64,000 nucleotides of DNA from Kofleriaceae bacterium (GTDB lineage Bacteria; Myxococcota_A; Polyangia; Haliangiales; Haliangiaceae): NCBI GenBank assembly GCA_018057825.1, contig JAGPCY010000023.1, forward strand, positions 1 to 64,000, read 5' to 3'. The notes under the pieces were generated by a model, which saw nothing but the letters and a program-made list of their open reading frames with translations, was not told the origin of the DNA and searched no databases. Made by a program: the position numbers and the translations under genes. Below, piece by piece: positions 1-64,000 of the stretch (positions are counted from its first letter, which is position 1; every line of letters begins with the position of its first letter).

Positions 1-150
1 GACTCGGGCTGGGTCTCGGGTTGGGGTTGGGGATCGGGGGTTGGGGGGGGGGTCGGGCTGGGGTTGGGGATGGGGGATGGGGATCGGGACCGGGGATCGG
101 GATCGGGATGGGGAGGGGGGTGGGGGGCGGGGGCGGGGCGGGTTCGCGGA
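1..150. repeat. G-rich low-complexity array
   Basis: The left edge of the window is almost pure G with GGGATC, GGGTTG and GGGACC hexamers repeated imperfectly. It resembles the hexamer arrays further along the window but is less regular. Short glycine-rich ORFs across it are artefacts of composition. It ends about 85 bases before the first gene. A TAGAGT hexamer at 180-185 could be the -10 element for that gene, but I see no convincing -35. Confidence 0.7.
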
Positions 151-237
151 GGGGGGCTCGATTCCGACGCGGGGCGGGTGTAGAGTGGAGGTGTGGGACC
201 GTCGTCCTCGCGAGGACGAGTTAGGAGTCGCGCGCTC

Positions 238-2808
238 ATGCTCCGTCACACCCTCCGCGCAGTCCTCATCGGCGCCTGTCTCGGCGGCGCCCTCGTCGCC
301 GTACCTGGCGCGATCGCTCCGGCCTGGGGTCAGGCCGAAGACGATCTGCGCGAGGGCGACAAGCACTTCGAGGACGGCGATTTCCGTCGGGCGGCCAACG
401 CCTACGACGCCGCGATCCGCAAGTACCCAGCCCAGGTCCCGGCCGAGGCCTACGGCAAACGGGCGGCGATCTACATCATCCTCAAGGACTTCGAGGGTGG
501 CTTGGGCTTCCTCCGCAAGGTCGCCAAGGCCCAGCACCCGGAGGCCCCCGAGGTCCTCGAGCAGGAAGCGCTGATCCTGTGGCAGCTCGGCCAGAAGGCC
601 GACGCCGTCGGGCTGGCCGAGCGGGTCGTGGTCCGCAAGCCCAAGTCGTTCCTCAACCAGAACCTGATCGGCGAGTTCTACGCCAACCGCGATCCCGACA
701 AGACCATCCGCGCCTACGAGGCCTACCTCGCGGCCCGGCCGTCGGAGCTCGAGAGCAACGACGTGCTGCCGCGGATCCGGCTGGGCTTCGCGTACCTCGG
801 GCGCGCCCGGGCGGCGCTGCGCGACGGCAAGACCAAGGACGCCGCCGGCGACTACGACAAGGCGGTCACCCAGCTCGAGACGGTGCAGCGCAAGTTCGGC
901 AAGCGGGCCAACGCCGCGGTCAACGCCGACAACGGGCTGTGCGCCGGCTACACCGGCCAAGGGCAGTTCGATCGCGCGATCGCGGTGTGCGAGCGCGTCG
1001 TCGGCGATCCGCGCCGCGTCGACGCCAACGGTTCGGTGTGGTTCAACCTCGGCGTCGCCTACCTGGCCAAGAAGCAGCCGACCCGCGCCCGCGCCGCCGC
1101 CACCGAGTTCCTCAAGCTGAAGAAGAACGAGGCCCGCGGCTTCATCCTCACCGGCGACGCCTACTTCCAGGAGAAGGACTGGGCCGGCGCCCTCGACAAC
1201 TACCTCCGGGCCGAGAAGCTCCTGCGCGCCGGCCAGCAGCGCGAGCAGGCCAGCCTGTCGATCCAGCTCGGCAAGACCTACCGCCGCTTGCCGTTCTCCG
1301 GCACCGGCGTCAACCCCAACCTGGCGCTGGCGATCGACAAGCTCCAGGCCGGCATCGCGTCGAACCCCGGCAGCTACGAGCTGGCCACCGAGCTGGGCGG
1401 CGCGTACTTGGCGGCCCGGCAAGACGACAAGGCCCTCGCCACCGTCGACCGGCTGATCGGCGGCAAGGACTTCGGCGCCGCCCCGGTCGACGACCGCGTC
1501 GGCCTGACCCTGGTGTCGGGCAAGGCCCAGTACAACCTGGGCAAGCTGGCGGTGGCCCGCCAGCGCTTCGAGGCCGCGGCCCAGCTCCGGCCCAAGGACA
1601 CCCAGATCCAGCGGGTCTTGATCGAGACCATCAACGCTCAGGCCTGGGCCGCCTACGGCAAGGACGAGCGCGCCGCCCAGGCCTTCCTCGACGAGGCCGC
1701 CGCCCTCGAGCCGCGCTCGCCGATGACCGCGCTCAACCAGGCGGTCCTGTCGATCGAGCGCGGCGACTGCGACGGCGCCCAGCGCCACCTGGCCAAGCTC
1801 GAGGGCAATCGCCGCGGCTACGCCATGGGCTACGAGCGCCTGCTGGCGCGTTCGTACCTGTGCGCGCGCAAGCCCGATCGCGCCAAGGCCGCCGAGCACT
1901 TCGCCGCCGCCGAGGTCGAGGCCAAGAAGAACCAGGCCAACCTGGTGGTCGCCGAGATCTACACCGAGTGGGCGCCGCTCATCGTCGACACCAACCTCGA
2001 CGACGCGGTCGAGAAGCTGACCGTCGCGGTGCAGTTCTCGGCCCAGGTCCCCGAGGTCGCGAGCGCCGCCAAGCGCAACCTGGCGCTGGCGCTGTTCCGC
2101 CGCGGCTGGCGGTCGATCAAGGCCGGCAAGGCCGCCGAGGCGGTCGCCGACTTCGAGCGCGCGACCCGCGAACCGGCGCTCCTGCGCGGCACCGAGCCGT
2201 CCGCCTTCGCGTTCTCCCACGCCATCGCGCTCCTCGAGAACGGCGACAACACCGCGGCGGCGGCGGCGTTCAAGGACCTGGCCGGCAAGGGCAACCAGGG
2301 GGCCTACCTGCGGGCGCCGTACAATAAGGTCGGCTCGCAGTTCTTCGCCGCCTACGCCGACTACCGCACCAACAACCCGGCGGCCCGACAGAAGGCCGCC
2401 AACGCCTTCACCGAGCTGCAGACCGGCGCCACCGGGGCCTTCGCCGCCAAGGTGCGGAGCCTGATCGCGTCGTCGTGGGAGTACGTCGCCTTCGATCACT
2501 GGAAGGCCGGCCGCACCGGGCCCGCCGACAAGGCGCTGCAGAGCGCGCTCAAGTTCGCCGACGATGACATCCGTCGCCGCGCGACGCTCAACCGCGCGGT
2601 CCTCGCCCTGGGCAAGGATCAGCTCCGGGTGCTCGAGGAGCTCGGCGGTCAACCGCCCGAGGCCCTGGTCAACCTGGGCATCGTCTACGAGCAGGCCGGT
2701 CGGCCCAAGGACGCCTACGAGGCCTGGGTCAAGGCCAAGGCGCGCGGCGTCGCGACCCGCGATCTGCAGAAGTGGATCGACGCCAAGAAGCGGATCTACG
2801 GGTTCTAG
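238..2808 (+). CDS. Secreted TPR-repeat protein
   Basis: This 856-residue protein begins with a signal peptide (basic MLRHTLR, hydrophobic stretch, probable cleavage after AWGQA). The rest is almost entirely helical tetratricopeptide repeats with the usual small-residue pattern and DYDKAV / AEHFAAAE-like helices. TPR proteins act as protein-binding scaffolds; no partner is identifiable. I chose the ATG at 238 because an AGGAG lies 10 bases upstream and the signal peptide follows directly; an in-frame start at 193 would add a charged leader. It is the first gene of a forward group that continues with a PhnD-like binding protein 26 bases downstream, then a STAS-like protein, a histidine kinase and a response regulator. 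This suggests an envelope sensing system. Confidence 0.85.
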
Positions 2809-2834
2809 GCCTCGCCGCCCGCGCTGGAGCCATC

Positions 2835-3761
2835 ATGAACAAGCTCACCGCCATCGTCCCCGCCATCGCGCTCGCCGCGGTCGGCGCCGCGCTCTACGTC
2901 CTGCCCGGCGACGCTCAGCCGGCGGCGCCGACCAAGCTGACGATCGGCATCTACGCGCCGTCGGTGGAGTTCGGCACCGCCCAGGTCCGCCTGCAGTACG
3001 CCCAGGCCCTGGCCAAGGCGATCCAGACCCAGACCGGCATCGACACCGAGGCCAAGTCGTTCGCGCAGTTCGCCCAGCTCAAGGGCAGCGGCGTCGACTT
3101 CGCGGTGGTCGATGGCCTGTGCTACGCGACCAACCTCGGCTGGCCGCTGCTCGCGACCGCCCAGGTCGGCGGCGGCACGACCCGCGGCTGGGCGCTCTAC
3201 GCCGACGGCTTGACCGACATGCAGGCGCTCCGCGGCAAGAAGCTGGCCTACATCCAGACCGGCTGCAACGACAACGGCTTCATCGACAACGCGATGCTCG
3301 ACTCCGAGGCCGACCCCGGGTTCTTCGCCGGGCGGGTCGGCAAGCCCGACCTGACCGCGGCGGTGGCCGAGGTCGCGTCGTACAAGGGCGCGGCCGCGGT
3401 GTTCGCGCCGGTCGGGAGCCAGAAGTCCCTGACCAAGGTGTTCGACACCGGCGCGGTGCCCAACCCCGGCTTCGTCCAGCTCAACAGCAAGCTGCCGAGC
3501 GCGACCGTCGACAAGGTCGCGGCCGCGGTGGTCGGCTTCGGCGGCGGCGGCGCGATCGGCGGCTGGACCGGGCCGCAGAAGGGCCTGTACCAGGGCCTAG
3601 CCGGGGCCATGGGCCGCTCGGTCAAGCGCGGCGTGTTCGCCAGCCCCGAGCCGGTCCGCCCCGACTCCAAGGACGTGCTGATCGAGCCGACCACGCTCGG
3701 CGACACCGCGACCACCTCCGTCCGCCAGCACTTCGAGCGGCCCCCGGAGCGGATGGAATGA
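2835..3761 (+). CDS. PhnD-like periplasmic substrate-binding protein
   Basis: This 308-residue protein has an N-terminal signal sequence ([17 protein letters not shown]...) followed by a fold of the phosphate/phosphonate-binding PhnD type: a first beta strand KLTIGIYAP, an early [19 protein letters not shown] segment and a hinge with [14 protein letters not shown]. It probably binds a small anionic ligand in the periplasm. There is no ABC permease or ATPase beside it, so it may feed a sensor rather than a transporter. The start at 2835 is supported by TGGAG six bases upstream. Its stop overlaps the next start (ATGA), so the two genes are translationally coupled. The C-terminal tail after about residue 250 is unusual for the family. 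The ligand is unknown. Confidence 0.72.
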
Positions 3762-4267
3762 TGATGCCCGCGATCGAGCCCACCGACGGCGCGCCGCTGG
3801 CCTGGCGGATCCGCGAGCGTCCGGGCATGACCACCGTGGAGTTCGTCGGTGAGATCGACGAGAACGCCGACTTCTCGGACCTGCGCCGGCGCCTGCGCGG
3901 CCCGGTGGCGTTCCAGCTCGGCGAGGTCCGTCGGATCAATAGCTGCGGCGTCCGCGAGTGGGTCAACTTCGTCCGCGATCTGCCCAACGTCACCGAGCTG
4001 GCCTTCTCGCACTGCTCGCCCGCGATCGTCACCCAGCTCAACATGATCTACAACTTCCGCGGTCGGGCCAAGATCCGATCGTTTTACGCGCCCTACGTCT
4101 GTGAGGCCTGCGGCCGCGAGGCCGAGCAGCTCATCGACGTGCCGACCCAGGCGCCGGGCCGCGGCGAGCGCCTGGCGCTGCCGAGCTTCGCCTGCCCCGA
4201 CTGCCAGGCGCCGATGGAGTTCGACGACCTGCCCGAACGCTACCTGTCGTTTCTCGCCGAGGCCTAG
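3758..4267 (+). CDS. STAS-like protein with zinc-ribbon tail
   Basis: This 169-residue protein has an N-terminal half that resembles a STAS (anti-sigma-antagonist-like) domain: [16 protein letters not shown], then a [18 protein letters not shown] strand-helix where the phosphorylatable serine of the family would sit. The C-terminal half carries two CxxC pairs (CEACG near residue 112 and CPDCQ near 147), which probably bind zinc. It is translationally coupled to the PhnD-like gene and is followed after 56 bases by a histidine kinase. A role as a partner-switching or localisation module in that signalling group is inferred. Three consecutive ATG codons (3758, 3761, 3764) are possible starts. 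Confidence 0.75.
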
Positions 4268-4323
4268 CCCGAACCCTCCGGTGCGGGCCGGTCCCGCGCG
4301 CCGGCCCACAAGCGAAGTACCCC

Positions 4324-5609
<1,286 letters not shown>

Positions 5610-5610
<1 letters not shown>

Positions 5611-5978
5611 TGGGCCGGCGACGGGTCCTGGTGGTCGACGACGAGCCCTACAACTGCGAGCTGGTGAAGCGGATCCTGCGCGGCTGCGCCGAGGTGGTGT
5701 CCGCGGCCACGGTCGCCGAGGCCTTGGCGATGGCGGCGACCGCGCGCTTCGACGCGGTCATCACCGATCGCCGGCTAGTCGGCGGCGATGGCCTGGCCCT
5801 GGCGACCGAGCTCAAGGCGGCGCACCCGGCGCTGCGGATCGCGCTCATCACCGGGTGGCTCGACGACCCGGCGATCGAGGCCGGGCGAAGGGCGGGCGCG
5901 GTGGAGGTCGTGTTCGGCAAGCCGTTTGTGCCGGCGAGCCTGCGGGAGTGGATCGAGGGGGGCGAGGGGGGAGGCTAG
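5610..5978 (+). CDS. Single-domain response regulator
   Basis: A 122-residue receiver domain with no output domain. It has the acidic pair VVDDEP near the N terminus, the phosphoacceptor Asp53 in VITDRRL, the conserved Thr in ALITGW and the Lys in FGKPF. It starts at a GTG that overlaps the TAG of the histidine kinase gene (G of TAG is G of GTG), so coupling is tight and it is almost surely phosphorylated by that kinase. Without an output domain it should act by protein contact or as a phosphate shuttle. The gene ends directly at a hexamer array. Confidence 0.92.
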
Positions 5979-5979
5979 G

Positions 5980-6246
5980 GACCGAGGCGGAGACCGAGAC
6001 CGAGACCGAGGCCGAGACCGAGGCCGAGGCGGAGGCGGAGACCGAGGCCGAGACCGAGACCGAGACCGAGGCCGAGACCGAGTCCGAGACCGAGGCCTGA
6101 CCCCGATCCCGATCCCGATCCCGATCCCGATCCCGATCCCGATCCCGAACCCGAGACCGAGTCCGAGACCGAGTCCGAGTCCGAGTCCGAGTCCGAGACC
6201 GAGACCGAGACCGAGGCGGAGGCCGAGTCCGAGGCCGAGTCCGAGG
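5980..6246. repeat. Hexamer array 1 (GAGACC/GAGGCC/GAGTCC and GATCCC)
   Basis: About 265 bases of tandem hexamers fill the gap between two convergent genes. The unit is GAGNCC with A, G or T at the variable position. In the middle (about 6098-6150) it switches to GATCCC and then back. No stop-free ORF across it shows anything but dipeptide repeats. The array abuts the stop codons of both flanking genes. Confidence 0.95.
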
Positions 6247-7337
6247 CTAGGGCGCGGGGGTGGGTGCGGGGAGCGGCGGCAGCCAGACCGCTGGACCGTC
6301 GACGACCTTCTCGAGCACCGCGGGGCGCTCGGTGAACGCGCCGGCCAGCTTGCCGCGGTACAAGGACAGCGGCCCGGTCGGCAGCGCGACCACCTCGTCG
6401 TCGTCGACCTCCTCCTCGCCGCCGTCGGCGACCTCGCCCTCGGGTGGCGGAGGCGCGCTCTCGGGGGTCGGCGCGCCGTCGCGTGGACCGAGCATGAGGA
6501 CCCACGCGCCGTCGGGCGCCAGGCCGACCGCGGTGAAGCCCTTCCAGCACTTGTACTCACCGCCGACCGCGCGCACGACGCAGGCCTTGCCGCCGTCCTG
6601 GACCAGGAGCCAGCGGCCGTCCCACGACCAGTCGAGCGCGACGCCGTCGCGGATGAGCCGGCGCTGCGCGGCGGTGCCGTCGAGGGCAAAGCTCATGAGC
6701 TGATCGCGCGGCTCGGTGGCGCGCGGCATCCCGGCCGGCGGCGCGCGGTAGATCCCGACCGCGCGCGTGCCGTCGGGCGAGACCACCAGGCCGCGGCTGG
6801 GCGCGGTCGGGGCCACGACCTTGGCCTGGGTGCGATCGGTGATCGGGGCGGCGTGGATCGCGCCGTCGGCGATCCAGACCAGGCTGCGCGCGCCGGCGCG
6901 CTCGGCCAGCGCGGTGGTGCCGGGCAGCGGCCGGCGGAAGGTCTTGCCGTCGTCGAGGCGGACCAGGAGCGCCTGGCCGTCGGTCCCGGCGCACACGACG
7001 CAGTCGCCGCCGGGCGACAGCCGGGCCGGGCCGGCGCCACACGGCAGCGGCTTGAGGGTGGTGGCGGTGCCGTCGGTCGGCACCGGCGCCCACAGCCAGG
7101 CGCCGGCGACCTCGACCAGGAGCTTGTCACCGGCGGCGTCGGTGCGGAGGACCCGGACCTGTGACGCCGGGGCCGGCAGCTTGGCCAGCTCGATCGCCGG
7201 GCCCTTGCCGCGACCGTCGGTGAGCCACAGCGCGTCGCCGCGGGCGAAGACCACGCGCCCGAGCGGCTCGGGGCCAGCGGCGCGGGCTGGGGCCAGGGCC
7301 GCGGCGAGCGCGACCACCCCGAGCGCGCGCGCGACGC

Positions 7338-7341
<4 letters not shown>
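6247..7341 (-). CDS. Exported beta-propeller-like protein
   Basis: This 364-residue protein has a signal peptide (MSVARALGVVALAAALAPARA) and then repeated short blocks such as RLSPGGDC, VVSPDGTRAVG, DWSWDGRWLLVQ and LAPDGAWVL. These are typical of TolB/WD40-like propeller blades. An acidic linker (GEEEVDDDE) near residue 310 precedes a short proline-rich tail. It is the last gene of a four-gene reverse operon and overlaps the preceding stop by four bases. No enzymatic motif is seen; a role in envelope organisation with the VWA and DUF4159 proteins is a guess from context. Confidence 0.7.
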
Positions 7342-8534
<1,193 letters not shown>

Positions 8535-8545
8535 GTGCAGGCGGT

Positions 8546-11032
8546 TTACAGGTATCCGCCGCGTTGGCGCAAGAGCCACTCGGCGGCCAGCAGGCCGAGG
8601 ACCAAGAGGATGAGGAGCGGCCGGCTCCACAGCTCGACGTCGGTCCGCTGATCGACCCGGACCACCCGCGGCAGGTCGAAGGCCAGATCGACCGGCAGGC
8701 GATCGACCGGGCCCAGGGCCTTGCCGTCGGTGGCCGCCGCGATCCGGGCCAGGGTCGCCGGCACCCCGGCGGGCTCGTCGAGCTCGAGGGAGGAGTCGCG
8801 GACCAGGAAGATGTCGGTGGCGGTGACCGCGCGGCCGCCGACCTCGGCCTCGGCCGAGACCCGGTAGGCCCCCGGCTCCAGGCCGGTCAGGTCGACGCTG
8901 CCGACGCCGTCGTCACCGACCACCACGGTCGCCTCGCCGACCGGGACCGCGGTCCGCGGATCGGCGCCGCGCCGCCAGCGCACGACGACCTTGCCCTTGG
9001 CCAGCGGCAGGTAGTCGCGGCCGAGCAGGCGCGCGGTCAGGCGCACGGTGGCGCCCGGCGGGTACTCGACCGCGTCGCTGTCGACGTGGAGGTTGCGCAG
9101 ATCGGGATCCTGGATGAGCCAGCGGACCGCGTTCTCCCACAGCTTGGTGTAGGCCCGGCCGTCGTCGCCGGGGCGGCTGGCGGCGACGAAGCCGTAGCGC
9201 CACAGGCTGTCGGTGGTGATCGCCAGGGTCCGGCCGGCGCCGTGATCGCCGGCGACGATCACCGGCATCGGCGCGCCGCGGCCGGTGCGCAGCCGCGGGT
9301 GGACCGCCAGCACGGTGGCGTCGGGCTTGGCCGCCGCCACCCGGTTGACGCCCTCGAGCTCGGGCAGCGCCGCCCAGGTCGTCAGGTTGTCGGGGACGGC
9401 GTAGCGCAGCGCGGTCACCGGGTGGGTCTTGCCGGCCTCGGTCAGGGCCGGCCGGAACCGGCTGACGTCGGCCAGGTCGGCGACCGTCGGCGGCAACAGC
9501 TCGACCGGCAGGGCCGAGGCCACCGGCGTGCCGTGGTAGCCGCCGGCGGTGAACGACAGGTCGCCGCCCAGCATCGCCAGGCCGCCGCCGCCGGCGACGT
9601 AGCTCTCGATGTTGTCGAGGTAGTCGCCGATGCCGTAGGGCAGGAACTCGAAGTTCTGCATGACGATCACGTCGAACGACGGCAACTGCTCCTCGAACAG
9701 CTCGCGGGTCGGGAACGGGATGAGCGACATCTCGTCGTTGGGCACCAGCGCGATGTCGTCCTGGGTCCGCAGGATGAAGAACGAGATCAGATCGACGTTG
9801 GGGTTCTCCTCGAGCATCGCCCGCAGCGCGCGGACGTCGTAGGACGGCGCGCCCGCCACCTGCAGGACCCGGATCTTGTCGCGGATGACCCGCACCACGA
9901 AGGCGCGGCGGTTGTTGGCCTCGACCGCCTCGTCGGGCTGGACCGGGATCGCGATCTCGTACAGGTAGCGGCCGACCCGGGGCGGCGTGACCTCGAAGGA
10001 CACCGTGGCGGTGCCGTCGGCCGGCACGTCGATCCACTTCTGCCGCTCGACTTGACCGTCGGCGGCCAGGGACACCAGCACCCGCTGCGCCGGATAGCCG
10101 GTGGCGCGGATCGTGGCCTCGAGGCGGACCACGGTGCGCACGAACGCGAACTCATCGGCGGCGACCCGCGCCACCGCGAGATCGCGGACGCCCGGTCGCG
10201 CGGTCCACACGGTGTGGACCCGGGTGTCGAGGGAGCGGAGGAAGTCGCGGGCGGCGCCGTCGCCGTCGCGGGTCAGATCGCCGGTGACCGCGCCGTCGGA
10301 CAGGAGCACGACGCCCGCGAGGTCGCGGCCGTCGTAGCGCGCCCGCACCTGCTCGAGGGCCTTGCGGATGAGCGTCGCGTCGCCGGTGGCCGGGGTGCGC
10401 GCGACCCGATCGAGGGAGCTGGCCGCCAGCACGTCGGAGAACGTGTAGACGTCGAGCTGATGGCGCTCGCGCCAGCTCGCCAAGGTCTCGGCCGAGGCGT
10501 CGAGCAGGGCGCGGACCCGCTCGGTGCGGGTCGGTCCGTCGGGGCGATCGCGCAGCGCCATCGACCGCGAGTCGTCGATCACCAGCGCCACCCGGTTGGG
10601 TTCGCGCGCGACCTGGCGCAGCTCGATCGCCGGCTCGAGGAAGACCACCAGGGCCGCGACCGCGGCGCCGGCGCGCAGCGACACCAGGGCCGCCCGCCGC
10701 AGCGGCGCGGCGCCCCGGCTGGCGCGCCAACCGAGGAGCGCGATCGCGATCACCGTCAGGCCCCCGAGGGCCAGGCCCGGTCGGCGCCACGGCGCCAGCA
10801 GCACCCAGCGGTGCTCGTTGAAGTCGGCGGCCCGCGGCGCCGACCACCGGACCGCGGCCGCGACCAGCCCCTCGGCGGCGAGGAGGCCGAGGGCGGCGAA
10901 CAGCGCGCACCACGCCAAGGTCCGCACCCGCGGCCACGGTCGACCGGCCAGGGCCAGGCCGACCGCGACGGCCGCCACCGCCAGGCCGATCACCACGGCG
11001 CGCGCCGCCGGATCGAACAGCGCGATCGTCAC
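8546..11032 (-). CDS. VWA / glutamine-amidotransferase-like membrane protein
   Basis: An 828-residue inner-membrane protein. Several N-terminal helices (about 8-110) are followed by a von Willebrand A domain whose metal site is present as DDSRS (VALVIDDSRSM), then a class-I amidotransferase-like domain (IESYVAGGGGLAMLGG) and a last helix near the C terminus (LLILLVLGLLAAEWLL). This architecture is common next to DUF4159 and BatA-type genes in Gram-negative bacteria and is thought to work in the envelope. The GTG start at 11032 overlaps the TGA of the DUF4159 gene. No MoxR or BatA gene lies in the window, which is unusual for such loci. Confidence 0.8.
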   Translation of the reverse strand: MTIALFDPAARAVVIGLAVAAVAVGLALAGRPWPRVRTLAWCALFAALGLLAAEGLVAAAVRWSAPRAADFNEHRWVLLAPWRRPGLALGGLTVIAIALLGWRASRGAAPLRRAALVSLRAGAAVAALVVFLEPAIELRQVAREPNRVALVIDDSRSMALRDRPDGPTRTERVRALLDASAETLASWRERHQLDVYTFSDVLAASSLDRVARTPATGDATLIRKALEQVRARYDGRDLAGVVLLSDGAVTGDLTRDGDGAARDFLRSLDTRVHTVWTARPGVRDLAVARVAADEFAFVRTVVRLEATIRATGYPAQRVLVSLAADGQVERQKWIDVPADGTATVSFEVTPPRVGRYLYEIAIPVQPDEAVEANNRRAFVVRVIRDKIRVLQVAGAPSYDVRALRAMLEENPNVDLISFFILRTQDDIALVPNDEMSLIPFPTRELFEEQLPSFDVIVMQNFEFLPYGIGDYLDNIESYVAGGGGLAMLGGDLSFTAGGYHGTPVASALPVELLPPTVADLADVSRFRPALTEAGKTHPVTALRYAVPDNLTTWAALPELEGVNRVAAAKPDATVLAVHPRLRTGRGAPMPVIVAGDHGAGRTLAITTDSLWRYGFVAASRPGDDGRAYTKLWENAVRWLIQDPDLRNLHVDSDAVEYPPGATVRLTARLLGRDYLPLAKGKVVVRWRRGADPRTAVPVGEATVVVGDDGVGSVDLTGLEPGAYRVSAEAEVGGRAVTATDIFLVRDSSLELDEPAGVPATLARIAAATDGKALGPVDRLPVDLAFDLPRVVRVDQRTDVELWSRPLLILLVLGLLAAEWLLRQRGGYL

Positions 11033-11826
11033 GGCTTGGGTGGCGTCTGGGCGCCGTCGTCGGGCCGCCAGCGCCGGCGCCGCATGATGAACGGGACGTG
11101 GACCTGGTCGGTCTTGTAGTCGAGGCAGAGCGCGTACATCACCAGGTTCACGCCCATCCGGTAGGCCAGCTCGCGCTGGCGATCGCCGCCCGGCTCGCAC
11201 GGGAAGTCCCAGTTGCCCAGGTTGTCCTTGGCCCAGGCCCCGCCCAGATCGTTCTGCGCGTAGGCCACGGTCAGCCGACCACCGCGGGTGATGCCCTCGA
11301 GGACCGGCGACAAGGCCAGGCGGCCGAGCGGTCGCTCGAGCAGGTAGAACGACTTGTAGACCACGTGATCGCCGGGCACGACCTCGAGGCCGGGGGCCGG
11401 CGCCGGGTACAGCGCCGCGCACAGCGCGCGCACCGATTTGTCGAAGGCGCCGCCGGTCGTGCCCTCGGCCGAGTCGATGAACAGGAACCCGCCGAAGGTC
11501 AGGAACCGGCGCAGCGACTCGATCGCCGCCGGGCTGGGCACCGCGAACTCGCGATCGCCGGCCAGGTACAGAAACGGCGTCTCGTGCAAGGTCGGGCTGG
11601 TCAGGCTGGTCGCCACCGGGTTGCGATCGGTGTCGATCGAGGTCCGCTTGTCGACCTCGCCGAGCAGGCGCAGGACCGCGCTGGCCCGGGGCGGCGCGGT
11701 CGCGCCGAGGGTGAGCTGGCCGATCCGGAACTTGGCCCCGGGACCGATCGCGCGGGCCCGACGCGGCGCGGCCAGGGCCGCGGCCGCGGTCAGGCCGGCT
11801 CCGAGCAAGCGGCGGCGGGTCAACAC
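11029..11826 (-). CDS. Tat-exported DUF4159 protein
   Basis: A 265-residue protein with a twin-arginine type leader (LTRRRLLGAGLTAAAALAAPRRARA). The mature part matches the DUF4159 family pattern: TPFLYLAGDREF, then LRRFLTFGGFLFIDSAEG, and the C-terminal DLGGAWAKDNLGNWDFP region followed by ELAYRMGVNLVMYAL. Its function is not established. It is the first gene of the reverse operon. The start is GTG 11826 with no Shine-Dalgarno; a TACCCT hexamer lies seven bases upstream, so the transcript is probably leaderless. Confidence 0.82.
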   Translation of the reverse strand: MLTRRRLLGAGLTAAAALAAPRRARAIGPGAKFRIGQLTLGATAPPRASAVLRLLGEVDKRTSIDTDRNPVATSLTSPTLHETPFLYLAGDREFAVPSPAAIESLRRFLTFGGFLFIDSAEGTTGGAFDKSVRALCAALYPAPAPGLEVVPGDHVVYKSFYLLERPLGRLALSPVLEGITRGGRLTVAYAQNDLGGAWAKDNLGNWDFPCEPGGDRQRELAYRMGVNLVMYALCLDYKTDQVHVPFIMRRRRWRPDDGAQTPPKP

Positions 11827-11833
11827 GCTCGGC

Positions 11834-11839
11834 AGGGTA
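11834..11839 (-). promoter_or_regulatory. Putative -10 of a leaderless promoter
   Basis: On the minus strand TACCCT lies seven bases before the GTG at 11826. That spacing would place the transcription start at or next to the start codon. There is no clear -35. Confidence 0.4.
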
Positions 11840-11884
11840 GCAGGTCAGCTCCCGGGTCGCATGCGGGGACCGCGGCGGTCGTGG

Positions 11885-11890
11885 TAGCGT
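11885..11890 (+). promoter_or_regulatory. Putative -10 of a leaderless promoter
   Basis: TAGCGT lies eight bases before the ATG at 11899, and no ribosome binding site is visible. The same hexamer precedes the VOC gene at 34235. There is no clear -35. Confidence 0.4.
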
Positions 11891-11898
11891 CGACGCCG

Positions 11899-12546
11899 AT
11901 GTCAGCCCGCGCGTTGCCTCTCGTGATCGCGGCGGCGGTGGGGCCGGGGGTGGCCTGGGCCGACGGCGCCGACCCCGAGCCGCCAGCCGCGGTCGAGGTC
12001 CGGTCGCACAAGGGCCAGTTCGGCCTGGCGCTGTCGGTGGCCACCGGCGGCCGGGTCATCAAGCCCTACGACGGCGAGTACTGCGGCGACCGCGACGCCA
12101 ACAACAACACCACCGGCAACGCCGCGCTGTGCATCAACCGCATGCCGTTCGTGTTCGACCTGGCGGCCAGCTACGGCGTGACGCCGCGCATCGAGCTCTT
12201 GTTCGAGATCCGGCTCGGGGTCGAGCGCGACTTCGGCGGCTCGGCCAGCGACGGCAGCGGCCCGCGGCTGCGCCACTACGCCCCCGGGGTCCGGTTCTAC
12301 TTCGGCGACCGCGGCCTCATGAAGTTCTTCTCGACCGGGCAGCTCTCGATCGACGCCACCGGCTACACCGATCCGATGGGCGAGGAGCTCGACACCGACG
12401 TGGCGATCCGCAACGCCAACGGATTGCTCCTCGACTTCCACGAGGCCTACGGCGCCTACGCCTACTTCGGCGAGGAGGTGTCGTTCCGCCGGTGGATCGG
12501 CCTGAACGTCGAGTTTGGCGTCGGCTTCCAGGGCCGCTATCCCTGA
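11899..12546 (+). CDS. Small outer-membrane beta-barrel-like protein
   Basis: A 215-residue protein with a signal peptide ending near AWADG. The mature part alternates hydrophobic and polar residues and is rich in Tyr/Phe and Gly (FGLALSVATGG, PGVRFYFGDRGLMKFF, GAYAYFGEEVSF), as expected for an outer-membrane barrel. It is close to the common outer-membrane beta-barrel domain class and ends in Tyr-Pro. It is transcribed away from the DUF4159 operon and is followed after 12 bases by an ABC transporter ATPase gene. A structural or sensing role is possible; no substrate can be named. Confidence 0.65.
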   Translation: MSARALPLVIAAAVGPGVAWADGADPEPPAAVEVRSHKGQFGLALSVATGGRVIKPYDGEYCGDRDANNNTTGNAALCINRMPFVFDLAASYGVTPRIELLFEIRLGVERDFGGSASDGSGPRLRHYAPGVRFYFGDRGLMKFFSTGQLSIDATGYTDPMGEELDTDVAIRNANGLLLDFHEAYGAYAYFGEEVSFRRWIGLNVEFGVGFQGRYP

Positions 12547-12558
12547 GCGGATCGCGCC

Positions 12559-13517
<959 letters not shown>

Positions 13518-13521
<4 letters not shown>

Positions 13522-14318
13522 CCGCGTCGCTGGGCCGGATCTGGGCGGTGGCGCTGAACGCCTTCCGCGAGGCGGTGCGCAACCGCGTCCTGTACGGCGT
13601 GGTCGCGCTCGTCCTCATCTTCAACCTGATGGCGGTGGTGATCGGCGCGCTGTCGATCACCGAGCAGGCCCGGGTCGCGCGCGATCTCGGGCTGGCCGGG
13701 ACCTCGATCGGCGGCGGCCTGACCGCGATCGTGATCGGCGTGTCCTTGCTCTACACCGAGGTCCAGAAGCGCACGATCTACGCGATCATCTCCAAGCCGC
13801 TGGCGCGCTGGGAGTTCGTCGTCGGCAAGTACCTCGGCATGGCTCTGGTCCTGACCGTGCTGGTCGGGCTGTTCACGCTGGCGATGGTGGCGATGCTCAG
13901 CTATCGCGGCGTCGCGGTGGCTGGCGCGGTCGGCCAGGCGGTGGTCCTCACCTGGTGCGAGGTCCTGGTGGTCGCGGCGATCGCGGTCTTCTTCTCGTCG
14001 TTCTCGAGCCCGTTTCTGTCGGGCCTGTTCGCGCTCGCGCTGTGGCTGATCGGCCGGCTGACCCCCGACCTGCGGGCCGCGGTCGCGACCTCCGAGGCCG
14101 GCTGGATCGACGCGGTGTCGTCGGCCACCCTGGCGGTCGTCCCCGATCTGCACCTGTTCTCGGTCTCGGGCCGCGCGGTCGACGGCCACCACGTCTCGGT
14201 CAACGGCGACTTCGTCGGCTGGGGCTACGTCTCGACCGCCGCGGTCCACGGCGCGCTGTGGATCGCCGGCCTCCTGGTGCTGGCGTCGCTTATCTTCCGC
14301 CGGCGAGACTTCGTGTGA
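13518..14318 (+). CDS. ABC-2 type transporter permease
   Basis: A 266-residue inner-membrane protein with about six hydrophobic helices (VLYGVVALVLIFNLMAVVIGAL, GLTAIVIGVSLLY, GMALVLTVLVGLFTLAMVAML, VVVAAIAVFFSSF, FLSGLFALALWLIG, AALWIAGLLVLASLIF-like last helix). The RTIYAIISKPLARWEFVVGKYLG loop is characteristic of ABC-2 permeases. It is translationally coupled to its ATPase. The transported substrate is unknown. Confidence 0.9.
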
Positions 14319-14998
14319 GCAGGGGCGCGGTCGGGGCCCTGGTCGTCGTCGCCGCCTGTCGGCCGCTGCCGCCGGCGCCGATGCTGGCCCGCCACGCCGA
14401 CACCACCGCCGCCCCCGACGACGCGCTCACTGCGACCCTGGTCGTCGGCGTGGCCGGCGAGCTACTCGGCGGCGACGGCCTGGGGCTGGCGGTGCGGGTC
14501 GAGCGCCAGGTCACGGCGACCACCGCGGTCGGCGGCGAGGTCACCGGCGGCTGGGCCAAGGCCGATCCCGACGGCGACCACCCGCGGATGTGGCTGGTCG
14601 CGGCCCGCGGCTACGGCCAGGCCTTCGGCCGCGAGCGCGACTGGCTGGCCGCCCACTACGGCCTCGGGCTGGCCCGGCTGTCGACCGGCATGGTCACGGC
14701 GACCGGCTTCGCCGGCGCCGCGGTCAGCTACCCCAACGACTACGTCGCGCCGTACCTCCAGGCCGGCCTCGCGCTGGTCGTGCCGCTGGCCCAGGGCGCC
14801 CGGTTCGGGATCACGCGCGACGACCGCGGCCCGGTGGTCGTGACCGAGGTCTACACCTACGGCGACGTCGGCGCGCTCGGCCACCTCGGCGACACCGGCC
14901 ATCGCCTGTCGGCCGATCTCGGGCTCGCGATCGCCTGGCGCAACGACGGCTCGCTCCTGGCGCTCTCCGTCGCCGGCGGCCACCGCGACGAGCCGTGA
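14315..14998 (+). CDS. Lipoprotein, possible barrel domain
   Basis: A 227-residue protein that starts at a GTG overlapping the permease stop. The N terminus has a lipoprotein signal (VVVAAC, acylated Cys15). The mature part is rich in short beta-type strands ([41 protein letters not shown]) and may be a small barrel or jelly-roll. It is encoded as the last gene of the ABC exporter operon, so a role linked to the exported molecule is inferred. It ends one base before a hexamer array. Confidence 0.68.
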
Positions 14999-15319
<321 letters not shown>

Positions 15320-15336
15320 CCTCCCCCGCGCCGTGG

Positions 15337-15342
15337 TAGGGT
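15337..15342 (+). promoter_or_regulatory. Putative -10 of a leaderless promoter
   Basis: TAGGGT sits six bases before the GTG at 15349. The same hexamer and spacing precede the GTG of the phosphatidyltransferase at 35844. There is no good -35; the hexamer array lies immediately upstream. Confidence 0.42.
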
Positions 15343-15348
15343 CCCTCC

Positions 15349-17418
<2,070 letters not shown>

Positions 17419-17469
17419 TCGCGTCCGCACGATCGGCCCGCGCCGATCCCCCGCGCCGATCCCGCCAGC

Positions 17470-18117
17470 TCAGGGCGCGTCGACGCCGGCGTCGACGCCG
17501 GCGGTCGGGCACTCGCCGACCGGGGCCGGCAAGGTCGCGCCCAGGATCCGGATCGCGCCGAAGGTCGAGCCAGTCACGTCGAGGGGACCGACGGTGCCGG
17601 CGACGGTGCCACACACCGAGTCCGCCGAACGGATGACGCCGCTCAGGGTGATGTCGACGTCGTACATCGTGCCCGACACCGGGTTGGCCATGCCGGGCAG
17701 CACGCCGACCAGGTCGGCCGAGAACGACGCGGTGTTGTCGACCGGGACGCCATTGGCGACCAGCGCCGCGCCGACCGGCATGCGGTTGGGCGAGTCGGTG
17801 GGGAGGCCGAACGTCGTGAGCGGCTGGTAGCTGCCGTTGAGGGTCCCGGTGGCGCCGGTGGCGGTCAGATCCCAGGTCACCCGGAGCTGGACGAACAGGC
17901 CGGCGGCCACCGTCGGGTTGACCGCCAGGAGCCAGTCGCCATCGATGTCGGGCAGCATGTCGACCATCGGCGCGTCGATCGTGCTGGCGTCGATCTTCGG
18001 CAGGCGCTCGTCGTACTCCTCGAAGCGCCCGCGCGCGTCGACGCACGCCGCTGACGCGACCGCGCTCACGGTGATGAGCAGGGCGCGCACTCCTCGGGTT
18101 GACATGGCGTTCAGCAT
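17470..18117 (-). CDS. Hypothetical lipoprotein
   Basis: A 215-residue protein with a lipobox (VASAAC). After a short acidic linker with DAST and IDAPMVD repeats it has a beta-rich domain (GDWLLAVNPTVAAGLFVQLRVTWDLTAT...) of a kind common in myxobacterial surface lipoproteins. No function can be assigned. Starts at 18117 and 18105 are both possible; GCAGG just before 18117 favours the longer form. A 5-bp inverted repeat (GCCTG...CAGGC) lies at the start, and the FadL-like gene is transcribed divergently from the other side of a 67-base gap. Confidence 0.7.
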   Translation of the reverse strand: MLNAMSTRGVRALLITVSAVASAACVDARGRFEEYDERLPKIDASTIDAPMVDMLPDIDGDWLLAVNPTVAAGLFVQLRVTWDLTATGATGTLNGSYQPLTTFGLPTDSPNRMPVGAALVANGVPVDNTASFSADLVGVLPGMANPVSGTMYDVDITLSGVIRSADSVCGTVAGTVGPLDVTGSTFGAIRILGATLPAPVGECPTAGVDAGVDAP

Positions 18118-18184
18118 GCCTGCAAACTTTCAGGCCGTTACCCTCCTGTCGTCAAGCCCACATCCCCCAACTGGCGAGCCCTTC

Positions 18185-19582
18185 ATGCGATCTGTCACGC
18201 GGTTGTCGTTTGTCCTCTTCGCGCTCGCCGGCCCGGGCGTAGCCGCGGCCGGTGGCTTCACGACCACGCGGTTCGGGGGTGAGGACGGCCACGCCGCCAC
18301 CGAGAACCCGGTGGCCGCGTTCTACAACCCGGCCGGCCTGGCCTACGGCGAGGGCACCCGCGGCTACGTCGAGGGCCTGTTCGCCTACCGCACCGTCGAC
18401 TACAACCGCGATCCTGGCGCGATCGACAACGCCGGCACCCGCACGCCGACCGACGCGATCGATCGCAACTCGGGGAAGGCCACCCTCGGCAACCCGATCG
18501 TCAGCCCGTTCCTCGGCGTCGTCACCGACGCTGGCATCCCCGGGCTCGGCATCGGCCTGGCGGTCTCGGTGCCCTTCGGCGGCCAGGCCAAGTGGGACAA
18601 GGACGACCGGTTCGCCAATGACGCGACCTACCCCGGCGCGGTCGACAGCGCGGCCCGCTGGGCCTCGATCGAGGGCGAGCAGCGCTCGCTGTACTACACG
18701 CTCGGCGTCGGCTGGCGGACCGCCGACGGTCGCTTCGGCGTCGGCGCCGCGCTCAACGTCGTGCAGTCCAAGATCTCGCTGGTCCGCGCCCGCAACTTCG
18801 ACGGCACCGACGATCTGGTGCGGGCCGACGGCGCGATCGCCGAGGGTCGCAGCCTGCTCGAGGTCGACTCGATTGATCTCGCGGCCTCGATCGGCCTCAT
18901 GTGGAAGCCGACCCACTGCTCGCGCATCGGCATCTCGTATCACTCGCAGCCGGGCTTCGGCGAGACCACCTTGGCCGGCACGCTGACCAACCAGTTCGGC
19001 GACAGCTCGCCGACCACGATCGACGTCGACCTGCGCCAGTCGCTGCCCGACAGCATCCGCATCGGCGGCCTGTGGCGGGCGATGCACAAGGTCGTCCTCC
19101 ACGCCGCGATCGACTACCAGCGGTGGTCGAAGTTCAAGAACCAGTGCTTCACGGTCCCCGGGGCCCCGGCCAGCACCTGCGAGGCCGACGACGACGGCTT
19201 CGTCACCGACACCGGCGATCTCATCCTCAACATCCCCCGGGCGTGGAAGGACACCTACGGCATCCGCGTCGGCGGCACCTACGAGGCCAGCGACACCCTG
19301 GCGGTCCAGGCCGGCGTCCTCTACGACTCCAACGCGGTGCCCGACGCGACCCTCGACCCGGCGCTGATCGACACCGACAAGATCATCCCGCAGCTCGGCA
19401 TCCGCTACCAGGTCGGCAAGGTCGACGTCCACGCCACCGCCGGCAACGTCTTCTACCTGTCGCGCACCACCGCGCCGCGCGCGGTCGATCCGCCCGGGGC
19501 CAAGAACCGCAACCCCGACATGGCCGGCGACTACGCCACCAGCGTGACCTACCTGCTCCTGGGCGTCGGCGTCCACATGTGA
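18185..19582 (+). CDS. FadL/OmpP1-family outer-membrane porin
   Basis: A 465-residue protein with a signal peptide (cleavage near VAAAGG). The mature N terminus has the FadL hatch signature: GGEDGHAATENPVAAFYNPAGLAYGEG. Strand patterns follow through to a final LLLGVGVHM. FadL-type porins let hydrophobic molecules such as long-chain fatty acids or aromatics diffuse through the outer membrane. The length fits the family (about 420-470). The ATG at 18185 is directly followed by the signal peptide. The substrate is not predictable from sequence. Confidence 0.87.
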   Translation: MRSVTRLSFVLFALAGPGVAAAGGFTTTRFGGEDGHAATENPVAAFYNPAGLAYGEGTRGYVEGLFAYRTVDYNRDPGAIDNAGTRTPTDAIDRNSGKATLGNPIVSPFLGVVTDAGIPGLGIGLAVSVPFGGQAKWDKDDRFANDATYPGAVDSAARWASIEGEQRSLYYTLGVGWRTADGRFGVGAALNVVQSKISLVRARNFDGTDDLVRADGAIAEGRSLLEVDSIDLAASIGLMWKPTHCSRIGISYHSQPGFGETTLAGTLTNQFGDSSPTTIDVDLRQSLPDSIRIGGLWRAMHKVVLHAAIDYQRWSKFKNQCFTVPGAPASTCEADDDGFVTDTGDLILNIPRAWKDTYGIRVGGTYEASDTLAVQAGVLYDSNAVPDATLDPALIDTDKIIPQLGIRYQVGKVDVHATAGNVFYLSRTTAPRAVDPPGAKNRNPDMAGDYATSVTYLLLGVGVHM

Positions 19583-19595
19583 TCGGCGCGGTCGA

Positions 19596-20285
19596 TCACG
19601 GCGGGTCCTCGAGGATCTGCCCGGTGATCACCGACGGCGCGGGCGAGGTGCCGCCGAAGTACAGGCCGGCCGCCAGGCGCAGGCCGCGGGCCGGTTCGGC
19701 CGGGCAGCCGCGGGGCAGCTCGCCGGTGGCGGCGATCGAGCGCGCCCCGGCCGCGCCCTCGATCGAGAACCGATAGCGGTCGCCGTCGGAGTGGACCTGG
19801 TAGCGCAGCGTGGCGGCGGCGAGCTCGTCGCCGGTCAGGGCGACCAGGGGCGGCGCGACGGTCTGATGGACGCCGTCGGCGTTGGCGTAGGCGGTCAGCT
19901 CGAGGACCTCGAGGTCCGGGCGCCAGCGCCAGCCGAACATCGCGCCGGCCATCGCCAGGTCGACCTGCCCGCAGTCCGAGTAGCCCGGCAGCTTGTTCCA
20001 GTCGAGCTGGTCGTTGGGCTCGACCGGGGCGGTCAGGACGTAGCGCGCCGAGGCGTCGAAGCGAAACCGGTAGTCGCGCCCGGCCAGTTCGGTGAGGCCG
20101 TCGCGCGGCGAGCCCGGCCCGCCGCCGGCCAGGGTGGCGTAGTGGGCGCCGACCGCGATCGTGTAGGTCGCCCACACCGCGCCGGCGTCGACGGCGGCGT
20201 CCGGGGCGACCGCGGCGTCGGGCGCGGCCGCTGGCGCGCTGCAGCCCGCGAGGGGCAGGCAGGCGAGCGCCGTGGGGCGGAGCAT
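19596..20285 (-). CDS. Hypothetical lipoprotein
   Basis: A 229-residue lipoprotein with a short signal ending in the lipobox LAGC, then an Ala/Pro/Asp linker (PDAAVAPDAAVDAG). The remaining domain is compact and beta-rich (RFRFDASARYVLTAP, RYRFSIEGAAGARSIAATGEL) and shows no motif I recognise. It converges with the FadL gene, with 13 bases between stops. No Shine-Dalgarno is visible; TACCAT seven bases before the ATG suggests a leaderless transcript. Confidence 0.68.
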   Translation of the reverse strand: MLRPTALACLPLAGCSAPAAAPDAAVAPDAAVDAGAVWATYTIAVGAHYATLAGGGPGSPRDGLTELAGRDYRFRFDASARYVLTAPVEPNDQLDWNKLPGYSDCGQVDLAMAGAMFGWRWRPDLEVLELTAYANADGVHQTVAPPLVALTGDELAAATLRYQVHSDGDRYRFSIEGAAGARSIAATGELPRGCPAEPARGLRLAAGLYFGGTSPAPSVITGQILEDPP

Positions 20286-20292
20286 GGGGAGA

Positions 20293-20298
20293 ATGGTA
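20293..20298 (-). promoter_or_regulatory. Putative -10 of a leaderless promoter
   Basis: On the minus strand TACCAT is seven bases before the ATG at 20285. The region where a -35 would lie is the hexamer array. Confidence 0.38.
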
Positions 20299-20556
20299 GC
20301 CGAGGCGGAGACGGAGACGGAGGCCGAGGCGGAGACGGAGGCCGAGGCCGAGGCCGAGGCCGAGACCGAGACCGAGGCCGAGACCGAGACCGAGACCGAG
20401 ACCGAGGCCGAGACCGAACCCGAGACCGAGACCGAACCCGAACCCGAACCCGAACCCGAACCCGAGTCCGAGTTCGCGAGACCGAGGCTGAGACCGAACC
20501 CGAACCCGAACCCGAACCCGAGACCGAGTCCGAGTTCGAGTTCGAGGCGGAGGCTG
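20299..20556. repeat. Hexamer array 3 (GAGGCC/GAGACC/GAACCC)
   Basis: About 255 bases of tandem hexamers: GAGGCN, GAGACC and, towards the right end, GAACCC and GAGTCC/GAGTTC. It lies between two reverse-strand genes, just behind the stop of the V4R gene and just upstream of a lipoprotein gene. Confidence 0.95.
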
Positions 20557-20558
20557 TG

Positions 20559-21101
20559 TTAGTCCATCTCGAGGTCGAAGCCGCAGGTGTCGTGGCCGAG
20601 GCCGCCGATGCAGGTCACCTCGCGGGCCTTGGTCCGCTTGCCGGTGACCGCTTCGACCGCGCCGGCGATCAGGCCGCCCTCGAAGCTACATAGCGTCCGG
20701 CCGACGGGCGCCAGGCCCGCGCAGGTCACGCACTCGTAGACGTCGACGTGGGCCCGGTTCGCGGTCAAGACTGGGACCCGGATGACGCCGATCTTGAGCG
20801 CGTCGCACAGCGCGAGGAACTGCTCGAGGGAGGTGAGGCCGAGGTTGCCGCCGAGCTTCTTGCCGGCGATGTACGCGGTGCCGGCGGCGCCGCGGCCGAT
20901 GATGTCCTCGAGGGCGACCAGGCGCAGCAGGCGATACAGGCCGATCCCGGCCTGGTCGCCCAGCGTCGGTCGGACGATGGCCAGGGCGTTGGCGACGTCG
21001 ACCTTGCTGGCGGCGTCGGACGAGATGGTGGGGGCGGCGCGGGGCGCCGGGGCGGGCGCCGCGCTGGGCAGCGGCGGGAGCTTGGGTGGGGGCCGGTTCA
21101 T
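20559..21101 (-). CDS. V4R-domain protein
   Basis: A 180-residue protein. After a Pro/Ala-rich leader of about 25 residues it carries a V4R (4-vinyl reductase) domain: YRLLRLVALEDIIGRGAAGT at its start and a cysteine-bearing end with ECVTCAGL, GRTLCSFEGG, the GLIAGAVEAVTGK helix and the EVTCIGGLGHDTCGF signature. V4R domains bind small hydrophobic ligands or metal and often accompany signalling proteins. It is the last gene of the operon that once began with the split kinase. It overlaps the preceding Roadblock-like gene by four bases. Confidence 0.85.
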   Translation of the reverse strand: MNRPPPKLPPLPSAAPAPAPRAAPTISSDAASKVDVANALAIVRPTLGDQAGIGLYRLLRLVALEDIIGRGAAGTAYIAGKKLGGNLGLTSLEQFLALCDALKIGVIRVPVLTANRAHVDVYECVTCAGLAPVGRTLCSFEGGLIAGAVEAVTGKRTKAREVTCIGGLGHDTCGFDLEMD

Positions 21102-21688
21102 GCTGGCTGTCCTCCGAGGGGTTCTTGCACCGCGACCGCGACCAGATCGGTGCCGGGCAGGGGGGTGACCGAGGCGGTGGCGCCGCGGGTGTCTTCGACC
21201 ATAACCCGCGCCAGGGGGCCCAGCGCGGCGAGGTTGCGGACCCGATCGCCGGCGCCGACCAGGAAGCCACCGAGGGCCGCCAGCTCGTCGGCGCGCGGCG
21301 ACGTGCCGGCGACCAAGAGGCCCAGGTCATCGGCGACCACCAGCGAGGTCATGCCGGGGCTCTTACCGGCCTGCTCGGTGAAGTGCTGCAGGGCGGGCAG
21401 GGCGTCGGCGTCGAGCGGCGGCAAGGTCAACCGGCCGCGACCGGCGAGCAGGCGCAGGGCGTGGAGCTCGTGGGCGGCGGCCTCGAGGCGCGCGCGCAGC
21501 TCGAGCTCCGCCGCGGTCGGGCCGACCGGGAGCGAGGGCGCGGGCGGTGGCGGCGGCAGCGGAGGCGCCGCGGCGACGGCGACGGGCGCGTCGGACGAGG
21601 CGAGGGGCGCCCGGCGCCCGAACGCGCGGCCGGCCATGAAGAACGCCAGCGCGCCGATCGCGGTGAGGAGCGCGGCGACCGCGATCAC
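21098..21688 (-). CDS. Membrane-anchored Roadblock/LC7-like protein
   Basis: A 196-residue protein. One N-terminal transmembrane helix (IAVAALLTAIGALAFFMAG) is followed by a Pro/Ala linker and a short coiled helix. A C-terminal domain of about 100 residues reads like a degenerate Roadblock/LC7 fold (GMTSLVVADDLGLLVAGTSP, LAALGPLARVMVEDTRG). Roadblock proteins of bacteria regulate small GTPases of the MglA type. It overlaps both neighbours by four bases (OmpA-like upstream, V4R downstream). The assignment rests on pattern, not on strong motif identity. Confidence 0.65.
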   Translation of the reverse strand: MIAVAALLTAIGALAFFMAGRAFGRRAPLASSDAPVAVAAAPPLPPPPPAPSLPVGPTAAELELRARLEAAAHELHALRLLAGRGRLTLPPLDADALPALQHFTEQAGKSPGMTSLVVADDLGLLVAGTSPRADELAALGGFLVGAGDRVRNLAALGPLARVMVEDTRGATASVTPLPGTDLVAVAVQEPLGGQPA

Positions 21689-22473
21689 GGCGAGGCCTCG
21701 AGCTGGACCACGGCGACGCGGCCGTGGGCGTCGACGGTGCCGCGCCCGGTGGCGACGATCCGGTCGGGCGCGACGCCGTGATCGACCAGGTAGTCGCGCA
21801 GGCGGCGGGCGCGGCGCTGCGACAAGAGCAGGTTGTGCTCTTCATCGCCCTCGGGCGTCGCGTAGGCGTCGATCACGATCGCGCCGCCGGGCTGACTGGC
21901 CAGCGCCGCCGCGATCTCGTCGAGCTGCCGGGCGGTCCGCGGGGTGATGGTCGCGCGATCGAACCCGAAGCGCACGACCGCGGTGTGAGGAGACAGGGCC
22001 GGCGTGGCGCCCGAGGTCGGCGGTGGCGTCGGCGCCGGGGCAGCGACGACGGCGGCGACCGGGGCGGGCTCGACGGCGGCGGGGGGCGGCGTCGGAGCGG
22101 GCTCGACGGCGACCGGCGTCGGCTCGACGGCGGGTTCGACCGCGACCGGCGTCGGCTCGACGGGCGGCTCGACGGCGACCGGCGTCGGCTCGACGGCGGG
22201 CTCGACGGCGGCGACCGGGGCGGGCTCGACCGCGACCGGCGTCGGCTCGACGGCGGGCTCGACGGCGACGGGCGTCGGCGTCGGCGTCGGCACCGCGACC
22301 GCCGCCACCAACGGGGTCGTGGCGCGCGGCGCGACCGCGAGCGATGCGGTCGGCACCGGTGTCGGCGCGGCGCCGCGATCGCCGCCGGCGCGCAGCTCCG
22401 GCAAGGCCCACAGGTTGAGGACCAGCACGTCGACCACCGCGACGGCCAGCCAGGCCGCGCCAGCGCCGCTCAC
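21685..22473 (-). CDS. OmpA-like peptidoglycan-binding protein with repeat linker
   Basis: A 262-residue protein. One N-terminal membrane helix (WLAVAVVDVLVLNLWAL) leads to a long Pro/Val/Glu linker made of about eight copies of PVAVEPxVEPT-like units (about residues 65-150, DNA 22,030-22,290), then an OmpA-like domain (VVRFGFDRATITPRTARQLDEIA, DAYATPEGDEEHNLLLSQRRARRLRDYLV). It should tether the inner membrane to peptidoglycan. The GTG start overlaps a TGA that ends a stranded Roadblock tail (AGELGRLL) read from 22496, which shows that its original upstream neighbour has been moved. Confidence 0.82.
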   Translation of the reverse strand: MSGAGAAWLAVAVVDVLVLNLWALPELRAGGDRGAAPTPVPTASLAVAPRATTPLVAAVAVPTPTPTPVAVEPAVEPTPVAVEPAPVAAVEPAVEPTPVAVEPPVEPTPVAVEPAVEPTPVAVEPAPTPPPAAVEPAPVAAVVAAPAPTPPPTSGATPALSPHTAVVRFGFDRATITPRTARQLDEIAAALASQPGGAIVIDAYATPEGDEEHNLLLSQRRARRLRDYLVDHGVAPDRIVATGRGTVDAHGRVAVVQLEASP

Positions 22474-22496
22474 AACAGCCGCCCCAGCTCGCCGGC
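22470..22496 (-). pseudogene. Stranded 3' end of the Roadblock gene
   Basis: Nine codons on the minus strand read AGELGRLL followed by TGA, and that TGA overlaps the GTG of the OmpA-like gene. AxELxRLL is the usual last helix of bacterial Roadblock/LC7 proteins following an LGLIFLE-type strand. The Roadblock gene at 23570 lacks exactly this part and ends in LGLIFLEVRR plus two foreign residues. Confidence 0.7.
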
Positions 22497-23498
22497 GATC
22501 CCTACTTCTACGCGATGGAGTACGTCGACGGGGCCTCCCTCGCGACGGTGCTCGGTCGGGCCCAGCGGCGGCGGGTGCGGCTGCCCGAGTGGTTCGTGGC
22601 CTCGGTGGCGCTGGCCTGCGCCGAGGGGCTGAGCTACGCCCACGGCATCACCGCGCCCGGGGGCGTGCCGCTGGGGCTGGTCCACGGCGACGTGACGCTC
22701 GCCAACATCATGGTCGCGCGCAACGGCCACGTCGCGCTCCTCGACTTCGGCATCGCGACGACCCGCGTCGGCCTAGGGGTGCGCGAGCGTCGCCACTTGA
22801 TGGGCAAGTTCCAGTACCTGCCGCCCGAGGTGGTGCGCAGCGAGCCGTGGGATCACCGGACCGACGTCTACGAGCTCGGCATGTCGATGCTGGTGGCCCT
22901 GACCGGGGCCATGCCCTTCGAGGCCGCCAACGACGCCCACCTCTTGCACCAGATCGGCGAGGCGCCGCCGCCGTCCTTGCCGGCCCGGCTGCGCACGATC
23001 GCCCCGCCCCTGGCCCAGATCGTCCAGACCGCGGTGGCCTTCGCCCCCGGGGCGCGCTACGCGACGATGGCAGCGCTCGCCGCCGATCTGCGGGCGATGC
23101 TGCGGGCGTCGCCGCTCCATCCCACCGCCGCCGACGTGGCCCGCTTCGTGACCTGGCTGCTCGACGAGGGCAGCGGCGCGGTGGCGATGGCGACCGAGCA
23201 CGCCCCGCCGACCGCCCTCGATCACGCCCCGGCCGAGGACGCCGACGAGCTGCACGAGCTCGAGATCATCGACGACGACCCCAGCCCCGGCCGGGTGGCC
23301 GCGCGCGGCACCCCGGCCTCCCTCGCCATCCCCGAGCCGATCGCGCGCGATCGCGCGGTCGCGGTCGACATCTTCGCCCGCCCGTCGCGCCCGACCCAGC
23401 CATCGGGCGCCAGCGTCTTCGATCGCCGCAGCCTCCGGCCCGCGGCCCCGGAACCCGACGAGCCGCCGCCGCCCCGTCGGTGGCCGTGGGATCGCTGA
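22497..23498 (+). pseudogene. Ser/Thr protein kinase, C-terminal part without N lobe
   Basis: About 330 codons that begin in the middle of a kinase fold. PYFYAMEYVDG is the hinge, VHGDVTLANIM the catalytic loop (HGD in place of HRD), LLDFGIA the DFG motif, LPPEVV the APE equivalent and TDVYELGMSML the F helix. After about residue 220 come acidic and proline-rich low-complexity stretches. The glycine loop and the ATP-binding lysine are missing here but are found on the opposite strand at 23909-24191. An ATG at 22515 could start a short protein, but it could not bind ATP normally. Confidence 0.78.
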
Positions 23499-23517
23499 CC
23501 GTCGCATGAAACCGACA

Positions 23518-23556
23518 CCTGAAACCGTCGCCTGAAACCGTCGCCTGAAACTCGTC
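23518..23556 (+). repeat. Three 13-bp direct repeats
   Basis: CCTGAAACCGTCG occurs at 23518 and 23531, with a third, altered copy at 23544, in the 71-base gap between the kinase part and the Roadblock gene. A partial fourth copy lies just upstream. The last copy runs into TAGGAG, the ribosome binding site of the Roadblock gene. Confidence 0.8.
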
Positions 23557-23569
23557 TAGGAGCCCTCCC

Positions 23570-23917
23570 TTGGCCACACTCGCTCAGAACGTCAATCAGC
23601 TCTTGCGCGGCGTCCAGACCAGCGTCCCCGAGGTCATCGGCGCGGTCGTCGTCAACATGGATGGCTTCGTGGTGTCGTCGTCGGTGCCCGCCGAGGTCGA
23701 CGAGGAGTTGATCGGCGGCATGGCCGCGGCCCTGCTCGGCGTCGGCGAGCGCATCTCGGCGGACCTGATGCGCTCGCAGATGGAGCAGGTCTACGTCCGG
23801 TCGCCCAAGGGCTACGTGATCGTGAACGCGATCAACGATCAGTCGGCGCTGGTGCTCCTGGTCACGCGCGAGGCCAAGCTCGGCCTGATCTTCCTCGAGG
23901 TCCGCCGGTGCGGTTGA
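23570..23917 (+). pseudogene. Roadblock/LC7 (MglB-like) gene, 3' end replaced
   Basis: About 113 genuine residues: a first helix ATLAQNVNQLLRGVQTSVPEVIGAVVVNMDGFVV, the GMAAALLGVGERISADL helix, and final strands QSALVLLVTREAKLGLIFLEVRR. Two unrelated residues and a stop follow. The family normally continues with a C-terminal helix of about 8-12 residues; a good candidate for it lies on the other strand at 22470-22496. TTG start with TAGGAG eight bases upstream. Roadblock proteins act as GAPs or scaffolds for MglA-type small GTPases. The shortened product could still fold, so function is not excluded. Confidence 0.72.
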
Positions 23918-24191
23918 CGCAGTCGAGATCGAAGACCGGGACCAGGTTCGGGTGCGACAGCCGAGCCGCCAGCGCGGCCTCTCGGATCAACATCTCGATC
24001 AGCTCGGGGCGCGCCGCCAGGTCGGCCCGCACCAGCTTGAGGACGACCGGCTTGGTGAAGCCGCCGGGGCCTTCGACGGAGGCGCGCCAGACCTCGCCCA
24101 TCCCGCCGACGCCGATGCGCTCCTGCACGACGTACCGGCCGAGGCGCGCCCCGGGCGCCAGCACGACATCGGTCACGTCCTGCGAAGTCAC
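23909..24191 (-). pseudogene. Ser/Thr protein kinase, N lobe only
   Basis: The minus strand encodes a textbook kinase N lobe: RLGRYVVQERIGVGGMGEVWRA (glycine loop), VVLKLV (ATP lysine), the alpha-C helix EMLIREAALAARL, then SHPNLVPVFDLDCVN, after which similarity stops. Translation then continues into the inverted segment as unrelated residues to a stop near 23862. It completes the kinase whose C-terminal part lies at 22497-23498 on the other strand. GTG 24191 is the likely start; a TTG at 24230 is possible. Confidence 0.78.
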
Positions 24192-24394
24192 GGGGCGACC
24201 ATGGTGGGGTGTCAACGTGTCGCAGATCAATGACCGTATAGGGGTGATCTAGGGTGGCGGGCACGGACCCCTCACCGCTGCGCGGTGTCCCCTGGCCTCC
24301 CGATCACCCCGCCGGTGCGACTCCTCCCGCTGCGGTCATGTGCAAGCCTGTCCCGCAGTCGTTAGCATTGGTGTCGGCCGTTACGATGATAAAC

Positions 24395-24411
24395 CGCCAA
24401 GTTAATTGGCA
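24395..24411. promoter_or_regulatory. Inverted repeat CGCCAA-N5-TTGGC
   Basis: GCCAA and TTGGC flank five bases (GTTAA). The same palindrome with another spacer is found at 40372-40388. It could be a regulator-binding site upstream of the cytochrome operon. Confidence 0.4.
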
Positions 24412-24488
24412 AAGATTGGACTGGCGATCTTCTGCGGAAGGATGCATGTTGGTCGTGTATGCGTCGTAGTCAGTCGTTGGGGGCTGGG

Positions 24489-24611
24489 TTTCTTGGTGAA
24501 GCGACGTCGGGTCCTGCGTCGACCCGGCATGCGTTTCTTGGTGAAGCGACGTCGGGTCCTGCGTCGACCCGGCATGCGTTTCTTGGTGAAGCGACGTCGG
24601 GTCCTGCGTCG
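24489..24611 (+). repeat. 45-bp tandem repeat, about 2.7 copies
   Basis: Copies begin at 24489, 24534 and 24579. Each starts TTTCTTGGTGAAGCGACGTC and the first two are identical over 45 bases. The period is a multiple of three, so every frame gives a 15-residue repeat. Long frames run through on both strands but none has a start, a Shine-Dalgarno and a recognisable product. It lies about 50 bases before the cytochrome gene. Confidence 0.85.
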
Positions 24612-24658
24612 TCGTGGCCTGCGACGTCGGGTGCTGCTGCGTCGTCGCGGGGCGCGCT

Positions 24659-25327
24659 GTGACCCCGCGACGTCGACGCGTGATCGGCTTCGCGATCGGC
24701 GCCGCGGTGGCGGCCGTCGGCCTGGTGGTGCTCACCGCCGACGGCGCCGCGCACCTCCACGCCCGGGGGCCGATGAACACCGGTCACGGCGAGCTGGTGT
24801 GCCGCGATTGCCATGAGGCGGCGCCCGGCACCGTCCGCCAGCAGCTCCAGGCCAAGGTCGCCGGCTGGCTCGGGCGCCGCCCACCCCACGCGGACGTCGG
24901 CTACCGCGCCGTCGACAATCGCGCCTGTGCGGCCTGTCACGAGCGCGCCGACGATCGCCACCCGGTCGATCGGTTCCTCGAGCCGCGCTTCGCGGCGGCG
25001 CGGGCCGCGGTTGCGCCGCATCAGTGCACGAGCTGCCATCGCGAACACCGCGGCGCGCGGGTCACCGTCGCCGATCTCGGGTATTGCCGACACTGTCACG
25101 CTGACTTGACCCTGCCCGGCGATCCGCTCGAGGTGTCGCATGAGCGCCTGATCGCCGACGGTCGCTGGGACACCTGTCTGGGGTGTCATGACTTCCACGG
25201 CAACCACGCCTACCGAGCGCCCCGGGCCCTCGCGGACGCGGTCACGCCCGCGACGCTCCGCCGCTACGCGGCCGGCGCGCCCTCGCCTTTCGGCCCACCG
25301 CAGATCCCCTCTCGCCCGTCCCGCTGA
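24659..25327 (+). CDS. Membrane-anchored pentaheme cytochrome c
   Basis: A 222-residue protein with an uncleaved N-terminal anchor (RRRRVIGFAIGAAVAAVGLVVLTA) and five CxxCH heme sites: CRDCH, CAACH, CTSCH, CRHCH and CLGCH. Extra histidines (HADVGY, HPVDRF, HQC, HREH) could be the distal ligands. The spacing and anchor resemble small multiheme electron carriers of the NapC/NrfH or class III type, but the exact family is not clear. GTG 24659 is chosen because it starts directly at the basic anchor. The first of three genes that form a heme-based redox unit with the DUF3365 protein and a small b-type membrane protein. Confidence 0.85.
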   Translation: MTPRRRRVIGFAIGAAVAAVGLVVLTADGAAHLHARGPMNTGHGELVCRDCHEAAPGTVRQQLQAKVAGWLGRRPPHADVGYRAVDNRACAACHERADDRHPVDRFLEPRFAAARAAVAPHQCTSCHREHRGARVTVADLGYCRHCHADLTLPGDPLEVSHERLIADGRWDTCLGCHDFHGNHAYRAPRALADAVTPATLRRYAAGAPSPFGPPQIPSRPSR

Positions 25328-25343
25328 GCCCACCGGAGGATCC

Positions 25344-26315
25344 ATGGCTACCACCGCCCCGCCGCGCTCCGACGACGCCCCGGCCTCCCGCCGCAAGCCC
25401 ACCGAGACCGAAGAGCCGGTCGGCGAGACCCGGCGACGTCCCCCGACCGTCCGCCCGGTGTCGGCGCGCTGGCCGCGCCTGGCCTGGCCGCTGGGCCTGA
25501 CCGTGGTCGCCTCGGTGTACCTGTTCGCGACCGCGCCGCCGCCGCTGCCAGCGGCCGGCGCCGCCGAACCCGGCGCGACCATCGCGATCGAGCGGGTCTT
25601 CGAGCTGCTGAACGAGGAGAACCGGCTGGTCCGCGCGCTGTGGACCACCGAGATCGTCAGCCCCGGCCCGGCGGTCGGCCTGCGCTTCGACGAGGCCTGG
25701 CGCGATCCGGCGATCGAGGCGGGGCCGCTGCCGGCGTTGTTCCTGCGCGAGACCGCGCGCGAGCTCGAGCGCCGCGGCCTGGGCCTGGCGCTGTTCCTCG
25801 GCTCGGACTACCCGATCGCCGCCGCCAACCGCTTCGCCGGGGGGCAGGTCGATCGCCTGGCGGCGCTGCGCAGCGGCGCGGGCCCGCAGCACTTCTTTGA
25901 GCCCAGCCTGGGGCGCCACACCGCCATGTTCGCCGACCTGGCGGTCGCCGACGCCTGCGTGACCTGCCACAACGAGCACCCGACCAGCCCCAAGCGCGAC
26001 TGGCAGAAGGGCGACGTGATGGGCGCGACGACCTGGATGTACCCGCGGCCGAAGCTGTCGAGTGACGAGGCCCTGCGCCTGGTCGGGGCCTTGCGCGCCA
26101 GCATCCGGGTCGCCTACCAGCACTACCTCGACGAGGCCGCCACCTTCAAGGAGCCACCGGAGGTCGGGACGCGCTGGCCGCGCGAGGGCCGGTACCTGCC
26201 CTCGGCCGACGTGTTCATGGCCGAGCACGCGCGGCGAGCCGCGCCGACCCTCGAGGCGCTGGTGGCGGCGGGCGCCGAGCCGACCCCGTCGGACCCGGCG
26301 CGGGCCACGCCATGA
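25344..26315 (+). CDS. DUF3365 (Tll0287-like) heme sensor protein
   Basis: A 323-residue protein. A polar N-terminal tail of about 50 residues precedes one membrane helix (LAWPLGLTVVASVYLF). The periplasmic domain carries the DUF3365 signature, including a CVTCHNEHPTSPKRDWQKGDVMG block (CxxCH heme site). DUF3365/Tll0287 domains bind a c-type heme and usually serve as redox or gas sensors in front of kinases or cyclases; here the domain has no output domain. GGAGGA lies three bases before the ATG. The stop overlaps the next gene by four bases. Confidence 0.85.
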   Translation: MATTAPPRSDDAPASRRKPTETEEPVGETRRRPPTVRPVSARWPRLAWPLGLTVVASVYLFATAPPPLPAAGAAEPGATIAIERVFELLNEENRLVRALWTTEIVSPGPAVGLRFDEAWRDPAIEAGPLPALFLRETARELERRGLGLALFLGSDYPIAAANRFAGGQVDRLAALRSGAGPQHFFEPSLGRHTAMFADLAVADACVTCHNEHPTSPKRDWQKGDVMGATTWMYPRPKLSSDEALRLVGALRASIRVAYQHYLDEAATFKEPPEVGTRWPREGRYLPSADVFMAEHARRAAPTLEALVAAGAEPTPSDPARATP

Positions 26316-26797
26316 GCAAGGTCAGCGACGACGGCATCGGCTGGAGCCGGATCGGCCTCGCGGCGCTCGTGTGCTACGCCGCGATCGCGATCACCGGCTG
26401 GGCGCCGCTGGCCGGGCTCCAGTCCGTCGAGGCCTTCGCGATCGCCACCGGCCTTCTGTGCGCCGCCGTCCTCGCCCTCGAGTTCCGGCTGTCCGCGGCG
26501 CGCATGGAGAAGCGCCCCGTCGGGCCCGACGCCATCCGCAGCCATCGCATCCTCGGCGCGCTGATCCCCGTCGCGCTCCTCATCCACGCCCCCGGCATCG
26601 GCTACGGCTACATCCCGGTCCTCGTCGCCGTCCTCGTCGTCGTCGTCTCGCTCGGCCTCGCCGCCCGCGGCGCCCGCGCCCTCCACCGCCGCGTGCGCTG
26701 GCTCTACGACGCCTGGTTCGTCACGCACATCGCCGCCTCCATCCTCCTCGTCGTCCTCGTCGCCTACCACGCCGTCATCGCCATCGCCTACGAGTAG
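26312..26797 (+). CDS. Four-helix membrane protein, likely b-type cytochrome
   Basis: A 161-residue integral membrane protein with four or five helices. Histidines sit within or at the end of helices (SHRILGALIPVALLIHAPG and WFVTHIAASILLVVLVAYH), in the paired spacing typical of diheme b-type membrane cytochromes. Coupled by ATGA to the DUF3365 gene. It could carry electrons across the membrane to or from the pentaheme protein. Heme binding is inferred from histidine placement only. Confidence 0.68.
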   Translation: MSKVSDDGIGWSRIGLAALVCYAAIAITGWAPLAGLQSVEAFAIATGLLCAAVLALEFRLSAARMEKRPVGPDAIRSHRILGALIPVALLIHAPGIGYGYIPVLVAVLVVVVSLGLAARGARALHRRVRWLYDAWFVTHIAASILLVVLVAYHAVIAIAYE

Positions 26798-26834
26798 CCC
26801 ACCCGGTGCTCGTATCGGTGCTCGTATCGAGCGG

Positions 26835-29279
26835 CTAGGCGCTCCCCGCACCTGAAGCCAACCAGGCGCGCAGGTGGTCCGGGAACGGCAGCTTCATGGC
26901 GTCGGCCAGCGCGCTCGCTCGCTCCAGGCACGAGCGCGCTTCAACCAGATCGGCAGGTCGACCTCGTCGCACGAGCAGGGTGCCGAGGTTCGCCAGGCCG
27001 ATCATGAGCTCGCGCCCCCCCAGTCGCTCGAAGACCGGCAGATGGTCCTCGCGCAGGATGTGCTGGGCTTCGTCGACGTCGCCCCTTCGCGCCAGGAGGT
27101 TGGCGACCTTTCCCAGCGTGACCGCGCGCGACCGGACGTCCCCCAGCTGCTCGTACACCGGCAGTTCTTCCTCACGCCGGATGCGTAGGGCTTCGTCGAG
27201 GTCGCCCCGGACCGCCAGGATGTCGGCGACCTGCCCCAGCGTGACTGCGCGCTCCCGGACGTCCCCCAGCCGCTCGTACACCGGCAACTGGTCCTCGCGC
27301 CGGATGCGCAGGGCTTCGTCGAGGTCGCCCCGGGCCGCCAGGATGTTGGCGACCTTCCCCAGCGTGACCGCGCGCGACCGGACGTCCCCCAGCCGCTCGA
27401 AGACGGGGAGCAGGTTCTCGCGCAGGATGCGCAGAGCCTTTTCGAGGTCGCCCCGTTCCGTCAGGATGTCGGCGACCCTCCCCAGCGTGACCGCGCGCTC
27501 CCGCACGTCCCCCAGCCGCTCGTACACGGGCAACTGGTCCTCGCGCCGGATGCGCAGGGCTTCGTCGAGGTCGCCCCGGGCCGCGAGGATGTCGGCGACC
27601 TTCCCCAGCGTGACCGCGCGCGACCGGACGTCCGCCAGCCGCTCGAAGACGGGGAGCAGGTCCTCGCGCAGGATGCGCAGGGCTTCGTCGAGGTCGCCGC
27701 GGGCCGCCAGGATGTCGGCGACCTTCCCCAGCGTGACCGCGCGCGCCCGGACGTCCCCCAGGTGCTCGAAGACCGGCAGTTCTTCCTCGCGCCGGATGCG
27801 CAGGGCTTCGTCGAGGTCGCCGCGGGCCGCCAGGATGTCGGCGACCTTCCCCAGCGTGACTGCGCGCGCCCGGACGTCCCCCACGTGCTCGAAGACCGGC
27901 AGTTCTTCCTCGCGCCGGATGCGCAGGGCTTCGTCGAGGTCGCCGCGGGTCGCCAGGATGTCGGCGACATGCCCCAGCGTGACCGCGCGCGCCCGGACGT
28001 CCCCCAGCCGCTCGAAGACCGGCAGTTCTTCCTCGCGCCGGATGCGCAGGGCCTCGTCGAGGTCGCCCCGGTTCGCCAGGAGGTCGGCGATCTTCCCTAG
28101 CGTGACCGCGCGCGACCGGACGTCCCCCAGCCGCTCGAAGACTGGGAGCACGTCCTCGCGCCGGATGCGCAGGGCTTCGTCGAGGTCGCCGCGGGTCGCC
28201 AGGATGTCGGCGACCTTCCCCAGCGTGACCGCGCGCGACCGGACGTCCCCGAGGTGCTCGTAGACCGGCAGTTCTTCCTCGCGCCGGATGCGCAAGGCTT
28301 CGTCGAGGTCGCCCCGGTCCGCCAGGAGGTCGGCGATCTTCCCCAGCGTGACCGCGCGCGACCGGAGGTCGCCCAGCCGCTCGAAGGTCGCCCGCGCCTG
28401 ACCCAACAGCCTCTGCGCGGCGTCCCATTCGCCCCGGGTCACCAAGATCGAGGCCAGCTCGACCCGCGCCTCGGCGACCTCTCCTTCGTTGCCGAGCGCC
28501 TCGGCGCTAGGAATCCACTCATCGCTGATGACGCGCTCGGCGGCCGTGAGCTCGCCGCGCTGCTGTAACGCCCTCGCGAGGCGCCCCAGCAAGCTCAACC
28601 GCGCCCGCGCGGCGTGGGGCCCCTCGGCGCCACCGAGCTCCTCCAGCTCGGCGCGCACCGCCGACGGCTCATCCCCGGCGAGGACCCAGGGGGCGAGCGC
28701 GACCTCAACGCCCTCGACGCCGGGCATCGCCGGCGCCTCGCCGAGCGCGACATCGACGCTTCGCACCGACCACAGATCGGGCGCCAGAAACGGCAAGCTG
28801 CGCGCGAGCGCTGGCCCGAGAAGCAACACCAGCGGGACCGGCGCCGCCGCCGCCACCTGGTTGCGGCGCTCGTTCAGGCGCTGCACGAACCACTCCCAGG
28901 CCGGCAGGTCCACCGTCCGGACGGCGCTGGCGTCGAGGAACCGGACCACGCTTGTGCCGGGTGGCGTGGTCAACACGCCCAGGAGGGCCCCGGCCAGCTC
29001 CGGACCGTCCACCACCGCGCCGTCGGGCCCGAGCTGCACGGCGATGCGCTCGAACGCGGCCCCGCGGTCGCTGCGCCCAGCCTCGACGCTCAACCAGGCC
29101 AGGAGCGCGCGCGCCACCCGCGGCGTCGCGCAGGCCACCAGGTGCAGCTCGAAGCCCTCCCCCAGAGCCAGCGCGTCGCGCAGGCGCATGGCGCCCGGCT
29201 GCGACGGCAGCGCCAGCATGAGGCCATCGAGCGCCGGCTCGGCGCTGGGGCTCACCGGTTCGCGCGCGATCGCGATCAC
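26835..29279 (-). CDS. Repeat-rich TPR protein, partner of the P-loop ATPase
   Basis: An 814-residue protein. Residues 1 to about 210 form an unrecognised alpha/beta domain (ELHLVACATPRVARALLAWLS, VPLVLLLGPALARSLPFLAP). Residues about 220-300 are ordinary TPR helices. Residues about 295-735 are eleven 40-residue repeats with consensus LGDVRSRAVTLGKVADIL / ARGDLDEALRIRREEELPV, then a final TPR and a short tail. Repeats differ at few positions, mostly charged ones. The start codon overlaps the stop of the P-loop ATPase gene by four bases, so the two are made together. The layout (ATPase with separate repeat protein) recalls split STAND-type sensor systems; this is an inference. Confidence 0.8.
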   Translation of the reverse strand: MIAIAREPVSPSAEPALDGLMLALPSQPGAMRLRDALALGEGFELHLVACATPRVARALLAWLSVEAGRSDRGAAFERIAVQLGPDGAVVDGPELAGALLGVLTTPPGTSVVRFLDASAVRTVDLPAWEWFVQRLNERRNQVAAAAPVPLVLLLGPALARSLPFLAPDLWSVRSVDVALGEAPAMPGVEGVEVALAPWVLAGDEPSAVRAELEELGGAEGPHAARARLSLLGRLARALQQRGELTAAERVISDEWIPSAEALGNEGEVAEARVELASILVTRGEWDAAQRLLGQARATFERLGDLRSRAVTLGKIADLLADRGDLDEALRIRREEELPVYEHLGDVRSRAVTLGKVADILATRGDLDEALRIRREDVLPVFERLGDVRSRAVTLGKIADLLANRGDLDEALRIRREEELPVFERLGDVRARAVTLGHVADILATRGDLDEALRIRREEELPVFEHVGDVRARAVTLGKVADILAARGDLDEALRIRREEELPVFEHLGDVRARAVTLGKVADILAARGDLDEALRILREDLLPVFERLADVRSRAVTLGKVADILAARGDLDEALRIRREDQLPVYERLGDVRERAVTLGRVADILTERGDLEKALRILRENLLPVFERLGDVRSRAVTLGKVANILAARGDLDEALRIRREDQLPVYERLGDVRERAVTLGQVADILAVRGDLDEALRIRREEELPVYEQLGDVRSRAVTLGKVANLLARRGDVDEAQHILREDHLPVFERLGGRELMIGLANLGTLLVRRGRPADLVEARSCLERASALADAMKLPFPDHLRAWLASGAGSA
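27100..28400 (-). repeat. Eleven 120-bp in-gene repeats
   Basis: Near-identical 120-bp units follow each other without a gap inside the TPR gene. Anchors such as CAGCGTGACCGCGCGC recur exactly every 120 bases. The low divergence at synonymous positions points to recent expansion or ongoing gene conversion between units. Confidence 0.93.
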
Positions 29280-30613
29280 GGCGCGCTGATCGCGCCACGC
29301 TTGAGCTGCTGGATCGCCGCGGCGACGCCGGGGATCTCCTTGACGGCGGGATGTAGATCGAACCAGTCGCGGTCGTTCAGATACCGGAGGATGGCGTTAT
29401 TCGACAGCATGGCGTCGGCGATCTTGCGGTGCTCGTCATCGTCGAGGGTCAGCTCTTGCTCGACGGCGACCCGGGCCAGCCACAGGTAGGCGGTGGCCGG
29501 GATCATCCGGCGGTACTGATCGCCGACCTCGTTGAGCACCCGCGCGAAGGCGCTGCCCGACAGCGGCAAGGCCTCCGCGCCGAGCGCCGACTGCAGGAGC
29601 CTCACCAGCTCCCGCGGGTAGCCGCCGGACCACTCGATGAGCTGCTTCATGCGCGGCTCGAGCCCATCGCCGAACACCTCGCGGAGCGCGTCGACCGGCA
29701 CCCGCTTGAGCACGATGTCGTAAGCGGCCTCGACGCCCGGCTCGAACGGCGTGCCGTCGCGATGCGCCAGCTTGATCATCGGCATGAAGTGGACCTGCTC
29801 GAAGCGTCGGCGGGCGATGAGCGCGGTCGGGATCGTGTAGAAGGCGTGGACCGGCAGGCGCAGGTAGGGCGCCCCACTGGCGAACACCTGCTCGGCGCTC
29901 TGGAGCACCAGCTCCCAGTTGGTGCTGACCCCGCGGAGCTTCTCGAGGGAGTCGAAGATCACCACCAGCCCGGCCCGCCCTGCGCGCTCGGCCCGCGCCT
30001 GCATCAAGAGCAGCTCGTCGCGGGCTTCTTCGAGGAACCGCGACAGATGGGCGCCGACAGCGGCGCGCACCTGGGCGCGCAGCGACGGACGGGTCTTCAG
30101 CTCAAGCACCAGCCGCGCCGGGTCGGCGACGGTCAGGTGGGCCTGGGTCAGGGTCACGTCGGTCTTGGTGATCCAGTTCCAGAACCGGGTCAGGTAGCCC
30201 TCGCGCATGCTGTCGCCGGTCGGCTTGCCCTCCGTGGCCAGGAGCGCCGCGTCGGTCGCGGACAGGATCGCGAAGATGATGTCGGGGATGTCGATCGGGT
30301 TGGCGAGATCCAGGCTCTCCTCCGCGTCGATCACCACCGGCAGGAGGTTGGCGCCGTCCGGGCGGGCGAGCTGAGCGGCCAGGCGCCGCAGCTCCGTCGA
30401 CTTGCCCGAGCCCGGCAACCCGGTGACCAGCTCGCACACCGGTTCGTTCGAGAGTTCCACCCGCCGCGCCAGCTTGCCGACCCAGTTCTCGCCTCGGACG
30501 CGGTGGTCCGCATCGCCCCGCTCATCGACCTCGACGTAGCGCGGGTCATCGGGCATGAGCGCCTCCATCGGCTTGCACCGGTTGTAGAGGTACCTTCGGC
30601 GCTCGAGATCCAT
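29276..30613 (-). CDS. P-loop ATPase of the ATPase-TPR pair
   Basis: A 445-residue ATPase. After the N-terminal block YLYNRCKPMEALMPDDPRYV comes Walker A GLPGSGKST (about residue 65), then a long central insertion, and Walker B AGLVVIFDSLEKLRG (about 225), then RFEQVHFMPMIKL and WSGGYPRELVRLLQ, the last resembling the arginine and winged-helix segment of STAND/ORC-type ATPases. The C terminus is helical. The ATG at 30613 has no Shine-Dalgarno, but TATGCT lies nine bases upstream. A defence or signalling role is possible but not shown. Confidence 0.78.
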   Translation of the reverse strand: MDLERRRYLYNRCKPMEALMPDDPRYVEVDERGDADHRVRGENWVGKLARRVELSNEPVCELVTGLPGSGKSTELRRLAAQLARPDGANLLPVVIDAEESLDLANPIDIPDIIFAILSATDAALLATEGKPTGDSMREGYLTRFWNWITKTDVTLTQAHLTVADPARLVLELKTRPSLRAQVRAAVGAHLSRFLEEARDELLLMQARAERAGRAGLVVIFDSLEKLRGVSTNWELVLQSAEQVFASGAPYLRLPVHAFYTIPTALIARRRFEQVHFMPMIKLAHRDGTPFEPGVEAAYDIVLKRVPVDALREVFGDGLEPRMKQLIEWSGGYPRELVRLLQSALGAEALPLSGSAFARVLNEVGDQYRRMIPATAYLWLARVAVEQELTLDDDEHRKIADAMLSNNAILRYLNDRDWFDLHPAVKEIPGVAAAIQQLKRGAISAP

Positions 30614-30622
30614 GCGGCGCGC

Positions 30623-30628
30623 AGCATA
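30623..30628 (-). promoter_or_regulatory. Putative -10 of a near-leaderless promoter
   Basis: TATGCT on the minus strand ends nine bases before the ATG at 30613. There is no clear -35. Confidence 0.35.
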
Positions 30629-30742
30629 GCAGCCCACGCCACGAGGCGCGCCACCGTGCGCGGTCCCAACGTCGCGGGACGCTCCCGACCCTCGACAGCG
30701 GGGGCAGGCATCGTCGGCCGGCTCGGTCGGCAGGGCAGCAGC

Positions 30743-30980
30743 CTCGACAAGGTCGAGGTGATCATCGCCGCCAACCCCGAGGCGTGGGCCCACTGCCACA
30801 CCGAGTACCGCCGCCTCCGCGAGTCCTGGACCGTGGTTCCGTTCAAGGAGATCCGTTGGCTCGCGGCGCGGCCACCCATACGATCGTGAGCTACGACCAC
30901 GTCATCATCGACCCCGAGCGCGTCGTCACGTACGACATCGCCCACGTCCCCATCGACAGCGGCCAGCTCGACCTCGCGGC
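30743..30980 (+). pseudogene. Relic of an Rrp8-like methyltransferase domain
   Basis: Two short reading frames. The first (to the stop at 30887) reads NPEAWAHCHTEYRRLRESW followed by VVPFKEIRWLAARP. The second, in another frame from about 30892, reads YDHVIIDPERVVTYDIAHVP and then SGQLDLA. From memory these match the start and middle of an Rrp8-like methyltransferase domain that is attached to some helicase proteins. The SAM-binding glycine motif between them is deleted, and the frame decays after 30980. A dead remnant of a larger mobile or defence-type gene is the best reading. Confidence 0.5.
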
Positions 30981-31059
30981 GGGCTCCCGACGTCGTCTCG
31001 CTCTTCGGTGGGGCGGGGGGCGTGAGCGCACGCGTTCTCACGCGTGCCGCGGCGAGCAG

Positions 31060-31356
31060 CTACTCGATGTTCACGACGTACTCAGTGGTCTTGGCTGTCT
31101 TGATGCGCACCTTGGCGTATCCAACCATCGTAAAATTGCGCTTGTTCTTGAATCTCCCACTGCCGGTTCGAATCCCAACGGCGTTGTAGACTCTGTAGTC
31201 CGCGTAGGCATCTGTTCCGGCCAGGTTGATCGTAATCGTTCTATACAGGCCGACGAAGGTCTCGGCGGTTGTCCATGTGCCAGCTCTAGCGATGGGCATT
31301 CTCAGATCCTTCATCGAAGGTGTGCGCCAGAGGTCGCCCGTTCGTGGCTCCTGCAC
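31060..31356 (-). CDS. Small hypothetical protein, low GC
   Basis: A 98-residue ORF whose codon and base use are clearly poorer in GC than all surrounding genes. The product is beta-rich and basic (GLYRTITINLAGTDAYADYRVYNAVGIRTGSGRFKNKRNF). No family is recognised and there is no signal peptide. Possible starts are GTG 31356, ATG 31314 and ATG 31299; none has a good Shine-Dalgarno. It is probably acquired DNA. It may be a fragment. Confidence 0.4.
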   Translation of the reverse strand: MQEPRTGDLWRTPSMKDLRMPIARAGTWTTAETFVGLYRTITINLAGTDAYADYRVYNAVGIRTGSGRFKNKRNFTMVGYAKVRIKTAKTTEYVVNIE

Positions 31357-31439
31357 GGGGAGGCCTGAGCATCGACCGACTGAGGCTATCCTCAGGATCG
31401 GGCGGCGACAATCATCCGAAATGGGTGGCCATCTTTCGT

Positions 31440-32412
31440 TGGAATGCGTCCATGCGTCCGGGGGAGGGGCAGCCCGAGGTCACCCCACCACCGCGCTGAA
31501 GCCGACAGCAGTTGAACGCCGGCGCTCACGCACCACCACTGCCGGTGACACCGACGGCGGCGCTCACGCGATCCGGACGTTACGGAGGCGGGGGCCCAGC
31601 GACGTTTGCACGCCCCAGCCCCGCAGATCGCACGCGCTACTCTCCCGAAAGGCTGGCGGGACCACCGCCGGACGCTACAGGGGGGGCCCATCGACCCCTG
31701 GGGCGAGGGTCTGCCAGAGGTCACCCCACCACTGCGCTGAAGCAGACAGCGGCTGAACGCCGGGGCTCACGCACCACCACCGCCGGTCACACCGACGGCG
31801 GCGCTCCCGCGATCCGGACGTTGCGGGAGGGGGGCCTAGCGACCTTCACACGCTCCCCCTCTGCGCCAGATCGCACGCGCAACCTCACGCGCCTCGCGCA
31901 CGGCACCAGTCCCCGCGCCAGGTCGGAACGTTTTGGGAGGGGGCCCCAGCGACCCCTGGGGCGAGGGTCTGCCCGAGGTCACCCCACCACTGCGCTCTAG
32001 CAGACAGCGGCTGAACGCCGGGGCTCACGCACCACCACCGCCGGTGACACCGACGGCGGCGCTCCCGCGATCCGGACGTTACGGGAGGGGGGCCCCAGCG
32101 ACCTTCGCACGCTCCGGCTCCGCGCGGTCACCGCACACCGCGCTGAAGCAGACAGCGGCTGAACGCCGGGGCTCACGCACCACCACCTCGCGCGCCGCGG
32201 GTACGGCACCAGTCCCCGCGTCAGGTCGGAACGTTTTGGGAGGGGGCCCCAGCGACCCCTGGGGCGAGGGTCTGCCCGAGGTCTCCCCACCACTGCGCTG
32301 AAGCAGACAGCGGCTGAACGTCGGCGCTCACGCACCACCACCGCCGGTGACACCGACGGCGGCGCTCCCGCGATCCGGACGTTACGGGAGGGGGGCCCCA
32401 GCGAATGCTGGG
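31440..32412. repeat. Dispersed hairpin repeat, cluster 1 (five copies)
   Basis: Five copies of a unit of about 150-260 bases, anchored by GCGCTGAAGCAGACAGCGGC at about 31494, 31731, 31988, 32139 and 32292. Each continues with CTCACGCACCACCAC, an imperfect hairpin around GCCGGTGACACCGACGGC, then GCGATCCGGACGTTACGGGA and a G-rich/C-rich hairpin. Some copies are truncated. ORFs through the region are composition artefacts. No transposase or terminal repeats are seen. Three related copies lie at 38326-38826. Confidence 0.88.
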
Positions 32413-32439
32413 GGGAGGGTTTTTGCGAAAAACCCTCCC
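32413..32439. terminator. Perfect 12-bp hairpin behind ssb
   Basis: GGGAGGGTTTTT and AAAAACCCTCCC flank the loop GCG. It lies three bases beyond the stop codon of ssb (minus strand) and forms the last part of the dispersed repeat. There is no T tract after the stem, but the stem itself ends in five A/U pairs. It should work in both directions. Confidence 0.75.
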
Positions 32440-32442
32440 AGA

Positions 32443-32907
32443 TCAAAACGGAATATCGTCGTCGGGGCTGCCGCCGCCGCCGCCGCCGAAGCCGCCGCCG
32501 CCACCGCCGAAGTCGGGCTCGGGCGGGGGCGGGCCGTCGTCCGCGCCGCGCCGTCCGCCGCCGCCGCCATCGCGGCCGCTCGAAAGGAACTGCACGTCGT
32601 TGGCGATGACCTCGGTGATGTACCGCTTCTGGCCTTCCTTGTCGTCGTAGGAGCGGGTCTGGATCCGGCCCTCGATGTAGACCTGGCGGCCCTTGGCGAG
32701 GTACTTGGCACAGATCTCGGCGGTCTTGCCCCAGACCACGACCCGGTGCCACTCGGTGCGCTCCTGGCGCTGGCCGTTCTTGTCCTTCCAGCTCTCGCTG
32801 GTGGCGACCCGCAGCTCGCACACGCCAGCGCCGCTGGGGGTGTAGCGCATGTCGGGGTCAGCGCCGAGGTGTCCGATGAGGATGACTTTGTTGACTCCGC
32901 CAGCCAT
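32443..32907 (-). CDS. ssb: Single-stranded DNA-binding protein
   Basis: A 154-residue SSB. The OB fold starts [21 protein letters not shown] and includes [38 protein letters not shown] Gly-rich linker leads to the acidic tip DDDIPF that recruits partner proteins. It coats single-stranded DNA in replication, repair and recombination. AAGGAG lies seven bases before the ATG. Monocistronic; divergent from the glycosyltransferase gene. Confidence 0.97.
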
Positions 32908-32951
32908 GGGTCAGCTCCTTGGCCCAGGCTGTAGCACGGTCGTATGACACC

Positions 32952-32980
32952 TTGAGCGGACCCCGATCGGGCGCTACAAC
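32952..32980 (+). promoter_or_regulatory. Promoter TTGAGC-N17-TACAAC
   Basis: -35 TTGAGC (32952-32957) and -10 TACAAC (32975-32980) are 17 bases apart. The ATG of the glycosyltransferase follows eight bases after the -10, so the transcript would be leaderless or nearly so. Confidence 0.55.
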
Positions 32981-32988
32981 CCCCCGCG

Positions 32989-33876
32989 ATGTACCAGCAC
33001 TTGCGCGTCGCGGTCGCCATCCCGGCCTACAACGAGGAGCGCGCGATCGCCGACGTCGTGGCCGGGATCCCGGCCTGGGTCGATGACGTCCTGGTGGTCG
33101 ACGACGCCTCGAGCGACGGCACCGTCGCCACCGCCCGGGCCGCCGCCGCCGCGCGGCCCGGCGCCGAGGTCCTGGTCCACGACGTCAACCGCGGGGTCGG
33201 GGCGGCCATCGTGACCGGCTACCGACGGGCGCTGGCCCTCGGCGCCGACGTGGTCGCGGTCATGGCGGGCGACGGCCAGATGGATCCCGCCGATCTGCCG
33301 GCGATCCTCGAGCCGATCGCGGCCGGCCTGGCCGACTACGTCAAGGGCAACCGGTTCGCGCACCCCGAGGTGTGGACCGCGATGCCGCCGGCGCGCATCG
33401 TCGGCAACCTGGTCCTGTCGGCGGCGACCAAGCTGACCTCGGGCTACACCCACGTCTTCGATTCGCAGTGCGGCTACACCGCGGCGTCGGCGGCGGCCTT
33501 GCGCGCGATCGACCTCGATCGGGTCTTCCCGCGCTACGGCTACCCCAACGACCTGCTGTCGCATCTGCACGTCGCGGGCATGCGGGTGCGCGACGTCCCG
33601 GTCAAGCCGGTCTACGGGCCGGCCTGGAAGAGCGGGATCTCGATCGGCACGGCGCTCCATCCGATCCCGTGGGTGCTCCTGCGGTCGTGGGGCAACCGGG
33701 TCACCACGGAGACCCGCGCCCGCTGGCGAGACCGAGTCCGAGTCCGAGACCGAGACCGAGACCGAGGCCGAGGCCGAGACCGAGTCCGAGACCGAGACCG
33801 AGACCGAGACCGAGGCGGAGACGGAGTCCGAGACCGAGGCCGAGACCGAGTCCGAGACCGAGTCCGAGGCCGCTAG
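32989..33876 (+). CDS. Family 2 glycosyltransferase with repeat-encoded tail
   Basis: A 295-residue GT-A type glycosyltransferase. The start AIPAYNEERAI, the nucleotide-binding VVDDASSDGT, the metal-binding DGQMDP and the PRYGYPNDLLSHLHVAG helix are as in polyprenyl-phosphate or surface-polysaccharide GT2 enzymes. The domain ends near residue 246 (NRVTTETRARW). The remaining about 48 residues are a run of Arg-Asp, Arg-Gly and Arg-Val dipeptides read from a hexamer array. It is likely a soluble enzyme on the cytoplasmic face. Its TAG overlaps the TAG of the convergent VOC gene. Confidence 0.86.
   Translation: MYQHLRVAVAIPAYNEERAIADVVAGIPAWVDDVLVVDDASSDGTVATARAAAAARPGAEVLVHDVNRGVGAAIVTGYRRALALGADVVAVMAGDGQMDPADLPAILEPIAAGLADYVKGNRFAHPEVWTAMPPARIVGNLVLSAATKLTSGYTHVFDSQCGYTAASAAALRAIDLDRVFPRYGYPNDLLSHLHVAGMRVRDVPVKPVYGPAWKSGISIGTALHPIPWVLLRSWGNRVTTETRARWRDRVRVRDRDRDRGRGRDRVRDRDRDRDRGGDGVRDRGRDRVRDRVRGR
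33728..33870. repeat. Hexamer array 4, inside the glycosyltransferase 3' end
   Basis: About 140 bases of GAGACC, GAGTCC and GAGGCC hexamers. Unlike the other arrays it is within an open reading frame and encodes the charged tail of the glycosyltransferase. It stops a few bases before the shared stop codons. Confidence 0.95.
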
Positions 33877-34235
33877 CGGCCGTCGGGCCACTGCCGGAAC
33901 ACGACGCACACGGTCGTGGGGTCGAGCATCGCGAACTCGCGGCTGCCCCACGGGCGCGGCGCGACCACCGCGCAGTTGGGATGCAGGAGGTGCGGTGCGC
34001 GCGCCGACAGCTCGGCGTAGATCGCGTCGATGTCGTCGGTGTCGACCCCGAGCTCGGGGCGCTCGCCGGCGGCCCCGGCGGCGCTCTCGACCAGGTAGGC
34101 CTTGGCGCCGTCGCGCGCGATGACCGCCATCCGCGCATCGCGGTAGCGGACCTCGAAGCCCAAGGCGTCGACGAAGAACGCCAACCCGGTGGCGAGCTCT
34201 TCGTAGAAGATCGTCGGGATCAGGTTCTTCAGCAT
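33873..34235 (-). CDS. VOC-family (glyoxalase/bleomycin-resistance-like) protein
   Basis: A 120-residue protein with the paired beta-alpha-beta-beta-beta modules of the vicinal oxygen chelate fold: LIPTIFYEELATGLAFFVDALGFEVRYRD, then WGSREFAMLDPTTVCVVFRQW. Some metal ligands are not evident (no His in the first strand), so it may be a non-metal binding protein. The start at 34235 is favoured over an ORF extension to 34274 because the fold starts there and a promoter lies upstream. Its stop (33873-33875) overlaps that of the glycosyltransferase. Confidence 0.82.
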   Translation of the reverse strand: MLKNLIPTIFYEELATGLAFFVDALGFEVRYRDARMAVIARDGAKAYLVESAAGAAGERPELGVDTDDIDAIYAELSARAPHLLHPNCAVVAPRPWGSREFAMLDPTTVCVVFRQWPDGR

Positions 34236-34245
34236 GGGCGAGCCG

Positions 34246-34274
34246 ACGCTACCAGCGACGCCGCCGAGCACCAA
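34246..34274 (-). promoter_or_regulatory. Promoter TTGGTG-N17-TAGCGT
   Basis: On the minus strand TTGGTG (34269-34274) and TAGCGT (34246-34251) are 17 bases apart, and the ATG at 34235 follows ten bases after the -10. There is no Shine-Dalgarno. Confidence 0.5.
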
Positions 34275-34402
34275 CCCGCCGCAGCGCGCTGGGCCGCGCG
34301 CTTCCCGTGACGGATCGGCCCACGGCCATCAACTATCTCGTCGGAGCACCCGCGCGCGCGTCGATGAACGCGCCGGCGCCGCCGTGCCCGAGAAAGGACG
34401 CC

Positions 34403-35728
34403 ATGCGCCCCGCTGCCCTCGCTTGCCTGTTCGTCATCGCCTGCGTCGATCGCCCGATCACCGAGCTCGATCCGATCCCGGAGTCGGTCGAGGCCGAGGA
34501 GCTACCCGCCAACCTGAACCGCGCCGTCGACCTGCTGTTCGTGATCGACAACTCCGGGTCGATGTCCCAGGAGCACGCGTCCTTGACCAACCGCTTCCCC
34601 GAGCTGATCGCCAGCCTGACCGCGCTCGGCGACGACCTGCCCGACCTCCACATCGGGGTCGTGACCTCGGACCTCGGCACCGGCTCGATCTCCTTGCCCG
34701 GCGGGCGGTGCGACGCCACCGGTGGCGACGGCGGGCGCATGACCGGCGGACGCTGCGCGGCCCTGGGCGGCGCGACCTTCATCACCGATGACCTCGGCCC
34801 GAGCGGCGAGCGCGTCCGCAACTACAGCGGGGCCTTGACCGACGCCTTCGCGTGCCTCGCCGACGTCGGCGACGAGGGCTGCGGCTTCGAGCAACACCTC
34901 GAGGCCATGCGCCGCGCCCTCGACCCGGCCACCAACCCCGGCTTCCTGCGCCGCGGCGCCGAGCTGGCGGTCATCATCGTCGCCGACGAGGACGACTGCT
35001 CGACCGCCGACGATCGGCTGTTCGGCTCGACCGACCCGGCGCTCGGGCCGCTGTCGGACTTTCGCTGCTTCGCGCAGGGCGTGGTGTGCGACCCGGTGCC
35101 CGATCCGCGGTCGCCGGGGCTGCGCACCAACTGCCGCCCCAACCCCGCCCCCGGCTACCTGCACACGATCGAGGCCTACGTGACGTTCCTGCGCGACCTC
35201 AAGCCCGACCCGACGATGATCTCGGTCGGGGTGATCGTCGGCGATCCCGACCCGGTCGAGGTCGTGACCAGCGGCACCACGTCGACCCTGGCCCCGAGCT
35301 GCACCGGGGGGCTGGGCGAGGCGGCCCCGGCCATCCGCATCGCCGGGCTGGTCGACGCCATCGCCGATCTCAACGGCCGCGGCCGGCGCGAGACCATCTG
35401 CACCGGCGACCTGGGCGCGGCCCTGGGTGACCTCGGCGCCGACCTCGGGGGCAGCGGCGCGTGCTTCGAGTCGCCGCTGGTCGATCGCGACCCGATCGCG
35501 ACCGGCCTCCAGCCCGAGTGCGCGATCATCGAGCACCGCGCCGATGGCACGGCGCTGCCGCTGCCGGCCTGCCTGAGCGGCGGCGCCCGCCCGTGCTGGC
35601 GGATCACCAGCGACCCGCGCTGCCGCCAGACCCCACGCGGCGATCGCCTGGCGATCGAGCGCGACGGCCCGGCCCCGGCCGACGCGACGATCGAGCTGCA
35701 GTGCGTGGTGTCGGGGGCGACGCCGTGA
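34403..35728 (+). CDS. VWA-domain lipoprotein (paralogue 1)
   Basis: A 441-residue surface lipoprotein. The signal ends in the lipobox VIAC. Residues about 40-270 form a von Willebrand A domain with an intact metal site DNSGSMS (LLFVIDNSGSM). The second half is rich in paired cysteines (CSTADD, CFAQGVVCDPVP, CRPNP) and probably disulfide-bonded. AAAGGA lies four bases upstream of the ATG. It shares its whole architecture with the gene at 38834-40222 on the other strand. VWA lipoproteins of this type are common in myxobacteria; their ligands are unknown. Confidence 0.8.
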   Translation: MRPAALACLFVIACVDRPITELDPIPESVEAEELPANLNRAVDLLFVIDNSGSMSQEHASLTNRFPELIASLTALGDDLPDLHIGVVTSDLGTGSISLPGGRCDATGGDGGRMTGGRCAALGGATFITDDLGPSGERVRNYSGALTDAFACLADVGDEGCGFEQHLEAMRRALDPATNPGFLRRGAELAVIIVADEDDCSTADDRLFGSTDPALGPLSDFRCFAQGVVCDPVPDPRSPGLRTNCRPNPAPGYLHTIEAYVTFLRDLKPDPTMISVGVIVGDPDPVEVVTSGTTSTLAPSCTGGLGEAAPAIRIAGLVDAIADLNGRGRRETICTGDLGAALGDLGADLGGSGACFESPLVDRDPIATGLQPECAIIEHRADGTALPLPACLSGGARPCWRITSDPRCRQTPRGDRLAIERDGPAPADATIELQCVVSGATP

Positions 35729-35756
35729 CCTCTTCGATCCCGGTCCCACCCCCGGC

Positions 35757-35775
35757 GCCGGGGCGAATCCCCGGC
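35757..35775 (+). terminator. Hairpin behind the VWA lipoprotein gene
   Basis: GCCGGGG and CCCCGGC flank the loop CGAAT, 28 bases behind the stop. The right half is repeated once directly downstream (CGAATCCCCGGCCAG twice). No T tract follows. Confidence 0.5.
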
Positions 35776-35808
35776 CAGCGAATCCCCGGCCAGCGCTGAC
35801 CGGCGGGG

Positions 35809-35837
35809 TCGACACCGGCGGCGCGCGGGGTTAGGGT
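35809..35837 (+). promoter_or_regulatory. Promoter TCGACA-N17-TAGGGT
   Basis: -35 TCGACA (35809-35814) and -10 TAGGGT (35832-35837) are 17 bases apart. The GTG at 35844 begins six bases after the -10, so the transcript should start at the start codon. Confidence 0.6.
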
Positions 35838-35843
35838 CCGCCG

Positions 35844-36943
<1,100 letters not shown>

Positions 36944-36947
<4 letters not shown>

Positions 36948-37582
36948 GCGGCAACCCGCTGGGCCGCGCCTGGGACGCCCGGGTCCTGCCGTGGCTGGTC
37001 GAGAAGTCGTGCCGCAGCCACGCCATCCTCGACGAGCGCCGCCGCTGGGTGCCGCGGGCCTTCGGCGAGGTCCTCGAGCTCGGGGTCGGCTCCGGCCTCA
37101 ACCTCGCGTTCTACGATCCGACGGTGGCCCGGGCGGTGGTGGCGATCGATCCGTCGCCCGAGCTCCTGGCCCGGGCCGCGCCGCGGGCCGCCGCCGCGCC
37201 GGTGCCGGTGGCGCTCCACCAGGCCGCCGCCGAGGCGCTGCCCTTCGATGCCGGCCGGTTCGACAGCGCGCTCGTGACCTACACCCTGTGCAGCGTCGGC
37301 GACGTCCCCCGCGCCCTGGCCGAGGTGCAGCGGGTCCTGCGCCCCGGCGCGCCGCTCATCTTCGTCGAGCACGGCCGCTCCGATCGCGCCAGCACCGCGG
37401 CCTGGCAACGCCGGATCACGCCGCTGTGGCGGACCCTCGGCGGCAACTGCCACCTCGATCGCGACATCGCCGCGCTCCTGACCGCCTCTGGGTTCACGCT
37501 GCGCGAGGCCGAGGCCGGCCACGTCCCCGGCGGCGGGCGCTTGACCTCGTTCACGTATCAGGGCCTGGCCATGAACCCGTGA
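36944..37582 (+). CDS. Class I SAM-dependent methyltransferase
   Basis: A 212-residue soluble enzyme. Motif I is VLELGVGSGLNLAFY, motif II VAIDPSPELLARA, then AAEALPFDAGRFDSALVTYTLCSVGDVPRALAEVQRVLRPGAPLIFVEHGRS. This matches the Methyltransf_11 group close to phospholipid or ubiquinone-type methylases. Because it overlaps the phosphatidyltransferase gene it may act on a lipid, for example as a phosphatidylethanolamine methylase. That is an inference. Confidence 0.85.
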
Positions 37583-37602
37583 GCCGTCGGGGCGCGCCAC
37601 CG

Positions 37603-37776
37603 CCGCCTCGGTCTCGGCCTCGGTCTCGGCCTCGGTCTCGGTCTCGGTCTCGGCCTCGGTCTCGGCCTCGGTCTCGGTCTCGGTCTCGGCCTCGGCCTCG
37701 GTCTCGGCCTCCGTCTCGGCCTCGGCCTCGGTCTCGGCCTCCGTCTCGGTCTCGGCCTCCGTCTCGGCCTCGGCCC
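37603..37776. repeat. Hexamer array 5 (CTCGGT/CTCGGC/CTCCGT)
   Basis: About 175 bases of tandem CTCGGT, CTCGGC and CTCCGT between two convergent genes. It ends at the stop of the receiver gene. Confidence 0.95.
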
Positions 37777-37777
37777 C

Positions 37778-38167
37778 TCAGGCCGCCACGGCTCCGCAGC
37801 CCTCCATGATCGCGCGGATCGACGCCAGCTCGAAGGGCTTCCCGAGGACGTCGAGGTCGGCGAGGTCGAGGTCGCCCAGGCGGACCGCCAGGTGCTCCGG
37901 CAGCTCGCCGCTCACGATCACCGCGCGACACCGCCAGCCCAGGGCCCGCACGCGAGCGATCAGCGCGAGGCCGTCCTGGCCCGGGAGATCGAGGTCGGTG
38001 ACCAGGAGATCGATCGCCTCGGGCTCGAGCTTCGAGAGCGCCTCCTCGGCGCTCGCATAGTCGATCACCAGCGCGCCACACATCATCAGCGCCCGTCGGA
38101 GCGCCCGCCGTGTGGCCTCGTCGTCCTCGACGAGCGCCACCACCATCCGCGTCGACATGATCCCCAT
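37778..38167 (-). CDS. Single-domain response regulator
   Basis: A 129-residue receiver. It has the acidic pair LVEDDEATR, phosphoacceptor Asp58 in LLVTDLDLPG, Ser in VIVSGE and Lys in VLGKPFE. No output domain or partner kinase is adjacent, so it is an orphan. ATG 38167 is preceded by GAGGG six bases away; ATG 38158 is an alternative. Confidence 0.85.
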   Translation of the reverse strand: MGIMSTRMVVALVEDDEATRRALRRALMMCGALVIDYASAEEALSKLEPEAIDLLVTDLDLPGQDGLALIARVRALGWRCRAVIVSGELPEHLAVRLGDLDLADLDVLGKPFELASIRAIMEGCGAVAA

Positions 38168-38245
38168 GCCGCACCCTCGCACGCGCCACCTCTTCCCCTC
38201 GGGTACGTTACCGGTACCACTCCGGTCCTCGCCAAGCGCCGACAC

Positions 38246-38317
38246 CGAACCCGACACCGAACCCGATCCCGATCCCGAACCCGATCCCGATCCCGATCGC
38301 GATCCCGACGCCTTTCT
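38246..38317. repeat. Hexamer array 6 (CGAACC/CGATCC)
   Basis: About 70 bases of CGAACC, CGATCC and CGACAC hexamers, upstream of the receiver gene and directly before repeat cluster 2. Confidence 0.9.
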
Positions 38318-38325
38318 CTCTTGCC

Positions 38326-38800
38326 ACGGTGGTCACCCACCGCCGCGCTGAAGCAGACAGCTGCTGAACGCCGACGCACACGCAAGAACGCCGCCGGTGG
38401 GGTCACCGACGGCGCTCACGCGATCCGGACCTCTTCGCATGACGAGGGAGGGGGCCCATTCGCTGCGCGAATGGGGGAGGGTCTTTTCGAAAAACCTCCG
38501 GATCGCTTCGTCCGAGGTCACCCACCGCCGCGCTGAAGCAGACAGCTGCTGAAACCACCACCCTCACGCAAAAACGCCGCCGGTGGGGTCACCGACGGCG
38601 CTCACGCGATCCGGACGTTATGGGTGGGGGCCCCATTCGCTACGCGAATGGGGGAGGGTTTTGCCCGAGGTCACCCGTCACCGCGCTGAAGCAGACAGCG
38701 GCTGAACCACCACCCTCACGCAAAAACGCCGCCGGTGGGTTCACCGACGGCGCTCACGCGATCCGGACGTTATGGGAGGGGGGCCCCAGCGAATGCTGGG
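38326..38800. repeat. Dispersed hairpin repeat, cluster 2 (three copies)
   Basis: Three units anchored by CGCGCTGAAGCAGACAGC at about 38344, 38527 and 38680. Each has CTCACGCAA or CACACGCAA, an imperfect stem around GCCGCCGGTGGGGTCACCGACGGC, then GCGATCCGGAC and a strong hairpin. The hairpins are CCCATTCGC-TGC-GCGAATGGG (38455-38475), CCCATTCGC-TAC-GCGAATGGG (about 38632-38652) and CCCCAGC-GAAT-GCTGGGG (38784-38801). Stem sequences change between copies but pairing is kept. Cluster 1 shares the same modules. Confidence 0.9.
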
Positions 38801-38801
38801 G

Positions 38802-38826
38802 GGAGGGTTTTTTCGAAAAACCCTCC
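38802..38826. terminator. Perfect 11-bp hairpin behind the VWA gene
   Basis: GGAGGGTTTTT and AAAAACCCTCC flank TCG. It is seven bases beyond the stop of the reverse-strand VWA lipoprotein gene and is nearly the same as the hairpin behind ssb. Confidence 0.75.
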
Positions 38827-38833
38827 GTAGGTC

Positions 38834-40222
38834 TCAGCTCTCCGTCACGCACTGCACCTCGAGCACCGTGTTGTCCGGCACCGAGGCGCCGCCGCGATCG
38901 ATCACGATCGAGCGGTTGTCAGGAGCCATCGGGCACTGGACGGCGTTCGGCTCGAAGCGCCAGCACGGGATCGCGCCGCCGTTGGCGTCGCAGGCCGGGA
39001 TGACCCGCTCCTCGCGGTTGGCCGCGTTCGGGTTGGTCACGTCGACCACCGAGCACTCGGCCTGGATGCCGGGCAGGTCGGGGTTGCGGTCGGCGAGCTG
39101 GCTCTCGATGCACGGGTTACCGACCGCGAGCTTCAGCAGCTCGGCGATCTGGGTCATCGCGTCCTGGAGGTTCTCGTTGCAGATCGTGGTGGTGGTGTTG
39201 CGCTCGGGGAACGAGTCGAGGAACGCCTTCAGGCGGTGGCCGGGAGCGGCGTTGCCCGAGGTCGAGGTGCACGACGCGCCCAGGGCCGGGTTAGCGGCGT
39301 TGTCCGGGTCGGCCTCGACGGTCGAGCTCTGCTGCTCATCGACGTTGCCGATGATGCCGGCGACGATGACCTTCTTGGGATCGTCGGGCTTGAGGCCCTG
39401 GAAGAACTCCACGTAGGGCTGGATGTCCTTCATGTACGGCGAGTTGTTGCGCGGGCGGCACCCGGTGCGGCGGCCGAAGGACCGCGGGTTCGGGTCGTTG
39501 TCGCACTGCACGCCGAACTCCCAGCAGCGGAACGAGGTCCGCGGGCCCAGCGGGTCGGCGACCGTCGCGTTGGGCTCGCCGAACAGCGTGCCGTTGCTGG
39601 CCGAGCAGTCGTCCTCGTCACCGACGAAGATGACCGCGAGGAACGCGCCCTCGCGGTAGAAGCCGGGGTTCCGGTTGGGCTGGAGCGCGCGGTACGCTGA
39701 CTCGAGGGGCTGCTCGAAGCCGCAGCCGTTGGTGCCCAGGCGGGCCATCTGGCTGAACACCGTGGCGAGGTCGCCGGTGTAGTTCTTCTCGCGCGAGCCG
39801 TCGGCGAGCTTGACGTCGCGGAGGTACGCGGCCTGGAGGCCGGCCACGCCGTTGGTCAGGAGGCCGCCGTCATCGCCGTTGGGCCGGGTCGCGCTCGAGC
39901 AGCCGCCGATGTTGACGCCGTTGGTGCCGACGTTGGTCGACACGATGCCGATGTGGACGTCGGGGAGGCCGCCCTCGATCGTCTGCAGCACGTTGATGAA
40001 CTGCGGGAAGTTGGCCGCCAGCGAGACCTGCTCCTCCATCATCGACCCCGAGTTGTCGATGACGAAGAGGATGTCGATGTTGCGGTTGAGCTTGACCGGG
40101 ATGGTCTTCTTCTCGACGTTGTCCGGGACGACGTTGACCTCCGACAGCGACCGGTCGGGGCAACCGGTGAGGAGGAGCGACGCGGTGAGCGCGCTGGCGA
40201 GGGTGGGGACGACGTGACGCAT
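38834..40222 (-). CDS. VWA-domain lipoprotein (paralogue 2)
   Basis: A 462-residue lipoprotein with lipobox LLTGC. VWA domain with metal site DNSGSMM (ILFVIDNSGSM), then the same order of blocks as the gene at 34403: GLPDVHIGIVSTNVG, GCGFEQPLESAYRAL, AVIFVGDEDDCSASNGTLFG, a CRP..N block and a C-terminal CWRFEPNAVQC / VQCV. The two are clear paralogues on opposite strands 3 kb apart. GGAGG lies four bases upstream of the ATG. Surface exposure and calcium- or magnesium-dependent adhesion are possible. Confidence 0.82.
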   Translation of the reverse strand: MRHVVPTLASALTASLLLTGCPDRSLSEVNVVPDNVEKKTIPVKLNRNIDILFVIDNSGSMMEEQVSLAANFPQFINVLQTIEGGLPDVHIGIVSTNVGTNGVNIGGCSSATRPNGDDGGLLTNGVAGLQAAYLRDVKLADGSREKNYTGDLATVFSQMARLGTNGCGFEQPLESAYRALQPNRNPGFYREGAFLAVIFVGDEDDCSASNGTLFGEPNATVADPLGPRTSFRCWEFGVQCDNDPNPRSFGRRTGCRPRNNSPYMKDIQPYVEFFQGLKPDDPKKVIVAGIIGNVDEQQSSTVEADPDNAANPALGASCTSTSGNAAPGHRLKAFLDSFPERNTTTTICNENLQDAMTQIAELLKLAVGNPCIESQLADRNPDLPGIQAECSVVDVTNPNAANREERVIPACDANGGAIPCWRFEPNAVQCPMAPDNRSIVIDRGGASVPDNTVLEVQCVTES

Positions 40223-40371
40223 GGGGCCTCCAGAAGAGAGTCGAGCGGCGCGGCGATGGCGGCGAGCTCGCGCGGCCGAGAGTGCAAAGCGGCGGCCAGG
40301 ATAGATCGAAAGGCGCGACGCGTGGTTATTTCCGCGGCGGATCTTCGATCCCCGCAACGAGGTTGATCGAT

Positions 40372-40388
40372 CGCCAATCAAGTTGGCG
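40372..40388. promoter_or_regulatory. Inverted repeat CGCCAA-N5-TTGGCG
   Basis: A perfect six-base inverted repeat with spacer TCAAG, about 150 bases upstream of the VWA gene start. The same half sites occur at 24395-24411. Confidence 0.4.
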
Positions 40389-40577
40389 GTGGACCGCTGC
40401 CGGTGACGGCGCTGCCCCGGAGCTGCCCGCGGGCGCCCGAGGGCCTGGCGACGCAAAGTGGTCCCGTCGGGGCGCCCATGGTACGGTTTTCCACAGGCCG
40501 CCGTCCCGTACTGGCTCCGCTCTGCGGGCCTCTCTCTGGGACAAAGGCAAGAAATTTCAGTCAATTGGAGCGTCGAA

Positions 40578-40591
40578 GGGGAAAAACTTGC
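40578..40591 (+). promoter_or_regulatory. Possible sigma-54 promoter of the pil operon
   Basis: GG (40578-40579), ten bases, GC (40590-40591), with TTGC at the -12 part. This fits the -24/-12 arrangement and would start transcription about 65 bases before pilM. The -24 part is AGGGGA, which departs from TGGCAC, so it is only a candidate. Confidence 0.35.
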
Positions 40592-40667
40592 GCCTCTTTA
40601 CGACATAGACCTACGATGTAGGCAAGAGTAGCACTAGGTAGGCACTCAACCCCGGAACCCGCGCGCC

Positions 40668-41714
40668 ATGGCCAAAAACTGCATAGGACTGGACATCGGC
40701 TCGAGCAGCATCAAGGCGGTGCAGCTCAAGAAGTCGCGCACCGGGTACACCCTGACCGCCTTCGGGATGCAGCCCCTGGTGCCCCAGACCATCGTCGACG
40801 GCTCGATCATGGATCAGGCCGCGGTGGTCGAGGCGATCCGGGCGCTGTGGAGCCGCCTGCGCCTCCGCCAGAAAGAGGTCGCGATCGCGATCGCCGGTCA
40901 CTCGGTGATCATCAAGAAGATCGCGGTGCCGCAGACCCGGGCCGACGACCTCGACAACCAGATCAAGCAAGAGGCCGAGCACCACATCCCGTTCGCCAAG
41001 GACGACGTCGAGATCGACTACCACGTCGTCAACCCGCAGAACCCGATGGGCCAGACCGAGCTGCTCCTGGTCGCGGCCAAGCGCGAGACCGTGGCCGACT
41101 ACGTCCAGGTCGTGCGCGACGCCGCGCTGACCCCGATGGTGGTCGACGTCGCGTCGTTCGCGAGCCAGAACGGCTTCGAGGCCAACTACACGCTCGACCC
41201 GCGCGAGACCGCGGTGGTCATCACGATCGGCGCCGCGATCTCGAACATCAACATCGTCCGCGGCGGCGGGAGCCTGTTCACCCGCGACGTGACGATCGGT
41301 GGCAACGCGTTCACCGAGGAGATCCAGAAGCAGCTCGGGGTGACCGCCGACGAGGCCGAGGCCTACAAGGTCGGCGGCAGCTACGACGACAACGGCGTCG
41401 TGCACCAGGAGGTCGAGCGCATCATCGAGGGCGTGGCCGAGGTGATCGCCGGCGAGTTCCAGCGCTCGCTCGACTTCTTCATGGCCACGTCGGCCGACGC
41501 CAACGTCACCCGGGTGTGCCTGGCTGGCGGCACCGCCAAGGTCGCGGCCCTGCACCGCGCGATCGAGCGGCGCAGCCGGCTCACCGTCGAGGTCATCGAT
41601 AGCTGGAAGCGGATCGAGCTCGACCCCAGCCTCGACCGCGGCTACCTGGCGGCCCACGCCCCCGAGGCCCTGGTCGGCCTGGGCCTGGCGCTGCGCGCGC
41701 CGGGAGACAAGTGA
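40668..41714 (+). CDS. pilM: Type IV pilus assembly ATPase-fold protein PilM
   Basis: A 348-residue cytoplasmic actin-fold protein. NCIGLDIGSSSIKAVQLKKSRTGY is the typical start (phosphate-1 loop), VVITIGAAISNINIVRGG the second phosphate loop and TRVCLAGGTAKVAALHRAI the adenosine motif. PilM binds the cytoplasmic N terminus of PilN and links the inner-membrane PilNO complex to the motor ATPases. The length fits the family (about 350). First gene of pilMNOPQ. Confidence 0.95.
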   Translation: MAKNCIGLDIGSSSIKAVQLKKSRTGYTLTAFGMQPLVPQTIVDGSIMDQAAVVEAIRALWSRLRLRQKEVAIAIAGHSVIIKKIAVPQTRADDLDNQIKQEAEHHIPFAKDDVEIDYHVVNPQNPMGQTELLLVAAKRETVADYVQVVRDAALTPMVVDVASFASQNGFEANYTLDPRETAVVITIGAAISNINIVRGGGSLFTRDVTIGGNAFTEEIQKQLGVTADEAEAYKVGGSYDDNGVVHQEVERIIEGVAEVIAGEFQRSLDFFMATSADANVTRVCLAGGTAKVAALHRAIERRSRLTVEVIDSWKRIELDPSLDRGYLAAHAPEALVGLGLALRAPGDK

Positions 41715-41724
41715 GGTCGACGCC

Positions 41725-42384
41725 ATGATCAAGATCAACCTCCTCCCGCAGCGCAAGCCGAAGAAGCAGGCCGAGCCCGGCCAGCTCGAGGTCGGCCTGG
41801 TCATGGCCGGGATCATGGGCGCGGCGGCGCTGGTCTACGTCGGCGTCCACCGCCCGGCCCAAGAGAAGCGCGATCGCCTGAACGCCGAGGCCGCGGAGAT
41901 CAACGAGCGCAACGCCCGGCTCAGCTCCAAGCTGGCCGATCTTCCGGCCTTGCAGGGCGCGGTCTCGGCCGAGACCAAGCGCAAGGAGTCCATCGACACC
42001 CTGGTCGGGACGACGATCCTGCCCGACAACGTCCTCTACGAGCTGTCCCAGATCCTGTCGAGCGACGGCCCGACGATGTCGGACGCCATGAGCACGTTGA
42101 CCGGGACCACCAGCGATGGCGATCCCAACAAGCGGTTCAACCCCGACTGGGATCCCAAGCACGTCTGGATCAAGAGCTTCACGACCAAGGGCGACACCTT
42201 CACGCTCGCGGGCGGCGCCCAGGCCGAGTCCGACATCCCGCAGCTCGCCAAGCGCATGGCGGCGTCGGTGTACTTCCGGGACGTGACCTCGCCGTCGTCC
42301 AAGCGGATCGAACCGACCGGCGGCGCCGGCGGCGCCGACACCGCGTTCTACGAGTTCACGCTGAGCGGAAAGGTGCTGTACTGA
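41725..42384 (+). CDS. pilN: Type IV pilus alignment protein PilN
   Basis: A 219-residue bitopic protein. The conserved cytoplasmic IKINLLPQRKPKK at the N terminus is the PilM-binding site, followed by one membrane helix (GLVMAGIMGAAALVYVGV), a coiled coil and a periplasmic ferredoxin-like domain. Pairs with PilO. Its stop overlaps the pilO start. Confidence 0.93.
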   Translation: MIKINLLPQRKPKKQAEPGQLEVGLVMAGIMGAAALVYVGVHRPAQEKRDRLNAEAAEINERNARLSSKLADLPALQGAVSAETKRKESIDTLVGTTILPDNVLYELSQILSSDGPTMSDAMSTLTGTTSDGDPNKRFNPDWDPKHVWIKSFTTKGDTFTLAGGAQAESDIPQLAKRMAASVYFRDVTSPSSKRIEPTGGAGGADTAFYEFTLSGKVLY

Positions 42385-43238
42385 TGGCCGGTCGCATCGC
42401 CGACTTCGCCCGCCGGCCGCCGCGCGAGCGCGCCGCGATCTACGCCGGCGTGATCGCGCTCCTCGGCCTCTTGTACTGGCAGTTCGGGCTGTCGCCCGTC
42501 CGCAAGGCGGGCAAGGACGCCGAGGCTGAGCTGGCCTCGGCGCAGGAGCAGGGGCGCAAGCTCAACAAGGACAAGCGCGCGCGCGACGAGCTCCTGTCGC
42601 AGCAGGAGAAGCTGAAGGAGCAGATCGAGCAGAACCAGAAGGCGCTGCCGACCGACGCCGAGATGCCGGCGTTCTTCGACATGCTGGCGCGGCGCTTCGC
42701 CGAGGCCGGGGTGCTGGTGCGGCGGCGCGAGGTCCGGCCCGAGGTGACCGTCGAGAACTTCATCAAGGCGCCGGTCGAGGTCGAGATCTCCGGCACCTAC
42801 TACCAGCTCATGCAGTTCTTCGCGTCGCTGCGGCCGCGGTCCGACGGCGGCACCGCGCCCGGCAACGCCGCCACCGAGAAGGATCGCATCGTCACCGTCG
42901 AGGATCTATCGGTGTTCGACCCGCGCGTGGTCAACAACCAGCTCATCCTCACCGCCAAGTTCCAGGCCTCGACGTTCCGGGCCACGCCGGCGGCGCCGCC
43001 CGCCGCCACGCCGGGGAAGCCGGCGGCCGCACCGGCGCAACCGGCCAAGCCCGCCGCGCCGCCCGCGGGTGCCGCGGTGCCGGGCCAGGCGGTGACCCCG
43101 GCGGCGGCCAAGCAGGCGGCAGACGCCGCCAACGCCGCCACGATCGATCGGGCTCGCGTCGACGGCGAGCCGCCGGTCGGCACCGGGACCGGCTCGGGCT
43201 CGGGCAGCGGCGCCGATCGCCTGAAGGGAGGCCTGTGA
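42384..43238 (+). CDS. pilO: Type IV pilus alignment protein PilO
   Basis: A 284-residue bitopic protein: one helix (AAIYAGVIALLGLLYWQF), coiled coil about 45-90, and a ferredoxin-like core with PAFFDMLARRFAEAGV and YYQLMQFFASL. An additional Ala/Pro-rich C-terminal tail of about 75 residues is longer than in most PilO proteins. Forms the periplasmic PilN-PilO frame that contacts PilP. Confidence 0.92.
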   Translation: MAGRIADFARRPPRERAAIYAGVIALLGLLYWQFGLSPVRKAGKDAEAELASAQEQGRKLNKDKRARDELLSQQEKLKEQIEQNQKALPTDAEMPAFFDMLARRFAEAGVLVRRREVRPEVTVENFIKAPVEVEISGTYYQLMQFFASLRPRSDGGTAPGNAATEKDRIVTVEDLSVFDPRVVNNQLILTAKFQASTFRATPAAPPAATPGKPAAAPAQPAKPAAPPAGAAVPGQAVTPAAAKQAADAANAATIDRARVDGEPPVGTGTGSGSGSGADRLKGGL

Positions 43239-43990
43239 TGCGCGCGCTCGCCTGGCTCGCCACCGCGGGCCTGCTCCTGGTCGCGTGCGGCGGCGAAGAT
43301 GAGCCGCCGCCGCCGCCGCCCAAGTCGCAGCCGGTGGCCGCCAACCCGGCGGCCAAGCCGACCCGCGGCGCCGGCGCCACCACCGGCACGCTCACCACCT
43401 ACGCCAAGGTCGAGGGCCGCCCCGAGCTCAACCCGGCCGAGGTGAAGACGATCCGCCACCGCTTCACCGCCAACGACTTCGTCCCCGACCCGACCGGCAG
43501 CGGCAACCGCGATCCGTTCCGCAGCTACGTGATCGCGCAGGTCAACATCAACACCGGTCCCGAGAGCGACGACAAGCCCGATCCGGCGGCGCAGTCGGAG
43601 AAGTGCGCCAACAAGAAGGTCGCGGCGACCGGCTACTCGACCCATGAGCTCAAGCTGATCGGCGTGATCACCCGCGGCACGGTCCGGCTCGCGACGTTCT
43701 CCGACACCGGCGGCGTCGGCTGGGTGGTGCGGCGCGGCGACTGCATCGGCAGCGAGCGGGCCCGGGTCAAGCTGATCGGCGAGGGCTTCGTCACCCTCGA
43801 GTATCCGTCCGCTGGCGCCGCGGCGGCCACCGCCGGCAGCACCGCCGACGAGCGCGAGTTCCGGCTGCGCGAGCGCGAGCTGATCGACGAGATTGGCACC
43901 GCCCTCGACGAAGACGATGAGAGTCCCCGCATCCGCCGTCGCGCCCGGTCGCCTGAGCGCCCGAGCGCCCTCGGCGCCCAACCCCAGTAG
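43238..43990 (+). CDS. pilP: Type IV pilus lipoprotein PilP
   Basis: A 250-residue lipoprotein (lipobox LLVAC). A long disordered linker leads to the beta-sandwich domain with DPFRSYV, YSTHELKLIGVITRG and GVGWVVRRGDCIGSERARVKLIGEGFVTLEY. PilP bridges PilNO to the secretin PilQ. GGGAGG six bases before ATG 43238 favours this start over the adjoining GTG 43235. Confidence 0.93.
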   Translation: MRALAWLATAGLLLVACGGEDEPPPPPPKSQPVAANPAAKPTRGAGATTGTLTTYAKVEGRPELNPAEVKTIRHRFTANDFVPDPTGSGNRDPFRSYVIAQVNINTGPESDDKPDPAAQSEKCANKKVAATGYSTHELKLIGVITRGTVRLATFSDTGGVGWVVRRGDCIGSERARVKLIGEGFVTLEYPSAGAAAATAGSTADEREFRLRERELIDEIGTALDEDDESPRIRRRARSPERPSALGAQPQ

Positions 43991-44018
43991 CTGTACGTCG
44001 GAGCCGCGTCCCGTCGCC

Positions 44019-44100
44019 AAAAATTTGTGATCCTCGCGCGAGCGAGGCGACAATTTTATCCGGCCGTCATTCGGCCTCGAGGCGTCGCTCGGACGACGCC
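44019..44100 (+). promoter_or_regulatory. Three consecutive hairpins between pilP and pilQ
   Basis: First: CCTCGC-GCGA-GCGAGG (44032-44047), extended by nearly matching A/T-rich arms AAAATTTGT and ACAATTTT. Second: GGCCG-TCATT-CGGCC (44062-44076). Third: GGCGTCG-N6-CGACGCC (44081-44100). They fill the 161-base gap before pilQ and could attenuate, protect or terminate the message. GAGGAG precedes the pilQ ATG. Confidence 0.65.
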
Positions 44101-44151
44101 ACGCCCCTGGTCTGCCGTCACCGCCCGCGGGGCTGTCCCCGAGGAGTCGCC

Positions 44152-47100
44152 ATGATCGATCGCACTCTCACCACCATCGTCGCCGTCACCGCGCTCGCCC
44201 TGTGCGGGGTCTTCGGCGAGGCCGCGGCCGGGCCTGACAACCAGATCGGCGCGGTGGCGATCGACGATGATCGCGGCACGACCACGATCCGCCTGCGCGG
44301 CTCGGACACGCCGACCTTCACCGTCTACAAGCTCGAGCGACCGACGCGGGTCGTGGTCGACCTGGCGTCGGCGGCCTTGACCGACGCGGTCCGCGGCGAC
44401 GACGCCGCGGTGACCTTCCCGGTCGGCTCGTGGGCGGTCGGCCAGGTCGCCGCGATGTCGCTCGAGGATGGCAGCGCCGGCGTCCGGGTGGTCGCGACCC
44501 TGGCGCGGCCCGGGCGCTACGACGTCCGCGCCGACGGCAAGGACGTGATCATCACGGTGACCGCGCGCGATCCCGCGCCGACCACCGCCAGCCCGGCCGC
44601 GCTGGCCGCCGCCCACGCCGCGGCCGCGGCGGCCAAGACCGACGCCGAGCGGGCGCGGGCCGAGGCCGCGCGCACGACCGCCGCCGCCAACGCCGCGACC
44701 GCGGCGGCCAAGACCGACGCCGAGCGGGCGCGGGCCGAGGCCGCGCGGACGACCGCCGCCGCCAACGCCGCGACCGCCGCGGCCAAGACCGACGCCGAGC
44801 GGGCGCGGGCCGAGGCCGCGCGCATGACCGCCGCCGCCAACGCCGCGACCGCCGCCGCCGCGGCCGCGAAGCGCGACGCCGAGGCCGCCAAGCGCGAGGC
44901 CGCCGCCGCCAAGGTCGCGGCCGACGCCGAGGCCCGCCGCGCCGCCGCCGCCGCGACCGCCGCCGCCGCCGCCCAGCGCGCCCGCCTCGACGCCGGCGCC
45001 GCCGATCGCGCGGCCGCCGACCGCCAGCTCGCCGCTGCTCAGGCCGCCGCGACCGCCGCCGCCGCCGCCGCCGATCGCGCGGCCGCCGAGGCGGTGCGGA
45101 CCCAGCTCGCGGCCCAGGCCACCCAGGACGCGGCCGCCGCCGAGCTGGCCCGCGCCAAGCGCCTCACCGACGACGCGACCCGCGAGGCCGCGCGGATCCG
45201 CGAGCAGGCCGCGGTCGCCGCCGCCCGCACGCGCGAGGACGCCGCCCGCGAGCTGGCCGCCGCCCAGGTCGCCATCGAGCGCGATCGCAAGGCCGCCGAG
45301 GCGGCCCGCGCCGAGGCCGACCGCGTGCTGGCGTCGGCCCGCGCCGAGCAGCAGCGCGTCGCCGCGGTGACCCGCGAGGCCGCCGAGCGCGCCGCCGCCG
45401 CCACCGACACCCAGCGCGCCGCCGAGGCGCGTCAGGCCAAGGCGGTCGCCGCCGCCGCCGCCGCCGCCCAGGATCGCGCCGCCGCCGAGGCGGCCCTGGC
45501 CACCGCGACCGCGCAGCGCGAGGCCGCGGCCTCGGCGCGTGGCGACGCGACCCAGGCCCGCGCCGCGGCGGAGGCCGCGGTGCGCGCCGCCAACCAGCGG
45601 CTGGCCAAGGCCGACGCCGCGCGGCAGTCCGCCGAGGAGGCCCGCCGCGCCAGCGAGGCCGCCTTGGCCGCCGCGCGATCCGAGCTGGCCGGCGCGCGCG
45701 CCGCCCAGGGCGACGCCGCCGCCGCGCGCCTGGCGGCCGAGGCTGGGGCCAAGCGCGCCCTCGAGGAGCGGGCCGCGGCCGAGGCCGCGCGGGCCCGCGC
45801 CAGCCAGCGCGCCGAGGAGCTGATCGCCGCGGCCGAGCGAGCCGAGGTCCGCCGCCGCGACGCCGAGCAGGCGGCCCAGGTCGCGACCGCCGCCGCCGCC
45901 GCCGCCGAGGCCCAGCGGACCGACGCCCAGCGCGCCGCCGCCGCCGCCCGCGTCGCCCGGGCCGCCGACGAGCGGGCCGCGGCCGAGGCCAAGGCCGCCG
46001 CCGCCAAGTCCATGGCCGACGCCCAGGTCGCCCGGGCCGCCGAGGAGCGGGCCGCGGCCGAGGCCGAGGCCGCCGCCGCCAAGTCCGTCGCCGACGCCCA
46101 GGTCGCTCGGGCCGCCGACGAGCGGGCCGCGGCCGAGGCCAAGGCCGCCGCCGCCAAGGCGCAGGCTGACGCCCGCGCCGCCCGCGCCGCCGAGGAGCGG
46201 GCGATCGCCGAGGCCCAGCGGCTCGCGGCCAAGACCGTGGCCGACGCCCGCGCCGCCCGCGCCGCCGAGGAGCGCGCCGCGGCCGAGGCCAAGGCCCTCG
46301 CCGCCCAGACCATCGCCGCCGCCCGCGCCGCCCGCGAGGCCGAGGAGCAGGCCGCGCAGCGCCGGGTCGCCGATCTCGACGCTGCGGCGGACGCCGCCGC
46401 CGCCCGCACCCGGGTCGAGGAGCAGAAGGCCGCCGCCGCGGCGAAGGCCCGCGCCGACGAGGAGAAGGCCGCGGCCGCCGCGGCCAAGACCCGCACCGAT
46501 GAGGAGAAGGCCGCGGCCGCTGCGGCCAAGACCCGCGCCGACGAGGAGAAGGCCGCGGCCGCTGCGGCCAAGACCCGCGCCGACGAGGAGAAGGCCGCAG
46601 CAGCCGCCGCCAAGACCCGCGCCGACGAGGAGAAGGCCGCGGCCGCCGCGGCGAAGACCCGCGTCGACGAGGAGAAGGCCGCGGCCGCCGCCGCCAAGGC
46701 GCGGGCGGTCGCCGAGGCCCAGCGCGCCGAGGCCGAGCAGGCCGCCGCCGCCCTCGCGACCTCGCTGGCCGCCCACCAGCGCGCCGTCGATGCCGCTCGG
46801 CGCCAGGCCGCGGCCGCCGAGGCCGCGCGCGCCACCGCCGATGCGCAGCGCCACGCCAGCGCCGCCGACAAGGCCAAGGCCGCCGCCGCCGTCGAGGCCG
46901 CGACCAAGGCCGCGGCCGCCGCCGAGGCCGAGCTGGCGACCCGCACCGCCGACGTCACCGCCCGCCGGCGCGAGGTCGAGCGCCTCGACGCCGCCAAGGC
47001 CGAGGCCACCACCGAGCTGGCCCGCCACCAGGCCGCCGCCGTCGCCGCGCGCCAGGCCCGCGCCGCCGAGGAGCAGCGCCTCGCCGACGCCCGCGCGGCC

Positions 47101-49017
47101 CGCGCCGCCGAGGAGCAGGCCCTGGCCAAGCTCCGCGCAGCCACCGCCGCCGCCAAGGTCGCGGCCGCCGCGCCGCCGCCGGTCGCTGCCACCCCGGCGG
47201 CGCCGCCGGTGACCGTCGCCGCCCGGCCGGCCACGTCGGCGCCGACGGCCAAGCCCACGCCCAGCGCCAAGCCGGCGCCGACGGCCAAGCCCACGCCCGC
47301 CGCGCCCACCACCCAGATCACCGGCGTGACCTTCGCCCGCGACGCCGACGGCCAGGTCGTGACGATCGCCCTCGACGGCGACGGGGCCACCGCCGAGCTG
47401 GTCCGCGCCGACGGCCGCACCGCCGAGCTGGTCGTGCGCGGCGCCGCGCTGCCGGCGCGCTTGACCAAGACCCTCGACACCTCGCGCTTCGGCGGCCCGG
47501 TCCGCACGGTCTCGAGCTACACCGATCGCGCCACCGGCGAGGTCCGGGTCGCGGTCAGCCTGGCCGCCGACGCCATCCCGCGCCTCGACACCCGGTCCGG
47601 CGCGGTCGAGCTGCGCTTCGCCAACGCCGCGGTCACCGCCCGGCGGCTGCCCAGCCCGGTGGTCGGCGGCTTCGGCGCCACCTCGGCGCCGGTGACCCAG
47701 ACCTCGGTCGCGCAGCTCGGCAAGCGCCGGGTGTTCCGCGGGCCGACCATCGACCTCGACTTCAAGGACGCCGACATCCACGACCTGCTGCGGGCCCTGG
47801 CCCGGGTCGGCAACGTCAACATCGTCGTGCCCGACGAGATCAACGCCTCGGTCACGGTCCAGCTCAAGCGGGTGCCGTGGGACCAGGCCCTCGAGGTCAT
47901 CCTCGCCGCCAAGGGCCTGTGGTACCGCAAGGACGGCAACATGTACCGCATCGGCGACCGCAAGGTCCTCGACGCGGAGGACGAGGCCGAGGCCGCGCGC
48001 CGCAAGGCCATGATCGAGCTCGAGGCCCCCAAGCCCGAGGTCTTCACGCTCAACTACGCCGACGCCGCGTCGCTGGCGACCAAGATGGCGCCGCTCCTGT
48101 CGCCCAAGGGCAAGGTCGAGGTCGACGAGCGCACCAACTCGCTCATCATCAACGACGTCGGCGCCAACCGCCGCGAGATCGTCGACCTGGCGGCCCGCCT
48201 CGACACCCAGACGCCGCAGATCTCGATCGAGGCCCGCATCGTCGAGGCCCGCAGCGGGTTCCGCCGCGAGTTCGGCATCCAGTGGGGCGGTCGCGCCGGG
48301 GTCGGCGCCGAGTCGGGCAACGCCACCGGCCTGATCTTCCCGTCGTCGATCGGCTTCGTCGGCGGCGCCGACGATCCGACCAACAAGCCGGGCACCGGCC
48401 TGCCGACGCCGTCGGACTTCGCGGTCAACCTGCCGGCTGGCGGCACCAACGGCGTGCTCGGCATGACCCTGGGCTCGGTCGGCGGCGCGGTCAACCTCAA
48501 CCTGCGCCTGAGCGCCCTCGAGGAGAGCGGCACCGCGCGCATCATCTCGGCGCCCAAGGTCACCGTGCTGAACAACGTCCAGGCGACGATGAAGCAGGGC
48601 ATCAAGATCCCGATCTCCCAGGTCTCGGCCCAGGGCACCCAGACCACCTTCGTCGAGGCCAACCTCGAGCTCAACGTCACGCCCTACGTGTCGCAGCGCG
48701 ACTGCTCAGTGGTGATGGACATCAACGTCGCCAAGGCCGAGCCCGACTTCTCGCGCCTCGGCGCCCGCGGCGATCCGACGATCCAGAACCGCGAGGCCCG
48801 GACTCGCATGCTGGTCGCCGACGGCGAGACCTCGGTGATGGGTGGCATCTACACCCGGTCGACCGCGCTCAACTACTCGAAGGTGCCGATCCTCGGCGAC
48901 ATCCCGGTGTTCGGCTGGCTGTTCAAGAGCCGCCGCGAGACCGACGACCGCGCCGAGCTCCTGATCTTCATCACGCCCAAGATCACCAACCGCGCGCTCC
49001 TGCGCTGCCAGGGCTAG
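44152..49017 (+). CDS. pilQ: Giant type IV pilus secretin PilQ
   Basis: A 1,621-residue outer-membrane secretin, about twice the usual length. Signal peptide (about 1-25); first AMIN domain (about 30-142); then about 855 residues (148-1003) of Ala/Glu/Arg/Lys-rich heptad-like sequence with many repeats (ADEEKAAAAAAKTR and AARAAEERAAAEAKA units), predicted to be a long coiled coil or single helix; a Pro linker (1005-1055); second AMIN domain (1056-1165); STN/N0 domain (about 1197-1270); N1 domain (about 1295-1370); and the secretin barrel ending ELLIFITPKITN. It forms the pilus pore and binds peptidoglycan through AMIN. The long insert is highly unusual. Confidence 0.93.
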   Translation: MIDRTLTTIVAVTALALCGVFGEAAAGPDNQIGAVAIDDDRGTTTIRLRGSDTPTFTVYKLERPTRVVVDLASAALTDAVRGDDAAVTFPVGSWAVGQVAAMSLEDGSAGVRVVATLARPGRYDVRADGKDVIITVTARDPAPTTASPAALAAAHAAAAAAKTDAERARAEAARTTAAANAATAAAKTDAERARAEAARTTAAANAATAAAKTDAERARAEAARMTAAANAATAAAAAAKRDAEAAKREAAAAKVAADAEARRAAAAATAAAAAQRARLDAGAADRAAADRQLAAAQAAATAAAAAADRAAAEAVRTQLAAQATQDAAAAELARAKRLTDDATREAARIREQAAVAAARTREDAARELAAAQVAIERDRKAAEAARAEADRVLASARAEQQRVAAVTREAAERAAAATDTQRAAEARQAKAVAAAAAAAQDRAAAEAALATATAQREAAASARGDATQARAAAEAAVRAANQRLAKADAARQSAEEARRASEAALAAARSELAGARAAQGDAAAARLAAEAGAKRALEERAAAEAARARASQRAEELIAAAERAEVRRRDAEQAAQVATAAAAAAEAQRTDAQRAAAAARVARAADERAAAEAKAAAAKSMADAQVARAAEERAAAEAEAAAAKSVADAQVARAADERAAAEAKAAAAKAQADARAARAAEERAIAEAQRLAAKTVADARAARAAEERAAAEAKALAAQTIAAARAAREAEEQAAQRRVADLDAAADAAAARTRVEEQKAAAAAKARADEEKAAAAAAKTRTDEEKAAAAAAKTRADEEKAAAAAAKTRADEEKAAAAAAKTRADEEKAAAAAAKTRVDEEKAAAAAAKARAVAEAQRAEAEQAAAALATSLAAHQRAVDAARRQAAAAEAARATADAQRHASAADKAKAAAAVEAATKAAAAAEAELATRTADVTARRREVERLDAAKAEATTELARHQAAAVAARQARAAEEQRLADARAARAAEEQALAKLRAATAAAKVAAAAPPPVAATPAAPPVTVAARPATSAPTAKPTPSAKPAPTAKPTPAAPTTQITGVTFARDADGQVVTIALDGDGATAELVRADGRTAELVVRGAALPARLTKTLDTSRFGGPVRTVSSYTDRATGEVRVAVSLAADAIPRLDTRSGAVELRFANAAVTARRLPSPVVGGFGATSAPVTQTSVAQLGKRRVFRGPTIDLDFKDADIHDLLRALARVGNVNIVVPDEINASVTVQLKRVPWDQALEVILAAKGLWYRKDGNMYRIGDRKVLDAEDEAEAARRKAMIELEAPKPEVFTLNYADAASLATKMAPLLSPKGKVEVDERTNSLIINDVGANRREIVDLAARLDTQTPQISIEARIVEARSGFRREFGIQWGGRAGVGAESGNATGLIFPSSIGFVGGADDPTNKPGTGLPTPSDFAVNLPAGGTNGVLGMTLGSVGGAVNLNLRLSALEESGTARIISAPKVTVLNNVQATMKQGIKIPISQVSAQGTQTTFVEANLELNVTPYVSQRDCSVVMDINVAKAEPDFSRLGARGDPTIQNREARTRMLVADGETSVMGGIYTRSTALNYSKVPILGDIPVFGWLFKSRRETDDRAELLIFITPKITNRALLRCQG

Positions 49018-49023
49018 CGCGCG

Positions 49024-50595
49024 ATGGGCCCGGTCTTCCTGATCGGGTTTCCGGGCGCGGGCAAGTCGACGGTCGCTCGGCTGGCCGCCGCCGCCCTCGG
49101 TCGGCGCGCCGTCGATCTCGACGACGCCATCGCCGCCGCCGCCGGGCGCACCGTGCCCGAGCTGGTGGCGGCCGACCTGGCCGACTTCCGCCGCCGCGAG
49201 GCCGCGGCCCTGGCCGAGGTCGCGGCCGCGGTCGACGCCCCGGTGGTCGCGGTCGGCGGTGGCGCCCCGGTCGAGCCGGGCAACCTGGCGCGCATGATGG
49301 CCGCCGGGCTGGTGGTCGCCCTCGACGTCGACCTCGACGTCGCCCTGGCCCGGATCGCCCCCGGGAGCCGGCCGCTCCTCGATCGGCCGCGGGCCGAGGT
49401 CGAGGCGCGCTACGCCGCGCGCGCCCCGGTGTACCGCCGAGCCCACGCCACCGTGGCCGGCGGACGCGACGCCGCGACCACCGCCGCCGAGCTGGTCGCG
49501 CTGATCGCACGGGTCGAGGCCGGCGGCGGGCCGCGGCCGTGGGTCGCGCTCGGCGACCGCAGCTACCCGATCGCGATCGGCGACGGCGCCCTGGCCGACC
49601 TCGTCACCGCCCACCTCGGCCCCGGCCGCGGCGCGCTGGTCTTCGATCGCAACCTGGCGCCCCACGTCGAGGCCGCGGTCGCGGCCCTGGCGGCGGCCGG
49701 CATCACCGTCGAGCCGATCGCGGTCGAGCCCGGCGAGGCCTCGAAGTCGTTGGCCGGCTACGGCGCCCTGGCCGAGGCGCTGATCGCCCGCGGCCTCGAT
49801 CGCGGCAGCACGATCTACGCCCTCGGCGGCGGCGTGATCGGCGATCTGGCCGGGTTCGTCGCCGCGACGTTGTTCCGCGGCGTCGACGTCGTGCACCTGC
49901 CGACCACGGTGGTGGCGATGACCGACTCGGCGATCGGCGGCAAGACCGCGATCGACGTCGCCGCCGGCAAGAACCTGCTCGGCGCGTTTCACCAGCCGCG
50001 CGCGGTGATCGCCCACCTGCCGCACCTCGCGACCCTGCCGCCGCGCGAGCGGGTCGCCGGCTTCGGCGAGCTGTGGAAGTACGCGCTCCTCGACGGCGAG
50101 CCGCTCTTGGCCGCGGTCGAGGCGGTGGCGCCGTGGGCCGCGACCACCGCGCCGCCGCCCCCCGCGCTGACCGCGGTCATCACCGCCGCCGCCACGCTCA
50201 AGGCCAACCTGGTCAGCGTCGACGAGCGCGAGCGCACCGGCCGGCGCGCGCTGCTCAACCTCGGCCACACCGTCGGTCACGCGATCGAGGCCGCCGCCGA
50301 CTGGCGCTTGCTCCACGGCGAGGCGGTGGCCCTGGGCCTGGTGGCGATGGCCCGGATCTCGGCTCGCCTCGGCCTGGCCGAGGCCGACCTCGAGCCCCGC
50401 GTGGTCGCGGCCCTGGCCGCCACCGGCCTGCCGACCGATCTCGAGCCGTGGCGGCGCCCCGAGGTGCTGGCCCGGATCGCGGTCGACAAGAAGCGCCACG
50501 GCGCGGCGGTGCGGTTCGTGGCCTGCGCCGGCCCGGGCGCGTGCCGCGTCGTCGAGGTGCCGGTGGCCGGGTTCGCCGATCTTTTGCGACCGTGA
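49024..50595 (+). CDS. aroKB: Fused shikimate kinase / 3-dehydroquinate synthase
   Basis: A 523-residue bifunctional enzyme. Residues 1 to about 165 are shikimate kinase (Walker A GFPGAGKST, DLDD substrate site, VAVGGGAP, RPLLDRPR). Residues about 172-523 are 3-dehydroquinate synthase (GGGVIGDLAGFVAATLFRG, IGGKTAIDVAAGKNLLG, NLGHTVGHAIE, LLHGEAVALG, DKKRHG). It catalyses steps two and five of the shikimate pathway. aroK-aroB next to pilMNOPQ is an old gene order; here the two are one chain. The shikimate kinase R-x2-E region reads DFRRREAAAL. Confidence 0.95.
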   Translation: MGPVFLIGFPGAGKSTVARLAAAALGRRAVDLDDAIAAAAGRTVPELVAADLADFRRREAAALAEVAAAVDAPVVAVGGGAPVEPGNLARMMAAGLVVALDVDLDVALARIAPGSRPLLDRPRAEVEARYAARAPVYRRAHATVAGGRDAATTAAELVALIARVEAGGGPRPWVALGDRSYPIAIGDGALADLVTAHLGPGRGALVFDRNLAPHVEAAVAALAAAGITVEPIAVEPGEASKSLAGYGALAEALIARGLDRGSTIYALGGGVIGDLAGFVAATLFRGVDVVHLPTTVVAMTDSAIGGKTAIDVAAGKNLLGAFHQPRAVIAHLPHLATLPPRERVAGFGELWKYALLDGEPLLAAVEAVAPWAATTAPPPPALTAVITAAATLKANLVSVDERERTGRRALLNLGHTVGHAIEAAADWRLLHGEAVALGLVAMARISARLGLAEADLEPRVVAALAATGLPTDLEPWRRPEVLARIAVDKKRHGAAVRFVACAGPGACRVVEVPVAGFADLLRP

Positions 50596-50613
50596 CCCTA
50601 ACTTTGCTACGCT
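50584..50613 (+). promoter_or_regulatory. Promoter TTGCGA-N18-TACGCT
   Basis: -35 TTGCGA (50584-50589) lies inside the end of aroKB; -10 TACGCT (50608-50613). The lipoprotein ATG follows 22 bases later with GAGGAG in front. The same TACGCT with an 18-base spacer is found at 54494-54523. Confidence 0.45.
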
Positions 50614-50635
50614 GGTTTTTCGTCGAGGAGACCCC

Positions 50636-51385
50636 ATGTCGCGCCTGTCGTCCGTCGCCACCCTGCTCCCGCTCGTCGCTCTGGCCGCGTGCGTCGACAA
50701 CGACGCCGACGCGGGGATGGTGATCCTGCGCAACGTCGCGCCCGAGGCGGGCTGCGTCGCCTCGACCGAGTCGAACGTCTTCCAGTCGTCGGGCAAGATC
50801 CAGGTCGACGCCCCGGTCGGCTACGTCTTCACGCCGCTGGTCCGCAACGACATGACCACGGTCGAGGGGCAGAACCTGACGCAGCGGACCATCTTCATCG
50901 AGTCGATCGACGCCACGATCGGCTTCCTCGACCCCGAGGTGTTCACCGAGGCCGAGCTGACCCAGCTCGAGGCCGATGGCCTGACCCGGTTCCGCACTCC
51001 CGCCTCGGGCTCGATCGACCCCAACGGTGGGCTGGTGACGCTCCAGGCGGTGATCGTCCCGCCCGAGCTGCTCGCCGCGATCGCCCCCAAGCTCACCCCG
51101 CAGCGCGACCGCATCACCCTCGACGTCCGGGTCCAGGCGCGCGGCACCAATGCCGGCACCTCGGTGACGTCGAACAGCTTCCGCTACCCCGTGCTGGTGT
51201 GCCGCGACTGTCTGGCCGGCGTGGTCGGGGCCTGTGACACGATCGATCCCGACGGCACCTACCAGCAGGGCGGGGCCTGCAACCCGCTGCAGGACGGCCT
51301 GGTCGACTGCTGCACCACCGCCGAGGGGACCCTGCGCTGCCCCGCGGTGGCCACGCCGACGTCGCCGGCCGCCGCGCCCCGCTGA
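50636..51385 (+). CDS. Hypothetical lipoprotein
   Basis: A 249-residue lipoprotein (lipobox LAAC at Cys19). The mature part is beta-rich (GYVFTPLVRNDMTTVEGQNLTQRTIFIESIDATIGFL) and ends with a cluster of cysteines (CRDCLAGVVGACDT, GGACNPLQDGLVDCCTTAEGTLRC). No family is recognised. It is encoded behind aroKB with its own probable promoter, so it need not belong to the shikimate genes. Confidence 0.7.
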   Translation: MSRLSSVATLLPLVALAACVDNDADAGMVILRNVAPEAGCVASTESNVFQSSGKIQVDAPVGYVFTPLVRNDMTTVEGQNLTQRTIFIESIDATIGFLDPEVFTEAELTQLEADGLTRFRTPASGSIDPNGGLVTLQAVIVPPELLAAIAPKLTPQRDRITLDVRVQARGTNAGTSVTSNSFRYPVLVCRDCLAGVVGACDTIDPDGTYQQGGACNPLQDGLVDCCTTAEGTLRCPAVATPTSPAAAPR

Positions 51386-51488
51386 TCGCCGCCCGGACGG
51401 CGAATGCCGCCGGGCCGGGCCGGGCCGCCGAGGCCCCGTGATATAACGACCCCCCACGCCGCGCTGGCCTGGTAGCCGAGGAGCCCGC

Positions 51489-51845
51489 TTGTTCGCCGAA
51501 ACTCTCAAGAAGGTGGTCGACAACGTCGACGGCGGCCTCGGGGCCGTCATCATGGGCCTCGACGGGATCGCCGTCGAGACCTACACCCGTCAGGCCGACC
51601 GGGTCGACATCAACACGGTCGGCATGGAGTTCAGCTTCATCCTGGCCCAGGCCAAGAAGGCCGCCGCCGGCGCCAGCCTCGGCGCCTTCGAGGAGATGAC
51701 GATCAAGGCCGACCGCCTGACCCTGGCGCTCAGGATGTTGACCCCGCAGTACTTCCTGGCGGTGGCGATCGGCGCCGACGGCAACCTCGGCAAGACCCGC
51801 TATCTCATGCGGCTGGCCGGGCCCAAGCTCATCGCCGAGCTATGA
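51489..51845 (+). CDS. Roadblock/LC7-domain protein
   Basis: A 118-residue single-domain Roadblock protein: FAETLKKVVDNVDGGLGAVIMGLDGIAVETY, then [50 protein letters not shown]. MglB-like proteins of this fold activate or scaffold Ras-like GTPases that set cell polarity and pilus position in myxobacteria. Its place between pilMNOPQ and aroQ/accBC suggests a polarity link, but no MglA is in the window. TTG start with GAGGAG five bases upstream; TATAAC at 51432-51437 may be its -10. Overlaps aroQ by four bases. Confidence 0.85.
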   Translation: MFAETLKKVVDNVDGGLGAVIMGLDGIAVETYTRQADRVDINTVGMEFSFILAQAKKAAAGASLGAFEEMTIKADRLTLALRMLTPQYFLAVAIGADGNLGKTRYLMRLAGPKLIAEL

Positions 51846-52375
51846 GCCGCGCCCGCGCCCGTCCGGCCCGCGCCGGCGAGCGCCCGCCGGCCCCGGCGAC
51901 CGCCGCGCGGTCGGCTGAGCCGATCTGCGTGCTGGTCCTGCACGGGCCCAACCTCAACCTGCTCGGCACCCGCGACCCGCTGATCTACGGCACCACCACG
52001 CTGGCCGAGATCGACGCGCGCCTCACCGCGCGCGCGGCGGCCCGCGGCGCCGCCATCGAGATCGTGCAGTCCAACCACGAGGGCGGGTTGATCGACGCGA
52101 TCCACGGCGCGCGCGGCCGGTGTCACGCGATCGTGATCAACCCCGGCGGGTTCACGCACACCAGCGTCGCGATCCGCGATGCCCTCGAGGCGGTGGGGCT
52201 GCCCGCGGTGGAGGTCCATCTGACCAACATCGCGGCCCGCGAGGACTTTCGCCACCTGTCGATGATCGCGCCGCGCTGCGTCGGACAAATCAGCGGTTTC
52301 GGCGCGCAAAGCTACGACCTGGGACTGGACGCCGCACTGGCGATTGTGGAACGTAGGCGCGCCGATCGCCCCTAG
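51842..52375 (+). CDS. aroQ: Type II 3-dehydroquinate dehydratase
   Basis: A 177-residue enzyme of the dodecameric type II class. [19 protein letters not shown] carries the catalytic loop Arg and Tyr, [13 protein letters not shown] and [18 protein letters not shown] the anion site, and [19 protein letters not shown] the catalytic His. It dehydrates 3-dehydroquinate to 3-dehydroshikimate, the step between the two activities of AroKB. About 27 extra basic residues precede the fold, so the true start could be downstream, but the four-base overlap with the Roadblock gene supports 51842. Confidence 0.95.
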
Positions 52376-52440
52376 CCGCGGTCCCCGCGGACGGCGCCGG
52401 CGCCGTCTCCGCACCGCTCCTCTTTGCGAGTCATCCCCCC

Positions 52441-53028
52441 ATGGCAACTGGACGTTCGGGTTCCAAGCAGGGTTCCAAGCAGGCGTCACGAGCCGACGAT
52501 TCGTCCCCGGCCGCCGCCGCGGGCGCCGGCGGCTCCGCCGACGACGTGGTGGCCATCGCCCGCGGCCTGGCTGCGGCGGTGTCTGAGCACGGCCTCACCG
52601 AGCTGATCATCGAGACCGCCGAGGTCACCTACACGGTGCGGCGCGGCGGGACGACGATGGTGGCGATGCCGGCGACCATGCCGCCGGTCGCGATGCCCGC
52701 GGTCATGCCGGTCGCCGGCCCGGCCCCGGTGGCGGCGGCGCCCGTCGCCGCGCCCGCGCCGGCCGCGGCCGCGGTGGTCGACGACAAGGTCCACATCGTC
52801 AAGTCGCCGTTCGTCGGCACGTTCTATCGCAAGCCCAACCCCGACTCGCCCGAGTACGTGAAGCTCAACGACAAGGTCAGCAAGGGCTCGGTCCTGTGCA
52901 TCATCGAGGCGATGAAGCTCATGAACGAGATCGAGGCCGACGTCGGCGGCACCCTGGTCGCGATCCTGGCGGAGAACGGCGCGCCGGTGGAGTTCGATCA
53001 GCCGCTGTTCAAGATCGCGGTCGCGTAG
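52441..53028 (+). CDS. accB: Biotin carboxyl carrier protein of acetyl-CoA carboxylase
   Basis: A 195-residue BCCP. A polar N-terminal tail and helical region (about 30-65) are followed by a Pro/Ala/Met-rich linker (about 75-105) and the biotinyl domain with [26 protein letters not shown] and the biotinylated lysine in EAMKLMNEI. It carries carboxybiotin between the AccC and AccDA reactions in fatty-acid synthesis. No Shine-Dalgarno is obvious. Adjacent to accC. Confidence 0.95.
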
Positions 53029-53034
53029 GCGGAC

Positions 53035-54381
<1,347 letters not shown>

Positions 54382-54493
54382 TCGCGGCGCTGCGTGCGCG
54401 GGGGACGGGCGGGGGTGCACCATGGGGCGCAAGGGCTGCGGCCCACGCGCCTCCGTCTCGACGGTAAAGCTACCGGTTCATTGAAGCGCTGGC

Positions 54494-54523
54494 TTGACCC
54501 CGACGACGCCGAGCACGTACGCT
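54494..54523 (+). promoter_or_regulatory. Promoter TTGACC-N18-TACGCT
   Basis: -35 TTGACC (54494-54499) and -10 TACGCT (54518-54523), about 70 bases before the large TPR gene. The remaining sequence between accC and this gene shows nothing else. Confidence 0.5.
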
Positions 54524-54595
54524 CAACGCTGTTGCGCGCCTCACCCTGCCTCGGCCCCGGCGGTCTGACTCCGCTCGCTCGGGGGACGTAGCGCC

Positions 54596-57500
54596 ATGGC
54601 CTTCAACAAAGAGAAGGTGATGGATGCGGCGCGGAAGTTTGTCGAGAAGGGCCAGATCGACAAGGCGATCAAGGAGTACCTGCGGGTGGTCCGCGAGGAT
54701 CCGCAGGACGTCCGCGTCTGGCTGAAGATCGGCGACCTGTACGCGCGCAAGGGCGGCAAGCAGGAGGCCACCGAGACCTACCTCCGGGTCGCCCGGTTCT
54801 ACCAGGACCAGGGCTTCTTCACGAAGGCGGTCGCGGTCTACAAGCAGATCCTGAAGCTCGACAACCGCCTGGTCGAGGTCCACCTGAAGCTCGCCGAGCT
54901 GTACCGCCAGCTCGGCCTCATGTCGGACGCGATGCAGCACTTCGAGCAGGTGGCGGCGCACTTCCACCGCGAGGGCAAGACCAAGGAGGCGCTGGCCACG
55001 GTGCGCCAGCTCGTCGACCTCGATCCCGGCAACGTCGCGACCCGGATCAAGCTCGCCGAGCTGTACTCGAAGGAGGGGATGACCGACGACGCGGTCGCCG
55101 AGTTCACCGCGGTGTGCGATCACCTGCGCCGCCAGCACCGCGTCGACGACTTCATCAAGGTCGCCGAGCGCCTGCTGTGGCACCGACCCGAGGCCCGCGA
55201 GCTCAACCGCGAGCTGGCCGGCCTGTACCTGCGCAAGGGCGATCCGCGGCGGGCCCTGCAGAAGCTCCAGCAGTGCTTCAAGGCCGACCCGCGCGACGTC
55301 GAGACCCTGGCGCTCTTGGCCCAGGCCTTCCAGGCCCTCGATCAGCGCGGCAAGACGGTGTCGGTGCTGAAGGAGCTGGCCCGGATCCTCGAGGACGGCA
55401 AGGAGCGCGGCAAGGCCGAGGAGGTCTACCGCAAGATCCTGCAGTTCGCGCCCGGCGATCCCGACGCGGTCGCGTTCCTCGGCGGTGGCGGTGGCGGTGG
55501 TGGCGGTGCCGCGGCGCCGAGTGGCAGCGGCGCGGCCCCGGCCGCGGTCCCGGCGCCGACCGGCCCGGCGGCGCTGGCGGCGCGGGCCAAGCTGAACCTC
55601 ACCGGCGACGTGCCGGCCCTGCGCGCGCCCAACGATCCGCGGATGACCGGCGCCATGCCGCTCATCGACGAGCGCGCCCTCGACGCGCACTTCGAGCTGC
55701 CCGAGGATGAGCCCCTCGACACCGCCGATGAGGTCGAGCCCGACGAGCTGGTCGACGACGACGACGACGGCGAGGGCCTGGGCCGGGCCGGTCGACGGGC
55801 CGCCGACTTCGCCGCGGACTTCGCGCCCGACGACGGTGGCGGCCGCGCGGCGTCGGCGGCCAGCGAGGAGCACGCCGACGAGATCGCCAAGCTCCTCACC
55901 GAGACCGACGTCTACGTGAAGTACGGGCTGCACCAGAAGGCGGTCGATCACCTGCGGCGGGTGTTCGCGCTCGATCCCGACAACGTCGAGGCCCGCGAGC
56001 GCCTGAAGGACGTCTACCTGGCCCAGGGCCGCGAGCGCGACGCCATCGCCGAGCTGTTGCGGCTGGCCGAGTCGGCGGTCGGCTACGATCCCGAGCGGGC
56101 CGAGGCCTACCTGCGCGAGGTCCTCGGGATCGATGGCGGTCACCGCGGCGCCCACGAGCTGATCGCCCGCTACGGCTTCCACCTCGACGTCGCGCCCCGG
56201 CGCGCCGCCTCGGAGTTCTCGCTCGATCCGCGCGAGCTGGCCCACGGCGCGATCGCGCCGGTCGACGACGAGTTCGCCCTCGAGGCCTACGACTACGGCC
56301 CGACCACGCGGGCCCCGGCCCGGGCCGACTCGTTCGACGGCATCGACCCGTCGGTCTTCGACCGCGCGCCGAGCACGCAGTCCCACGGCCGGGCCGGCAC
56401 CGCGCGGCCGCGCGGCGGCGAGGTCGAGGGCTTCGCGCCGAGCGCCGCCGACAGCACGCGGCAGGTCGCCGCCTCCGAGGTCGCTGGCCTGGTCGCGCGG
56501 ACCCGCGGCGAGGTCGGCGCCGACGTCGCGATGGGCTCGCCGCCGCCGTTCCGCGCCCCGGCGACGGTGCCGGTGGCCGACACCTGGAAGGGCGAGCGGA
56601 CCGGCCTCGATCCGGTCATCATGCGGGCGGCGATCGACGCCGAGCTCGACGACGAGCTGGGCGACGACATCGATCAGCAGGTCGCGGCCGAGCTGCGCGG
56701 CCAGGAGGTCGCGCGCTACGAGGCCCCGACCGGCGAAGGCGACGCCTACGACGTCGCGCCCGACGACGAGCTGCCCTTCGATCCCGAGGCGGCCCGGGCC
56801 TTCGACGCGGTCATGCGGCGCACGGGCCGGCAAGATCCGCTGGCGACCGACCCGCTGGCCGGCGAGGAGCTGGCGACCTACGACCCGGGCGTCGACGCCG
56901 GGCCGACCCCATTTCTGCCCGGCGAGAGCGCGACCCGGCTCGGCCCGCCGCCCGAGGATGACGGCTTCGTCAGCCGCTACACCGGCACCACCGAGGGCGA
57001 GGGCTACCCGGCCTACGGCGGGCCGGTGGCCACCGCCGCCCGCACGATCGACGAGCCGGTGGTCGACTTCGACCCCACCGGGCCCCTCGAAGATCTGCTC
57101 GAGCAGGCCGACGATCTAGCGGCCCAGGGCGCGTACCCCGAGGCGGCGGTGATCCTGCGCGCGCTCGCGACCCGCCACCCCGGTCACCCGCTGGTGACCG
57201 CCCGAGCCCGCGATCTCGAGGCGGCGCTCCACGGCGATCCATCCGGCGATCCCGGCGGCGACCCCGCGGGCGGCACCCAGAACGTCGACATGAGCGAGCT
57301 CGAGGAGCTGGCGGTCGACGCCTTCGACGAGCCCGAGCCCGACGACGATGTCGCGGCGGCCTTCGACGAGGCCCAGCGGGTGCTGGCCGCGCGCCACGAT
57401 CCGTCGCTGGCCAAGGTCCGGCCGGCGGTGGTGCTCGAGCGCCCGGTCGAGGACTCCGACGCCGACACCCACTTCGATCTGGGCTTGGCCTACAAGGAGA

Positions 57501-57880
57501 TGGGGCTCTACGACGAGGCGATCAAGGCCTTCGACAAGGTCACGTCGTCGCCGCACCGCGAGGTCCAGAGCCGCATGATGATCGGCCTGTGCCACCGCGA
57601 GCAGCACAACCTGTCGGAGGCGGTACACCAGTTCAAGGCCGGCCTCCACGCCAGCGCGATCAACGATCGCGAGCGGCAGGGCCTGCTCTACGAGATCGGG
57701 ACCACCTACGAGGCCCTCGGCGATCCGCGCGAGGCGATCTACTACTTCGAGATGGTCCTCAAGCGCGATCCCAACTTCCTCGACGCCGCCGAGCGGATGC
57801 GCCGGCTCCAGGGCGGCGCGGCGTCGCGTCCGGGCTCGGCGGCCTCAGCCGCGATCGATAGCCTTTTAGATGATGAATGA
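54596..57880 (+). CDS. Large cytoplasmic TPR protein
   Basis: A 1,094-residue protein without a signal peptide. Residues 1 to about 290 are regular TPRs (VEKGQIDKAIKEYLRVVREDPQDVRVWLKIGDLYARKGGK...). A glycine run (about 297-306) starts a disordered acidic and Ala-rich middle that contains a second TPR block (about 420-525, VKYGLHQKAVDHLRRVFALDPDNVEARERL). The C terminus returns to TPRs (about 955-1075, TDTHFDLGLAYKEMGLYDEAIKAF-like). It is a likely multi-partner scaffold. The gene follows accC but has its own promoter and a strong double hairpin at its end. Confidence 0.85.
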   Translation: MAFNKEKVMDAARKFVEKGQIDKAIKEYLRVVREDPQDVRVWLKIGDLYARKGGKQEATETYLRVARFYQDQGFFTKAVAVYKQILKLDNRLVEVHLKLAELYRQLGLMSDAMQHFEQVAAHFHREGKTKEALATVRQLVDLDPGNVATRIKLAELYSKEGMTDDAVAEFTAVCDHLRRQHRVDDFIKVAERLLWHRPEARELNRELAGLYLRKGDPRRALQKLQQCFKADPRDVETLALLAQAFQALDQRGKTVSVLKELARILEDGKERGKAEEVYRKILQFAPGDPDAVAFLGGGGGGGGGAAAPSGSGAAPAAVPAPTGPAALAARAKLNLTGDVPALRAPNDPRMTGAMPLIDERALDAHFELPEDEPLDTADEVEPDELVDDDDDGEGLGRAGRRAADFAADFAPDDGGGRAASAASEEHADEIAKLLTETDVYVKYGLHQKAVDHLRRVFALDPDNVEARERLKDVYLAQGRERDAIAELLRLAESAVGYDPERAEAYLREVLGIDGGHRGAHELIARYGFHLDVAPRRAASEFSLDPRELAHGAIAPVDDEFALEAYDYGPTTRAPARADSFDGIDPSVFDRAPSTQSHGRAGTARPRGGEVEGFAPSAADSTRQVAASEVAGLVARTRGEVGADVAMGSPPPFRAPATVPVADTWKGERTGLDPVIMRAAIDAELDDELGDDIDQQVAAELRGQEVARYEAPTGEGDAYDVAPDDELPFDPEAARAFDAVMRRTGRQDPLATDPLAGEELATYDPGVDAGPTPFLPGESATRLGPPPEDDGFVSRYTGTTEGEGYPAYGGPVATAARTIDEPVVDFDPTGPLEDLLEQADDLAAQGAYPEAAVILRALATRHPGHPLVTARARDLEAALHGDPSGDPGGDPAGGTQNVDMSELEELAVDAFDEPEPDDDVAAAFDEAQRVLAARHDPSLAKVRPAVVLERPVEDSDADTHFDLGLAYKEMGLYDEAIKAFDKVTSSPHREVQSRMMIGLCHREQHNLSEAVHQFKAGLHASAINDRERQGLLYEIGTTYEALGDPREAIYYFEMVLKRDPNFLDAAERMRRLQGGAASRPGSAASAAIDSLLDDE

Positions 57881-57882
57881 CT

Positions 57883-57933
57883 GGGGAGGTTTGTCACCAA
57901 ACCTCCCCTCGTCGGGGCCAGGTCCCCGACGAG
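57883..57933 (+). terminator. Double hairpin behind the TPR gene
   Basis: First stem GGGGAGGTTTG-TCAC-CAAACCTCCCC (57883-57908). Second stem CTCGTCGGGG-N6-CCCCGACGAG (57908-57933). It starts two bases behind the stop codon. No T tract follows. Confidence 0.75.
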
Positions 57934-58008
57934 CCTCCCCTCCGAGACGCCTCCCTCTGGTCGGCTGGAGATTCAGCGTAGGTTGAGGAGACCTCTTGGG
58001 GGCAAGGA

Positions 58009-58344
58009 TCAGGGTGCGTGTCGGAGGCGGCGGACGCCGAGGGGGACGGTGACCCGGGTGGTCGACGAGGCGGTGACGGGGACGCGGGCGACGACCTTGG
58101 GGGCGGTGGGCGGCGGTGGCATCGGGCGATCGGTGGCGTAGGCGCGCAGCGCCGCCAGGTCGGCGGCGGTCGCGATGCGGGTGCCGGGCGTGGTGCCGCG
58201 TGCGAGCCGGAGGGCGGGAGCCACGGTCGCGGATGGGGCAGGAGATGTCGGCGCGGGCGGCGCGGGCTCGCGGGTCGACGAGGCCAGCCGGCGTCCGAGC
58301 CGCGTGAGGAGGTACACCGTGTCGCTCATGGAGTCGGCCTTCAT
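58009..58344 (-). CDS. Small hypothetical protein
   Basis: A possible 111-residue protein: KADSMSDTVYLLTRLGRRLASSTREP, then a long Pro/Ala/Thr-rich tail. The reading frame remains open and plausible upstream (ALADGLLKAVAM), so TTG 58362 is another start. No family is recognised. The opposite strand also has an open frame, but it is only Gly/Asp/Arg composition. The remaining part of 57934-58542 shows no other gene. Confidence 0.4.
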   Translation of the reverse strand: MKADSMSDTVYLLTRLGRRLASSTREPAPPAPTSPAPSATVAPALRLARGTTPGTRIATAADLAALRAYATDRPMPPPPTAPKVVARVPVTASSTTRVTVPLGVRRLRHAP

Positions 58345-58542
58345 GGCGACGGCCTTGAGCAAGCCGTCGGCCAGCGCGTACCCCGCGTGATGTCGACAGC
58401 TTACGGTTCACGAGGGGCCCCACGCTGTCCGGGCGCTGCACAACCGACGTGACCGTTGGTACACACGCCACGAGCGCCAGGCGCCTGCGAATCCGCCCGA
58501 CGGGGCGACGGGGCCGCCGGCGCTGAGATTCGGGAGGTCCGG

Positions 58543-61500
58543 GTGATTGACACCCCGCGCGCGGTGGCGACAAGGTCAATACCCATGGAGGGGGAGCCAG
58601 CACCTGACCTGCCGCCGCGCTTCGAGGACGCGCGCGAGCTCGGCTCGGGGGGCATGGGCATCGTCTACCGGGCCGTCGATCGCGAGCTCGGGCGTCCGGT
58701 GGCGGTCAAGGTCTTCCACGATCGGACCCCGCTCACCTTCGATCGCGTCAAGCGCGAGTTTCGCCTGGCGGCCGCGGTGCGCCATCCCAACCTGGTCCGC
58801 CTGGGCGAGCTCTTCGAGCACGCCGGCTCGCTGTGCTTCTCGATGGAGCTGATCGAGGGCGTCGATCTGGCGAGCTGGGTGATGGCCGGCGCCCGCGCCG
58901 ATCGGGTCCGGTTGGCGCTGGTCCAGCTCGCCGGTGCGCTGGCGGCGCTCCACCGCGCCGGCGTGATCCACCGCGACGTCAAGCCGGCCAACGTCATGGT
59001 CACCACTGACGACCGGGTGGTCCTGCTCGACCTCGGCCTGGCGATCCCGATCGGCGGCGGCGAACGCGAGCTGGCCGGCACGGTCGAGTACGTCGCCCCC
59101 GAGCAGCTCGTCGGCGGTGCGCCGACCGCCGCGGTCGATCTCTACGCGCTCGGCGTGCTCGGCTTCGAGCTGCTGACCGGCCGGACCCCGTTCGAGGGGG
59201 CGCCGCTCGAGCTCCTGGTCGCCAAGACCGAGCGCGACGCGCCGGTGGTGTCGACGCTCGTCCGCGGCGTGCCGCTCGATCTCGATCGGCTGATCCGATC
59301 GTTGCTAGAGCGCGACCCGTCGGCTCGGCCGACCGCGCGCGAGCTCGAGCTGTCGCTGGGCGAGGCCACGGCGCCGGCGCCGCGCCGCCGTCGCCAGACC
59401 GGCCGGCTGCGTCGGGAGCTGATCGGCCGCGCCGCCGAGCTGGCGGAGCTCCTGGCGGCCAGCGAGAGCGTGGCCCGCCGCCCGCGCACGGTGCTGTACC
59501 TGGTGCGCGGCCCGACCGGGATCGGCAAGACCGCGCTGGTCGAGACCCTGGCCGACGCCGCCCGGGCCCGCGGGCAGCTCGTCGCGCTCGGTCGCTGTGG
59601 CCCACGCGAGCACCTGCGCTACAACGCCTGGGACGCGCTGATCGACGCCTTGGCCCGCTACCTCGAGGGCGTGGCGCCGGCCGAGCGCGCTGCGCTGGTG
59701 CCGGCCAGCGCGGTCGCGCTGTCGCGCATGTTCCCGTCCTTCGAGCGCGTGGTCGACGTGACCAGCACCAGCTCGGACGCCGTCGAGCTGATCGAGGCCG
59801 AGGCGGTCGACGCGATCCGCGCGATCGTCAGCGGCATCGCCCGGACCCGCGCCGTGGTGTCGATCCTCGACGACGCCCAGTGGACGACCGCGGCCAGCTT
59901 CGCGCTCCTGATCGAGACCCTGCGGGCGCCAGCGCCGCCGTGCCTGATCGTGTTCTGTGTCCGCACCACGGCCCAGGTCCCGCCGGCGATGGCGGCGCAG
60001 ATCGACCGCCTGCGCGGACTCCCGATCGAGCTGCGTGTGCTCGATCTGGCGCCGCTGCCCGACGACGACATCGGCGCGCTCGCGATGCGCTGGTCGGGCG
60101 ACCCGGCGGCGGCCCGACGGATCGTCGGCGCCGCCCACGGCAACCCGCTGTACGCCGAGCTCCTGGCCGGCGAGCCCGACTCCGACGACGACGATCTCGG
60201 CGCGCTGTTTCGCCGCCGCCTGACCTCGCTGCCGGCCGGCCCGGCCCAGGTCCTGCGCGCGGTGGTCGCCGCCGGCGTCGCGGTCCGCCTCGGTCTCCTC
60301 GGCCACGCGCTGGCGATGGGCCACGACACGCTCATCCTCGCGGTCGAGCACCTGCAGGAGCGCGGGCTGGTGCGCAGCTCGGGCCTGACCCGGGTCGACA
60401 CCTGCGAGGTCATGCACGATCAGGTCGTGGCCGCGACCGAGGCCCACTGGCCGGCGCGCGCCGACGACCACCGTCGCCTGGCGCTGGCGATCGAGGAGGT
60501 CGAGCCCGAGCGCGCGGCGCTGGCGGTGCGCCACTGGGTGCTGGCCGGCGAGCGCGAGCGCGCCACCACCGCGGTCCTCGAGCTGGTCGCGGGCGCCCGC
60601 GACGTCCTGGCGATGGCCCAGGCGGCGGAGCTGTGCGCGCTGGTCCTGACCATCGCGCCCGACGAGCCGCGCCTCTTGCGTCGCCGCGCCGACGCCCTGG
60701 CCCTGGCCGGCGATGGCGATCGCGCGGCCGACGCGTACCTCGCGGCCAGCCAGGTGTCGAGCGGGGCCGAGCGCCTCGACCTCGAGCGCCTGGCCGCCGA
60801 GCACCTCTTGCGCGGCGGTCGCATCGACGACGGCACCCGGGTGGCGCGCCGGGTCGCGGCCGGCCTCGGCGGCGATCTCGATCTGTCCCACGCCAGCGTC
60901 ATGTCGCGCCTCACGATCGAGCGCGTGCGCAACCGCTGGCGCGGCCTGACCTTGGCGCGCGAGCCGGCGCCGGGCGAGGCCGCGCTGGCCGACGCCTGTG
61001 CGTCCTTGGCCGCCGGCCTGTCGATGATCGACACGATCCGCGCCGCCTGGTTCACCAGCCGCGGGGTCCGCCACGCCCTCGACAGCGGCGACCCGGTGCG
61101 GGCGGCGCGGGCGCTGTGTTACGACGCGATGATCTCGGCGACCCGCGGCGCCAAGCAGGACCGCCGGGTCCGCGACACCCTGGCCCAGGCCCGCGCGTTC
61201 CTCGCGCGCGCGGCGCGGCCCGAGGTCGGCGCGCTGATCGAACACGCGGCGGCGGTGACCGCGATGCTGGCCGGCGACTACCGCGCGGCTCGCCACCACG
61301 GCGAGCTCGCGGTCGCGTCGTATCGGCGGGTCGCGGCCGGCGTGTCCTTCGATCAGCACACCGCCGAGTTCTTCACCGTGGTCGCGCTGTTCTGGCTCGG
61401 CGACTGGGCGACCCTGGTCGAGCGCCGGCGCGGCCTGTTGCGCGCCGCCGACGCGACCGATGATCGCTTCGCCCGGCTGTGCGCCACCACCGGGGTCGCG

Positions 61501-62088
61501 GTGATCGCCGACCTGATCACCGGCGCCGATCCCGATGAGCTGCACGCGCGGCTCGCGGCCTCGGCGCAGGTGTGGTCGCGGGCGCGCGCGCCAGCGGCGG
61601 CGATGCGCATGCTGATGGCCGCGACGCTGATCGATCGCTACCACGGCCACGATCGCCGGGCCCTCGAGCGCCTGGACCAGGCCTGGCCGCACCTCGTCAA
61701 GGCCCGGGCGTTGACCGTCGAGCAGGTCCGGGCCTCGCTCCTGTTCGTGCGGGCCGGCTGCTACGTCCGCCTCGGGCGGTGGAGCGAGGCCGCGGCCGAC
61801 GCGCGCGCGATGCGGTCGCTGCCGTCGATGGCTGGCCCGGCAGCGCTGATCGAGGCCGCGGTCGAGCGCGCCCGTGGCGGGACCCCGCTCGCGCTCCTGG
61901 GCGCGGCGATCGCGGCGGCCGAGGACGCGGGGCTGGCGGGCTTCGTGGCCGCGGCCCGGGCGCGTCGCGGGCGCCTGCTCGGCGAGGACGGCGCGGGTGA
62001 GCTCCTGGTGGCGGCCGATGATGCCAGCCGGCTCGGGCTGGGCGACACCGAGCGCGCCTTCGCCTTGCTGGCGCCGTGGCCCGAATGA
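58543..62088 (+). CDS. Ser/Thr protein kinase fused to an AAA ATPase and helical repeats
   Basis: A 1,181-residue signalling protein. Kinase domain about 25-285: ELGSGGMGIVYRA, VAVKVF, VIHRDVKPANVM, LLDLGLA (DLG for DFG), GTVEYVAPEQL. Then a STAND-like P-loop ATPase: ELIGRAAELAELL, Walker A GPTGIGKTAL (about 324), Walker B VVSILDDAQW (about 440). The rest is helical, TPR-like repeats. This is the kinase-ATPase layout known from myxobacteria and PknK-type regulators: the ATPase senses and the kinase signals. GTG 58543 has GGGAGG five bases upstream; ATG 58585 is an alternative. Confidence 0.9.
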   Translation: MIDTPRAVATRSIPMEGEPAPDLPPRFEDARELGSGGMGIVYRAVDRELGRPVAVKVFHDRTPLTFDRVKREFRLAAAVRHPNLVRLGELFEHAGSLCFSMELIEGVDLASWVMAGARADRVRLALVQLAGALAALHRAGVIHRDVKPANVMVTTDDRVVLLDLGLAIPIGGGERELAGTVEYVAPEQLVGGAPTAAVDLYALGVLGFELLTGRTPFEGAPLELLVAKTERDAPVVSTLVRGVPLDLDRLIRSLLERDPSARPTARELELSLGEATAPAPRRRRQTGRLRRELIGRAAELAELLAASESVARRPRTVLYLVRGPTGIGKTALVETLADAARARGQLVALGRCGPREHLRYNAWDALIDALARYLEGVAPAERAALVPASAVALSRMFPSFERVVDVTSTSSDAVELIEAEAVDAIRAIVSGIARTRAVVSILDDAQWTTAASFALLIETLRAPAPPCLIVFCVRTTAQVPPAMAAQIDRLRGLPIELRVLDLAPLPDDDIGALAMRWSGDPAAARRIVGAAHGNPLYAELLAGEPDSDDDDLGALFRRRLTSLPAGPAQVLRAVVAAGVAVRLGLLGHALAMGHDTLILAVEHLQERGLVRSSGLTRVDTCEVMHDQVVAATEAHWPARADDHRRLALAIEEVEPERAALAVRHWVLAGERERATTAVLELVAGARDVLAMAQAAELCALVLTIAPDEPRLLRRRADALALAGDGDRAADAYLAASQVSSGAERLDLERLAAEHLLRGGRIDDGTRVARRVAAGLGGDLDLSHASVMSRLTIERVRNRWRGLTLAREPAPGEAALADACASLAAGLSMIDTIRAAWFTSRGVRHALDSGDPVRAARALCYDAMISATRGAKQDRRVRDTLAQARAFLARAARPEVGALIEHAAAVTAMLAGDYRAARHHGELAVASYRRVAAGVSFDQHTAEFFTVVALFWLGDWATLVERRRGLLRAADATDDRFARLCATTGVAVIADLITGADPDELHARLAASAQVWSRARAPAAAMRMLMAATLIDRYHGHDRRALERLDQAWPHLVKARALTVEQVRASLLFVRAGCYVRLGRWSEAAADARAMRSLPSMAGPAALIEAAVERARGGTPLALLGAAIAAAEDAGLAGFVAAARARRGRLLGEDGAGELLVAADDASRLGLGDTERAFALLAPWPE

Positions 62089-62143
62089 GCCAACCTCGCG
62101 TCTACCTCACGCGCTCGGCACGTCCCGTGCTCGGTGACCGCGG

Positions 62144-62893
62144 ATGACCGCGCCGACCCGGAGCCCGGAGTTCTTCGATCCCGTCGCGCTCGCCCAGGCG
62201 GTGCGCGAGCGCGCGCCGGTGACCGACGCCTGGTTCGAGCGGCTGTACCCGCCGCCGCTGCGGATCATGTCGGGCACGCACTGGACCCCGCTGGCGATCG
62301 CCCAGCGGGTGGTCGCGCTCCTGGATCCGACCGGCGACGAGGTCATGCTCGACGTCGGCGCCGGGGTCGGCAAGGTCGTGCTGGTCGGGGCGCTGCAGTC
62401 GTCGGCGCGGTGGTGGGGCCTCGAGCTGCGCGCGCCGCTGGTGCGGGCCGCCACCCAGGCCGCGCGGGCCCTCGAGGTCGCCGATCGGGTGTCGATGTTC
62501 GAGGACGACGCCCGGAGCTTCGACTGGTCGATGGCCGACGGGGTCTACCTGTTCAATCCCTTCGGCGAGCTGCAGATGCGCGCCGATGCCTCGACTCTGC
62601 GCCCGGTCGGCCCGCTGGCGGGGCTGGTGGCGATGACCGAGCGCCGGGCCGCCCGCGACGAGCTGATCCAGATCGCGTGCGAGCGCGCGTGGACCCTGCG
62701 GCCGGGCAGTCGGGTCGTCACGTACCACGGCTTCGGTGGCTCGTGGCCGCGGTGCCTCGACCTGGTCGCGCGCGAGCCGGCGGGCGCCGACGTCCTCGAG
62801 CTGTGGGTCCGGGTCGGCGACCCGCGGTCGTCGCCACCGCCGGGGTCGTCGGCGGCGGCGGCGTCGTCGTCGTCGTCGTCGTCGGAGGCGTGA
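62144..62893 (+). CDS. SAM-dependent methyltransferase-like protein
   Basis: A 249-residue protein. It has a Rossmann-type motif I VMLDVGAGVGKVVLVGAL, motif II WWGLELRAPLVRAA, an acidic motif III VSMFEDDARSFDW and VYLFNPFGE in the place of the catalytic NPPY-like loop. The order resembles the small methyltransferases related to Dot1/PrmA. The C terminus ends in an Ala/Ser run encoded by TCG repeats. It lies 55 bases behind the kinase gene and converges with the sigma-54 activator, only eight bases apart. Confidence 0.75.
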   Translation: MTAPTRSPEFFDPVALAQAVRERAPVTDAWFERLYPPPLRIMSGTHWTPLAIAQRVVALLDPTGDEVMLDVGAGVGKVVLVGALQSSARWWGLELRAPLVRAATQAARALEVADRVSMFEDDARSFDWSMADGVYLFNPFGELQMRADASTLRPVGPLAGLVAMTERRAARDELIQIACERAWTLRPGSRVVTYHGFGGSWPRCLDLVAREPAGADVLELWVRVGDPRSSPPPGSSAAAASSSSSSSEA

Positions 62894-62901
62894 GCGGACG
62901 A

Positions 62902-63855
<954 letters not shown>

Positions 63856-63856
63856 C

Positions 63857-63871
63857 ACGACATTTTGTCGT
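63857..63871. promoter_or_regulatory. Palindrome ACGACA-TTT-TGTCGT at the activator start
   Basis: A perfect six-base inverted repeat with a three-base spacer, one base upstream of the activator start codon. It is a candidate operator for autoregulation or a leader hairpin. Confidence 0.45.
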
Positions 63872-64000
63872 ATTTCGTGGCCCAATGATGAGAGAGCTGC
63901 ACACGAACGTCAGAAACTCAGCGCGCGACCCGACCCGCGCACGGCCCGCGGCCGGCGCGATCCGGCCCCGTCGGTCGCCGTCGACGCCAGGCCATCACCC
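63872..64000. other. Right edge, no assignable gene
   Basis: An ATG at 63888 opens a frame of 37 codons to the window edge, rich in Arg and Pro. There is no Shine-Dalgarno or recognisable domain, so I do not call it a gene. Confidence 0.5.

Follow-up and report, generated by a model that had tools for sequence, protein, structure and literature searches.

STAND/NLR receptors are normally single-chain proteins. In a 64,000-nucleotide stretch of contig JAGPCY010000023.1 from a Kofleriaceae bacterium (hereafter, the window), a P-loop ATPase and a repeat protein are encoded by neighboring genes (Table 1), and a first-pass annotation of the sequence had suggested that the two might be a STAND-type system split between chains. 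Is this pair such a switch, and what would it do?

Table 1. Features of the ATPase gene and its partner gene in the window
Feature	Position	Strand	Description	Basis
ATPase gene	29276..30613	-	445 aa; P-loop AAA+/STAND-like core, helical lid and winged helix (predicted)	
Walker A GLPGSGKST, ATPase residues 65-73	30395..30421	-	G65, G68, G70, K71 and T73 in 53/53 aligned	
Walker B region LVVIFDSLE, ATPase residues 216-224	29942..29968	-		Conservation across aligned relatives
SGGYPR, ATPase residues 329-334	29612..29629	-	Start of lid helix; G331 53/53, R334 51/53	
WFDLHP, ATPase residues 417-422	29348..29365	-	In the winged helix	Conservation across aligned relatives
GTGA stop/start overlap of the two genes	29276..29279	-	TGA stop, GTG start	
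Partner gene	26835..29279	-	814 aa; Walker-less AAA+ N-domain (predicted) and TPR sensor (putative)	ORF, Pfam
N-domain, partner residues 24-184	28728..29210	-	Walker-less AAA+/iSTAND-like core (predicted)	
APDLWSVRS, partner residues 166-174	28758..28784	-	R173, candidate trans arginine finger	
LNERRN, partner residues 135-140	28860..28877	-	N136 and R139 in 62/62 (rows picked by a pattern containing both)	
TPR array	27017..28386	-	~11 units of 41 aa/123 bp	TRF, unit alignment

Layout and surroundings of the gene pair

Both ORFs are present where the first-pass annotation had placed them, and both are full length and stop-free. ATPase and repeats are indeed on separate chains, because the ATPase stops after its winged helix and the repeats lie in the neighboring gene. 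The overlap of the two genes had been given as ATGA; the sequence reads GTGA. An overlap of exactly 4 nt also occurs in 17 of the 30 relatives to which overlap counts are confined (gene starts being the gene caller's choice); partner starts elsewhere were set mechanically, as the longest ORF.

The accessory- or defence-island context that had been proposed was not seen: the neighbors are multihaem cytochrome-like, ssb, glycosyltransferase and glyoxalase genes. The gene relic reported next to the pair exists as a broken ORF readable in two frames (~30749-31041, plus strand), and its methyltransferase label is unconfirmed because Pfam finds nothing in either piece. As to the low-GC ORF, GC is 66.5% in the kilobase 31001-32000 vs about 70-77% around it, and the ORF at 31060-31356 matches no Pfam family above threshold. 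Synteny with sister genomes breaks beside ssb, and five genomes of the same genus match the window at this locus only over the ssb-glycosyltransferase stretch (window about 32380-33746). In genome G281, the sequence beside that stretch matches window positions 58609-62082; the area has therefore been rearranged, and no empty site is definable. None of the 6 other genomes of the genus has a match to the flanking cytochrome-like gene.

Fold prediction points to a free-standing, STAND-like ATPase

The window ATPase matches AAA_16 (Pfam, E 3e-5), and its AlphaFold2 model (mean pLDDT 93.5, pTM 0.92) has among its best structural matches CED-4, plant NLRs, an archaeal Walker-type ATPase, ORC/Cdc6 and TnsC. 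The Z scores are 14.7 for TnsC (tied with others), 14.6 for the archaeal ATPase, 13.8 for the NRC4 resistosome and 13.4 for CED-4, and the CED-4, NRC4 and ORC matches span most of the modeled chain. The protein is thus predicted to combine a core of ORC/STAND/TnsC type with a lid and a winged helix, standing free. Of the STAND/NLR hallmarks, it has Walker A and B, and a nucleotide-binding domain, helical domain and winged helix predicted on one chain; a fused sensor and effector are absent.

The Walker A motif and the WSGGYPRELVRLL segment (residues 328-340) named in the first-pass annotation are both present. In a 53-row alignment made up of the window ATPase and sequences from 52 of the 79 loci, D221 of Walker B is invariant, and E224 is found in 47 rows, with D in the remaining 6. 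We take SGGYPR to be sensor-2-like, the term "sensor 2" being assigned by analogy. In the winged helix, W417 and P422 occur in 53/53 rows and H421 in 48/53; WFDLHP presumably resembles the HPL/MHD-type motif of STAND proteins, and its equivalence to MHD is putative. Among PADLOC models, the window ATPase matches mad8 over a P-loop stretch only (E 0.003), and mad8 is matched by 17 of 53 relatives (best 1.9e−7). Matches of the ATPases to nSTAND_NTPase5 or nSTAND3 are weak, and no nSTAND2 model is among the matches.

The partner combines a predicted Walker-less AAA+ domain with a TPR array

The N-terminal domain of the repeat protein, described as unrecognised in the first-pass annotation, is indeed unknown to Pfam. 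A model of this N-domain (core pLDDT above 90) resembles Hsp104 NBD1 (VIA Z 11.7, rmsd 3.7, 164 residues) and Avs5 (Z 10.2), and the domain is predicted to fold as an AAA+ core without Walker A. No G-x4-GK is found, no position within residues 43-59 has a lysine in more than 5 of the 62 alignment rows, and the Walker-B-like D116 is present in 27 of 62. Without Walker A, the domain is probably unable to bind ATP itself. The family shows no clear lid and is apparently an alpha/beta core only; in the window partner, the helices that follow (residues 188-240, pLDDT 58-73) run into the TPR region. The best match of the N-domain sequence to a solved structure, a designed ATPase (E 0.007), is uninformative. 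The N-domain and the ATPase appear to be related in fold only, not by profile-profile comparison, and the claim from sequence that one is a duplicate of the other was rejected (hhalign probability 3-5%).

The N-domain alignment holds the 62 rows, out of 73 loci, that fit a pattern with N136, R139 and D168, so only the conservation of R173 (60/62), which lies outside the pattern, is independent of row selection. One dropped row (L092) has, by eye, a lysine at the place of R173. In the model, R173 sits between helix 156-170 and strand 176-179, and the end points of structural alignments place it near Hsp104 334, ClpA 340, T. thermophilus ClpB 323 and p97 363, positions that we take to be at or beside arginine fingers. 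No arginine is conserved in the corresponding part of the ATPase (the best is R268, 27/53). R304 of the ATPase is invariant (53/53), however, and could be the ATPase's own arginine finger, which counts against a finger supplied in trans.

The superhelical region that had been noted in the repeat protein is borne out by TPR_12 (Pfam, E 5.7e−38, 11 stretches). TRF finds 11.1 copies of the 123-bp unit with 88% matches, far beyond chance, and the repeats are near-identical at 41 aa each. Mean dN is 0.10 and mean dS is 0.19 over 45 unit pairs, which points to constraint; positive selection on the array is unsupported. Against PADLOC, the window partner matches TPR models and has one chance-level match. 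No recognisable effector is found in the window copy, and Pfam recognises no DNA-binding output domain in the partner.

The two genes recur together

An N-domain profile built with the window excluded matches the window N-domain at E 8.9e−29. With a profile trained on 24 partners, again without the window, we searched 69 of the 79 loci, leaving out 10 duplicates of the training set and retaining L140, whose contig is equal in size to that of L044. In 67 of the 69 loci, the ATPase is directly followed by a gene with the N-domain, and no other match was found among their 4581 ORFs. The distance matrices of ATPase and N-domain are correlated (rho = 0.67, 56 loci), a value reached in 0 of 2000 permutations. 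Of 36 N-domain matches in 12 whole genomes, 32 have the ATPase directly upstream, and 15 of 47 ATPase matches come without an N-domain match. We inspected six of these 15 (L159-L162, L166 and L167): in L161 a weak N-domain adjoins the ATPase, in L159, at a contig end, the ATPase forms a fusion with an SMC/AAA_15-like ATPase, and in four of the six no N-domain is found at E 0.01, which suggests that ATPase relatives can work with something else.

The ATPase was found in 1 of 30 genomes of the family and is absent from the other 29 sampled; the window pair is accessory. Across the phylum, at least 25 of 282 genomes carry the ATPase (at most 6 candidates scored per genome), and an Enhygromyxa genome has 14 ATPase and 9 N-domain matches. 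Eight plasmid records contain the family. With the window ATPase as sole query, an initial scan of the genomes found nothing. Searches of 50,697 phage records for the ATPase (tblastn) gave no match, and none of 482 IMG/VR stretches that fitted a pattern was confirmed, so that any link to phages comes from domain company alone. Recurrence in defence islands had been put forward as a check on the pair: the pair recurs, and enrichment of defence genes near the 69 loci was not shown. Nor did we see, judging families by eye, a recurrent third gene near these loci, apart from generic regulator families and synteny in Sorangium, where three loci keep the pair in the same neighborhood near a tsf-like gene (named by eye).

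The N-domain fronts varied proteins in other genomes

Among the partners at 65 of the 79 loci, 44 match TPR_12. N-domain partners elsewhere include TIR-NB-ARC-TPR, CHAT-AAA-TPR, metallophosphoesterase-NACHT, EAD5, nSTAND1-WD40 and SIR2-NACHT-FGE proteins, and on an Acaryochloris plasmid the partner is a WD40 protein. A kinase partner was assigned to L079 by motif, which fits the one of 65 members with PD-T4-6/mad6 matches, and one relative is an ATPase-TIR fusion. With an effector-less window copy and TPR_12 in 44 of 65 partners, most versions do not reveal what they do.

Several partners contain a complete second STAND/NLR. "Split STAND" is therefore well supported as anatomy, by fold, pairing and NLR-like partners, but the plain division of the first-pass annotation, with ATPase on one chain and repeats on the other, is too simple, because the partner has its own Walker-less AAA+ domain and may bring another STAND/NLR.

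A probable split switch, likely in conflict signaling

On balance, we favor the reading that the pair is a split STAND/NLR-like switch whose Walker-less N-domain docks on the ATPase, probably for conflict signaling. The ATPase would be a minimal nucleotide-binding and oligomerization module with neither effector nor sensor, and the partner would contribute the sensor (TPR in the window) through its AAA+-fold N-domain. This domain may pack on the ATPase like a neighboring AAA+ subunit, so that R173 would reach the nucleotide site of the ATPase and act there as an arginine finger. Ligand binding by the TPR superhelix would open the complex, allowing ATPase and partner to form a hetero-oligomer. 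Elsewhere, assembly would gather TIR, SIR2, CHAT, phosphoesterase or kinase domains, or a second NLR; for the TPR-only window version, the output would have to be supplied by the product of a distant gene or by the scaffold itself. The pair resembles an immune receptor whose machinery is divided between two exchangeable halves, immune-type killing domains being found in relatives of the partner, and we infer conflict- or immunity-type signaling as the most likely role.

More tentatively, the pair may belong to a widespread, undescribed split-NLR platform, in which the ATPase is switched only with a Walker-less adaptor that provides the trans arginine finger and acts as a universal plug. The adaptor would plug in sensor or effector modules of at least eight kinds (TPR, nSTAND1-WD40, TIR-NB-ARC, CHAT, phosphoesterase-NACHT, SIR2-NACHT, EAD5 and kinase) over Myxococcota, Cyanobacteria, Acidobacteriota, Pseudomonadota and other phyla. 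We recognised no description of the ATPase/N-domain pair in the literature, which is weak evidence of absence, as subscription papers are mostly outside full-text search. A natural two-chain STAND/NLR would allow nucleotide switch, sensor and effector to be separately studied and swapped, would test whether a dead AAA+ subunit can supply NLR-like machines with their catalytic arginine, and would offer a functional setting for many TPR and WD40 proteins of bacteria that are annotated merely as repeat proteins.

Alternative readings and comparison with known systems

The pair could instead serve ordinary, non-immune signaling, as a TPR-sensing split STAND of the MalT type that controls gene expression, motility or development. 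MalT and PH0952 are examples of STANDs that sense through TPRs (PMC6468293); the window copy is effector-less and sits among ordinary chromosomal genes, TPR proteins make up most partners, and the shared Sorangium neighborhood suggests vertical maintenance. However, the distribution within the family is patchy, genomes such as that of Enhygromyxa hold many copies, the N-domain also fronts TIR, SIR2, CHAT, phosphoesterase-NACHT and EAD5 proteins, and the window partner has no recognised DNA-binding output. We regard this reading as rather unlikely.

The closest published concepts are the nSTAND2 two-gene operon and the iSTAND domains. In the published outline of the former (Kaur et al. 2021, PMC8195603), on which our comparison draws, an active STAND ATPase is encoded next to an NTPase-fold partner with eroded nucleotide-binding motifs and variable C-terminal modules, and a hetero-multimer with an arginine finger is proposed. 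The form of our pair fits this mobile operon of active and inactive NTPases, being a constant two-gene operon whose second protein has eroded NTPase motifs. In that outline, the usual effectors are GT4 and HEPN, whereas here we find TPR, WD40, TIR, SIR2, CHAT, phosphoesterase and kinase, and neither GT4 nor HEPN is among the partner matches listed (in one table, the best 25 of 159 families). The outline also describes the two cores as STAND modules in which an arginine finger is conserved; the N-domain, which shows no clear lid, has R173, and in the ATPase the equivalent place has an arginine in 27/53 rows at best, with R304 invariant. Together with the weak nSTAND_NTPase5/nSTAND3 matches and the missing nSTAND2 match, this makes identity with that operon improbable.

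It is very doubtful that the ATPase is of TnsC/TniB or KAP/RdrA type with the partner serving to target or regulate a system that acts on DNA. TnsC has the highest structural Z score (tied with others), and TnsC and ORC-Cdc6 are, with CED-4 and plant NLRs, the closest folds; the ATPase family profile also matches the P-loop domain of the KAP-type RADAR ATPase RdrA (8fnu, E 3.3e−5, residues 60-222). Yet, judged by eye, the 69 loci have no recurrent transposase, TniQ, nuclease, RdrB deaminase or replication gene beside the ATPase, whose conserved neighbor is the N-domain protein. That the window pair is a decaying, functionless remnant kept by chance, as the broken ORF directly upstream and the synteny break beside ssb might suggest, is scarcely credible given full-length ORFs, intact ATPase motifs and R173, and the constraint on the repeat units.

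Seen as a split STAND/NLR-like switch, the pair shares with the iSTAND domains of BREX (BrxB, PglW) and MoxR-vWA ternary systems (PMC12839542, PMC7159879) a Walker-less AAA+/STAND core in a sensory or regulatory part beside an active ATPase or effector. The N-domain has such a predicted alpha/beta core with lost Walker motifs. It differs in having near-invariant residues, where iSTAND sequences are described as minimally conserved, and in its constant neighbor, a lone STAND-like ATPase; no recurrent MoxR-vWA or BREX component was seen by eye near the 69 loci. With single-chain STAND/NLR proteins that have a TPR sensor (MalT, PH0952, bacterial NACHT and Avs), the pair shares the predicted core-lid-winged-helix fold and a superhelical repeat sensor, whereas here these are on separate chains, apparently linked by the Walker-less AAA+ domain on the repeat protein.

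An ATPase and a repeat-bearing partner share overlapping genes

The ATPase gene and the downstream partner gene overlap by four bases, as the first-pass annotation had stated, although the shared sequence is GTGA and not the ATGA that it gave. The only Pfam match of the ATPase is to AAA_16, below threshold (E = 3e−5). Residues 1 to 235 of the partner matched no family in a Pfam search, while the chain beyond residue 235 consists of TPR units (TPR_12, E = 5.7e−38), which bears out the earlier description of an unrecognized N-terminal domain (here, the N-domain) followed by repeats. The TPR array contains 11.1 copies of a 123-bp unit, which encode eleven 41-aa units with a start-to-start spacing of exactly 41 residues and with the highest variability at positions 11, 14, 15, 21, 27, 34, and 41. 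The array is a recent amplification and, because mean dN is 0.10 and mean dS is 0.19 among its units, we read it as constrained, with no detectable positive selection.

The methyltransferase relic of the first-pass annotation corresponds to a broken ORF that looks methyltransferase-like by eye, but neither of its two pieces has a Pfam match. In the same-genus genome G281, the ssb-glycosyltransferase stretch adjoins sequence matching a distant part of the window, and the intervening region has therefore been rearranged.

Positions of features in the window and at three loci in other genomes (L-numbers)
Feature	Positions	Strand	Description
ATPase gene	29276-30613	minus	445-aa P-loop ATPase ORF
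Partner gene	26835-29279	minus	814-aa ORF
Broken ORF	30749-31041	plus	Two readable frames, just upstream of the ATPase gene
Tandem repeat	31882-32404		About three imperfect copies of 148-155 bp, between the pair and ssb
ssb-glycosyltransferase stretch	32380-33746		Kept in five same-genus genomes
Sequence matched in G281	58609-62082
45-bp repeat	24488-24637		2.8 copies, 100% identity
Kinase-like pieces	22515-23498, 23862-24191		Near the 45-bp repeat; kinase named by eye
Long ORF	44152-49017		1621 aa, in a pilus-like cluster named by eye
GC-rich segment	45001-46000		GC up to 85%, within the 1621-aa ORF
ATPase-TIR fusion	L065:7342-9435		Calothrix plasmid
N-domain-WD40 ORF	L163:3400-10308		Sorangium, 2303 aa
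ATPase-SMC/AAA_15-like ORF	L159:2347-4416		Archangium, at a contig end

The N-domain is rarely found apart from the ATPase

The ATPase is present in at least 25 of the 282 sampled genomes of the phylum and in one of the 30 sampled from the family, namely the window's own. A scan of named genomes yielded 79 ATPase loci. Among their sources are isolates of Enhygromyxa, Nannocystis, Sorangium, Polyangium, Myxococcus, Archangium, Roseomonas, and Geitlerinema, as well as bins that include ones labelled Zoogloea, Planctomycetota, and Acidobacteriota. Four family members (L089, L095, L125, and L140) lie, seemingly out of place, in bins that carry the name Klebsiella pneumoniae or Bifidobacterium breve in their titles, which suggests that these metagenome bins are mislabelled.

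In a first survey, the downstream gene overlapped the ATPase gene by exactly 4 nt in 17 of 30 relatives. An N-domain profile built from 24 partners of that survey, with the window left out, matched the window's partner (E = 8.9e−29, residues 24-184). Of 69 non-duplicate loci, 67 have an N-domain match to this profile in the gene that immediately follows the ATPase, and the profile matched no other ORF among 4581. Across 12 whole genomes, the ATPase stands directly upstream of 32 of the 36 N-domain matches, and 15 of the 47 ATPase matches lack an N-domain match. One of the pairing exceptions is the Sorangium ORF at L163, in which WD40 repeats follow the N-domain and around which no ATPase of the family was found within the 14 kb fetched. 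Six of those 15 ATPase loci were also fetched: at L161 a weak N-domain adjoins the ATPase, at L159 the ATPase continues in frame into an SMC/AAA_15-like ATPase segment, and at L160, L162, L166, and L167 no N-domain was detected at E = 0.01. The association is thus one-sided, in that the N-domain is hardly ever seen without the ATPase and ATPase relatives without the N-domain do exist. Distance matrices of the ATPase and its partner are correlated (rho = 0.67, 56 loci), with none of 2000 permutations reaching as high a value.

Predicted structures of the two proteins

The AlphaFold2 model of the ATPase, with 53 ATPases as input, is of high confidence (pLDDT 93.5, pTM 0.92), and secondary structure and fold matches predict an AAA+ core, a helical lid, and a C-terminal winged helix. 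Its best Foldseek matches are ORC/Cdc6 and CED-4. VIA-align, in which matches within 1 Z of each other count as tied, gave as its best matches TnsC (Z 14.7, rmsd 3.8, 287 residues), an archaeal Walker-type ATPase (Z 14.6, rmsd 4.5, 285 residues), ORC (Z 13.9, rmsd 3.3, 237 residues), the NRC4 resistosome (Z 13.8, rmsd 6.0, 293 residues), and CED-4 (Z 13.4, rmsd 5.9, 285 residues).

According to its model (250 aa, pLDDT 84, core above 90), the N-domain is also an AAA+ core, with TRIP13 as the best Foldseek match (E = 2.7e−4) and Hsp104 NBD1 (Z 11.7, rmsd 3.7, 164 residues) and an Avs5 filament (Z 10.2, rmsd 3.2, 128 residues) among the VIA-align matches. A Walker A motif is absent from its 62-row alignment, and profile-profile comparison revealed no sequence kinship between the ATPase and the N-domain protein.

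Residue R173 of the partner, in the motif APDLWSVRS, is arginine in 60 of the 62 aligned rows. The model places it between the helix after core strand 4 and the next strand, the usual location of an AAA+ arginine finger. The ends of the VIA alignment ranges, with the last ten residues assumed to be gap-free, put R173 near Hsp104 334, ClpA 340, Thermus thermophilus ClpB 323, and p97 363, all presumably at or beside the arginine fingers of these proteins. The ATPase has no conserved arginine at the matching place (27 of 53 rows at best), and its R304, elsewhere in the chain, is invariant in the 53-row alignment. The partner may provide an arginine finger in trans, although this is less likely than not.

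Conflict or regulation

TPR_12 was matched behind the N-domain in 44 of 65 partners, and the window's partner has TPR alone. Other relatives carry TIR-NB-ARC-TPR (L050), CHAT-AAA-TPR (L054), calcineurin-like phosphoesterase-NACHT (L055 and L058), EAD5 (L047), SIR2-NACHT-FGE (L130), or nSTAND1-WD40 (L134), and one of the 65, assigned by motif to L079, has a protein kinase. Among cyanobacterial plasmids, Acaryochloris pREC1 has a partner gene that overlaps the ATPase gene, and its product combines repeats and WD40 propellers with an N-domain and a STAND-like P-loop, the last two recognized by eye. On the Calothrix plasmid (L065), the ATPase is fused to TIR, and the next gene encodes two tandem N-domain-like segments, identified by eye. 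The domains joined to the N-domain are of the effector and receptor kinds that typify bacterial conflict systems (EADs and iSTAND systems are described in PMC7159879).

The "split STAND" of the first-pass annotation was right in kind, but the pair does not appear to be a plain division into ATPase and repeats, as the sensor protein bears what is predicted to be a dead AAA+ domain. The lone STAND-like ATPase would be the switch, and the dead domain would be its socket. We lean slightly toward a two-gene NLR-like signalling module for conflict, in which the arginine finger acting in trans is the less certain part. The main rival is a regulatory role. The defence-island setting proposed earlier is not supported for the window, since the pair's neighbourhood there is ordinary and, with families judged by eye, no recurrent defence neighbour was found around the 69 loci. 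These observations weaken the defence reading, as do the lack of a recognizable effector in the window's copy, which has only TPR, and the lack of phage relatives of the ATPase (no match in phage records and none confirmed in IMG/VR).

The closest published ideas to the conflict module that we favour are the nSTAND2 two-gene operon and the iSTAND domains. The former, as outlined in PMC8195603, combines one active and one eroded STAND with GT4/HEPN effectors. Compared by description, it is alike in pairing an active ATPase with an eroded NTPase-type partner in two genes, whereas the domains found here are TPR, TIR, CHAT, SIR2, and others. The iSTAND domains, known from BREX and from MoxR-vWA systems, have in the account of PMC12839542 lost the Walker motifs and the helical bundle, and they share the Walker loss with the N-domain.
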